Assembly (NCBI GenBank): GCA_902769255.1
Contig: CACXOM010000016.1
Coordinates: 1-39,178, forward strand
Length of the DNA stretch: 39,178 nucleotides
Direction: 5' to 3'
DNA from: Oscillospiraceae bacterium
GTDB lineage: Bacteria > Bacillota > Clostridia > Oscillospirales > Acutalibacteraceae
Under the pieces are notes generated by a model. It was not told the origin of the DNA. It ran no database searches and saw only the letters and a list, made by a program, of their open reading frames with translations. Both the position numbers and the translations under genes were made by a program. Positions 1-39,178 of this stretch are shown here, in pieces. Position 1 is the first letter of the stretch, and each line of letters begins with the position of its first letter.

Positions 1-253
1 ATTACCGTATTCAAACTAAAACAAAACTGACTCCGCTTGAAAAACGAAATCAGTTTATTGCTTAAAATTTAATTTTCTACCAATTAGGTTGTTTTTGTAT
101 TGTCTGCACAATCTGGGGCAGGTCAATTCGGCAGGCTGTTTTATTGCATACAAAATAATTATTTTATCAATTTAAAAGTAACAAAAAAGTAACAAAATTA
201 AGAAAAAACGGCAATATTTTTGAAAATTAAATAAAATTCATTTGATTTTTAAA
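1..253. other. Intergenic stretch without a convincing gene
   Basis: I find no supported coding region here. A 7-bp inverted repeat (AAACTGA at 24-30, TCAGTTT at 50-56) could be the remains of a terminator for a gene upstream of the window, but it has no good T-run. The rest is AT-rich leader DNA before the promoter at 254. Confidence 0.5.
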
Positions 254-282
254 TTGACAAACAAAAATATTTTTGATATAAT
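254..282 (+). promoter_or_regulatory. Promoter of the secreted jelly-roll protein gene
   Basis: TTGACA (254-259), 17-bp spacer, TATAAT (277-282), with TGA just before the -10 (extended -10). This is a near-perfect vegetative sigma-A promoter about 55 bases upstream of the start codon. Confidence 0.85.
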
Positions 283-344
283 GGCAAAGTATTGTTTTTT
301 TAGACGATATAAAAAATATTTTATTAAAGGAGAATAAAAAAACC

Positions 345-1427
345 ATGAAAAAAGTTCTTTCTTTATTGTTAGCAATGGCCATGTTGTTAACAATGGTATC
401 CGCAATGGCATTTTCGGCAAGCGCAGACACACTTACAGATGTATTGTACACATTTGAAGAAGGTTCAAGACCTGCTAATTTATCAACAGATGCATTTGTA
501 ACTTCTCGTTCAGGTCGCACAGCTTATGCTAATTTAGAAGACGGCGAACACGGTTATGTTCTTAGAACTGCAAGAAAAGTAAATAACCAAGATATGCAAG
601 ACCAAGCTTTGTGTATTAAATTACCGTCTGACATTTGGACTTCACACGACAGCCCGTCAGCATTATCATTTGACATTAAAACTGATGAAGGTACAATGAA
701 TTTTAGCAACAATGTAACATTATCTGCAGAGGCTTCAAATGCAAAAAGTACTTCATTTGCAGTTTCAATGAGCAGCATTAACAGCACTTGGAAAACAGTT
801 ACTATGGACTTAACTACTACTGCTGCAACAACGGCTATTAGCAATAACTACCTTTTCTTAAATATGGTCAACACATGGGGTAGCAACAATACTTGTAACT
901 ATTTCTATGTTGATAATATTTCAGTTACTTACGAAGGTACAGCACCTGCAGAAACTGATTATTCAACAATCGCTGGTGTAACAAACGAAGAAGCTTCAAT
1001 TCGTGTAGGTGAAAAGAACGGTATCAGATTTACAACAGATGTTGATACTGATTTAGTTGAAACTGCAATCAGCGAAGGTTATTCGGTTGCATTTGGTACA
1101 CTCATCGCTCCTGCAGACGGCGAATTATTAACAATCGCTACAAACCCTGTTTTAGTAATTCCTACACCGGGTTATTATAACAACATTGAAGGCAAAATTG
1201 CAGGTTCAATTGTTACTATTAAAGAAACAAATATTAAAAGAGATTTCATTGCTCGTGGTTATGTAACACTCACCAAAGACGGTGAATCAACAACATATTA
1301 TGCTGAACAGGCAAATGCAGGCCGTTCATTGAAATATGTTGCAACAGCTACTTCTAACGATGCAAAATTCTTTAATTATTTAACAGAAACTCAACAACAC
1401 CAAGTTTTAGCATGGGCTAACGCTTAA
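345..1427 (+). CDS. Secreted two-domain protein with jelly-roll N-terminus
   Basis: 360 residues. The N-terminus is a classical signal peptide (MKK, hydrophobic core, likely cleavage after SASA at about residue 27). Residues about 31-205 are Ser/Thr/Asn-rich beta strands ending in YFYVDNISVTYEG, the usual end of carbohydrate-binding-like jelly rolls. Residues about 212-360 form a second module (ASIRVGEKNGIRFTTDV, then ARGYVTLT and RSLKYVATA) that I recall from many secreted Ruminococcaceae proteins without an assigned function. No catalytic motif, dockerin, LPxTG signal or membrane anchor is visible, so it is probably a free or loosely bound sugar-binding protein. The start follows AAAGGAGA at a slightly long spacing. 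A 45-residue peptide gene follows after 18 bases, and both end at the terminator at 1592. Function is inferred from fold type only. Confidence 0.8.
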   Translation: MKKVLSLLLAMAMLLTMVSAMAFSASADTLTDVLYTFEEGSRPANLSTDAFVTSRSGRTAYANLEDGEHGYVLRTARKVNNQDMQDQALCIKLPSDIWTSHDSPSALSFDIKTDEGTMNFSNNVTLSAEASNAKSTSFAVSMSSINSTWKTVTMDLTTTAATTAISNNYLFLNMVNTWGSNNTCNYFYVDNISVTYEGTAPAETDYSTIAGVTNEEASIRVGEKNGIRFTTDVDTDLVETAISEGYSVAFGTLIAPADGELLTIATNPVLVIPTPGYYNNIEGKIAGSIVTIKETNIKRDFIARGYVTLTKDGESTTYYAEQANAGRSLKYVATATSNDAKFFNYLTETQQHQVLAWANA

Positions 1428-1445
1428 TCGAGAGGAGAAACAAAG

Positions 1446-1583
1446 ATGAAATTTGAAGATATTAAAGTAGAATTTGAAAAATTTAATGCTCTCGATATTA
1501 TTGCAGAGAGTCAAGAATTGCCAGAGCAACCAACTTACTCTAACGAGGGCGCAAATGACCCTTATGCAGACGACAAATTCTAA
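1446..1583 (+). CDS. Short acidic peptide (45 aa), unknown function
   Basis: The ATG at 1446 is preceded by GAGAGGAG at good spacing, and the frame stops at TAA 1581-1583 just before a strong terminator. It therefore looks like a real second gene of the upstream transcript. The peptide has an amphipathic first half (KVEFEKFNALDII) and a Pro/Asn/Asp-rich acidic tail ending YADDKF. It has no signal peptide and no cysteine. From memory, short proteins with a similar beginning (a KF or EFEKF segment, then D-I-I-x-x-S) occur in other Ruminococcus-like genomes. They are unassigned. It could be a RiPP-like precursor or a small regulator, but no modification enzyme lies nearby. Confidence 0.6.
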   Translation: MKFEDIKVEFEKFNALDIIAESQELPEQPTYSNEGANDPYADDKF

Positions 1584-1591
1584 ATAAAACA

Positions 1592-1627
1592 AAAACAGGA
1601 ACGTGTCTTACGTTCCTGTTTTAAATT
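1592..1627 (+). terminator. Rho-independent terminator
   Basis: Perfect 12-bp stem (AAAACAGGAACG at 1592-1603, CGTTCCTGTTTT at 1611-1622) with a 7-base loop and a T-rich tail. It ends the transcript of the secreted protein and the 45-residue peptide. Confidence 0.9.
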
Positions 1628-1663
1628 TGTCGAAAAATGTTTATTAAAAATTAGAAAAAAGGG

Positions 1664-1692
1664 TTGACATTTTCGCTATATTGGTGTATTAT
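1664..1692 (+). promoter_or_regulatory. Promoter of the initiator tRNA
   Basis: TTGACA (1664-1669), 17-bp spacer, TATTAT (1687-1692), about 25 bases before the mature tRNA 5' end. It is one of two promoters in the window without the TGn element. Confidence 0.8.
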
Positions 1693-1716
1693 ATATAAGC
1701 ACTCGAAATTAGATAT

Positions 1717-1792
<76 letters not shown>

Positions 1793-1796
1793 AATT

Positions 1797-1830
1797 AAAA
1801 GACTTTAACCAAAAGGTTAAAGTCTTTTTT
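1797..1830 (+). terminator. Terminator of the initiator tRNA
   Basis: 14-bp perfect stem (1797-1810 with 1815-1828), loop AAAA and T-run. It lies within the 70-bp segment that is repeated exactly at 2009-2078. Confidence 0.9.
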
Positions 1831-1997
1831 ATCTATATGCAATATATACGCTTATGAGGCCGACGAGCGTTGCTCGTTGGGTGAGGTTGCGAGCGCGTCC
1901 TGCGGACGAATAAGCGAGCAAAACGAAGCGTAGCGGTCAAAATTTTAAGCCTTGAAAAAGGCGAAAAAATTTTGGGAACCGCAAGGGGCACGAAGTG
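1831..1997. other. GC-rich structured insert between two tRNA 3'-end copies
   Basis: This stretch is visibly richer in G+C than its surroundings and has no open frame. It holds several short hairpins: ACGAGC-GTT-GCTCGT near 1862, CGTCC-TGC-GGACG near 1897, and AAAATTTTAAGCCTT pairing with AAGGCGAAAAAATTTT around 1939-1975. It is flanked by the real tRNA-fMet 3' end with terminator on the left and an exact copy on the right. That layout fits a small mobile or recombining element that duplicated the tRNA 3' end, but no known family is recognised. Confidence 0.5.
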
Positions 1998-2040
1998 ATA
2001 ACCCAAAAGGTCGTTGGTTCAAGTCCAGCCTCCGCAACCA
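1998..2040 (+). pseudogene. tRNA-fMet 3'-half fragment
   Basis: It begins at ATAACCC in the anticodon region and continues through variable loop, T arm, acceptor 3' strand and CCA. After one small indel (AAAA in place of GGA) it is identical to tRNA-fMet. No 5' half (D arm, acceptor 5' strand) is present, so it cannot be a functional tRNA. Confidence 0.88.
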
Positions 2041-2078
2041 AATTAAAAGACTTTAACCAAAAGGTTAAAGTCTTTTTT
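2009..2078 (+). repeat. 70-bp perfect direct repeat (copy 2) of 1761-1830
   Basis: The copies 1761-1830 and 2009-2078 are identical base for base over 70 bp. They cover the tRNA variable loop to CCA and the whole terminator. The offset is 248 bp. Confidence 0.93.
2045..2078. terminator. Copied terminator, now between tRNA region and ETF operon
   Basis: The stem 2045-2058 / 2063-2076 with loop AAAA is symmetric, with T-rich tails on both strands. It begins only 6 bases after the stop codon of the minus-strand EtfB-EtfA gene, so it probably serves as that operon's terminator. Confidence 0.7.
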
Positions 2079-2084
2079 TAGTTT

Positions 2085-3476
2085 TCAAAAAATATTTAAA
2101 AAATCACTTGTGAATTCTGCGAGAATTCCGTAGTCGGCATAGTCGAAAATAGGCGCATTTTTATCAGGATTAATGGCAATCACCGTACCTGATTTTTCCA
2201 TTCCGACAATATGCTGAACAGCGCCTGAAATCCCTACCGCAATGTAAACATTCGGGCTGATTTTTTTGCCGGTAAGCCCTACTTGTATGTCATAAGGCAA
2301 AATGCCGTTATCAACGCATTTTCTTGAAGTGTTTAGCGAAGCACCGAGTTTTTTGGCAAACGATTTAACATCATCTATACAATCTTTAACGCCAAAACCT
2401 GCACTTACAACTATATTGTTTGAATTTTCGGTTGTGCGAACTGTTGCCATAGCGGGTTTAGTATTACTCTTTATTTTTGCGATAACACTACCTGATAGTG
2501 CAGGGCGAATCATATAAAGTGTATTTGAATCGGTCTGCAAATCAGTACAATCGGCGCATAGGCCTAAATTCATTTTTGCGGCAGTAAGTGATGCAATTCT
2601 TTTTGATATGCTGTCGCTGCCAAAAAGCACCGCATCAGGCTTTTGCAAAGATATTTGCGATATAATAGAATCAACATCTAATTTATCAAAAACTGCTATA
2701 TTATCGTCAATTTTTTTTGCATAATCAACGGGCGAATTTGTAATACAAAGCACTTTTTTTAGTTTATTTTCACTTTGTTTAGTCGCAGTAATTCTTTTTG
2801 TTTTATTTAAAGCGGTTTGAATAACTTTTTCAAGTTCATTTTGCTCAATGAATTTGCATTTTCGCTTGCCAGATTGATTTTCTTTTGTTTCAATAACTCT
2901 AGTAGGCGAGCCCAAAAGTCCGCATTTTTGCAAATTTGCATTAATATCATTAGCGTTTAGAATTTTTAATTCGCCTAAAGTTGAGCGAATAGAGGGTTTT
3001 CGCAATGTGTTTATACGCTCAATAGTAATAAGCGCTGGCGTTTTAACGGTTTGCGTGCCTTCGTCACGAGTTTTACAACTAATGTCGTTGTTTGAAATGC
3101 TTTCAACGCTCATAACATTAGTTATAAGGTTAAAATTTATTTTTTGAGCGAGCATAATAGGTGTTTGCGCTGTGTCGCCGATAAGCGACTGTCTGCCACA
3201 AAAAACAAAATTAGGATTTATTTTTTTAACGGCAAGTGCAAGCGTATAGGCGGTTGCCAATGTGTCTGACCCAGCAAACGCATTGTCACACAGCAAATAA
3301 GCCGTTTTTGCGCCAAGCCTTGTAAGCGATAATAATGTGTTTTCGCAAGATTTTGGCCCCATGCTTAAAAGCGAAACTTCGGCATTGTTAGTTGAAAGCG
3401 CAAGTTCTAAAGCACATTCGTCAAACGGACTTATTTCGCCGTCAGGTCCCACTCGAATACAAACAAGAATTTTCAT
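2085..3476 (-). CDS. Electron transfer flavoprotein, EtfB-EtfA fusion
   Basis: 463 residues from MKILVCIRV. Residues about 1-200 are EtfB-like: the opening MKILVCIRV, SPFDECALELAL, the nucleotide-binding stretch GRQSLIGDTAQTP, and a TIERINTLRKPS segment. After a linker, residues about 250-463 are a short EtfA with the FAD-binding tail (SRKCVDNG, DIQVGLTGKKISPNVYIAVG, ISGAVQH, NPDKNAPIFDYADYG). ETFs are normally two proteins, so a beta-alpha single chain is uncommon. It would shuttle electrons for the FAD-linked oxidase and Fe-S protein encoded upstream. I chose the start from AAGGTGAT directly before ATG at 3476. That site contains the stop codon of the kinase gene, which implies translational coupling. 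A longer frame inside the kinase gene exists but has no ribosome site. Confidence 0.88.
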   Translation of the reverse strand: MKILVCIRVGPDGEISPFDECALELALSTNNAEVSLLSMGPKSCENTLLSLTRLGAKTAYLLCDNAFAGSDTLATAYTLALAVKKINPNFVFCGRQSLIGDTAQTPIMLAQKINFNLITNVMSVESISNNDISCKTRDEGTQTVKTPALITIERINTLRKPSIRSTLGELKILNANDINANLQKCGLLGSPTRVIETKENQSGKRKCKFIEQNELEKVIQTALNKTKRITATKQSENKLKKVLCITNSPVDYAKKIDDNIAVFDKLDVDSIISQISLQKPDAVLFGSDSISKRIASLTAAKMNLGLCADCTDLQTDSNTLYMIRPALSGSVIAKIKSNTKPAMATVRTTENSNNIVVSAGFGVKDCIDDVKSFAKKLGASLNTSRKCVDNGILPYDIQVGLTGKKISPNVYIAVGISGAVQHIVGMEKSGTVIAINPDKNAPIFDYADYGILAEFTSDFLNIF

Positions 3477-3480
3477 AATA

Positions 3481-4950
3481 TCACCTTGCATCGTAAATCG
3501 GCGCGAGTGCATCGTGCACTTTTTTATATTCTTCAAAAATTTTGCGGTATTTTAGCGTGTTTTCGGGGTTGGGGTAGGTTATATCTTTTTGTTTAATGCA
3601 TTTTTTCACCGCTTGTAATTCGTCTTTGAAAACACCGCTCGCAATCCCAGCAAGCATAGCAGAGCCGAGCGAAGAATCGCTGTTTTCGGTGGTTATTAAA
3701 GTAAGACCTAATACATCGCAAAGAATTTGTCGCCAAAGCTTGCCTTTTACGCCGCCGCCTATTGCGGTTGCTTGCGTGTTATAAGGAATGTTTAATTTAT
3801 CAATATAATTTTTACTCTCGAGCATTGAAAAAGCAACGCCCTCAAGCAAGGCTCGTGTAAAATGCGCTTTTGTGTGAGTTGAACGAATACCAATAAAACT
3901 ACCGCATAACGCAGGGTCGGCATAAGGCGTTAATTCGCCGTTTAAGTAAGGATGAAAAATTAAACCGTCTGCGCCTAAAGGTATATTTTCAGCATCTTTA
4001 TCAAGCGTTTTATAGTCCCCGCCAAAAGTGTTTTTATACCAGCGGTAAGAGGCAGCGCAGGATTTTGTAGCAGTACCCGGATACCAATGCCCTTTAACTA
4101 TATGCGAATAGTTTACAAGGTGTTTATCAGGGTATGGTTTATCAGTAATTACGCAAAATCTGCCAGCAGTTGCGAGTTTTACTGTTACATCACCTTTTTT
4201 AACTGCACCCGAAGCAAAAACTTCCATAACTGTGTCGGTAGTACCGCAAATTACAGGCGTGTTTGCTTTAAGACCTGTAAGTTTTGCCGCATTTTCGGTA
4301 ATATAACCAACAATGTCGGTCGGTTTTTTAGTTTTTGGCAACATTTCTTCACTTATATTTGCAATGTCGCAAAGTTCTTTATCCCAACACATTTTGTTGC
4401 AGTCAAACAGCATACTGCCTTGTGCCTCGATATAATCGGTGCAGAAAACGTCTGTTAAAAAGTAACGAATATAATCTTTTTCAAAGAAAATTTTGCTTAT
4501 TTTTTTGAAATTTTCAGGCTCGTTTTCTTTTAGCCACAAAAGCATTGGCAATGTCCAGATTGTATCGGGTTTATGAAATGTTTTTTCAAAAATCTCTTTT
4601 TCATAACTATTGCGCAGTTTTTCTGCTTGAGTTCGACTGCGAGAATCGGTCCAATGAATTGCGTTTCTTATAGGTTTGAAAATTTCATCGCAAACAAGCA
4701 GGGTGTGTGTTGCAGAATCAATTGTAACCGAAAGAATGTCGGAATTGTCAATTTTGCTTTTTGAAATTATCGCTTTGCAGTTTTCTATAAGTGCATCAAT
4801 CCAATCATCTGGATTTTGCTCGCAAGCATTGTTTGAAGGGTAAAGAGTAGGGTATTCGGCGGTGTTTTGCGCTACTATTTCGCCGTTTGTGTTAATAAGC
4901 GTTGCTTTTGAGGCGCTGCCGCCGAAATCTATACCTAAAAGATATTTCAT
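3481..4950 (-). CDS. FGGY-family carbohydrate (xylulokinase-like) kinase
   Basis: 489 residues, the usual FGGY length. The N-terminal phosphate-binding motif is GIDFGGSASKATL (6-18), followed by IHWTDSRSR. The C-terminal half has CGTTDTVMEVFASG, the family signature PYLNGELTPYADPALCGSFI (usually GERTP, here GELTP), and the adenosine-site loop AIGGGVKGKLWRQI. It should phosphorylate a ketose or polyol made by the isomerase at the head of the operon. Closest by eye to xylulokinases, but the substrate cannot be read from sequence. The start ATG at 4950 follows GAAAGG. It overlaps the out-of-frame tail of the broken aldolase chimera and is followed after 4 bases by the ETF gene. Confidence 0.9.
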   Translation of the reverse strand: MKYLLGIDFGGSASKATLINTNGEIVAQNTAEYPTLYPSNNACEQNPDDWIDALIENCKAIISKSKIDNSDILSVTIDSATHTLLVCDEIFKPIRNAIHWTDSRSRTQAEKLRNSYEKEIFEKTFHKPDTIWTLPMLLWLKENEPENFKKISKIFFEKDYIRYFLTDVFCTDYIEAQGSMLFDCNKMCWDKELCDIANISEEMLPKTKKPTDIVGYITENAAKLTGLKANTPVICGTTDTVMEVFASGAVKKGDVTVKLATAGRFCVITDKPYPDKHLVNYSHIVKGHWYPGTATKSCAASYRWYKNTFGGDYKTLDKDAENIPLGADGLIFHPYLNGELTPYADPALCGSFIGIRSTHTKAHFTRALLEGVAFSMLESKNYIDKLNIPYNTQATAIGGGVKGKLWRQILCDVLGLTLITTENSDSSLGSAMLAGIASGVFKDELQAVKKCIKQKDITYPNPENTLKYRKIFEEYKKVHDALAPIYDAR

Positions 4951-4980
4951 ATAACCAACCTTTCAAAAAAGAAAGAATTT

Positions 4981-5252
4981 TTAGTTGTTTTCAATCCATT
5001 TATGTTCAGGGTCGCTGCTACGGTTAAATCCCTGATAATCGCCTGCCATAAGCCATAAAAAGTAAGTTTGATAGCCCGGTGTTGAAACGGTTGTGTGATA
5101 ACCGAAAGGAAACTCGACAAGTTCATCGTTTTTTGCTCTTGTGCCGCTTGAATTACGCCCATAGCAGTTTCTAAATTATAAACATTAAAAGCAGGTATGC
5201 AAAATTCTCCCTTTTCGGCTAAATTAATAATGTATTTTAAGTCTACCAACAT
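4981..5252 (-). pseudogene. Chimeric remnant: class II aldolase N-terminus joined to IolB C-terminus
   Basis: The ATG at 5252 opens about 40 residues typical of class II fructose/tagatose/IolJ-type aldolases (LVDLKYIINLAEKGEFCIPA, FNVYNLETAMGVIQAAQ) and then loses all resemblance at about 5130. In another frame, about 5128 to 4981 encodes the C-terminus of 5-deoxy-glucuronate isomerase (IolB): DELVEFPFGYH, STPGYQTYFLWLMAG, DPEHKWIENN and stop. The two parts are out of frame, so this is a deletion scar that removed most of an aldolase gene and most of an iolB gene. The first frame runs on to 4947 as nonsense. The ATG sits one base after the stop of the Fe-S gene. It tells us the operon once held an inositol/ketose-type aldolase and an iolB. 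Confidence 0.82.
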
Positions 5253-5253
5253 A

Positions 5254-6351
5254 TTAATCTGCCTCTTTTCCTAAAATTAAATCTTCAATTGAGAGAATTT
5301 CAATTTCGTTTTGTTTTACTTGTTTTAAAGCAAAATATTCCGAAACGCTTGCGGTAACAACTGTTCTTTCGCCTATGCTTTTAACATTATAAAGTCTTCT
5401 TTTAGAAACTTCTTTTATAACTTCTGGCAAATATTGCGACATTAAAATGTTGCCTGCCCAAACAGTTTCGCCTTTGTTTAAAAGCATTTCGTGTAAAGTG
5501 GCGAATGAAGAAATAACTTTTCTTGATTCATCAGTTTCTTCAAGGTCACGGGAAAGTTGATAAGGGTCTTGAAAAACAACTGTTTTGTCTTTATTTTTCG
5601 ATTTTAATTTTCCATTATCAACTAAATAGGCTAAAAATGTGGTATAGGTTACAACCTTTGCTTTTGTTTTTACACCGTATTCACCGAAGGTTTGTTTTAT
5701 TGTTTTAGAATCATTCGGGTCATAAACAACAATTGTTTTAAATTCATCTAAAGTTTTTGCGCATTCGCTCATTTGTTGTTTGGTTTCTTCAGTAGTACCT
5801 ATTAAAAAGTCAAGTTGCCAGCCTGTCGGTTTTTCATCTTCCAAAACTGTAAATAAAACGCCTGCATTTTCAAGCACTTTTATTGCTTTTTGCGCTTGGT
5901 CGGGGAGAATAAAGCGAGCGTCAACACCAAGCAGTAAAAGCGTGTCAGTTTTATTAGAATGATTTTTGATTTTTTCGCTTAAGTTTTTGCTAATATCGCT
6001 TTTTGCGTAAGCGTTGCCACAGTTTAAACAATTATCAACAAGTTTGTTTATATAATCGGGAAGTTCGTTTTCAAGCGCTGCTTGAAGTCGAACCTCTTTG
6101 GTAAACATCACAGGGTCCCAACCTGTTGTGCAGTCGTGATTGCACGCACCGCAGGTGCAACACTCGTAAATGTTATCCATAATTTCTTTAAGTTCAATTG
6201 CGCCTCGGTTTACAAGTGAAATGCCGAGCGCTCTTGCTCGAGCAGTTGAACGCTCGTGTCCTGTTGCGTTGCCGATAGGGCAAATATGATGGCACATCCA
6301 ACAAAAACGGCATGAATCAATGTGCTGTTTGCATTTTTTTGAAATAATCAT
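5254..6351 (-). CDS. (Fe-S)-binding oxidoreductase subunit, GlcF/HdrD-like
   Basis: 365 residues. Two ferredoxin-type 4Fe-4S motifs are clear near the N-terminus: CRFCWMCHHICP (about 17-28) and CCTCGACNHDC (about 64-74), each C-x2-C-x2-C-x3-C. A further C-x2-C (NCLNCGNAY) lies near 110. The C-terminal half keeps the fold of a CCG (heterodisulfide reductase) domain (VFQDPYQLSRDLEETDESR), but the expected CCG cysteines are absent and VWAGN stands at that place. It probably passes electrons between the FAD oxidase encoded just upstream and the ETF. The start follows AAGGAGGG at 8 bases. Gap of 14 bases from the FAD oxidase gene. Confidence 0.87.
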   Translation of the reverse strand: MIISKKCKQHIDSCRFCWMCHHICPIGNATGHERSTARARALGISLVNRGAIELKEIMDNIYECCTCGACNHDCTTGWDPVMFTKEVRLQAALENELPDYINKLVDNCLNCGNAYAKSDISKNLSEKIKNHSNKTDTLLLLGVDARFILPDQAQKAIKVLENAGVLFTVLEDEKPTGWQLDFLIGTTEETKQQMSECAKTLDEFKTIVVYDPNDSKTIKQTFGEYGVKTKAKVVTYTTFLAYLVDNGKLKSKNKDKTVVFQDPYQLSRDLEETDESRKVISSFATLHEMLLNKGETVWAGNILMSQYLPEVIKEVSKRRLYNVKSIGERTVVTASVSEYFALKQVKQNEIEILSIEDLILGKEAD

Positions 6352-6365
6352 AATTTTTGCCCTCC

Positions 6366-7802
6366 TTAAAGACCGAGTTTAAACGGATTCATAATTCCGT
6401 TCGGGTCAAGCGTTTTTTTAAGTCCTTCAAACACCTGCATAGCAGGTCCGTATTGCTCTTTCATAAGGCGACCGAGTTTAATTCCTACGCCGTGGTGGTC
6501 GTTTACAACACCGCCGTGAGCGAGCGCTGCTCTTACACCGCAAGTCCAAACTTCCTGATGAAGTCTTAACGCTTCAACAGGGTCTTTTGGAACATCTTTA
6601 CCGTCAATAATAAAGCGGTCGTAAACCATTGCGCCCCATTCATACCAATGCGAGAAATGAGCAATAAATTTTGCTTGCGGGAAATTTGTTTCAATTGCTT
6701 CTTTCATTGCCCAATAAATCTCTTCAATTTTATCATAAGGTGCAATTGTGTCCATTGTGCCGAACATTTGCGGAATGTCCATCATATGACCGGGGTAGAA
6801 AAATGTGATTTTTTCTTTCCACCATTTTTCACCGTATTTGCTGCCTAAATCTTCGGCACCATATTTTTTAAATGTATTAAGCAAAATCTTTTCTTCGACT
6901 TCAACCATTTCTTTTACGCCCTCATAGGCTATGTTCATAAATGCGCCTTTGCGTTCAACGCCGACTATTTTTTTAATAAGCGAGGCGGTTTCCGCTTCGT
7001 CATAAAGTCGCATAACTGAAGGTTTGAATTTTTGCAAAAGTTCACGGCTCGCTTTAAATGCGCTTGTTAAATCTTGAAACAAAAATCCTCTAAATCTTCT
7101 TTCTTCGGGTTGGTCAAAAATTCTGATTTGCGCTTTTGTTATAATTCCGAGCGTGCCTTCAGAGCCGATGAAAATTTGGTTTAAATCAGGTCCTGCCGCA
7201 TGTTTTGGAGCGGAAGAAGTATTGATAATAACACCGTTTGGCAACACCACTTCCATTTGAAGCACCATATCATCAATTTTGCCGTATTTAGTCGAGCAAA
7301 CGCCTATTCCTCTGTGTGCTAAAAATCCGCCAACTGTTGAGCAGGTGAGCGAAGAAGGGTAGTGCATTGTAGCCATACCTACTTCATTTGCCGCCCATTC
7401 AATATGCTTGTAAATTGCACCTGTGCCACATTCAATATACATTCCTTGTGTGTTTACTTCGTAAATTTTGTTCATACGCTTTGTATCAACAATAATTCCG
7501 CCACAAACAGGTATTGCACCGCCTTGTGTGCCACCACCGGCGCCCCAAGTTGTTACAGGCAATTTATAATAATTAGCTATTTTTACGACTTTTGAAACTT
7601 CGGTTGCGTTTTCGGGACAAACAATAAAGTCAGCCTCAGGCAGACGCCTGCCTCTGTCAGCCCACATACGAGAAAGCCAATAATAATCAACGCTGTGGGT
7701 TACTTTGTCAATTGCCCTTGTTGAACAATTTTCTTTTCCTACTGCGTCTTCAAGTTCGGTCAAAATCATAGCGAACAAAAATTCATTCATTTGATAATTC
7801 AT
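6366..7802 (-). CDS. FAD-binding oxidoreductase, GlcD / D-lactate dehydrogenase type
   Basis: 478 residues. The VAO/PCMH FAD-binding domain spans about 55-235: FIVCPENATEVSKVVKIANY, TTWGAGGGTQGG, CSTVGGFLAHRGIGVCSTKYG, and GSEGTLGIITKAQIRI. The C-terminal FAD-oxidase cap ends NDHHGVG, then KKTLDPNGIMNPFKLG, the normal family ending. Members oxidise 2-hydroxy acids (glycolate, lactate) or, in the related alkyl-DHAP synthase group, act on glycerone phosphate. The HHG segment resembles that second group too. With an Fe-S partner and an ETF in the same operon, a hydroxy-acid dehydrogenase that hands electrons to ETF (as in LctBCD-type lactate dehydrogenases) is the likeliest role. The start ATG at 7802 has AAAGGAG upstream. 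Confidence 0.9.
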   Translation of the reverse strand: MNYQMNEFLFAMILTELEDAVGKENCSTRAIDKVTHSVDYYWLSRMWADRGRRLPEADFIVCPENATEVSKVVKIANYYKLPVTTWGAGGGTQGGAIPVCGGIIVDTKRMNKIYEVNTQGMYIECGTGAIYKHIEWAANEVGMATMHYPSSLTCSTVGGFLAHRGIGVCSTKYGKIDDMVLQMEVVLPNGVIINTSSAPKHAAGPDLNQIFIGSEGTLGIITKAQIRIFDQPEERRFRGFLFQDLTSAFKASRELLQKFKPSVMRLYDEAETASLIKKIVGVERKGAFMNIAYEGVKEMVEVEEKILLNTFKKYGAEDLGSKYGEKWWKEKITFFYPGHMMDIPQMFGTMDTIAPYDKIEEIYWAMKEAIETNFPQAKFIAHFSHWYEWGAMVYDRFIIDGKDVPKDPVEALRLHQEVWTCGVRAALAHGGVVNDHHGVGIKLGRLMKEQYGPAMQVFEGLKKTLDPNGIMNPFKLGL

Positions 7803-7815
7803 TTTTCTACTCCTT

Positions 7816-9228
7816 TTAATCGATTGATTTATCTACTTTAAGATTAGGAAAATACTTGCAAAATTCTTCAATTTCTTTGCGGTAATCACCTAAAATTTCA
7901 ACAAAATGGTGAACATAAGGACCATCAAGCAATCTGTCTTCAATTTTTTGCAAATTTTCAAATTCTGCCCAAATATAAGTGCCGTGAGTTTGCGGTCCGA
8001 CAGTTGTTTTTGCGTTTAGTGGTAAAATCATATATTCGCCGTTTTCTCTGTCAATTCTCGCTACTGTGTATTCACCGTCCTTTGCTCTAAACCACGAGCG
8101 TTGGTTTACAAGCCTTGCCGTGCTGTCAACACCGCTTTTTGCTTTTTGCGAGAGTGGGAAAGGTCCGCAATGCCAAAGAAGTTCGGCGTTTTTGTTTTCG
8201 GGGTGTCTTACGGTAAATTCACCAAATAAAGGTTTGCCCTCGCCGAATGTGGCAGAGTTTAAAAGTACCATTGTTAAAAGGGCGTGCATATCGCTTTCAC
8301 AAGAAACGAGATAGCCTAAATCGTTTAAAATTCCGTAAACTGTGCAGGGGAAAAATCCGTCAAAAGCAATTGGCGTTGCGGTCCAACATTCAGCGGAAAC
8401 CGCATCTAATTTATACTCTTCAAAAAGCCGTTTATACATAACGGTGTAAGATGCCATACAATCGATATATTGAGGGGTTAAATCATCTAATTGATAATTT
8501 TTTAATATGTAATCGGCAATTTCCTGCTTTTCAGGCGGATTTTCTTCAATAACCTGTTTCATTTTCTTTTCGATAACGGCAAAATTAATCGGAATAATTT
8601 TAACGCCGAATTTTTCCATTAATTCGCCCTCGTTCCAAATTACAGAATAAAACGGCTCGGGGCGAAGACCTACCTGACCTATTCTAAGCCCTTTGAAATC
8701 TTTTACCATACAAACTACTCTTGCAAAACTTTCAAAGCCTTGCTTAAACTCTTCGCTTTTAACCTCGCAACAAGGCAGGTGAGAGAAAGGTATATGAAAC
8801 CTTTGCATTTGTTTTGATACTGCAAAAAGTCCGCATTGTGAATCAGTCAGGCGCATACCGCTTTCATAATATTCATCATCAAGCGGTGCCCACAACAAAA
8901 CTGGTTTATCAAGCGATTTTGTTATATCAGCTGCCACTTCTTCGTTGCCGAAATTGCAGTTGATTATGACAATTGCATCAACCTTTTCTTTTTTAAAACG
9001 CTCAATGATTTTTTCGGCAGATTCATCATCGAAAACAAGGTCTTTAATTCCTATTCCTTTTGAATCTACAAAAGATATTTTTTCGCTTGAAAAATTCTTT
9101 TCAATATATTCTACAAAACGCTTACCTCTTTGCTCGGCAGAATACCACGTTAAAAAAGTTTTTCGAGGACGGTCGGTGGTATTGCGACGCATTGGCAAAA
9201 GCCCTATTTTAATTTTAGTTTTTATCAT
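7816..9228 (-). CDS. L-fucose/L-arabinose isomerase-like sugar isomerase
   Basis: 470 residues, the length of the FucI-related (COG2407) group rather than of full FucI (about 590). The N-terminal half is a Rossmann-like alpha/beta region (IKIGLLPMRRN, DAIVIINCNFGNEEVAADIT). The C-terminal half carries the metal-site type motifs SAECWTATP, LVSCESDMHALLTMVLL, and TVGPQTHGTYIWAEFE. It should interconvert an aldose and a ketose as the first step of the pathway, feeding the FGGY kinase. The sugar is unknown. It is the first gene of the operon, with GGAGG before ATG and its own promoter at 9257-9285. No transporter or regulator gene accompanies it in the window. Confidence 0.85.
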   Translation of the reverse strand: MIKTKIKIGLLPMRRNTTDRPRKTFLTWYSAEQRGKRFVEYIEKNFSSEKISFVDSKGIGIKDLVFDDESAEKIIERFKKEKVDAIVIINCNFGNEEVAADITKSLDKPVLLWAPLDDEYYESGMRLTDSQCGLFAVSKQMQRFHIPFSHLPCCEVKSEEFKQGFESFARVVCMVKDFKGLRIGQVGLRPEPFYSVIWNEGELMEKFGVKIIPINFAVIEKKMKQVIEENPPEKQEIADYILKNYQLDDLTPQYIDCMASYTVMYKRLFEEYKLDAVSAECWTATPIAFDGFFPCTVYGILNDLGYLVSCESDMHALLTMVLLNSATFGEGKPLFGEFTVRHPENKNAELLWHCGPFPLSQKAKSGVDSTARLVNQRSWFRAKDGEYTVARIDRENGEYMILPLNAKTTVGPQTHGTYIWAEFENLQKIEDRLLDGPYVHHFVEILGDYRKEIEEFCKYFPNLKVDKSID

Positions 9229-9256
9229 TATATAACCTCCGCATTTTTATAATTTG

Positions 9257-9285
9257 AGCATAACACAGAATAGACTAAATTCCAA
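9257..9285 (-). promoter_or_regulatory. Promoter of the isomerase-ETF operon
   Basis: On the minus strand: TTGGAA (9285-9280), 17-bp spacer, TATGCT (9262-9257), about 29 bases before the isomerase start. A weaker match than others in the window, so control by an activator is possible. No clear operator is seen. Confidence 0.5.
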
Positions 9286-9313
9286 TATAATAATAAAAAA
9301 TATTTATAAAATA

Positions 9314-9342
9314 TTGAATATTTTTGTGCTTTATGTTAAAAT
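9314..9342 (+). promoter_or_regulatory. Promoter of the PAP2 phosphatase gene
   Basis: TTGAAT (9314-9319), 17-bp spacer, TAAAAT (9337-9342) with TGT just before it (extended -10). Confidence 0.7.
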
Positions 9343-9380
9343 AATAGAAGAATTTTTGCAAAAATAAATTTGGTGGTTAA

Positions 9381-9875
9381 ATGAATAAGAATTTATATTT
9401 AAAAATATATGAGTATTTCAACTCGCACATAAAGATGAAAAGAGCAATTAATCTGCTGAACAATGTTTTTACTTGTTCGGTGTTTTTGGCTTATTTTGCG
9501 TTTTTGATTTGTTTGTTTATTCAAAAAGAAGAAAAATTGCTTGTTTATGTTTTAATTCCGGCAATATCGTTTGTTGTTTTAAGCGTTTTTCGCTATTTTT
9601 ATAATGCGCCTCGTCCTTATGAAAAATGGACAGAATTGAAAAGGGGGGAGAATACAAAAAAAGGTATGTCTTTTCCATCAAGACACACTTTTTCGGCGTT
9701 AATAATTTCTTTTATGTTTTTTGACTATTGCAAACTGCTTGGCGGTGTTTTTTTGATAATTTCGCTATTAATTGCGTTATTTAGAGTGTTGTTATTGAAA
9801 CATTTTTTAAAAGATGTGTTAGTTTCGATGATTTGTGCAATTTTAATAAATTTTGCTTTTATATTTTTTGCTTGA
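9381..9875 (+). CDS. PAP2-family membrane phosphatase
   Basis: 164 residues with about four to five membrane segments. All three PAP2 motifs are present: R71 with R78-P79 in RYFYNAPRP, P99-S100-R101-H102 in SFPSRHTFSA, and R135, H141 and D145 in RVLLLKHFLKD. H141 is the expected nucleophile and H102 the acid. Substrates of such small PAP2 proteins are lipid phosphates such as undecaprenyl pyrophosphate or phosphatidic acid; which one cannot be told. The start follows GGTGG. It is divergent from the sugar operon and monocistronic, and its end overlaps the tRNA-Ala promoter. Confidence 0.9.
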   Translation: MNKNLYLKIYEYFNSHIKMKRAINLLNNVFTCSVFLAYFAFLICLFIQKEEKLLVYVLIPAISFVVLSVFRYFYNAPRPYEKWTELKRGENTKKGMSFPSRHTFSALIISFMFFDYCKLLGGVFLIISLLIALFRVLLLKHFLKDVLVSMICAILINFAFIFFA

Positions 9876-9900
9876 AAAATTCAAATTGTTGTGTTATATT
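9872..9900 (+). promoter_or_regulatory. Promoter of tRNA-Ala
   Basis: TTGAAA (9872-9877, overlapping the end of the PAP2 gene), 17-bp spacer, TATATT (9895-9900) preceded by TGT. Confidence 0.75.
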
Positions 9901-9913
9901 TAATAATGTGCTT

Positions 9914-9989
<76 letters not shown>

Positions 9990-9992
9990 AAG

Positions 9993-10040
9993 CTCTGCAT
10001 TAATCCTAATTAAAAGGATTTTTGCAGAGTTTTATTTTTT
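9993..10040 (+). terminator. Terminator after tRNA-Ala
   Basis: Stem CTCTGCA (9993-9999) / TGCAGAG (10023-10029) with an inner AATCC / GGATT stem, followed by a T-run. From here to 10147 I see nothing else. Confidence 0.8.
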
Positions 10041-10147
10041 TGCTTTATTTGTGCAAACTCACTAAAAAGAATTAAAAATGAGAAATTCTTTAATTATTGC
10101 AATTGTGCAAAATAATCAAAGAAAATAAAAAAATATAAAAAAAACAG

Positions 10148-10176
10148 TTGAAATGCACAAATCAATGTGATATAAT
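10148..10176 (+). promoter_or_regulatory. Promoter of the large GH5 gene
   Basis: TTGAAA (10148-10153), 17-bp spacer, TATAAT (10171-10176), preceded by TGA. Strong vegetative type; no operator is obvious. Confidence 0.85.
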
Positions 10177-10216
10177 GCAATCGTGAGCATTTTTGTTTTT
10201 TTAGGAGGTGTAAAAA

Positions 10217-13200
10217 ATGAAAAGGCTATTCACACTATTACTATGCCTATGCATAATAGGATGTAATCTTTCACTTACGGGAGTGCTAAAAATTTCGGCA
10301 TTAGCACTTACCGATGAACAGATTGCAGCAAAAAACTATCCTGTACCCGAAGGTTATGCGGTTGATGAAACTTTAATAACCTTTGATACAGATGCAGAAT
10401 GTGGCGGAAGCGCCAATCGCTCGACAGTTACGGGCACTTTTTTTGATACTTCATCAAGAATTGTGACCTCAACTCAAGCTTGGCAAGAGAAACCCGTATG
10501 TGCATCTCGTGTATCGCTATCGGGCACAGGATTTATGTTTTGGTACAAATCTGACATAGCAACTATGTTCAGACTTCGCAACCAAAGCAACGACATCATT
10601 GCGGTAGGTAATTTAACAGCCGCACCAAACGGAAAGTGGATTACTTATTATTACACAGGTCAATGTGTAAACTTCACTTTCAAATCTGACATGAATCCCA
10701 ATATAAGCGAATATATTGAGACTCATGAATCCGACACATATATGTTAAACCTTATGACTTCAAACAGCACAGGTTGTACAACATATGTTGACGAATTCTA
10801 CACTTTTGATGTAGCGCCAGAGCCGGAACCGGAGCCGGGCAAAAATTATCCGTTACCGACAGGTTATGAAGTAGGCGAAAGCAATTTCACTTATGATACA
10901 GATTCAGAATGTGGCGGCAGCGCTAATCGTTCAACTGATGAGGGTACATATTTTGATGTTTCTTCAAGAAAAGCGACAGCTACACAAGCTTGGCAGGAAA
11001 AATCGGTATTTCCTTCACGCATTGCTCTTACAGGCGAAGGCTTTATGTTCTGGTACAAATCAGATTCTTCGGTATCTTTTAGATTTAAAAATCAAAATAA
11101 TTCGGTTATTGCAGCAGGTAATTTGTCGGCATCGAGCGGACAATGGATTACTTATTATTACACAGGTCAATGTGTAAACTTTACTTTCAAATCCGATATG
11201 ACTGCTAATATAAGCTCGCATATTGCAGAAAATCCAAATGATACATATATGCTTAGCTTTATAAACGGCTCAAGTTCAGGATTTACTGCATATATTGATG
11301 AATTTTATACATTTGCAGAAGAACAGGAAACAACTACTGAGTCTACTACTCAAACTGAACCTACAGAGCCGGAGCCTACACAACCTTCACAACCATCAGG
11401 CAAAAATTATCCGTTACCGACAGGTTATGAAGTAGGCGAAAGCAATTTCACTTATGATACAGATGCAGAATGCGGCGGCAGCGCTAATCGCTCGACCGAT
11501 GAGGGTACATATTTTGATGTTTCTTCAAGAAAAGCTGTTGCAACACAAGCTTGGCAGGAAAAATCAGTATTGCCTTCACGCATTGCTTTTTCGGGCGCAG
11601 GCATTATGTTCTGGTACAAATCTGATTCCGCTGTATCGTTTAGATTTAAAAATCAAAACAACGAAGTTATTGCAGCAGGTAATTTAGCTGCATCAAGCGG
11701 TCAATGGATTACTTATTACTACACAGGTCAATGTGTAAACTTTACATTCAAATCTGATATGACTGCAAATATAAGCTCGCATATTGAAAATCACCCTAAC
11801 GATACATATATGCTCGGCTTTATAAACGGCTCAAGCTCCGGATTTACTGCGTATATTGATGAATTCTATACATTTGCAGAGCCGGTTCCTGAACCTGAAC
11901 CGACAAAAAATTATCCTTTAGCTGAAGGATATGAAACAGGGGATACAGTTGTAACATTTGATACTGACGAAGAATGTGGCGGCAGCGCAAATCGTTCAAC
12001 TGTTGAAGGTACATATTTTGACACTTCGTCAAGAAAAGTAACCACAACACAAGCTTGGCAAGAAAAAGGCGTTTTTGCTTCTCGTGTTTCTTTGTCAGGA
12101 AAAGGATTTATGTTCTGGTACAAAGCAGATGTTTCAAGTATGTTCAGACTTCGCAATCAGAACGGTAATATTATTGCGGTAGGTAATTTACCTGCAGCTC
12201 CTGATGGTAGTTGGATTACATACTACTTTAACGGCGAGTGCATAAACTTTACTTTCAAATCTGATATGAACGCAAATATCAGCGATTACATTGAAAATCA
12301 TCAGTCAGATACATATATGCTTAATATGATGTGCTCAAACAGCACAGGTTACACAGTATATGTTGATGAATTCTATACTTTTGTTCCGGGTATCACCCCT
12401 GCTGATTCTTACAGCAGTAACGAGGAAGTATTTAAATTCTCGTTGGCAAGATTTGAAGAAATGACTAAAACAAACGCTCAATATTTTGATGACGGTTCGG
12501 TTAAATTAACATCAAGATATGGCTCAACGGCAAGTAATTCGCCGATTAACATTTCTTATGCTCTTGACAGTACCCGTTTACAAAACGCAATTAATATTGC
12601 AAATCAAGGTTCGGGTTATTTGAAAATAACCTGCGACAATATTAATTGTGTAAACTCTTCAAATGAAGAGGCTTATGCTTTAGTAACCGTGAATTTCAAC
12701 GGCGTTAACCGCGCAGTTAAAAAACACATTTACGGTTCGGGCACATCTGACACTTATTTAATTAAAGTCAGCGATTTAACAGATGTAAGTTCTGTTGATA
12801 AACTTACAGTTACAATAACGGGAACAGGTTTAAAGAATGTTGAATTTAAACTTTCACCTATTACCGTTTATCATTTCCCACAGGGTGAAACAATTGTTCA
12901 AGCTGAAGATACAAACCCGAAAAAACTCACAAGTTCGGGCGTTGCAGATGCAAATATCAATGTTGACAGCGACAATTGCCGTACTTATGTTTACGGAAAC
13001 GCATCTGATTCTTATCTTTCGTTCACCTTACCAAATCTTGAGGTAGGCGAATATGATGTTTATGCTTGTTGCTATGCTTTGCAGAATACAGATGTTAAGT
13101 TTAATGTTAGTGTAAACAACAGAAGAGAGATAACAAATCTTTTATTCTCAGACGAAACTTATGTTTCAAAAAGACATATTACTAATATCAATATCGGTCA

Positions 13201-16177
13201 ATTAACAATTACCAAAAATTATTCAGACGGTCCTTCAACTTTGAAACTCAGCGTAGTTCCACAGTGCAAGGCAGGAGTTTATATTGATTACTTCTCATTC
13301 AAGAAAACACCTACTCCTATTACCGCTGAACCTTCTTCTAACTTTGCTATAAGCAGTTATCCTGAAATGCAAAATTACGAAGTAATGCGTGTTTTAAACA
13401 CTTTTGATGATTATATTTGCGGTACTGATACAAGATATTACATGCAAAACCAAATTGCTGGTTACAAGCGTGACGGTAATGCGTTTAATCTTAACTCAAG
13501 AGCTACAGCAAATAAATCTTACTTTGATAACAATGTAATTTGGTCTTCAAGGGCAAATCCGCTTGACGGCAACGGAATTAGATTCTGGTATAAAGCTACA
13601 AGCAGTGCAACATTGCAATTAGTAAGAACTAACGGCAGTATGTATACCGTTACACTTTCAGCTTCGACGGGTTGGAAAACAATTTACTACAAAGATGTTG
13701 TTTCAAACGGTGATTTAAGCGATGTTTATGAAATTCGTTTAAAAACAAATTCGGCTTCATCTTATTACATTGATGAGTTGCATACAATTCAGGAAAAAAT
13801 CGGCGATGTTACTTATGAGTTAAACGGTGACGGCACCGCTTCAGTTACAGGTTATTACTTACGTCTTACAGATGTAGTTATTAATTCAACTTATCAGGGT
13901 TGCCCTGTAGTTTCAATTGCTAACGGTGCTTTAGCAAACTCGTTGACATTAAAATCGGTTGTTATTCCAAGTTCGGTTACTTCTATTGGCGAGGGCGCAT
14001 TTAGCGGTTGTTTGAATCTTGAAACTGTTAATTTTGGTTCGGTTACTTCTATTGGTGCAAATGCATTTAATAACTGTAAAAAATTAACGAATGTTACTCT
14101 TCCAAATAGTGCAACTTCAGTTTCAAATACTGCATTTAGCGGTTGCACCGCACTTTATTTCAATGTTACAAACAACAGTTTTGCAAAAACTTATTGCACA
14201 ACTAACAGCATTGATTATAAATGCACAACCTCTTCGGGTATTAAATATTATTGCGATTTTAATACAAACGGAAATGCAATTAAAATTATCGGTTACACAG
14301 GTAATGCAAGTTCTTTAACAATACCTACAACTATTGATAGTATTACAGTTAAGTCAATCGAAAGCGGTGCTTTTGAAAACAACACTTCATTAGTATCAGT
14401 TACAGCTTCGAGCGATGTTACTGCTGTAAAAGATAACGCATTTAAAGGTTGTACTTCGTTAGAAACTGTTGATGTAAGCGGTGTAACCTCAATCGGCGAA
14501 AAGGCGTTTTACGGTTGCGCAAACTTAGAAGAAATTGATGTAGGTTACAGCTTGTTAACTATCGCAAAAGAAGCGTTTTACAATTGTACTTCGCTTGAAG
14601 AATTCTATTTCAGCGATACAATTACATCTATTGCAGACAGAGCATTCTTCAATTGTGATGTTAAAGCAGTTATGTCTGAAACAACTTATGCTGCTAAAAC
14701 CGGTTATGCTTACTCTTATGTAAATGACAACAGCATTGTATATTATCCGACAACTTCAAGCAACTTTAAATATTTTGTTATAAATTACATTGCTACTGTT
14801 TACAATTACACAGGTAATGCAACCGCTATAACAATACCTGCAACAATTGACGGTTACAGCGTTAGAAACATTGGCAAAGACGCATTTAAAAATAATACAA
14901 GTATTACTTCTGTAACATTGACAGAGGGTATTAGAACTATTAAAGAATACGCTTTTTACGGTTGTACTTCGCTTTCAAGCGTAACACTTGTTGATTCACT
15001 TCGTGAAATTGAGGGTTATGCTTTCGCAAACTGTTCGTCACTTTCTGCTATTACCATTAACAATGTTGTAGTTGTAAGCTCAACAGCATTCAACTCAAGT
15101 CCTACTCAAATAACATATTTGCAGACTAATTTCATTAGAAATGCGCTTGACTATGTTGACGGTATGACTGCAGGTTGGAACTTAGGTAATACTTTAGACG
15201 CTCACAGAAGACAGTATTCTTACGGCGATTTAACCGTTTCACAAAGCGAGCATTTATGGCGTTCATATGACTACATTTCGCAAGATTTGTTCAATATGGT
15301 TGCTCAAAAATTCAATACAATTCGTATTCCTATTACATGGAACGCATTTATTGACCCGAACAACAACTACACTATTGATACAGATTATATGAACAGAATT
15401 CAACAAGTTGTTGAAATGTGCTATAATGCAGGATTTGATTATATTATTATAAATACTCACCACGATTCAGATTACTATTTCAACGTTCATCCTAATAATG
15501 ACTTTAACCAAGCTCAAACAGTTATTGCAAGAGTTTGGCAGCAAATTTGCGCAAGATTTGCAAATTATGATGAAAAACTTATTTTTGAATCGATGAACGA
15601 GATTAGGTCTATTGATGTAAACAATCCTAACAGCAACGGTGACTGGTACGGTCAAACTGACGATTTGTTTACAAGACTTAATACATTGAATCAAATCTTC
15701 TATTCAACAGTAAGAAATTCGGGCGGTAACAATGCTGACAGATATCTTATGATTCAAACCTATGGCGGTCAAAACCAAGCAAGACAATTAAACAACTTCT
15801 GGTTCCCGTCTGCAGCGGTTGACGACCATATGATTGCTTCTGTTCACTGGTATATCGAAACAATAAATTCAGGCGATTACACCGCTACATTACAGCGTTT
15901 GAAATCTAAATTTATTGACCACGGTATTCCTTGCGTAATCGGCGAAATTGGTTTACCGGCTTATTTAGACGAATCGGGCAACATTACTGTTTATGATGAC
16001 GATTACAGAGAGCAATGGGGCACACTCGCATTCGGATTATTTAATCAGTATAATCTAAGAGCGATTATTTGGGACGACCAAGGTTTCTATTCAACGGTTG
16101 TAAAATCAGGTAATACTTACAGTTGGAAATTCCCGAAATATATTAACTCAATTTACCAAGCAACTAAAAAAGACTGA
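10217..16177 (+). CDS. Giant secreted GH5 glycanase with five repeat modules, CBM and BspA-type LRRs
   Basis: 1986 residues. Signal peptide about 1-30; IIGC at 13-16 could instead be a lipobox, so a lipoprotein is possible. Four repeat modules start at K39, K209, K396 and K564, each about 160 residues, with signatures ECGGSANRST, TQAWQEK, FMFWYKSD, TFKSDM and YVDEFYTF. Pro/Glu/Thr linkers separate them, and repeats 2 and 3 are almost identical. A beta-sandwich (about 727-890) and a CBM6/35-like module (893-1030, IVQAEDTNPKK to YIDYFSFKK) follow, then a fifth, degenerate repeat (about 1043-1195). BspA/TpLRR repeats fill about 1196-1640 (IGEGAFSGCLNLETVNF type). The C-terminus is a GH5 domain, GH5_4-like: GWNLGNTLDA (1653-1662), TIRIPITW, acid/base E1795 in FESMNE, nucleophile E1910 in GEIG. 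It should cut beta-glucans, xyloglucan or similar. No dockerin or sortase signal. AGGAGGTG precedes the start. Confidence 0.93.
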   Translation: MKRLFTLLLCLCIIGCNLSLTGVLKISALALTDEQIAAKNYPVPEGYAVDETLITFDTDAECGGSANRSTVTGTFFDTSSRIVTSTQAWQEKPVCASRVSLSGTGFMFWYKSDIATMFRLRNQSNDIIAVGNLTAAPNGKWITYYYTGQCVNFTFKSDMNPNISEYIETHESDTYMLNLMTSNSTGCTTYVDEFYTFDVAPEPEPEPGKNYPLPTGYEVGESNFTYDTDSECGGSANRSTDEGTYFDVSSRKATATQAWQEKSVFPSRIALTGEGFMFWYKSDSSVSFRFKNQNNSVIAAGNLSASSGQWITYYYTGQCVNFTFKSDMTANISSHIAENPNDTYMLSFINGSSSGFTAYIDEFYTFAEEQETTTESTTQTEPTEPEPTQPSQPSGKNYPLPTGYEVGESNFTYDTDAECGGSANRSTDEGTYFDVSSRKAVATQAWQEKSVLPSRIAFSGAGIMFWYKSDSAVSFRFKNQNNEVIAAGNLAASSGQWITYYYTGQCVNFTFKSDMTANISSHIENHPNDTYMLGFINGSSSGFTAYIDEFYTFAEPVPEPEPTKNYPLAEGYETGDTVVTFDTDEECGGSANRSTVEGTYFDTSSRKVTTTQAWQEKGVFASRVSLSGKGFMFWYKADVSSMFRLRNQNGNIIAVGNLPAAPDGSWITYYFNGECINFTFKSDMNANISDYIENHQSDTYMLNMMCSNSTGYTVYVDEFYTFVPGITPADSYSSNEEVFKFSLARFEEMTKTNAQYFDDGSVKLTSRYGSTASNSPINISYALDSTRLQNAINIANQGSGYLKITCDNINCVNSSNEEAYALVTVNFNGVNRAVKKHIYGSGTSDTYLIKVSDLTDVSSVDKLTVTITGTGLKNVEFKLSPITVYHFPQGETIVQAEDTNPKKLTSSGVADANINVDSDNCRTYVYGNASDSYLSFTLPNLEVGEYDVYACCYALQNTDVKFNVSVNNRREITNLLFSDETYVSKRHITNINIGQLTITKNYSDGPSTLKLSVVPQCKAGVYIDYFSFKKTPTPITAEPSSNFAISSYPEMQNYEVMRVLNTFDDYICGTDTRYYMQNQIAGYKRDGNAFNLNSRATANKSYFDNNVIWSSRANPLDGNGIRFWYKATSSATLQLVRTNGSMYTVTLSASTGWKTIYYKDVVSNGDLSDVYEIRLKTNSASSYYIDELHTIQEKIGDVTYELNGDGTASVTGYYLRLTDVVINSTYQGCPVVSIANGALANSLTLKSVVIPSSVTSIGEGAFSGCLNLETVNFGSVTSIGANAFNNCKKLTNVTLPNSATSVSNTAFSGCTALYFNVTNNSFAKTYCTTNSIDYKCTTSSGIKYYCDFNTNGNAIKIIGYTGNASSLTIPTTIDSITVKSIESGAFENNTSLVSVTASSDVTAVKDNAFKGCTSLETVDVSGVTSIGEKAFYGCANLEEIDVGYSLLTIAKEAFYNCTSLEEFYFSDTITSIADRAFFNCDVKAVMSETTYAAKTGYAYSYVNDNSIVYYPTTSSNFKYFVINYIATVYNYTGNATAITIPATIDGYSVRNIGKDAFKNNTSITSVTLTEGIRTIKEYAFYGCTSLSSVTLVDSLREIEGYAFANCSSLSAITINNVVVVSSTAFNSSPTQITYLQTNFIRNALDYVDGMTAGWNLGNTLDAHRRQYSYGDLTVSQSEHLWRSYDYISQDLFNMVAQKFNTIRIPITWNAFIDPNNNYTIDTDYMNRIQQVVEMCYNAGFDYIIINTHHDSDYYFNVHPNNDFNQAQTVIARVWQQICARFANYDEKLIFESMNEIRSIDVNNPNSNGDWYGQTDDLFTRLNTLNQIFYSTVRNSGGNNADRYLMIQTYGGQNQARQLNNFWFPSAAVDDHMIASVHWYIETINSGDYTATLQRLKSKFIDHGIPCVIGEIGLPAYLDESGNITVYDDDYREQWGTLAFGLFNQYNLRAIIWDDQGFYSTVVKSGNTYSWKFPKYINSIYQATKKD

Positions 16178-16186
16178 TTAGTTTAA

Positions 16187-16222
16187 AAAAACCGCTTAAA
16201 GCTTTTGCTTTAGGCGGTTTTA
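16187..16222 (+). terminator. Terminator of the GH5 gene
   Basis: Stem AAAACCGC-TAAAGC with GCTTTA-GGCGGTTTT around a TTTT loop, 10 bases after the stop codon, followed by T-rich sequence. Confidence 0.85.
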
Positions 16223-16224
16223 TA

Positions 16225-16253
16225 TTGACAATAAAAAAGATTAGTGATATTAT
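16225..16253 (+). promoter_or_regulatory. Promoter of the DUF1653 gene
   Basis: TTGACA (16225-16230), 17-bp spacer, TATTAT (16248-16253) preceded by TGA. It lies directly after the GH5 terminator. Confidence 0.82.
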
Positions 16254-16280
16254 TTAATAAAACAAAATAAGGAGTAGATT

Positions 16281-16487
16281 ATGAAAAAAGGAATTTACAA
16301 ACATTTTAAAGGTAATAAATATGAACTTATTGATATTGCAACTCATTCGGAAACGCTTGAAAAAATGGTTGTTTATAAAGCGCTTTACGGTGAGGGCGGT
16401 CTTTGGGTGCGCCCGCTTTCAATGTGGGACGAGGAGATAGAAAAAGACGGCAAAAAATTTAAAAGATTTGAATATATTGGTGAATAA
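16281..16487 (+). CDS. DUF1653 family small protein
   Basis: 68 residues covering the whole DUF1653 pattern: GIYKHFKGNKYELIDIATHS, VVYKALYGEGGLWVRP and MWDEEIEKDGKKFKRFEYIG. The family is widespread and unassigned. It is a small beta-rich cytosolic domain. AAGGAG precedes the ATG. Its own promoter and terminator make it a single-gene unit. Confidence 0.88.
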   Translation: MKKGIYKHFKGNKYELIDIATHSETLEKMVVYKALYGEGGLWVRPLSMWDEEIEKDGKKFKRFEYIGE

Positions 16488-16507
16488 TTCTATGTTGTTT
16501 TACAACT

Positions 16508-16543
16508 AAATAGGGTTGCACTTTTGCGCAACCCTATTTTTGT
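16508..16543. terminator. Shared bidirectional terminator
   Basis: AAATAGGGTTGC (16508-16519) pairs with GCAACCCTATTTT (from 16528). A T-run lies to the right and an A-run to the left, so it can end both the DUF1653 transcript and the convergent spore-protein transcript. Confidence 0.8.
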
Positions 16544-16551
16544 ATAAAAAA

Positions 16552-16740
16552 TTATTTCATACCGTTTTCATAAGCTTCAATCATCTTTTTAACCATTTGA
16601 CCGCCGATTGAGCCTGCTTGTTTAGAAGTTAAGTCGCCGTTGTAACCTTGTTTCATATTAACGCCAACTTCGCTTGCAGCTTCCATTTTGAATTTGTCAA
16701 GCGCTTCTCTTGCTTGTGGAACTAATGACTGTTTAGACAT
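16552..16740 (-). CDS. Alpha/beta-type small acid-soluble spore protein (SASP)
   Basis: 62 residues from MSKQS. The second half has the family core GYNGDLTSKQAGSIGGQMVK. The GPR protease site is visible as MEAASE (19-24), cut after E20. SASPs coat DNA in the forespore and are degraded at germination, so this shows the host is an endospore former. I placed the start at ATG 16740, 8-9 bases after AAAGGAG; an in-frame GTG three codons earlier overlaps that site. A forespore sigma-G promoter is expected, but I could not identify one with confidence upstream. Confidence 0.93.
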   Translation of the reverse strand: MSKQSLVPQAREALDKFKMEAASEVGVNMKQGYNGDLTSKQAGSIGGQMVKKMIEAYENGMK

Positions 16741-16752
16741 TCTTTTCACTCC

Positions 16753-16812
16753 TTTATCAATAAACTTTATTAATTGCGTTTGCAGTATTATTTTTTTCGA
16801 TTTATTGATAAA
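16753..16812. repeat. 12-bp perfect inverted repeat upstream of the spore protein gene
   Basis: TTTATCAATAAA (16753-16764) and its exact reverse complement TTTATTGATAAA (16801-16812) are separated by 36 bases. They flank the expected promoter region of the SASP gene and the inner copy overlaps its ribosome site. They may be operator half-sites or a long hairpin in the leader. Confidence 0.5.
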
Positions 16813-16841
16813 TATTATTGAAAAAATTTGCCTTTTTTTAT

Positions 16842-17825
16842 TTACAAATTATTATGCACTTTTTCTAAATGCTTTTTAAACTCTTCTTTAACATTTTGGG
16901 GAGCTATAATTTTAATTTTTCCTGAAAAAGAGGTCAACCAGCCAAAAAACTGCGGTGAAACCGCAATGTCAACATTAATTTGAAAATGGTTTTCGTCAAC
17001 TTTCATAATAATATTGTTTTTGCCGAATTTATCGACAATAACGCCGGTTAAATCGTTTTCGGCCAAAAGTTTTACCTTTTCAACTTTTCCACCGAACATT
17101 CCGAAAAAGCGTTTTTCGTATTTTGCAATATCAATATTTTCAAATTCTTTTTCACCGTCATTTTTCTCACTTGTAATATTAATACCGAAAATTTTATCAA
17201 CACGGTAGTGTTTAAACATTTGATTTTCAGAATCAAAGCCTAAAAGGTAATAGTATTGCTCGCTTAACATTAAAGCATAAGGGCTAATTTTATAAACAGC
17301 ACCGTCTTTTTTAAAAACATTTTTATCAGAAACTGAATATTTAATATATTTAAATTCAATTTTTTTATGAGAATTAATTGCGGTTTGAATATAATCAATA
17401 GTTTTGTAAATAGACTCGTTCATATTCTTAACTCGGTCGGCAACAAAAACTTGTCGTTGAAGAGCCGCTGCTTGCGAAGTGCTACAAAGCGATTCTAACT
17501 TTTTAATAAGCGAGTTAGATTTTTTTACTGTTAAAAACTTTGAAGATTGAACAGAATCAACAAGAAGTTTAAGTTCGGGCAGTTCAAATTCACGCTCGCC
17601 GATACAATAATAATTTGAATCGGTTTTTTCAACAATAACATCAACGCCAAAATTTATTAAGCACTCAATATCGTTGTAAAGCGACTTTCTTTCTGCCGAA
17701 ATACCGTAAGAATCGAGTTTATCAATAAGTTGTTTGGTAGATAATTTGTTATCGTCATCGGTTTCATTTTCTAAAATCTGTTTTAAATATAAAAGTTTTA
17801 GTTTTTGATTTTGTGATTTTGGCAT
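16842..17825 (-). CDS. WYL-domain transcriptional regulator
   Basis: 327 residues. The N-terminal winged helix (about 1-75: LYLKQILENETDDDNKLSTK, SYGISAERKSLYNDIECL) is the HTH type joined to WYL domains. The WYL domain follows at about 135-215 (KIEFKYIKYS, YKISPYALMLSEQYYYLLGF, KHYRVDKI), then a WCX-type C-terminus (SPQFFGWLTSF). Such proteins sense small molecules or nucleic acids and control neighbouring or distant genes. GGAGGG lies before ATG 17825. It is divergent from the unknown gene at 17898, which may be its target. Confidence 0.88.
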   Translation of the reverse strand: MPKSQNQKLKLLYLKQILENETDDDNKLSTKQLIDKLDSYGISAERKSLYNDIECLINFGVDVIVEKTDSNYYCIGEREFELPELKLLVDSVQSSKFLTVKKSNSLIKKLESLCSTSQAAALQRQVFVADRVKNMNESIYKTIDYIQTAINSHKKIEFKYIKYSVSDKNVFKKDGAVYKISPYALMLSEQYYYLLGFDSENQMFKHYRVDKIFGINITSEKNDGEKEFENIDIAKYEKRFFGMFGGKVEKVKLLAENDLTGVIVDKFGKNNIIMKVDENHFQINVDIAVSPQFFGWLTSFSGKIKIIAPQNVKEEFKKHLEKVHNNL

Positions 17826-17846
17826 AACTGACCCTCCTTTTTTAAT

Positions 17847-17875
17847 ATATTAACATAAAGCGAGAGTTTACGCAA
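17847..17875 (-). promoter_or_regulatory. Possible promoter of the WYL regulator
   Basis: On the minus strand TTGCGT (17875-17870), 17-bp spacer, TAATAT (17852-17847) preceded by TGT. It is 22 bases from the start codon, so the leader is very short. Confidence 0.5.
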
Positions 17876-17897
17876 TATGTTTATTAGGAGAATTATA

Positions 17898-18647
17898 ATG
17901 TTTGCTACAATCAATTTAGAAAAAACTAAAAAAAGGCTGAAAAAATCGGTAAAAATAGAAGAATCGAAAATAGGCGAAGTTGAGTTTTTAAAAGTAACAC
18001 TATTTAAAGAATTATCGCCTAAAAAAATAGAGAGAAAGCTTAAAAATAAGGTTGATACCGTTATTCTATCGGAAAGCTTATCTAATAATAGTTTTAATAA
18101 AATAAAAGTTTATGATTCAGTTGACTTTATTAAAAACATTTCTGCTTATACTTTTATGAAAATAATTAAACTTTCTAAAATAAAAGCAAACGACCTTTCG
18201 GTGTGCGTTGTTGATAAAAAAGGGGATTATACCGATTTTGTAAAAAGTCTTGTAAAAAAAGCATCTTTAATTAAAATTATAACGCAAAATGATAAAGATT
18301 ATTTAACGCTTGCAGATGAAATTTATGATGAATACGGCGTTCAACTGATTTTTTCAGATGATATAGGCAACTGTAATTTAGGTATAAACCTTGATGTGAG
18401 CAACCCTATTATTTGGTTTAACTGCGTTAAAAATTACGCTAAAATTACAAAAAGGTGTATTAAAATCGGAGCAGGGCTTTCTTCAAGCGTTCCAAAAGGG
18501 ATTTTTGAGTGCGATTTTGCCGGAATTTTAAAAGAATACAGAGATTTTAGAAGGCTTAATTTAATTACTGCTGATTATTTTGAAAAAGATAATTTTCTTT
18601 ATGAAATTAATTGCAAAAATATAAAAAATTTTCTTGACATAAAGTGA
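17898..18647 (+). CDS. Uncharacterised protein, possible Rossmann-like fold
   Basis: 249 residues, basic, with no signal peptide or membrane segment. The N-terminus is MFATINLEKTKKRLKKSVKI. The middle alternates beta strands and helices (SVCVVDKKGDYTDFVKSLV, IKIITQND, DEYGVQLIFSDD), as in a Rossmann-type domain, but no glycine-rich nucleotide loop or catalytic motif is clear. I do not recognise the family. I preferred ATG 17898 because AGGAG stands 7 bases before it; an upstream in-frame ATG at 17877 has no ribosome site. It is divergent from the WYL regulator, and its 3' end contains the tRNA-Ser promoter. Confidence 0.72.
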   Translation: MFATINLEKTKKRLKKSVKIEESKIGEVEFLKVTLFKELSPKKIERKLKNKVDTVILSESLSNNSFNKIKVYDSVDFIKNISAYTFMKIIKLSKIKANDLSVCVVDKKGDYTDFVKSLVKKASLIKIITQNDKDYLTLADEIYDEYGVQLIFSDDIGNCNLGINLDVSNPIIWFNCVKNYAKITKRCIKIGAGLSSSVPKGIFECDFAGILKEYRDFRRLNLITADYFEKDNFLYEINCKNIKNFLDIK

Positions 18648-18662
18648 AAATGTTGTTAAAAT
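18634..18662 (+). promoter_or_regulatory. Promoter of tRNA-Ser, partly inside the preceding gene
   Basis: TTGACA (18634-18639), 17-bp spacer, TAAAAT (18657-18662) preceded by TGT. The -35 box lies within the last codons of the unknown gene and the spacer contains its stop codon. Confidence 0.82.
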
Positions 18663-18665
18663 ATT

Positions 18666-18686
18666 ATTTGCGAGTTGCTCGCAAAT
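18666..18686 (+). other. Perfect hairpin in the tRNA-Ser leader
   Basis: ATTTGCGAG - TTG - CTCGCAAAT, 9 bp with a 3-base loop, ending 2 bases before the mature tRNA 5' end. It would form in the pre-tRNA leader next to the RNase P site. Confidence 0.6.
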
Positions 18687-18688
18687 AT

Positions 18689-18781
18689 GCAGGGTTGTCC
18701 GAGCTGGCCGAAGGAGCACGATTGGAAATCGTGTAAACCGTCAAAGCGGTTTCGAGAGTTCGAATCTCTTGCCCTGCGCCA
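18689..18781 (+). tRNA. tRNA-Ser (GGA)
   Basis: 93 bases with encoded CCA. Anticodon GGA in stem CACGA / TCGTG, a long class II variable arm (CCGTCAAAGCGG), acceptor GCAGGGT / GCCCTGC and discriminator G73, all as expected for serine. Confidence 0.95.
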
Positions 18782-18785
18782 AGCA

Positions 18786-18816
18786 AAAAAAGCAAGTCAT
18801 TTGACTTGCTTTTTTG
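18786..18816. terminator. Shared terminator of tRNA-Ser and the B12-linked operon
   Basis: AAAAAAGCAAGTCA - TT - TGACTTGCTTTTTT, a 14-bp perfect stem with tails suited to both directions. The stop codon of the transglutaminase-like gene (18797-18799) lies inside the stem, so coding and terminator overlap. Confidence 0.85.
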
Positions 18817-20767
18817 TTTTTTTGTAAAATTCTTTTAAAAATAATTCGTCTTTCAATGAAATACTTTTATTTGAAAAACGCTTTTTAAAATAAATTTGTT
18901 GCGCTTTTTCAAAGTTTTCAATATTATTTGGTATTATGTAACCGTCTGTTTTAACGCCTTTTTTGTTTAAATTGGCAATTGTTTTTTCAAAATAATCGCT
19001 TTTCTTTTTCCTCTTTAATAAAAGAATCAAAATGATAATTAATAAAGATATAACAATATAATAAACATATGAAATGTTATGTGATTTACCGTTTTTGGTG
19101 TAATTTACAGCGGTTTTTGTTTTCTTGTTTATTACTTTATTTTTAACTATTTTTTCGTCATTAGTCTTTTGAGTTTTAATTGAAAAATCAGTCGGCAAAT
19201 TAATTTTTTCGCTAATTTTCGGCGTTGTTTCAAAAGGCAACCAGCCTATGCCGTCGTGATAATATTCTACCCATGCATGACAGTTTTTTTCACTTAACAC
19301 AATTTCGCTTTTTTTAATATCGTTTTTTGTGATTATATAACCTTCAACATATCTTGCAGGAATGCCTAAATATCTGAATACTAAAGCGCAAAGTGAGGCG
19401 TAATGAACGCTAAAACCTCTTTTTGAATTTGCAAAATTTGAAACACAGTCGGCAAATGAATTGCAATTAGTCGCACTTTCGTCATATTTAAAATCTTTAA
19501 AAATTTCAGAAATTTCCTTTTTAGCATTTTTATAAGAATAATGCATATTGCCTTTTGGGTTGTATTCGCCAATTAAATCTTTGATTAAATCTTTATGATT
19601 TTTATCAATTGACGTATAGTTTTTATAAACAAAATCTCTGTAATGTTTTTCTTCGTTTGTTAAATTTGGCTTTAATTTGCTAAAATCAATGTTGCTCGCA
19701 TAATAAGAATAGTCGCTACTGTCAAAAGCATTGTTTAAAGCGTTTTTATCGTTGATTTTACTGCTGTTTAAAGCGGTGTTGTCACAAAGAGAATAGGGAA
19801 TATATTTAAATTTTTTGCAAGCGCCAAAATTGCTTATTGTAATTCTATTTCTCGCATACTTTTTATTTGCTATTTGAGTTTGAGAATAAAAACCGTTTTT
19901 ATAAAGTGAATTAAACAAATCGGAATATTTGTAAAGCGTTTTGTTATCAAGACTTTGCCATTTGTTATCTTTGAAATTATCGCCTACAAAGCCTTTTAAA
20001 TACATAGTTTTAGGTGTTGACATTTTTATTTTAAGTGTAGTTTTGTTTGTAGGTTTATATGGCTTTAAATTGTTAAAATCACCGTTTGGCAAAGTGTTTT
20101 CGTAAAATATTACTTTGTTTGCCAAAGACGTTGATATAAAACTAAAATTTATTTGAGGTATATTTGCAATTATTGCTACAATTAAAACAGTAGCAATAAG
20201 TGTTTTTACAGCAAATTTTATATTGATTTCAGGTAAATTATCTTTTATTTTAAGAATTACAAGTGAAACAATCAACAAAACAATGCCTAAAGGTTTTATT
20301 GTGTTAAAAAACAAACCAAAAGCGCTTATTGATAAAAGCGAAAAATCATAAAACCAAATGCCTTTAAATCTAATTACAAAGTAAAAAATCAGCGTTAAAA
20401 TTAAAATAATTAAAATATTGATATAGATTAAATTTTCACTTTGCGTTTTAAAAAGTTTTACAATAGTTAAAGTTTTTTCACCGTATGAATTAATGATTGA
20501 ATTTGTTAAAAAAAGCAGTCCGCTTTTTAGTGATTTGTGAAAAATAATAAGAAAAACTGCGGTTAGGATTAGTGGCGCAAAATAAGCGATATTTCTTTTA
20601 ATTTTTGCTAAAGTAAAGGTAAAAAAAGAGGAAATTATAACAGCAAATGCAATTTTAGAATCAAAATTTGCAACGCTAAAAAACACCCCTAAAACACTTA
20701 ACAGGAGAGTAAAAAAATCTAAAAATAAACTATTCTTTTGTTGGTTTTCTTGGCTTGCTTTTAACAT
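18797..20767 (-). CDS. Transglutaminase-like membrane protein (TgpA type) with Ser at the Cys position
   Basis: 656 residues. Several N-terminal membrane segments (about 15-215), an extracytoplasmic middle, a transglutaminase core (about 385-516), one more membrane helix near 565-585 and a cytosolic tail: the TgpA/YebA layout. The core has KRGFSVHYASL (usually KRGYCxxFAS), GIPARYVEGY, NCHAWVEYYHDGIGWLPFET. Catalytic His is H497, and the acid position is E513 (Asp or Glu in relatives). The nucleophile position S453 is encoded by AGC, so the usual Cys is missing. It may be a binding-only or scaffold protein. Last gene of the cobalamin-riboswitch operon, 10 bases after DUF58; AAGGA precedes its start. 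Confidence 0.88.
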   Translation of the reverse strand: MLKASQENQQKNSLFLDFFTLLLSVLGVFFSVANFDSKIAFAVIISSFFTFTLAKIKRNIAYFAPLILTAVFLIIFHKSLKSGLLFLTNSIINSYGEKTLTIVKLFKTQSENLIYINILIILILTLIFYFVIRFKGIWFYDFSLLSISAFGLFFNTIKPLGIVLLIVSLVILKIKDNLPEINIKFAVKTLIATVLIVAIIANIPQINFSFISTSLANKVIFYENTLPNGDFNNLKPYKPTNKTTLKIKMSTPKTMYLKGFVGDNFKDNKWQSLDNKTLYKYSDLFNSLYKNGFYSQTQIANKKYARNRITISNFGACKKFKYIPYSLCDNTALNSSKINDKNALNNAFDSSDYSYYASNIDFSKLKPNLTNEEKHYRDFVYKNYTSIDKNHKDLIKDLIGEYNPKGNMHYSYKNAKKEISEIFKDFKYDESATNCNSFADCVSNFANSKRGFSVHYASLCALVFRYLGIPARYVEGYIITKNDIKKSEIVLSEKNCHAWVEYYHDGIGWLPFETTPKISEKINLPTDFSIKTQKTNDEKIVKNKVINKKTKTAVNYTKNGKSHNISYVYYIVISLLIIILILLLKRKKKSDYFEKTIANLNKKGVKTDGYIIPNNIENFEKAQQIYFKKRFSNKSISLKDELFLKEFYKKTKKQVK

Positions 20768-20777
20768 TTTAAGTTCC

Positions 20778-21698
20778 TTAAAAAACAGATTTTCCTACAA
20801 TAAACTCAATCTTTAAAAACTCTGCTACTACCGAATAAAAATCGTCTTCACATTCAATTTCAAAAGAAGTGATTTTGCCGTAAATAAATGCTACAATTTC
20901 TAATTTTGCGTTGGTTTTAATTAAGCTAAAACATTTTGAAAGAAAATCTTCAACTTTTTGGTTTGCGAGCGGTGCGCTTAAAGGTTTTTCTACAAAATTA
21001 TCAAAAACAATTTTTGTTTTTTTGTCTTCGTTTTCAGAGCCTTGTTTTACAATGAGTTCATCATATTTTGCTGATAATTTATGATGAATTTGATTTAAAT
21101 TATCGCCTTTTTGATATTCTCTTAAATGCGAAATATTATATAAATCTTTGCCGTTTTTTTGCGTTTCAAACTCGTTGTTTTGATTAAACTTTTCGCTTTC
21201 ACTTAAATAATCAGCTATATTAATTTCAGGCAAGACTGTTAAATAATCTTGCGTTTTGCATTCGAGCGTTCTAAAAACTATGCCGAATAAATCGTAAATT
21301 TTTATACTTTCAACTAAAATACTTACCGTTCCACAAAATGAACTTTCAAAGTTAAAAGTATTCTCTAACTTGCCATTAGGCATAACGCTGTTTGAAAATA
21401 TCAAAACGCTTTGCTCGTTTGTAACAGGATTTTTAATTGTAAGTTTTGTTTTAATATTCGGGTAAAATAAACGGTTGCCGTTTTTTAAAACTAATTTGCA
21501 ACTTGCTATTTGGTTTTTTTTAATTCTTTTAGGCATATCAAAACTAACCGTAAACTTTTTGTTTACAATTGAAATTAAAACTAAATGTGTAAAAGGGGAT
21601 AAAAGCGTTAGAATAAATAGAATCAAAAACGCTAAACCGCCTGTAAAAAGAGTTAAAATTAATTCGATTAATAATAAAAAACAATAAATAAATTTCAT
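20778..21698 (-). CDS. DUF58 domain membrane protein
   Basis: 306 residues. Two membrane helices at about 3-45, a beta-sandwich (about 50-170), then the DUF58 signature LYNISHLREYQKGDNLNQIH followed by HKLSAKYDELIVKQ (family form R-x-Y-x-x-G-D-x-x-R-x-I-x-W-x-x-S-A-R). The Trp of the signature is replaced by His. DUF58 proteins carry a von Willebrand-like fold and work with MoxR ATPases and TgpA-type proteins, as here. The gene follows MoxR by 4 bases without a good ribosome site, so translational coupling is likely. Confidence 0.87.
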   Translation of the reverse strand: MKFIYCFLLLIELILTLFTGGLAFLILFILTLLSPFTHLVLISIVNKKFTVSFDMPKRIKKNQIASCKLVLKNGNRLFYPNIKTKLTIKNPVTNEQSVLIFSNSVMPNGKLENTFNFESSFCGTVSILVESIKIYDLFGIVFRTLECKTQDYLTVLPEINIADYLSESEKFNQNNEFETQKNGKDLYNISHLREYQKGDNLNQIHHKLSAKYDELIVKQGSENEDKKTKIVFDNFVEKPLSAPLANQKVEDFLSKCFSLIKTNAKLEIVAFIYGKITSFEIECEDDFYSVVAEFLKIEFIVGKSVF

Positions 21699-21702
21699 AT
21701 TT

Positions 21703-22632
21703 TTAACTTATTTTCGGCATTTCGATTTCGCTTAAAATGCTGTTAATAACTTGTGTGTCGGAAACTGATGAAAACTTTGCGTTTGAATTTAAAATAATTC
21801 TGTGAGCACAGGTTATTTCAAATATTTCCGCAACATCGGTAGGAATTACAAAATCTCTTTCGTTTAAAAATGCGTGCGCTTTTGCCATTTTGCAAATGGC
21901 GATTGCGCCTCTTGGGCTTACGCCTAATTCAATATTTTCATTGTTTCTTGTCGCTTCAATAAGTTTTGTTATGTATTCGTAAACTTCATCGCTTATAAAA
22001 ATGTTTTCGATTTGTTTTTGTAGTGAAAGATATGTTTCATCATCAACAATTCTTTTTATATAATCGGTTTTGTTTTCGTATTTGTTTGTTTTTAAAATTT
22101 CAATTTGCTGTTTAAAATCAGGGTAGCCCATTTTAAGTCTTATCATAAATCGGTCAAGTTGCGAGTTTGGTAAAACCTGTGTACCTGCCGAGCCTGTCGG
22201 ATTTTGCGTTGCAATAACGGTGAAAGGCGAGGGGAGTTTGTAAGTGTTACCGTCAACGCTTATTTGTTTTTCTTCCATTGCTTCGAGTAGCGCAGACTGA
22301 GTTTTAGGCGAGGTGCGGTTGATTTCATCTGCAAGCAAAATATTTGTCATTATTGCGCCTTGTTGAAACTTTAATTTTTTATCATTTTTATCAAAATAAG
22401 AAAAACCTAAAATATCAGATGGCATTGTGTCGGGAGTAAACTGAACTCTCTTAAAATCTTGCCCAAAAATTTTTGAAATTGCGAGCGAAAGGGTGGTTTT
22501 GCCGACACCCGGCACATCTTCAAAAAGAATATGACCGCCTGCAAGCATCGCTTCAATACAATTTTTTATAACATTTTCTTTGCCGATTATAACTTTTTCA
22601 GCTTCGCCTATAATTTTATTGGTAATGTTCAT
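21703..22632 (-). CDS. MoxR-family AAA+ ATPase
   Basis: 309 residues, full family length. Walker A PGVGKTT (41-47), Walker B NILLADEINR with D102-E103, sensor 1 ATQNP (N144), arginine-finger/sensor 2 segment LGVSPRGAIA. MoxR ATPases remodel or activate partner proteins, usually with a DUF58 or vWA protein encoded next to them. The start has AAGGAGAG 6 bases upstream and overlaps the end of the preceding gene by 17 bases. Its presence in a cobalamin-controlled operon suggests it helps assemble or load the surface proteins encoded upstream (inference). Confidence 0.93.
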   Translation of the reverse strand: MNITNKIIGEAEKVIIGKENVIKNCIEAMLAGGHILFEDVPGVGKTTLSLAISKIFGQDFKRVQFTPDTMPSDILGFSYFDKNDKKLKFQQGAIMTNILLADEINRTSPKTQSALLEAMEEKQISVDGNTYKLPSPFTVIATQNPTGSAGTQVLPNSQLDRFMIRLKMGYPDFKQQIEILKTNKYENKTDYIKRIVDDETYLSLQKQIENIFISDEVYEYITKLIEATRNNENIELGVSPRGAIAICKMAKAHAFLNERDFVIPTDVAEIFEITCAHRIILNSNAKFSSVSDTQVINSILSEIEMPKIS

Positions 22633-23626
22633 TTTTAACTCTCCTTTTTATAAGAATTGCGCAAATTACCGCTGCAAAACAAGCAATTATCACAAGATAA
22701 AAATAATTTGTTTCATTTTTTATTATATTTTCGCGTCCGTTAGAAAAATCGTAAAACAAATTATAATTATTTTTAAAACGATAATGAGCAATTAAAGCGC
22801 AAAGCGCTTGTGTACTTGCCAAATTATCTGACTTTTTTTGGTCTATTATATGCTTAAATCCGCCGTTTTTATTTTTATACTTATTTAAGTTTGATATTAG
22901 TGTATTGTGGTTTTTAATAAATCTTTTATCTTGTTCGCAGTCAATTTTTAACTCGCAAAGGGCAATTATAACCTGCGAAACGCTTTCAGCCGAGCCGAAA
23001 CCGGCGTCTGCAGCTTGATTTTTTGAAAGATAATTTAGCGCTATTTCTTTTTGCTTTTTGGCTGATTTATAAGGCGCTAACGCCTGCAAGGCGAATGCGG
23101 TTGAATCAACCTCTGAAACACCGCCGTTAAGTGAAAAACCGCCGTCTTTGTTTTGATAAGAAAGCACTAAATCAATCAGTTTTGGTCGGCTGTATTTTGC
23201 CGATTTTGGTACTTTGTACCTTTTGCAGTCAAGCGCAATTAAGCCGTAAGATAAAGCGTTTATTCCTTGCTTTTCAATGTCTTCGTTATTATAAATTCCT
23301 TTTTCAAGCAAGTTATTTACATCTGACTTTTCATCAATTGCCGAAAGGCATAAAACAACTCTTTGATAATCTGTTGGGGTATTAAATTCGCTTTGTTTTA
23401 TTTTTTTTGCATATTCATTATAATTTTCATCTTTACCGACTCTTGCGCAACACAAATAATACCAATCTGCCATATTATTAGCTTCAGTTTTATTTGTGTT
23501 TTTATCAAGATATTCAAATAAGCTGTTGATATTGTCGCAAATTTCATTTTCCTTTGCGAAAACGGGGCAGGAAAGACAAGAAAAAATAAGAATAAAACAC
23601 AAAAACCTTAATAATACTTTTACCAT
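22616..23626 (-). CDS. Membrane-anchored alpha/alpha-repeat protein (prenyltransferase/intrinsic-factor-like)
   Basis: 336 residues. Signal peptide to about residue 24 (SCPVFA), a large outside domain, and a C-terminal membrane helix (YLVIIACFAAVICAILI) followed by RRVKNEHYQ. The outside domain has repeats of the prenyltransferase/squalene-cyclase type: VLSYQNKDGGFSLNGG with STAFALQAL, YLSKNQAADAGFGSAES, and LNKYKNKNGGFKH with STQALCALIAHY. The same alpha6/alpha6 fold makes the N-terminal domain of intrinsic factor and transcobalamin. Catalytic DxDD or zinc motifs of the enzymes are not seen, which fits a binding role. It overlaps the DUF4430 gene by 7 bases and MoxR by 17, so the products are probably made in fixed proportion. 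GGAGG is 15 bases from the start, a long spacing. Confidence 0.82.
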   Translation of the reverse strand: MVKVLLRFLCFILIFSCLSCPVFAKENEICDNINSLFEYLDKNTNKTEANNMADWYYLCCARVGKDENYNEYAKKIKQSEFNTPTDYQRVVLCLSAIDEKSDVNNLLEKGIYNNEDIEKQGINALSYGLIALDCKRYKVPKSAKYSRPKLIDLVLSYQNKDGGFSLNGGVSEVDSTAFALQALAPYKSAKKQKEIALNYLSKNQAADAGFGSAESVSQVIIALCELKIDCEQDKRFIKNHNTLISNLNKYKNKNGGFKHIIDQKKSDNLASTQALCALIAHYRFKNNYNLFYDFSNGRENIIKNETNYFYLVIIACFAAVICAILIKRRVKNEHYQ

Positions 23627-25284
23627 GTTATATCAAAATTACCTCCGCTTCCGTTTAATGAATATCCGCCTATGTCTTTGCCGTAAGCCAAGGTAAAGCG
23701 AATTTCTAAAGTGTCACCGTCTTTAAAAACAGCATCTGAAAGATTGTAATTTATAAAGTTTCCGTTTATTTTTATCATCCAGCCCGAAGCGTAAGTAAAA
23801 TCAAGCTCGCCCAAGCTGTCATGGGAGTGTTTTTGGTTAAGTGTGAGTCCGGCATTTTTAATTTCTTTTTTTAATTCTTCAGGAATAGAGGCGTTTTGAG
23901 CAATGCCTGATTTTGTAATTCTGTAAAGATAAAATCCGTCATTAATTGTGCCTTTGTTTGAATATTCAAATCCGTTTTGATTTAAAAAATTGGCTATTGT
24001 TTTTGCGCCGTTGTCGCCTTGAATAATATCAAAATCGGTTGTTTTAATAATATAGTCCAAACTTAAAACTTTAGCATCTATACTAATATTAATTTTGCCG
24101 ATTTTTTCGCCGTTTTGCGCTTTTTGGCAGTTTATTGTGTAAGAATAATCGGCAAAACGCCCGTCATTATCGGTAATTCTTATATCAAGCGTATTTTTTC
24201 CGTCAATAAATAAAAGTTTATAAACAGAATAATTCGAGTCCCATTTGTTACGAATAACGGTGTCGTTTAGTTTAACTTCAATTCCGTTTTTATAAATTCT
24301 TTTTCCGCTAAAATCTTTTGCTAAAATATTCAGCAAAAAGTCTGCACCTTTGATTGTTTGCTCATTTTTAATGTTTATATATTCAATTTTCGGCTCGGTT
24401 TCAGGGTTAGCGGTCGGAATAAAAATAATTGTGTAGGTTTGATTTATAGTAACAGTTTTGCCTTTTATTATATCGGTAGCTTTTAGCCTTATTGAATTGC
24501 TACCTATATTAAGCGCTACGCTGTAATTCTCTGATGTTGATGTAATTGTTTTGCCGTTTAAAACAACGCTTAATTCCCCTTTTTTGCTTGCGTTGTTAAG
24601 TTTTGCAAAAAAGCTAAATTTTTCATTATATACAGTTTTGTTTTCTAAATTCGTGTTAATAGAAAAATTTTTATTGTTATTTGTAGTTTTGACAGTTGAA
24701 GTTGATGCCTTTTGTTTTGAATAGGGGGGAGTGACAGAATTAGTTGTTTGTAATTTTAAAAATACTGTGTATTCCTCGAAAACCGATATAATTTTTCTGT
24801 TCTTTTCAATATATCTTACTAAAACTAATATCTTGTTTTCGCCGTTTTTAAGTAAAATTTTTCCAGTAAAGTTAGAAATTTCATCTTCATTTACATATAC
24901 AAAAACATTTTTTATTTCTAATTTTGTTAAATGAGTTATTCTAAATTTATATATTTTATTAAAAACCGTTTCTTTGTTTTTAATTGAGGTTTTAAAATAA
25001 GACTTTTTTTCTTTTTTTTCTAATAGATTTTTAGCTTCATTTGTTTGCTTAAATTCTTCGATTTGTTTTTTAAAAATGCTTTTTTTGGAATTAAGTTTTT
25101 TAAGAGCTGTTGTGGGAATTTTTATGTTGTTTTTTTGTTCTAAATGTTCGGCAACTGCTTGTTTTAGCGGGTTTTCTTCAGCTTTATACTGTTGGTTTGA
25201 ATAAAAGCAAAATGAGCCGATTGCTACTGCAATCAGCAAAAATAAAGGTATTAATTTTTGTGATATTCTTTGCAATCGACTCAT
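23620..25284 (-). CDS. Membrane-anchored multi-domain protein ending in DUF4430
   Basis: 554 residues. One N-terminal membrane helix (about 10-30), a charged coiled stretch (about 40-110), then at least three Ig-like beta domains (about 110-400, e.g. VVLNGKTITSTSENYSVALN, DGKNTLDIRITDNDGRFADY) with a Thr/Ser/Asn linker. At about 405-545 lies a DUF4430-like domain ending SGWMIKINGNFINYNLSD and DGDTLEIRFTLAYGKDIGG. DUF4430 matches the C-terminal cobalamin-covering domain of intrinsic factor and transcobalamin. With the alpha/alpha-repeat protein encoded immediately after, the two halves of an intrinsic-factor-like binder would be supplied as separate membrane proteins. Start ATG 25284 has a weak AGGAAAA upstream. 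Confidence 0.82.
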   Translation of the reverse strand: MSRLQRISQKLIPLFLLIAVAIGSFCFYSNQQYKAEENPLKQAVAEHLEQKNNIKIPTTALKKLNSKKSIFKKQIEEFKQTNEAKNLLEKKEKKSYFKTSIKNKETVFNKIYKFRITHLTKLEIKNVFVYVNEDEISNFTGKILLKNGENKILVLVRYIEKNRKIISVFEEYTVFLKLQTTNSVTPPYSKQKASTSTVKTTNNNKNFSINTNLENKTVYNEKFSFFAKLNNASKKGELSVVLNGKTITSTSENYSVALNIGSNSIRLKATDIIKGKTVTINQTYTIIFIPTANPETEPKIEYINIKNEQTIKGADFLLNILAKDFSGKRIYKNGIEVKLNDTVIRNKWDSNYSVYKLLFIDGKNTLDIRITDNDGRFADYSYTINCQKAQNGEKIGKINISIDAKVLSLDYIIKTTDFDIIQGDNGAKTIANFLNQNGFEYSNKGTINDGFYLYRITKSGIAQNASIPEELKKEIKNAGLTLNQKHSHDSLGELDFTYASGWMIKINGNFINYNLSDAVFKDGDTLEIRFTLAYGKDIGGYSLNGSGGNFDITW

Positions 25285-25300
25285 TTTTTGTGTTTTCCTG

Positions 25301-28111
25301 TTATTTAATTTTTACTTTTTTGGATTTTGCCCATTTGGAATAAACAGTTTTGTTACCTTTTTTAACAAATGCTCTTATTTTAACAATATATTTTTTACCG
25401 CTTTTCAGTTTTTTAATCTTTTTGGTTGTTGTCTTTTTAGCATTATATTTTTTGGTTTTCCATTTGCCTTTGCCTGTTTTGTATTTAAGTTGGAAACCTG
25501 TTGCACCTTTGACTTTTTTATAAGTAACTTTGAAAAGCTTTTTGCCTTTTTTAAGGGTAAATTTCGGTTTTTTAAGTTTTAATTTTGCTGTTTGTTTACC
25601 TTTTTTGATAACTTTATTACAAATAGAGCAAACTGTGTCGCCTGTGTAACCTTTTGCAAAATATGTTGCCGCAACTTTGTTAACAACTTTTGTTTTGTGC
25701 GAAACAGTTATATCTGTAAATGTTGAAACTGCGTCAATTTTAGCACCGATTTTGCCGGTTCTGTTGCCGTAAATGCCGTATTTATAAGTGATAGTAACAT
25801 CTTTATCTTTTATAGATAATTTATCAGTTGAAATTTGAACATCATCAGTAACGTCTTTTGAAGTTCCGTTTGCAAATTCAGCGGTAACTTTTAAACCTTT
25901 TTTGTTGAATTTTTCGTTTTCATAATAAGAATTCTTTTTAGGTTTAGCGGTTACTTTAATACTTTTAACCGCTGAAGCTACAGCCATAAGGAAATTAGAG
26001 TCGTTTTTGAAATAAATTGTTCCGTCTAAATCGCAAACAAGACTTCCTGTGCCGTAATTTGCCTGTTCGTCAACCGGTGTAAACAATTCACGTGCGCAAT
26101 TTTCTACTGTTTTTTCGCCGTATGTTTTTGTAACGCCGTCAACTGTACTTGTAACACCTTTTTTATCTTTAAGCAAATAAATGCTACCGCCGTTTTTGTT
26201 TTCGGTAAAGTAAACATAGTTGTAACCGTCTTGTTCATTATAAGCGGTTGAAATAAGTGCGCTTGACTGAACATAACCGTCTGTTCCTGCCACATAAGCG
26301 ACCTCAAAGCTTTCAAGGTCAATTACTGCAATATGATGACCGCTTCCTTCGGTATAAGCGTTTTCTCCGCAAACGCCGACATAGGCTCTGCCGTTTGCAA
26401 TTGCTGGGGTAGAAGTAGCCATACCGCCAAGTTTTAAAGATTTGCTGTCTGCTTCAATAATTTGACCTTTTGCGTTAATAGCAGCAGAATAGAAAGTTCC
26501 GTTTTTACTTACAAAATAATATTTGTCAGTATCTTTGTCATAAGAGATAGTTGAGCAGATGTCGCCGTCAAGCTCATCAGCTTCATTAATAACTTCACCT
26601 GTTGTAGCATCAAAAATGAGCAACCCGCTTGTTTGAGATGTGTATCCGTCTGCGCCGTCTGCAGTACCTACTACAACAAATTTATCGCAAGCATATGCGC
26701 CTGCCCAATAAAATCCGCCTTGTTGGGTATATGTCCAATCGGCTGATTTTTCTTCTAAAGAGTTTGTTTTATCTTCATCGGTAATATCGAGGCAAACAAA
26801 GTTTGCGTCATCGGTTTGGCTTTTCCAAAAACCTGTATATAAAAATCCATTTCTTACAGTAATAGGGCTGTTTGGTTGTCCGCCGAGTTCATCTTTATAA
26901 ATCCATAAAGATTCAAGCGTTGTAGCGTCAAACGCCTGAACTGTACCGTTGTTAAGCCCTACAAAAATCATTCCGCTTGAATATGTAGGTGGTTCAAGAG
27001 AATAAGAAGGGCTTTCAGCCATTTCAACTTCTTTTACAATTTCGCCGGTTTTTTTGTTGAGTTTTATAAGTCTTTTTGCCGAATAAGTAATCAAATAATC
27101 ATCAACTATTATCGGTTGACTTGGAGCGTCCCAACCGCTACCGATTTCCGAAGCCCAAACTAATGAGGTTTCATCAGCATTTGTAGGAAGTTTTGCAGTC
27201 GTTACAGCATTGTTTTTATCGTTTCCTCTAAAATCGCTCCATTCGCTGTTAAGGTCGGGGTCATTGAAATAGTTATTTCTTTTAACATTGATTGAAGTTA
27301 CAGCAGGAACTAAATAACTGCTATCAGTTAAATCGCCGTCAGTAGCAACAATTTTGTAGTCGCCCATATATTTGAATTTATATTCAAAACTGCCGGTTTT
27401 TGCAATATCGGTTAAGTCTTCAACAAAATTGTTGTTGCTGTCAAGCAGTTCAACTATCATATTTTCGCTCAAATCGCCTTGAGCTGAAAAATTAAATTTT
27501 GAAATATTGAAACTTTTTGTTTCGTTTTTAGACACTTGATAATTATCATTATCAAACTTTGTCCAATTTAAATCGTTCCATGCAGAATAATCGGTGAATA
27601 ACGAAAGGTCAACTACATCGCCGTTGTTAATTACAACTTGGTCTGCTGTAAGGGTATTCAAATCATGGTTTACAATGAACATAAAGTTGTCGGGGTTACC
27701 CCAAAGATTTGAAAAGTAAGGTCCGTAGACAGATGAGACTAAAGTGAAAGCATCGGTGTTGTTTTGCACCTTTTCACCGTCTAAATAATACTTTTCAACT
27801 GCTTTAATAAGCATATGAAGAAGTGTAGGCTTTTTCTCTAAAACAGATTGTTCGTTTTCATCTTTAATATAGCGGTTATAAGCTTGCAAACCGTATTCAG
27901 ATAAATCGAACCATTCAACTTTTATCGGAGTTGTAAGAAGTCTTGTTTCGTATTTGTCGTGTCCGCTTAAAATATTGCCGTCTTTGCTGACTGTAAAAAA
28001 AGCGGTTACGCTTTCTTTATCATCTTGTGCAAAAGCAATGCTTGGCGCACAACCTATTGCAATAACTATTGCAATTAAAAAAGATAAAACTTTTTTGTTT
28101 AAATTTGTCAT
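25301..28111 (-). CDS. Secreted beta-propeller protein with DUF4430-like domain, cobalamin-regulated
   Basis: 936 residues, first gene after the cobalamin riboswitch. Signal peptide ending SIAFA (about 28). Residues about 58-180 look DUF4430-like (KPTLLHMLIKAVEKYY, GNPDNFMFIVNHDL, INNGDVVDLSLFTDYSAW). About 318-725 is a PQQ-type beta-propeller with some seven blades (SQPIIVDDYLITYSAKRLIK, SGMIFVGLNNGTVQAFDATT, ATSTPAIANGRAYVGV, LVCDLDGTIYFKNDS). A bacterial Ig-like domain follows (about 733-800, YYENEKFNKKGLKVTAEFANG), then a CSIC pair and a very Lys-rich C-terminus (about 840-936) likely to bind the wall. Bacteroides BtuG, a surface B12 binder, is also a propeller, so a corrinoid-binding role is a reasonable inference. 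AAAGGAG precedes the start. Confidence 0.87.
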   Translation of the reverse strand: MTNLNKKVLSFLIAIVIAIGCAPSIAFAQDDKESVTAFFTVSKDGNILSGHDKYETRLLTTPIKVEWFDLSEYGLQAYNRYIKDENEQSVLEKKPTLLHMLIKAVEKYYLDGEKVQNNTDAFTLVSSVYGPYFSNLWGNPDNFMFIVNHDLNTLTADQVVINNGDVVDLSLFTDYSAWNDLNWTKFDNDNYQVSKNETKSFNISKFNFSAQGDLSENMIVELLDSNNNFVEDLTDIAKTGSFEYKFKYMGDYKIVATDGDLTDSSYLVPAVTSINVKRNNYFNDPDLNSEWSDFRGNDKNNAVTTAKLPTNADETSLVWASEIGSGWDAPSQPIIVDDYLITYSAKRLIKLNKKTGEIVKEVEMAESPSYSLEPPTYSSGMIFVGLNNGTVQAFDATTLESLWIYKDELGGQPNSPITVRNGFLYTGFWKSQTDDANFVCLDITDEDKTNSLEEKSADWTYTQQGGFYWAGAYACDKFVVVGTADGADGYTSQTSGLLIFDATTGEVINEADELDGDICSTISYDKDTDKYYFVSKNGTFYSAAINAKGQIIEADSKSLKLGGMATSTPAIANGRAYVGVCGENAYTEGSGHHIAVIDLESFEVAYVAGTDGYVQSSALISTAYNEQDGYNYVYFTENKNGGSIYLLKDKKGVTSTVDGVTKTYGEKTVENCARELFTPVDEQANYGTGSLVCDLDGTIYFKNDSNFLMAVASAVKSIKVTAKPKKNSYYENEKFNKKGLKVTAEFANGTSKDVTDDVQISTDKLSIKDKDVTITYKYGIYGNRTGKIGAKIDAVSTFTDITVSHKTKVVNKVAATYFAKGYTGDTVCSICNKVIKKGKQTAKLKLKKPKFTLKKGKKLFKVTYKKVKGATGFQLKYKTGKGKWKTKKYNAKKTTTKKIKKLKSGKKYIVKIRAFVKKGNKTVYSKWAKSKKVKIK

Positions 28112-28148
28112 TGTATTTTCTCCTTTGTTTTATTATTTAATCTACCAA

Positions 28149-28184
28149 TAAAAAAGTGCTTTTCCACAAATTATAGAAAAGCAC
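28149..28184 (-). terminator. Intrinsic terminator of the riboswitch expression platform
   Basis: On the minus strand GTGCTTTTC (28184-28176) pairs with GAAAAGCAC (28164-28156), followed by seven U. It sits between the aptamer and the propeller gene. An upstream stem (GAGTGCAATTT with AAATTGTACTC, and an overlapping TTTCTTAAAAA / TTTTTTAAGAAA pairing at about 28187-28250) could act as the alternative structure. Confidence 0.8.
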
Positions 28185-28277
28185 AAGTTTTATTAATTTC
28201 TTAAAAAAGAGTACAATTTTTAAGAAATCAATAACTTAAATTGCACTCTTCAAACGCCAAAGTGTGAAAAATAAAAA

Positions 28278-28433
28278 GAAAATACGCAGGTTTCTGACTT
28301 ATGATAACAAAACCAAACCCTAAAATTCGGGTAGGGAAAATTATTGTCAAATACAGTAATGGCGGTTGTTCCGGATTCGAACCGGATTTCCTAAAAATCT
28401 ACTCAGTTAACAACTTTTCAAACCGTATTTTCC
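28278..28433 (-). promoter_or_regulatory. Cobalamin (B12) riboswitch aptamer
   Basis: Read on the minus strand the conserved parts come in order: closing stem GGAAAATACG (28433-28424); GGAAATCCGG-TTCGAA-TCCGGAAC (28391-28368), the P4-type hairpin with T-loop; CCGCCATTACTGTA (28365-28352), the B12-box region; and AGTCAGAAACCTGCG (28299-28285), the 3' signature, followed by CGTATTTTC (28286-28278), which closes P1. The B12 box usually reads GCCACTG; here it has extra bases (GCCATTACTG). It precedes the propeller operon and should switch it off when cobalamin is plentiful. Confidence 0.9.
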
Positions 28434-28457
28434 TTATTGATATATTAAATTTATTTC

Positions 28458-28486
28458 ATTTTAACATACAATTTAATATAAGTCAA
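28458..28486 (-). promoter_or_regulatory. Promoter of the riboswitch and B12-linked operon
   Basis: Minus strand TTGACT (28486-28481), 17-bp spacer, TAAAAT (28463-28458) preceded by TGT. Transcription would begin just before the riboswitch aptamer. Confidence 0.82.
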
Positions 28487-28540
28487 ATTCAAATTATTTA
28501 AAATTTAATAAAATATGCACATTTTTGGATTTATTTGCTA

Positions 28541-28569
28541 TTGACTACAATAATAAAATGTATTATTAT
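28541..28569 (+). promoter_or_regulatory. Promoter of the G5/GH73 glucosaminidase gene
   Basis: TTGACT (28541-28546), 17-bp spacer, TATTAT (28564-28569). It is close to the start codon at 28593, so the leader is short. Confidence 0.65.
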
Positions 28570-28592
28570 ATTTAATGGTAAGGAGGAGAAAG

Positions 28593-30104
28593 ATGTTAGT
28601 TTCATTAAAATCTTTCAAAAAAACAGTCTTAATCGCTTTAACGGTTTCATTGCTTTTTTCTTTGCTTTTGATACCTGATTATACAATCGCTTATGCTTTA
28701 ACTTATGATAACAACAAAGTCGGCGTAGTTGAAAAAGTTAATTTAAAAAGCATTGAGAATAAGCTTAATAAAAGAATTAAAAACGGTAAAGTTAATATAG
28801 AAGATAAATTGAAAATTTCAACGGTAATTTCTTCAACCGCAAAGTTTAACAGCAATTCAAGTATTTCGCAAAATATTATTGATACCGATAAAAAAATAGA
28901 AGAAGAATACGGCTTATACATAGGAAAAAAGATTTATTATGTGGGCAAAAGCCGTGTTGATATTTTAAATTTAATTCAAAAAATTATTTCGCAAAAAGTA
29001 ACAGGCGATAACACTTATATAATGAGCGAATACAGAATAGTTAAAGGTATTTATCTTGATAAAAAATATTCTGTAAAAAAACTCAAAAAAGCGCTTAATG
29101 TTATTGAAACAAGAGAGGTTAAACAAACTGTTACCAAAACGGAAAAATTTAAAACTAAAACAATTGTTGATTATACTCGAATAGGTAACGATGAAAAGAT
29201 TATAACAAAAGGACAAAACGGAATATATAAAATCACATATTTGAAAAAATATGTTAACAAAAAGCTTGTTTCAAAAACGATAGAAACCAAAAAAACTCTG
29301 CAAAAAAATATTACTCAAGTTATTAATGTTCCGTTTAAAAAAGGCGACGCTTCTAATTTGACTAAAGGACTAAGTAATAGTCAAAAAGATTTTGTTAACG
29401 AAATTTTGCCTCAAGCTTTAAAACTTTATAAAACAGATAAAATTTTGCCTTCGCTCACACTTGCGCAAGCGGCGCTCGAATCGGGCTGGGGTAAATATTC
29501 GATAGGTAAAAATATTTTTGGTGTTAAGGCTTATTCCGATTGGAAAGGCAAAAAGTCGCTTGTTTGGACAACCGAGCAGAAAAAAGACGGTTCTTACGAA
29601 AAGATTAAATGCTGGTTTAAAAACTATGATTCATTTGGCGAGTCGGTTAAAGATTATGGCGAGTTGCTTTCGCTTTCTCGCTATAAAAGGGTAAAAACCG
29701 CTAAAAACTATCGTGATGCGGTAGCAGCGGTAAGGCTCGCAGGCTATGCTACAAGCCTTGATTATGTTGATAATGTAATTGATTTGATTGAGGCACATCA
29801 TCTTTATGTTTGGGACAAAAATCCTAAACCTGTTAAATTGAAAGATTCAAAAATTCAAAAAGAATGGAATAAAAAGCTAAAGAAATTAAAAGAAAAAAAT
29901 AAGAAAAATAAAGAAACTACCGTTACGACAACTAAAAATACAACAACTACAAAAGTAACGCAAACAACTGCCAAAAAAGCCAAAAACGTGACAAAAACTA
30001 CTATTTCAACTACCAAATCGACTGTGGCAACTACTACAAAACCGAACGAAAGCACAGTTTTAACTCAAGCAACCGCTAACAAATTTGATGATATTAAAGA
30101 ATAA
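28593..30104 (+). CDS. Secreted glucosaminidase (GH73) with G5 domain
   Basis: 503 residues. An N-terminal hydrophobic segment (FKKTVLIALTVSLLFSLLLI) is signal peptide or anchor. A LysM-free N-terminal region is followed by a G5 domain at about 175-255 (VTKTEKFKTKTIVDYTRI, KGQNGIYKITYLKKYVNKK). The GH73 domain is at about 270-415, with catalytic E296 in AQAALESGWGKYSIG, then NIFGVKA and YDSFGESVKDYGELL. A Lys-rich then Thr-rich tail (about 415-503) resembles a wall-spanning linker. It should cut peptidoglycan glycan chains, as in daughter-cell separation. I chose ATG 28593 because AAGGAGG lies 6 bases upstream; an in-frame ATG at 28575 would translate through that site. Confidence 0.9.
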   Translation: MLVSLKSFKKTVLIALTVSLLFSLLLIPDYTIAYALTYDNNKVGVVEKVNLKSIENKLNKRIKNGKVNIEDKLKISTVISSTAKFNSNSSISQNIIDTDKKIEEEYGLYIGKKIYYVGKSRVDILNLIQKIISQKVTGDNTYIMSEYRIVKGIYLDKKYSVKKLKKALNVIETREVKQTVTKTEKFKTKTIVDYTRIGNDEKIITKGQNGIYKITYLKKYVNKKLVSKTIETKKTLQKNITQVINVPFKKGDASNLTKGLSNSQKDFVNEILPQALKLYKTDKILPSLTLAQAALESGWGKYSIGKNIFGVKAYSDWKGKKSLVWTTEQKKDGSYEKIKCWFKNYDSFGESVKDYGELLSLSRYKRVKTAKNYRDAVAAVRLAGYATSLDYVDNVIDLIEAHHLYVWDKNPKPVKLKDSKIQKEWNKKLKKLKEKNKKNKETTVTTTKNTTTTKVTQTTAKKAKNVTKTTISTTKSTVATTTKPNESTVLTQATANKFDDIKE

Positions 30105-30114
30105 ATAATAAACT

Positions 30115-30155
30115 AAAAAGGCCTTGACTGAATTTTAACAGTTAAGGCTTTTTTT
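30115..30155 (+). terminator. Terminator after the glucosaminidase gene
   Basis: CCTTGACTG pairs with CAGTTAAGG (one G-U) around an AT-rich loop, extended by AAAAAG / CTTTTT and followed by a T-run. Confidence 0.85.
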
Positions 30156-30194
30156 GAATAAAATATATCAACAATAAAAAGTGAGTTGATTTTT

Positions 30195-31040
30195 ATGACA
30201 AAACTAAAAGGAATAGATGTTTCTGAACACAACGGTAGAATTGATTGGGAAAAGGTAAAAAGGTCGGGAATTGAATTTGCGGTTTTGCGAATAGGTTTCG
30301 GCAAGAACACAAAAAAGCAAGACGATAAGTTTTTTAAAACTAATGCAAAGGGCTGTAAAAAAGCCGGAATACCTTTTGGGGTTTACATTTACTCTTATGC
30401 TAATTCTGTAGAGAAAGCTAAATCAGAAGCGTTGCATACTTTAAGGCTAATTAAAGGTTTGAGTTTGAGTTTGCCCGTTTTTTACGATTTGGAGGACGAG
30501 GGGACAACAGGGAAGTGCAGTAACGCAAAAATTTTAAAAATAGCAAAAGAGTTTTGCTCTTATATCACAGCTTCTGGTTATAAATTCGGTGTTTATGCGA
30601 ATAAATATTGGTTTACAACAAAACTTACTGATGAATGGTACAATAAATACCGTTGGGTTGCGCAATATGGCAAAAAATGCACCTATAAGGGTGATTATTA
30701 TATGTGGCAGTATTCCGATACAGGCAGGGTAGAGGGAATTGCAGGCGATGTTGATATGGATTATCTTTTTAAACCTATCAAAATAACAAAGAAAAAATAC
30801 TCGGGCAAATTGCCGAGTTTGTCAAAAACGGGGTCATTGAAAATAGGGGATAGCGGTGAAAATGTTAAATTGCTTCAAAAGTTTTTAAATTGGGCTGAAA
30901 ATGAAAACTTGAAAATTGACGGAAAATTCGGTAAAAAAACCGAAAGCGCAGTAAAAGAGTTTCAACGCAAATACGGCCTTGAGCCAGATGGGTATTTTGG
31001 CCCAAAATCCCTTAAAAAAGCAAAAGAAATAGAAAAGTAA
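30195..31040 (+). CDS. GH25 lysozyme with peptidoglycan-binding domain, no signal peptide
   Basis: 281 residues. GH25 domain at about 5-195: GIDVSEHNGRIDW (D8), FAVLRIGFGKN, PFGVYIYSYA, VFYDLEDEG (D98 and E100, the catalytic pair region), FGVYANKYW, YYMWQYSDTGRVEGI, and GDVDMDYL. A PG_binding_1 module ends the protein at about 215-278 (LKIGDSGENVKLLQKFL, DGKFGKKTESAVKEFQ, DGYFGPKSLK). No signal peptide is present, as in phage endolysins, so export may need a holin or lysis, or it may act on internalised or released wall. ATG 30195 has only a weak GTGAG upstream; a TTG start three codons earlier is possible. No clear promoter of its own is seen. Confidence 0.88.
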   Translation: MTKLKGIDVSEHNGRIDWEKVKRSGIEFAVLRIGFGKNTKKQDDKFFKTNAKGCKKAGIPFGVYIYSYANSVEKAKSEALHTLRLIKGLSLSLPVFYDLEDEGTTGKCSNAKILKIAKEFCSYITASGYKFGVYANKYWFTTKLTDEWYNKYRWVAQYGKKCTYKGDYYMWQYSDTGRVEGIAGDVDMDYLFKPIKITKKKYSGKLPSLSKTGSLKIGDSGENVKLLQKFLNWAENENLKIDGKFGKKTESAVKEFQRKYGLEPDGYFGPKSLKKAKEIEK

Positions 31041-31052
31041 ACTGCCATTATC

Positions 31053-31077
31053 AAAAAATCTTCTCAAAAGGGAAGAT
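31053..31077 (-). terminator. Terminator downstream of the polyvalent-protein gene
   Basis: Minus strand ATCTTC (31077-31072), 8-base loop, GAAGAT (31063-31058), then five U. It lies about 75 bases beyond the stop of the 1529-codon frame. Confidence 0.6.
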
Positions 31078-31151
31078 GAGATAATGATTTGAGCCTTCGC
31101 CTGCACTTGTTGCTTGTCAATTACACCATATTCTTTTTTATTGCTTATCTG

Positions 31152-34100
31152 CTATTTCGGAATATATGTTACTTCATCATTCTCATCAATATCAAAATAA
31201 TCCCTACCCTTTTCAAGTGAATACCTAATATCAGCATTATCTTCCTTAAACCTTTCAGATAACGGTATAACATTTCCGTTATCGTCATAAGTTACAGGGT
31301 CAGCAGATTTGATTTGATTAGGATAAAACACAACATAATCGGTAGTCAATTTTGATAAAGCGTTATAGTCAACACCATCGGAAATGTTTTTGAATATTAC
31401 TCCGTCATACCGTTTCTTTTTAGCATAATCAGCCCATTCGTATGTATCCATTTCTTTGCCGTCAAAAGAAATAGCACCGTAATTTTGACCGTTACAATCT
31501 ATAATAAGCGGATTATCAATTTTTAAATATACCGAATACAGAAAACTTCCGTAACCGCCTGCATTATCAATATCATCATTAAAAAAGTGACCGACTTGCT
31601 TACCATATTGTTTTTTGAATACTCTGATAGGAGTATAGGTTGTGTCATAACTTCTTGCTTTACTATTCCAAACTCTTGTCTCTTCTTGATTTGTTGTACC
31701 GTGATACAATTTAAGCGGTTTCTTTCCGTCCTCTGAATAAGCACCCCATTGCATAGCAACATCATCAACTAACTTTTGAGCAGTTTCGGTGTCGCCTTTT
31801 TCAACCGCTTGCATATATTCGGTGTCTCTCGCTTCAAATTGAGTATTGACATTTTCATTATTTTCGGATATACTATTAGTAGAGGCTGAACCTGCATTTC
31901 TACTGAAATTCACTTTTTGTGATTTTTCGGTACGCAGGAGAGCCTCTTTTTTTATATCAAAATTCGTAGTTTTAAAATTAATAATATCATACAATACCAT
32001 ATTATCAGCTTTTGTTGTGCCGACAATAACATTTGCCTTGTAATCATTATTACCTACTCTTAATAACACTTCGCCACGAGCAAATTCTTTAAAGTTATCT
32101 TTTCTCTCGTGTTTTAAGTCCTCATTAATGTAATTTGTAGTCGCTAAAACAATTTCATCAAGATTATTTGCCGATTTATATTTGTCAGCATAAATTGTAC
32201 CGTCAGTCGTTTTTAAATAATGAGTATATTTTGAATTTGCAAACTCATTTTTAGTGACCTTATTAACCTTAATAAGTCTGTTACCTATCGGAATACCGTT
32301 TGAGAATTTTTCCGAAATTACCTTTTTAACAGTTTTAACCCAATCTTTTTTAGCAACACCGTCAAGAATATTCTCATCAATAACAACTACCGCTTTGTTG
32401 TCGGTGGTTTTTTCAAGCGAATATTTCCTATTGACATTTTCATTATTTTCGGATATACTATTAGTATAAGACAGTTTGCCACGGGGCTTCGACCCCTCAA
32501 CGGAAACAATTTTGGTTTCTGACGGTAAACTGTCTTTTTTTATTTGACCAACATTGTAAACAGTTGCTGTTTTTCCGTCGTTTCCTATTGATAATGTAAT
32601 TTTATGAAATGAACCGTCATAATCTTCAAAATATGCTGTTCTGTATGTAAATCCGTCTTTTGCAAAACTATGCTGTTTTGTATCCGAAGCACTGTTGAAT
32701 TTTTTTGAAGTTTTTGCAAGTTCATCAATATGTGTTTCTGCGTGTAACTTTACTAAAAATTCATCATCTGACATTTTAATTCTTTTGCCATTGACTGTTT
32801 TATAATTATCCCTTGCTTTATTAGCAGTTTCTTTTTTAGTTAAAGTTAAAATATCGCCCTCTTCGGTTTCAATATCAAGTTTTCCGTTTTCATCAAGTAA
32901 ACTATTGAAAAACTTTGTTATATCCGCCCTGCGTTCCGAAAGTGTTTTTCCTGTTATTACATTTCTGTTTTCACTTGCTCTAACATAAGTTTTTCCGTTT
33001 TCAAGTGTAACAATATCATATTTTTTAACACCGTTATCGGTGTTTTTATTTTGCACATTTTCTTTTGCTGCACCATATAAACTTTCAAATCTCTTTTCAA
33101 GTTTGTTAATACCGCTAATAGCACCTTTAAACTTTTTGAAAATGTTTTTCATAAATGAAACAAATCTTTGTCTTTTAGTGCCTTTTAATTCAGTTGCAAG
33201 ACGGCCAATACCGCCGAAGTCATCTTTAAATAAATTATCTGCAACAAAAGTAGCAGTTATTTCGCAATCAATTATACTTTTGTCTTTTGTTTCGTAAAGT
33301 TCGGCCATAGCCTCTCGGTATTCGTCCAAAGAATTATAACTGCCTTCAATTTGCTCCGCTTTAATTGATGAATAAGTCTTAACCCATTTTTTAAATACTT
33401 TGCTTTCAAAAACAGTCTGCTGAAATTCTTTATACTCTTTACTTGTCTTGCCTTTTTGCAAACTCTCAAAATGGTGTGTTAATTCGTGCGAGAGTGTGCG
33501 AAGCATAGCACCGTTAAGACCGCTTTCGCTTATGTTGTTAATACCTGCGTCAACATCAATACTTATTGTATTTGTATCAGCGTTATAACTTCCGTTCTCA
33601 CCGATTTTATTACCCTGCTCATCAACACCGGAAACAAACAACTTAACATTAACATTTAAAACTTTTGAAATAACTTCGGCAACCAAAACCGCATTTTTTT
33701 GTTTTTTAGTCAATGTCATACCTTGAATAGCAGAATCGTCAAAATAAGCCTCGCTTGTGCTTTTTTTGGCGTTTTCTTTTTGTTTTGCTTCTTCGCTTGC
33801 ATTAAGTTGTGCCAATTTATAAGCCACTTTTTTTGCGCTCTCATTTAAAACAATGCCTTTGTTAGAAAGAATAGCTTGTAAACTAATACCGCTTTTGGCT
33901 TTTGTATATACCTCGTTAAAATTCAAAGCGTAACTCTCAACCGATTGAGAACTACCATTAAAAGCGCCAATAAATGCGTTAGCGGTAGCGGCGGTGCCGT
34001 CAATTTGCACGCCGTAATTAATTAAATCAGATAAAGAATTATTGCCAAAATCAGCGTTATAAACATCAATTACATCACCGTTATTAAGTTTAATATCAAC

Positions 34101-35741
34101 TCCGCCTTTTTCAACGCTTTCAACTCGCAAAAATTTACCGTCCTCAATACCGCCAAAAAGATTTTCAAGCCACTTTTGATATTTTGATTTATTAAACACT
34201 TCATCAAATTTGGCATTCATTTTTTCTAAATCAAGTTTAGTTTCTATGCTTTTTGCACCTTTCTTATAATATCGCATAACTCGCGATAATAAATCAGCAA
34301 CCCCACTTGAATTTAATGTATCTTTAACCTCTTCTTCTGTTAAATCTAAAGTTTCAACCAACCCTTTTTCATAAGCGTTTATAAATTCTTTTTTGTGTTT
34401 TTTTAACCATTCTCTTCTATTATTTTTATTATTTCCAAAATCGTTTATTGCTTCATTTTCAAGTTCAGAAATAATATAATCATATAACTTTTGATTTTCA
34501 ACAGATAATGTTTTAGTTTCCTCTTTATAAATCGGTTCAATGATAATTCCATTATCAGCGAGGAAAACTTCCTGCATATTTCTATCTTGCAAAAGTTTTT
34601 GAATTAGGTTTTTTTCGCCGTTTTCTCTTGAAAGATAAATTTGTGCATTATCTTCATCAGAAAATTTATACAACGGTCTTGCAACACTACCGTATTTTTC
34701 AGATAGTTTTTGATATTTTTTGCTTATCCTATCAATAACTTTTTCGTTCGGCTTAAAAACAGGCTCTGGTCGCATTGGAGTATAAGCGTCACCGCCATAA
34801 ACTTTATTTGCTTTGTTTTTTTGCGGGTCAATAGTTTCAGAATTAAAAATAAGCGAAATCTTGCCAAAATCATTATGGGGTTTATTTACTCTTGTAACCG
34901 CAATTGACGGCATAGGCATTCCGCCTAATTCTAATGCTTCTAAAAGTTTTTCTTCATTAACATTATGAACCGCCACCAAATCTTTTGTTTCTTCAACAGG
35001 TTCGCTTAAACTAAATCTCTCTTCCCCAACGAGTGAGTATTTACCACCGGTAAAATCGTGCGTGTCATAGTCAATATTATTATCAATAGAAAATTTACCA
35101 TTGACATTTTCAGAATTATCGTGTATATTATTAGTAGTGTGTGTTTCCTCTCTACGGTTTTGTGCCGCAGTGGAAGTGTCCACTATTTCTTTTTGCGTTA
35201 AATTAACAATATCATAAAGTAACGCAACACCGTTTTTTGTTGTTCCTACTATTACATCAGCGGAATAGCCATTATTTCCGACTTTAATATCAACGACACC
35301 ACGAGCAAATTCTTTAAAATTATCTTTGCGTTTATGTTTGATTTCTTCGTTTATATAATTCTTTGCAATTTCTAAAATTTCATCTGCATTATTAAAAGAA
35401 TTCATTTTGTCTGTAAATGCTTGTTTATTATTCTTTAACAATGATTCTGCATTTTTAGAGTGTTGCCACTCATTAACAGTTCGATTGTTAATTCCAATTC
35501 TTTGACCTTTGACATTCACAAAACCATTAAACTTTTCATTTAATATAGATTTTAATGCACCTGTAATTTCTTTTGCAGTATCATTAATAGAAACTATTGT
35601 TTTATCAACATTAACATACTTTGTTCCGTCATCAGCAGTGACTATAATCTCTTTAACACCGTTATCGGTGTTTTTATTTTTCGTATTTTCTTGTGCCGCG
35701 ATATACAAACTTTCAAAATATGTCAGGCAAAGTATAGGCAA
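31152..35741 (-). CDS. Orphan phage/ICE-type large polyvalent protein, probably 5'-truncated
   Basis: 1529 residues if read from a TTG at 35741. Modules in order: a BECR/LPD3-like nuclease-type domain (about 30-185, ending KDNFKEFARGVVDIKVGNN); a polyvalent module with VAVHNVNEEK, GGMPMPSIAVTR and YGGDAYTPMRPEP (about 250-400); a helical region; an HExxH metallopeptidase (H752-E753-L-T-H756) with a possible third ligand near E827; a domain at about 905-1070; a second copy of the LPD3-like domain (about 1115-1270, again KDNFKEFARG); and an ART-like domain (about 1303-1500, LYHGTT, VYLKIDNPLIID, VVFYPNQIKSA). Short K/R-Y/F-S-L/I motifs separate modules. Such proteins are carried by phages and conjugative elements and delivered with DNA. 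No ATG or good ribosome site starts the frame, and the open frame begins in a linker sequence, so it is probably a C-terminal remnant. No other phage genes are nearby. Confidence 0.75.
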   Translation of the reverse strand: MPILCLTYFESLYIAAQENTKNKNTDNGVKEIIVTADDGTKYVNVDKTIVSINDTAKEITGALKSILNEKFNGFVNVKGQRIGINNRTVNEWQHSKNAESLLKNNKQAFTDKMNSFNNADEILEIAKNYINEEIKHKRKDNFKEFARGVVDIKVGNNGYSADVIVGTTKNGVALLYDIVNLTQKEIVDTSTAAQNRREETHTTNNIHDNSENVNGKFSIDNNIDYDTHDFTGGKYSLVGEERFSLSEPVEETKDLVAVHNVNEEKLLEALELGGMPMPSIAVTRVNKPHNDFGKISLIFNSETIDPQKNKANKVYGGDAYTPMRPEPVFKPNEKVIDRISKKYQKLSEKYGSVARPLYKFSDEDNAQIYLSRENGEKNLIQKLLQDRNMQEVFLADNGIIIEPIYKEETKTLSVENQKLYDYIISELENEAINDFGNNKNNRREWLKKHKKEFINAYEKGLVETLDLTEEEVKDTLNSSGVADLLSRVMRYYKKGAKSIETKLDLEKMNAKFDEVFNKSKYQKWLENLFGGIEDGKFLRVESVEKGGVDIKLNNGDVIDVYNADFGNNSLSDLINYGVQIDGTAATANAFIGAFNGSSQSVESYALNFNEVYTKAKSGISLQAILSNKGIVLNESAKKVAYKLAQLNASEEAKQKENAKKSTSEAYFDDSAIQGMTLTKKQKNAVLVAEVISKVLNVNVKLFVSGVDEQGNKIGENGSYNADTNTISIDVDAGINNISESGLNGAMLRTLSHELTHHFESLQKGKTSKEYKEFQQTVFESKVFKKWVKTYSSIKAEQIEGSYNSLDEYREAMAELYETKDKSIIDCEITATFVADNLFKDDFGGIGRLATELKGTKRQRFVSFMKNIFKKFKGAISGINKLEKRFESLYGAAKENVQNKNTDNGVKKYDIVTLENGKTYVRASENRNVITGKTLSERRADITKFFNSLLDENGKLDIETEEGDILTLTKKETANKARDNYKTVNGKRIKMSDDEFLVKLHAETHIDELAKTSKKFNSASDTKQHSFAKDGFTYRTAYFEDYDGSFHKITLSIGNDGKTATVYNVGQIKKDSLPSETKIVSVEGSKPRGKLSYTNSISENNENVNRKYSLEKTTDNKAVVVIDENILDGVAKKDWVKTVKKVISEKFSNGIPIGNRLIKVNKVTKNEFANSKYTHYLKTTDGTIYADKYKSANNLDEIVLATTNYINEDLKHERKDNFKEFARGEVLLRVGNNDYKANVIVGTTKADNMVLYDIINFKTTNFDIKKEALLRTEKSQKVNFSRNAGSASTNSISENNENVNTQFEARDTEYMQAVEKGDTETAQKLVDDVAMQWGAYSEDGKKPLKLYHGTTNQEETRVWNSKARSYDTTYTPIRVFKKQYGKQVGHFFNDDIDNAGGYGSFLYSVYLKIDNPLIIDCNGQNYGAISFDGKEMDTYEWADYAKKKRYDGVIFKNISDGVDYNALSKLTTDYVVFYPNQIKSADPVTYDDNGNVIPLSERFKEDNADIRYSLEKGRDYFDIDENDEVTYIPK

Positions 35742-35756
35742 AAAAGTTTTGCCTAT
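35734..35756. repeat. Perfect 10-bp hairpin at the 5' edge of the polyvalent frame
   Basis: ATAGGCAAAA (35734-35743), AAG, TTTTGCCTAT (35747-35756). It overlaps the only candidate start codon and may mark the break point of the truncated gene. Confidence 0.6.
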
Positions 35757-35806
35757 TTTAGTGTTTTCAAGGCTAAACTAAGAAGGTTTAAAATTTGATA
35801 AAAAAT

Positions 35807-35843
35807 GAAAAATCCGCTAAAACAAAGCGTTTTAGCGGATTTT
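35807..35843 (-). terminator. Terminator of the tRNA-Met/tRNA-Trp transcript
   Basis: CCGCTAAAAC (35814-35823) pairs with GTTTTAGCGG (35829-35838), extended by AAAAAT / ATTTTT. It lies 5 bases beyond the tRNA-Trp 3' end. Confidence 0.88.
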
Positions 35844-35847
35844 TATT

Positions 35848-35923
35848 TGGCAGGGGCAGAAGGACTTGAACCCTCGGCACGTGGTTTTGGAGACCACTGC
35901 TCTACCAACTGAGCTATACCCCT
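35848..35923 (-). tRNA. tRNA-Trp (CCA)
   Basis: 76 bases with encoded CCA. Anticodon loop CTCCAAA gives CCA. Acceptor AGGGGTA pairs with TGCCCCT, discriminator G. Confidence 0.95.
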
Positions 35924-35944
35924 ATATTTAGTTTGAAATGCGGT

Positions 35945-36021
35945 TGGTGGAGCATCAGGGACTCGAACCCCGGACCGTCCGGTTATGAGCCGGGAGCTCT
36001 AACCAACTGAGCTAATGCTCC
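35945..36021 (-). tRNA. tRNA-Met (CAT), elongator-type
   Basis: 77 bases with encoded CCA, anticodon CAT, acceptor GGAGCAT / ATGCTCC with a paired 1-72 (G-C), so not an initiator. A tRNA-Ile with a lysidine-modified CAT anticodon cannot be excluded by eye. It is transcribed ahead of tRNA-Trp from the same promoter. Confidence 0.85.
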
Positions 36022-36038
36022 TTAAAACCGCAAAACTA

Positions 36039-36066
36039 ATTATATCATAAATTCTTGATTTGTCAA
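36039..36066 (-). promoter_or_regulatory. Promoter of the tRNA-Met/tRNA-Trp pair
   Basis: Minus strand TTGACA (36066-36061), 16-bp spacer, TATAAT (36044-36039) preceded by TGA. Confidence 0.85.
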
Positions 36067-36120
36067 TATCTTTTTGCAAAATTTGCGCTGTTTTTTTTGA
36101 AAAATAATTGTATTTCTCTA

Positions 36121-36148
36121 TTGAAAAATTTATTTAATGTGTTATAAT
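36121..36148 (+). promoter_or_regulatory. Promoter of trkA-trkH
   Basis: TTGAAA (36121-36126), 16-bp spacer, TATAAT (36143-36148) preceded by TGT. No potassium or cyclic-di-AMP riboswitch is visible in the 31-base leader. Confidence 0.72.
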
Positions 36149-36179
36149 TTTATTGACATAAATTATTTGAGGGTGAATT

Positions 36180-37538
36180 ATGGATATTATAGTTGCCGGC
36201 TGCGGAAAAATTGGCAGTTCAATAATTTCAAATTTAATTAAAGAGGGGCATAATATTACTGCAATTGACAATGACCCCGAACAACTTTCTGCTGTTACAA
36301 ATATTTTTGATATTATGGGTATTTGCGGTAACGGTGCAGATGTTGATATTTTGAACGAAGCGGGTATTGATAAGTCAAGGCTTTTTGTTGCTGTTACGGG
36401 TTCTGACGAACTTAATATGCTCGCTTGTTACATTGCGCGAAAACTTGGCGCAAGGCACACAATAGCAAGAATCAGAAACCCTGAATATAATGATGAAAGT
36501 TTAGGATTTATTAAGAATCACTTGAATTTATCAATTTCGATTAACCCAGAAGCATTGACTGCAAGGGAGCTTTTTAATATTTTGAAATTCCCTTCTGCTA
36601 TTAAAGTAGAAAATTTCGGCAGAAGAAGTTTTGAAATGGTCGAAATTCTTTTAAAATCTAACTCGCATTTGGACAGTATTCAAATAAGCGAATTGAATAA
36701 TAAATATAATTCAAAAGTTTTGGTTTGCGCAGTTGAGCGTGAGGGCAAAACTTATATTCCTGACGGTAACTTTGTTTTGCAAAGTGGCGACAGATTGGGT
36801 GTTGTTGCAAAGCCGGAAGAAATGCAAAGATTCTTCAAACCGCTCGGAATTTTCAAAAAACAAGCTAAAAGCGTTATGATTTTAGGCGGTAGCCGTATTG
36901 CTTATTATCTGGCAAAACTGCTTATTGAAGACGGTTGTTCGGTCAAAATTATTGAAAAAGACAGAGAAGTTTGCCATAATCTTTGCGATGTTTTGCCGAA
37001 AGCTGACATAATAAACGGTGACGGCACCGCAAGTGAATTGCTTTATGAAGAAGGTATTAGCTCTGTTGATGCTTTTGTTTCGCTTACGGGCATTGATGAA
37101 ACTAATGTTTTGATGTCGCTTTTTGCATCATCAATCGGCGTTCCAAAAGTAATAACTAAAATTAATCGTCCCGAACTTGCTAAAATTGCAGGAAATCTCG
37201 GACTTGAAAGTATAATATCACCGCAAAAAATTACTTCAAATATTTTTGTAAGATATGCGAGAGCGGTTGAAAATTCGCTCGGCAGTAAAGTTGAAACTCT
37301 TTATAAAATTATGAATGACAATGCCGAAGTGCTTGAATTTAATGTTTCGGAAGATTTTAAACAGGTTAGCATTCCGCTTAAAGAATTGTCGTTAAAATCA
37401 GGCATTATTATTGCCGGTATAATTAGGGGTAGAAAAACAATTATTCCAAACGGTGATGATGTGATTTTAGACGGTGATAAGGTAATTGTTTGCTCTACTG
37501 ACCACAGATTGAGAGATTTATCTGACATTATAAAATAA
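36180..37538 (+). CDS. trkA: Trk potassium uptake regulatory subunit TrkA
   Basis: 452 residues with two RCK units in tandem, as in full TrkA. First Rossmann loop GCGKIGSSI (7-15) with the acidic strand end AIDNDPEQL; second Rossmann at about 230 (VMILGGSRIAYYLAKLL, then IIEKDREVCHNL). Each is followed by a TrkA-C domain (LDSIQISELN, VSIPLKELSL). It binds NAD(H)/ATP in the cytosol and gates the TrkH channel encoded 14 bases downstream. The start has GAGGGTG at 4 bases. Confidence 0.95.
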   Translation: MDIIVAGCGKIGSSIISNLIKEGHNITAIDNDPEQLSAVTNIFDIMGICGNGADVDILNEAGIDKSRLFVAVTGSDELNMLACYIARKLGARHTIARIRNPEYNDESLGFIKNHLNLSISINPEALTARELFNILKFPSAIKVENFGRRSFEMVEILLKSNSHLDSIQISELNNKYNSKVLVCAVEREGKTYIPDGNFVLQSGDRLGVVAKPEEMQRFFKPLGIFKKQAKSVMILGGSRIAYYLAKLLIEDGCSVKIIEKDREVCHNLCDVLPKADIINGDGTASELLYEEGISSVDAFVSLTGIDETNVLMSLFASSIGVPKVITKINRPELAKIAGNLGLESIISPQKITSNIFVRYARAVENSLGSKVETLYKIMNDNAEVLEFNVSEDFKQVSIPLKELSLKSGIIIAGIIRGRKTIIPNGDDVILDGDKVIVCSTDHRLRDLSDIIK

Positions 37539-37552
37539 CGGGAGTATTTTTA

Positions 37553-38995
37553 ATGAATCGAAGAATGGTTTTATATATGGTCGGTCAAATGGTAAAAGTT
37601 GAGGCGGCTTTAATGGTTTTACCGTTGATTGTTTCAATAATTTATCAAAACGACTGTGTATTTTCTTTTTTAAATTCAATTGCAATAGCGCTTGTTTTCG
37701 GTTTTTTCTTAACAATTGTTTTTAAGCCGAGCAATCACATAATCTATGCAAAAGAGGGCTTTGTTATTGTTGCTCTTTCTTGGCTTACATTATCGTTAAT
37801 TGGTGCTTTGCCTTTTACAATAAGCGGTGAAATTCCTAATTATATTAACGCATTTTTTGAAACCGTAAGCGGTTTTACCACAACAGGTGCTTCAATACTT
37901 AAAGATGTTGAAAGTTTAAGCGAAGGCATTTTGTTTTGGCGAAGTTTTACCCATTGGGTAGGCGGAATGGGCGTTTTGGTGTTTATTATGGCTATAATTC
38001 CGACAACAACCGACCGTTCTATGCACATTTTGAAAGCGGAAGTTCCCGGACCGATTGTCGGCAAACTCGTTCCGAGATTGAAAGATACCGCAAAAATTCT
38101 TTATTTAATTTACATTGTAATGACCGCGTTAGAATTTATTTTCTTGCTGTGCGGTGAAATGAATTGGTTTGAAAGCGCAATTCATTCTTTTGGCACGGCC
38201 GGCACCGGTGGATTTGGTATAAAAAACACAAGTCTTGGCGGTTACAGCTCTTATTCGCAATGGGTTATAACAGCGTTTATGCTGATGTTCTCGCTGAATT
38301 TTAACCTTTATTATTTGCTTATTTTAAGAAAATTCCGCTCTGTTATTAAAAGCGGTGAAATGTGGTTTTTCCTTGGCGTTTATACAAGTGCGGTTGCACT
38401 TGTTACAGCAAATGTTTATCCGATTTATGAAAATGCTTCCACTGCTCTTAGACAAGCTGCATTTCAGTCGGCTTCGATAATATCAACAACAGGATTTTCA
38501 ACGGCTGATTTTAATTTATGGCCGGGACTTTCAAAAGCAATTTTACTGTTGCTTATGTTTATCGGCGGTTGCGCAGGTTCAACTGCAGGCGGACTAAAAT
38601 CGGCTCGAATTGTTTTGATTGTAAAAATTATTAAAAGAGAGCTTAAAAGAATGTTGCACCCAAGAAGCGTTGAGAATGTGCGACTTGAGGGCAAAAAGGT
38701 TGATAATTTAACATTAAACGGCGTTACAACATACTTTGCACTTTATGCGGCTTGTTTTGTTTTAGTTTTCTTTGTGCTTTCTTTTGAAGATTTCAGCATT
38801 GAAACAAATCTTTCGGCAACGGCTGCTTGCTTTAACAATATAGGACCGGGTCTTGGCGATGTAGGACCTGCATCAAATTACTTTGCTTATTCGGCGCTAT
38901 CAAAAATAACGCTGTCGATTGCAATGTTGCTCGGCAGATTAGAAATTTATCCAATTATAATATCACTCACCCCATCAACTTGGGCTAAAAAATAA
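37553..38995 (+). CDS. trkH: Trk potassium uptake channel subunit TrkH
   Basis: 480 residues, with the hydrophobic M-P-M units of the TrkH/KtrB superfamily. The four selectivity-filter segments are all visible: VSGFTTTGAS, GTAGTGGFGI, ISTTGFSTAD and NNIGPGLGDVGP. The extra N-terminal helices place it with TrkH rather than KtrB. It takes up K+ under control of TrkA. GGGAG precedes the start. After it, 38996-39064 holds only a weak 5-bp hairpin (TCTCT / AGAGA) and no clear terminator; the hairpin at the end of the IS may serve. Confidence 0.95.
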   Translation: MNRRMVLYMVGQMVKVEAALMVLPLIVSIIYQNDCVFSFLNSIAIALVFGFFLTIVFKPSNHIIYAKEGFVIVALSWLTLSLIGALPFTISGEIPNYINAFFETVSGFTTTGASILKDVESLSEGILFWRSFTHWVGGMGVLVFIMAIIPTTTDRSMHILKAEVPGPIVGKLVPRLKDTAKILYLIYIVMTALEFIFLLCGEMNWFESAIHSFGTAGTGGFGIKNTSLGGYSSYSQWVITAFMLMFSLNFNLYYLLILRKFRSVIKSGEMWFFLGVYTSAVALVTANVYPIYENASTALRQAAFQSASIISTTGFSTADFNLWPGLSKAILLLLMFIGGCAGSTAGGLKSARIVLIVKIIKRELKRMLHPRSVENVRLEGKKVDNLTLNGVTTYFALYAACFVLVFFVLSFEDFSIETNLSATAACFNNIGPGLGDVGPASNYFAYSALSKITLSIAMLLGRLEIYPIIISLTPSTWAKK

Positions 38996-39064
38996 AAATC
39001 TCTGCGTAGAGAATCGGAAAGCATTTAACAAATATAAAATTACAAAAAGAGACTGCTTAATGAT

Positions 39065-39107
39065 ATGCACCCCAAAAGTTAGACACTTTTGGAGGTGCAT
39101 ATTTTTT
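39065..39107 (+). terminator. Stem-loop at the IS left end
   Basis: ATGCACC-CCAAAAG (39065-39078) pairs with CTTTTGG-A-GGTGCAT (39086-39100), 14 bp with one bulged A, followed by six T. It acts as a terminator for transcripts entering from trkH and also hides the GGAGG site of the transposase gene. Confidence 0.65.
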
Positions 39108-39178
39108 ATGGGTGAAACAGGAAGAAAAAACAAAAAATATAGTGCAGAATTCAAAATAGGTGTTATAATGGATATGCG
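39066..39178 (+). mobile_element. Left end of an IS3-family-like insertion sequence (cut by window)
   Basis: The terminus TGCACCCCAAAAGTTAGACA and the short leader to an OrfA-like start match what I recall of IS3-family (IS150-type) elements. The right end, target duplication and main transposase lie outside the window. Confidence 0.72.
39108..39178 (+). CDS. IS3-type transposase OrfA, N-terminal fragment
   Basis: The ATG at 39108 opens MGETGRKNKKYSAEFKIGVI and continues to the window edge. The K-K-Y-S-A-E-F-K segment is the usual opening of IS3-family OrfA helix-turn-helix proteins. GGAGG at 39091-39095 lies 12 bases upstream, inside the stem-loop. Only about 23 codons are visible. Confidence 0.72.
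   Translation, partial: MGETGRKNKKYSAEFKIGVIMDM

Follow-up and report, generated by a model that had tools for sequence, protein, structure and literature searches.

The closest described counterparts of the system analysed here are the Gram-positive transcobalamin-like SLBB proteins of Burroughs et al. (2007; PMC1796856), which have CbiO/CbiQ neighbours and were predicted in that paper to be B12 scavengers, so that the core idea behind our reading is not new. The same paper proposed that the animal B12 carriers were acquired from such bacteria (PMC1796856). A B12 importer of proven function is ECF-CbrT of Lactobacillus delbrueckii (structure 6FNP), in which CbrT uses a common, shared ECF module (PMC5997447). 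Surface capture of B12 has been described for BtuG of Bacteroides, a seven-bladed propeller lipoprotein whose gene adjoins BtuB (PMC6143338). As late as 2019, how numerous human gut bacteria import B12 and its precursors was described as an unsolved question (PMC6593275).

The DNA analysed here is a stretch of 39,178 nucleotides from an Oscillospiraceae bacterium (contig CACXOM010000016.1), referred to as the window, with a six-gene operon behind a cobalamin riboswitch. With the proteins of Burroughs et al. the system shares, as these are described, an SLBB domain of the transcobalamin C-terminal clade, which we equate with DUF4430, together with alpha/alpha toroid, Ig or propeller domains, an ABC ATPase and CbiQ-like neighbour, and the usual absence of B12 synthesis. 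It differs in having toroid and DUF4430 on two chains and its ECF genes on another contig, and the main text of that paper describes no riboswitch, MoxR, DUF58, transglutaminase or S component (PMC1796856). Animal intrinsic factor, transcobalamin and haptocorrin likewise combine a toroid with a DUF4430 beta-grasp domain, but they are one soluble chain taken up by endocytosis, whereas the window encodes two membrane-anchored proteins and genes of its type are linked to an ECF importer. Unlike ECF-CbrT as described (PMC5997447), the window system adds putatively extracellular DUF4430/toroid proteins, and with BtuG (PMC6143338) it shares the proposed surface capture of B12 and a beta-propeller, here of the PQQ type; nothing more that would speak for a BtuG-like role was found. 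In the literature searched we found no precedent for the association with a riboswitch, for the S component of CbrT type or for the MoxR-DUF58-transglutaminase variant, which lacks the catalytic cysteine in 17 of 17 operons.

Organization of the operon and its leader

The six open reading frames occupy the minus strand between 28111 and 18797 and are separated by 16, -7, -17, 4 and 10 bases (Table 1). The initial annotation had described a cobalamin aptamer and terminator leading six close-packed genes, and riboswitch, terminator and all six reading frames were recovered. The aptamer, placed there at 28278-28433, was called by RF00174 at 28442-28269 on the minus strand, over the gathering score, and is the single match in the 1.79 Mb genome. 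The window element is a weak member of its family, and an aptamer that is almost identical to it in alignment occupies the same place in G169, a genome of the same genus, where it scores 41.4 bits. The terminator lies between the aptamer and the first gene and belongs to the minimum-energy fold of the leader (28275-28140), the folding of which has z = -5.9. From this arrangement, the riboswitch is a putative corrinoid-responsive repressor of the operon. Promoter-type matches occur across the region about as often as by chance (44 against a shuffle mean of 40.3). The terminator-like repeat that closes the operon starts with an A-run and therefore has a T-run on the minus strand as well.

Table 1. 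Features of the operon, in order of transcription.
Feature	Position	Strand	Description and evidence
Sigma-70-like promoter	28458..28486	-	TTGACT-17-TAAAAT, TG before second hexamer; consensus scan only, 10/12
Cobalamin riboswitch aptamer (RF00174)	28269..28442	-	38.5 bits by cmscan (gathering score 31.5; E 2.4e-8 within stretch)
Leader intrinsic terminator (presumed expression platform)	28156..28184	-	13-pair stem and T-run
Propeller protein, secreted, 936 aa	25301..28111	-	DUF4430-like stretch (marginal), PQQ-type beta-propeller, C-terminal Big_3-/fn3-like domains
DUF4430 protein, N-terminal membrane anchor, 554 aa	23620..25284	-	Ig-like domains, C-terminal DUF4430/SLBB
Toroid protein, 336 aa	22616..23626	-	alpha/alpha-toroid; N-terminal signal and C-terminal membrane anchor (hydrophobic stretches)
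MoxR AAA+ ATPase	21703..22632	-	AAA_3 E 1.5e-56, Walker motifs intact
DUF58 protein, short, 306 aa	20778..21698	-	PF01882 partial; two N-terminal hydrophobic stretches
Transglutaminase-like polytopic membrane protein	18797..20767	-	PF01841 (Transglut_core) E 2.4e-18; GFSVHYA, Ser for catalytic Cys
Terminator-like inverted repeat, operon end	18786..18815	.	13 pairs, + strand T-run

The domain types first assigned to the six products were found, with the reservation that the DUF4430-like stretch of the propeller protein (residues 91-175) scored 10 bits only. The PQQ_2-type propeller itself lies over the cut-off (E 5.6e-8) and the Big_3- and fn3-like domains both lie below it. Two other genomes encode related propeller proteins with a clear DUF4430 (L091 matches PF14478 with E 4e-14; L091 and L063 score about 102 bits each), and relatives were found in G169, G157 and G151. 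Both Walker motifs, A and B, accompany the AAA_3 domain of the MoxR protein, as expected of a MoxR AAA+ ATPase. The match of the DUF58 protein to PF01882 is partial and below the cut-off (E 4.1e-4, 20.1 bits), and its DUF58 region can be aligned with relatives. Viral contigs were scanned as well and yielded no relative.

DUF4430 and toroid proteins

The DUF4430 protein matched PF14478 with E 0.0074 and 17.2 bits, under the cut-off of 23.8; the related protein of G151 reached 26.4 bits and the small DUF4430 protein encoded elsewhere in the window's genome 58 bits. Kinship of DUF4430 with transcobalamin, asserted in the initial annotation, was found by sequence profile: the best PDB match of a DUF4430 profile of 59 rows with the window protein first (A6) was transcobalamin-2 (5no0; E 6.9e-4, among 177635 sequences), and a smaller profile (A3) found transcobalamin-2 at E 0.015. 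Profile A2, built from the small DUF4430 proteins, gave no transcobalamin match in the PDB. At the level of sequence profiles, the DUF4430 domain is related to the transcobalamin beta domain. The AlphaFold2 model of the 554-aa protein has block-mean pLDDT values of at least 84 over residues 211 to 540 (78.8 for the whole chain); Foldseek with the whole protein returned no transcobalamin among the 50 matches listed, most of which are Ig-like multidomain proteins.

The toroid protein is an alpha/alpha toroid of the Prenyltrans type (PF00432, E 1.1e-6, over the cut-off), and its AlphaFold2 model has a pLDDT of 93.4 and a pTM of 0.88. The structural match to intrinsic factor/transcobalamin that had been anticipated was obtained, transcobalamin being matched by Foldseek at best rank 22 (E 4.5e-3, TMq 0.51), but it is no better than that to other alpha/alpha toroids: terpene cyclases and prenyltransferases rank above or level with it, the latter with similar TM-scores, and toroid sequence profiles matched terpene cyclases and alpha-2-macroglobulin in the PDB and not transcobalamin. 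By profiles and Foldseek ranks together, the toroid is not specifically closer to transcobalamin/intrinsic factor than to other such toroids, and for this reason it is not counted here as a member of that family. The pairing of an alpha/alpha toroid with a DUF4430 domain, as in intrinsic factor and transcobalamin, is present: the two are fused in 31 of the 80 Bacillota loci kept, and fused or at most two genes apart in 72.

Linkage to riboswitches and to ECF genes in relatives

Gene sets of this kind were found behind cobalamin riboswitches in other genomes; the initial annotation had proposed such a search in other Clostridia. In the relative G151 one operon runs from the riboswitch through all six genes to a small DUF4430 gene, EcfT, EcfAA' and EcfS. 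Among 39 genomes of the family, chosen by a DUF4430 match or for belonging to the same genus, there are 37 RF00174 matches (33 over the cut-off), and 35 of the 37 have a gene of the system among the next three same-strand reading frames. Two hundred genomes of the family taken without this selection, searched with stricter filters that lost some weak matches, contain at least 150 DUF4430 places and 149 riboswitches. At least 64 of these riboswitches have a same-strand DUF4430 within 8 kb downstream and, among the matches listed, none has one upstream, with about 0.23 expected; 85 of the 149 have no DUF4430 nearby among the matches listed. The linkage across the family includes strong aptamers of up to 125 bits.

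Across Bacillota, an operon-strand riboswitch is present in 24 of 30 loci, picked from the 80 mainly for a species or genus name, in which riboswitches were placed by coordinates and a B12-box-like heptamer with at most one mismatch. For L143 and L158 a riboswitch lies just outside the locus, as placed by coordinates alone; L150 contains one that lacks the heptamer and follows the toroid gene. Only opposite-strand riboswitches lie inside L164 and L158, and none was found at L098 and L111. EcfT or EcfS is present in 60 of the 80 loci, many of which are cut off by contig ends, and both are present in 43; with EcfAA' included the count is 62, and the figure of 60 is the safer one because the ATPase profile can catch other ABC ATPases.

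Importer and B12 genes of the window's genome

An importer had been expected outside the window, and a CbrT-type ECF module was found on another contig of the genome (G000:C5:21275-24862) in the order small DUF4430, EcfT, EcfAA', EcfS; the riboswitch search of the genome found none at this module. The best PDB match of its EcfS is 6fnp_A, both for the protein alone (phmmer, E 2.7e-8) and for the EcfS profile (E 2.4e-19). Judging by its size (182 aa) and by this match, 6fnp chain A should be CbrT itself. Two ABC_tran stretches and PF07155 lie over the cut-off in the module. Its EcfT is homologous to that of L036 (202 bits) and matched CbiQ over the cut-off in the genome search (29 bits), and hmmscan of the reading frame listed no family. 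With a CbrT-homologous S component, EcfT and two ATPase domains, the module is predicted to be a transporter of the ECF-CbrT type; it has its own T component and fused AA' beside the S component, in contrast to the shared module described for L. delbrueckii (PMC5997447).

MetH was found in the genome and CbiC, which was searched for, is absent, and the bacterium seems unable to make vitamin B12. No FecCD permease lies over the cut-off; the one FecCD match (18.8 bits) has neighbours that by eye form a metal-type ABC system, and BtuFCD was rejected as the importer.

The transglutaminase-like protein and its partners

Walker-type motifs are present in all 16 aligned MoxR rows, one of which is a duplicate contig. 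The transglutaminase-like proteins lack the cysteine of a G-x-C motif position that we take to be the catalytic site of PF01841: it is present in none of 17 operon proteins, which remain from 19 aligned rows after removal of L107, a repeat of L035, and L089, a stand-alone gene. This makes a cross-linking enzyme unlikely, and an active cross-linking transglutaminase was rejected as a candidate. A second set comprised 45 places, reduced to 30 loci, 29 of which were aligned (L205 has no covering reading frame); these are 9 B12-operon proteins and 20 paralogues, 18 of the latter with Cys. The loss is not peculiar to B12 operons, since one of the two Cys-less paralogues belongs to a second MoxR-DUF58-transglutaminase set in the window's genome, on C13, and likewise has Ser. 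In the tree the operon proteins form one clade of 17 with a support of 82/94; six paralogue rows (L196, L200, L202, L203, L204 and L206), including one of the two Cys-less ones, were left out of it.

Proposed function and alternatives

The whole is best explained, in our judgement with good probability, as a B12-controlled split toroid/DUF4430 surface receptor that feeds a CbrT-type ECF transporter. At low corrinoid the riboswitch, given its aptamer and terminator, would allow transcription. The membrane-anchored toroid and DUF4430 (SLBB) proteins would jointly sandwich the corrinoid like the two domains of transcobalamin, with the secreted propeller protein aiding capture or tethering, and would pass it to the small DUF4430 protein and its EcfS-EcfT-EcfAA' transporter, encoded on the other contig here and in the same operon in relatives; MetH would use the imported B12. 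MoxR, DUF58 and the Cys-less protein would be a dedicated add-on, probably assembling or remodelling the receptor. A B12-controlled, surface-exposed, split intrinsic factor/transcobalamin-like system had been proposed from the start, and riboswitch, linkage and homologies agree with it. Because such genes usually adjoin a B12-type importer elsewhere, the gene sets are probably a B12 capture route of many Gram-positive bacteria. They provide a concrete, riboswitch-marked candidate for B12 transport in named species, tie the predicted Gram-positive transcobalamin-like proteins to a transporter type for which B12 transport is proven, add in one variant an ATPase module and a pseudo-transglutaminase, and offer an experimental route to the 2007 proposal on the origin of the animal carriers. 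A more specific version, which we consider quite unlikely, makes MoxR, DUF58 and the dead transglutaminase-like membrane protein a dedicated module driven by ATP. Cytoplasmic MoxR, with DUF58 and the polytopic pseudo-transglutaminase as intermediaries, would act across the membrane on the two receptor halves outside, pairing them or separating them to release tightly bound B12 to the ECF transporter. In Gram-negative bacteria the release problem is solved by TonB, to which such a module would be the Gram-positive counterpart.

The riboswitch might merely couple expression to B12 status while the receptor has another ligand, for instance a glycan, a cobalt complex, or cobinamide or another precursor of corrinoids, which we judge quite unlikely. 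The DUF4430/SLBB domains are divergent, EcfT is a member of the CbiQ family, whose name refers to cobalt transport, ECF-CbrT also carries cobinamide (PMC5997447), and one reviewer of Burroughs et al. cautioned against B12 as the sole ligand (PMC1796856); against this, ECF-CbrT is the best PDB match of the S component, the DUF4430 profile points to transcobalamin, and, with no CbiC in the genome, importing cobalt in order to make B12 would serve little purpose. Adhesins commonly carry Ig-, Big_3-, fn3-like and propeller domains. These are present in the products, and the aptamer is weak, as would suit an ordinary adhesin or wall-protein operon behind a degenerate riboswitch by chance; the linkage across relatives, with strong riboswitches throughout the family and a riboswitch with a similar gene set in most of the named Bacillota loci, makes this scarcely credible.

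It is rather unlikely, though less so than either of these, that only the first three genes belong to the B12 system and that the MoxR-DUF58-transglutaminase trio is a passenger, a general envelope chaperone set. The trio is present in 13 of the 80 loci, and G050, of the same genus, has DUF4430-toroid without it behind a riboswitch match just under the cut-off (31.0 bits). Besides the second set on C13, a comparable trio in the same order follows a surface FN3 gene in the PFNA cluster of Bifidobacterium, which has a kinase and, in the text describing it, no link to B12 (PMC8430577). A dedicated role for the trio in the B12 system is favoured by its position on the operon strand, either between toroid and small DUF4430, as in Clostridia (e.g. 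L099, L129 and L154), or after the ECF genes, as in the Bacillales loci L101, L120, L143 and L164, and by the single, Cys-less clade of the operon transglutaminases. A long match to the window DUF4430 protein, by a profile seeded from the window, is found in 12 of the 13 trio loci compared with 7 of the 67 others.

Organization of the operon

The operon most likely belongs to a real B12 uptake system in which a riboswitch controls a split transcobalamin-like receptor anchored in the membrane, a CbrT-type transporter is encoded far from the operon, and a MoxR/pseudo-transglutaminase group is added on. The coordinates and gene list of the initial annotation were confirmed by an RF00174 match, a terminator, six ORFs and a domain search, which assigned to the products, in order, a PQQ-type propeller, a weak DUF4430 (PF14478), a Prenyltrans-type alpha/alpha toroid, MoxR, a partial DUF58 and a transglutaminase core. 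The riboswitch is the only RF00174 match in the genome (1.79 Mb, 99.7% complete, 35 contigs, with the window as contig C16), and the leader folds much more stably than its shuffles (z -5.9). The DUF4430-like domain proposed for the propeller protein is clear in two related propeller proteins but marginal in that of the window (10 bits).

Features of the cobalamin riboswitch operon
Feature	Position	Strand	Details
Cobalamin riboswitch, RF00174	28442-28269	minus	38.5 bits; gathering score 31.5
Terminator, 13-pair	28184-28156	minus	3' of riboswitch
Six ORFs	down to 18797	minus	strand of riboswitch; gaps 16, -7, -17, 4, 10 bases
Terminator-like repeat	18786-18815		closes operon

Related loci and linkage to riboswitches

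Of 200 family genomes, 39, counting that of the window, contain a match to the window's DUF4430 protein. Annotation of the surrounding regions, using profiles for which the window plus one or two relatives supplied the seeds, gave a usual order in which a cobalamin riboswitch is followed by toroid and DUF4430 surface proteins, a small DUF4430 protein, EcfT, EcfAA' (fused ATPases) and EcfS (the S component); in the surface part the toroid and DUF4430 are separate or fused, and the propeller is present or absent. Pfam scans of chosen family examples fit this order, with PF14478 (66 bits), CbiQ, a pair of ABC_tran stretches and ECF S families. The same gene set recurs elsewhere in Clostridia: in genome G151 (locus L036) a riboswitch of 89 bits leads the same six genes in the same order, directly followed by the small DUF4430 protein, EcfT, EcfAA' and EcfS (290 bits), and Clostridium cadaveris (L099) has the G151 gene set plus one extra DUF4430 gene at the front.

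RF00174 gave 37 matches, 33 of them over the cut-off, in 28 of 39 selected family genomes (38 that match DUF4430, and the same-genus G050). A gene of the system is among the next three same-strand ORFs for 35 of the 37 (exceptions G028:C41:65711 and G172:C53:316), a count that uses labels from profiles seeded in the same set and includes gaps of up to about 1.5 kb. Separate searches of 200 unselected family genomes with RF00174 and PF14478 gave matches in 126 and at least 150 genomes, respectively. Here at least 64 of 149 riboswitches have a same-strand DUF4430 no more than 8 kb downstream (about 0.23 expected); among the matches listed, none of the 149 has one within 8 kb upstream, and 85 have no listed DUF4430 nearby.

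A scan of Bacillota with the toroid alignment found at least 522 relatives, and counts were made on the best 80 loci, from Paenibacillus, Sporosarcina, Lysinibacillus, Kurthia, Siminovitchia, Clostridium, Desulfosporosinus, Papillibacter and many uncultured genomes. Within these 80, DUF4430 and toroid share a chain in 31 and are on one chain or at most two genes apart in 72, and EcfT or EcfS is present in 60. An operon-strand riboswitch was found in 24 of the 30 Bacillota loci searched.

Several variants were seen. Riboswitches stand several in a row, before or between DUF4430/toroid genes, in L118 (1291-3544), L119 (982-1547), L124 (1591-2305) and L140 (1592-5119). A small form at L085 (8140-9047), L092 (9579-10629) and L093 (9667-10625) has one small protein, a DUF4430 protein in L085 and unlabelled in L092 and L093, and an EcfS-like protein behind a cobalamin riboswitch; no T or A gene adjoins (L093 ends just there), and this form may use a shared ECF module. 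In L091 (8972-10873) a single protein behind a riboswitch joins a propeller to DUF4430 and a type I dockerin, which suggests a B12 binder attached in a cellulosome-like way.

The probable importer and the need for B12

The window holds no importer, and the initial annotation held that uptake would require one elsewhere; ECF genes were found on contig C5 of the same genome. A genome search with EcfT of G151 located EcfT at C5:21802-22665 (E 1.1e-59), in a region that also encodes a 174-aa small protein (PF14478, 58 bits) with a start that is lipobox-like by eye, EcfAA' (two ABC_tran stretches) and an S component that matches PF07155 (40 bits); the RF00174 genome search called no riboswitch there. 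The best PDB match of this S component alone is 6fnp_A (E 2.7e-8), as it is for a profile built from 27 S components of this kind (E 2.4e-19), where 4hzu_S follows at 0.0025. The 6FNP crystal structure is that of ECF-CbrT, for which transport of cobalamin and cobinamide has been demonstrated, CbrT having been predicted in a 2009 ECF survey cited there (PMC5997447); from its size and the match we infer that chain A is CbrT.

The genome encodes MetH with B12-binding domains, adjoined by a MetH activation domain and a MetF-like gene (the latter assigned by eye). CbiC, one marker only and not a proxy for the whole B12 pathway, was not found in this genome and no FecCD permease scored over the cut-off (best 18.8 bits), so that, judged by gene content, both B12 synthesis and a BtuC-type importer are probably absent.

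Relationship to transcobalamin

The toroid protein was modeled with a pLDDT of 93.4 from a 55-row alignment. Because its Foldseek matches comprise terpene cyclases and protein prenyltransferases as well as transcobalamin (best rank 22, E 4.5e-3, TMq 0.51), the predicted structure shows the fold class, with no special tie to transcobalamin. The model of the DUF4430 protein has Ig-like domains and, at the C-terminus, a domain that is predicted well (overall pTM 0.54). A structural match of the ectodomains to transcobalamin was seen for the toroid, no better than its match to other alpha/alpha toroids, but not among the 50 whole-chain matches listed for the DUF4430 protein. As a profile, 59 surface DUF4430 domains have transcobalamin-2 as best PDB match (E 6.9e-4), a 19-row DUF4430 profile reaches it at E 0.015, and a profile of the small DUF4430 proteins gave no transcobalamin match in the PDB. 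In transcobalamin B12 is sandwiched between a toroid and a beta-grasp domain (PMC1796856), and DUF4430 sits at the C-terminus of TCN proteins (PMC4350170); DUF4430 appears to be the Pfam form of the transcobalamin-like SLBB clade.

The SLBB superfamily was named by Burroughs et al. (2007; PMC1796856), who described toroid-SLBB fusions, Ig and propeller architectures and operons with CbiO- and CbiQ-like genes. They also noted that B12 synthesis is usually absent, concluded that B12 is scavenged and suggested a transfer to animals, so the central idea of the initial annotation is not new. The main text of that paper does not mention the riboswitch, the S component, MoxR, DUF58 or transglutaminase. 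Our literature search, thin on subscription journals and hence no proof, found no publication joining these pieces, and the system is most likely new in detail, not in kind.

The MoxR, DUF58 and transglutaminase genes

These three genes occur together in 13 of the best 80 Bacillota loci, nine of which also have ECF genes. Of these 13 loci, 12 match the DUF4430 protein of the window over a long stretch, versus 7 of the 67 others, as scored with a profile seeded from the window. Walker-type motifs are kept in MoxR. The operon transglutaminase-like proteins have S, A, D or E at the position assigned to the catalytic Cys in 17 of 17 cases, and Cys is present in 18 of 20 aligned paralogues from ten of these genomes; a tree separates the 17 operon proteins from the rest by a single branch, which has support of 82/94 and recurs in 83% of bootstrap trees. 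Loss of the Cys is not unique to B12 operons, since the genome has a second MoxR-DUF58-transglutaminase set, on contig C13, and in both copies seen in this genome (18797-20767 in the window and L208 2815-5280), each adjoining MoxR and DUF58, Ser replaces the Cys. MoxR ATPases serve particular complexes as chaperones, in some cases together with VWA partners (PMC9976466; PMC3893208), and the MoxR group here may assemble or remodel the split receptor.

Other genes in the window

A minus-strand cluster at 2085-9228 contains ETF-like, FGGY kinase, iron-sulphur protein and FAD-linked oxidase genes together with one whose product resembles L-fucose isomerase (below cut-off), and looks like a sugar or sugar-acid pathway. 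At 10217-16177 a 1986-aa protein combines BspA-type leucine-rich repeats with a GH5 cellulase domain. The 1529-aa polyvalent protein at 31152-35741 (PBECR5 nuclease-like, ART-PolyVal and LPD3), which two tRNA genes adjoin at 35851-36021, is perhaps part or a remnant of a phage or conjugative element.
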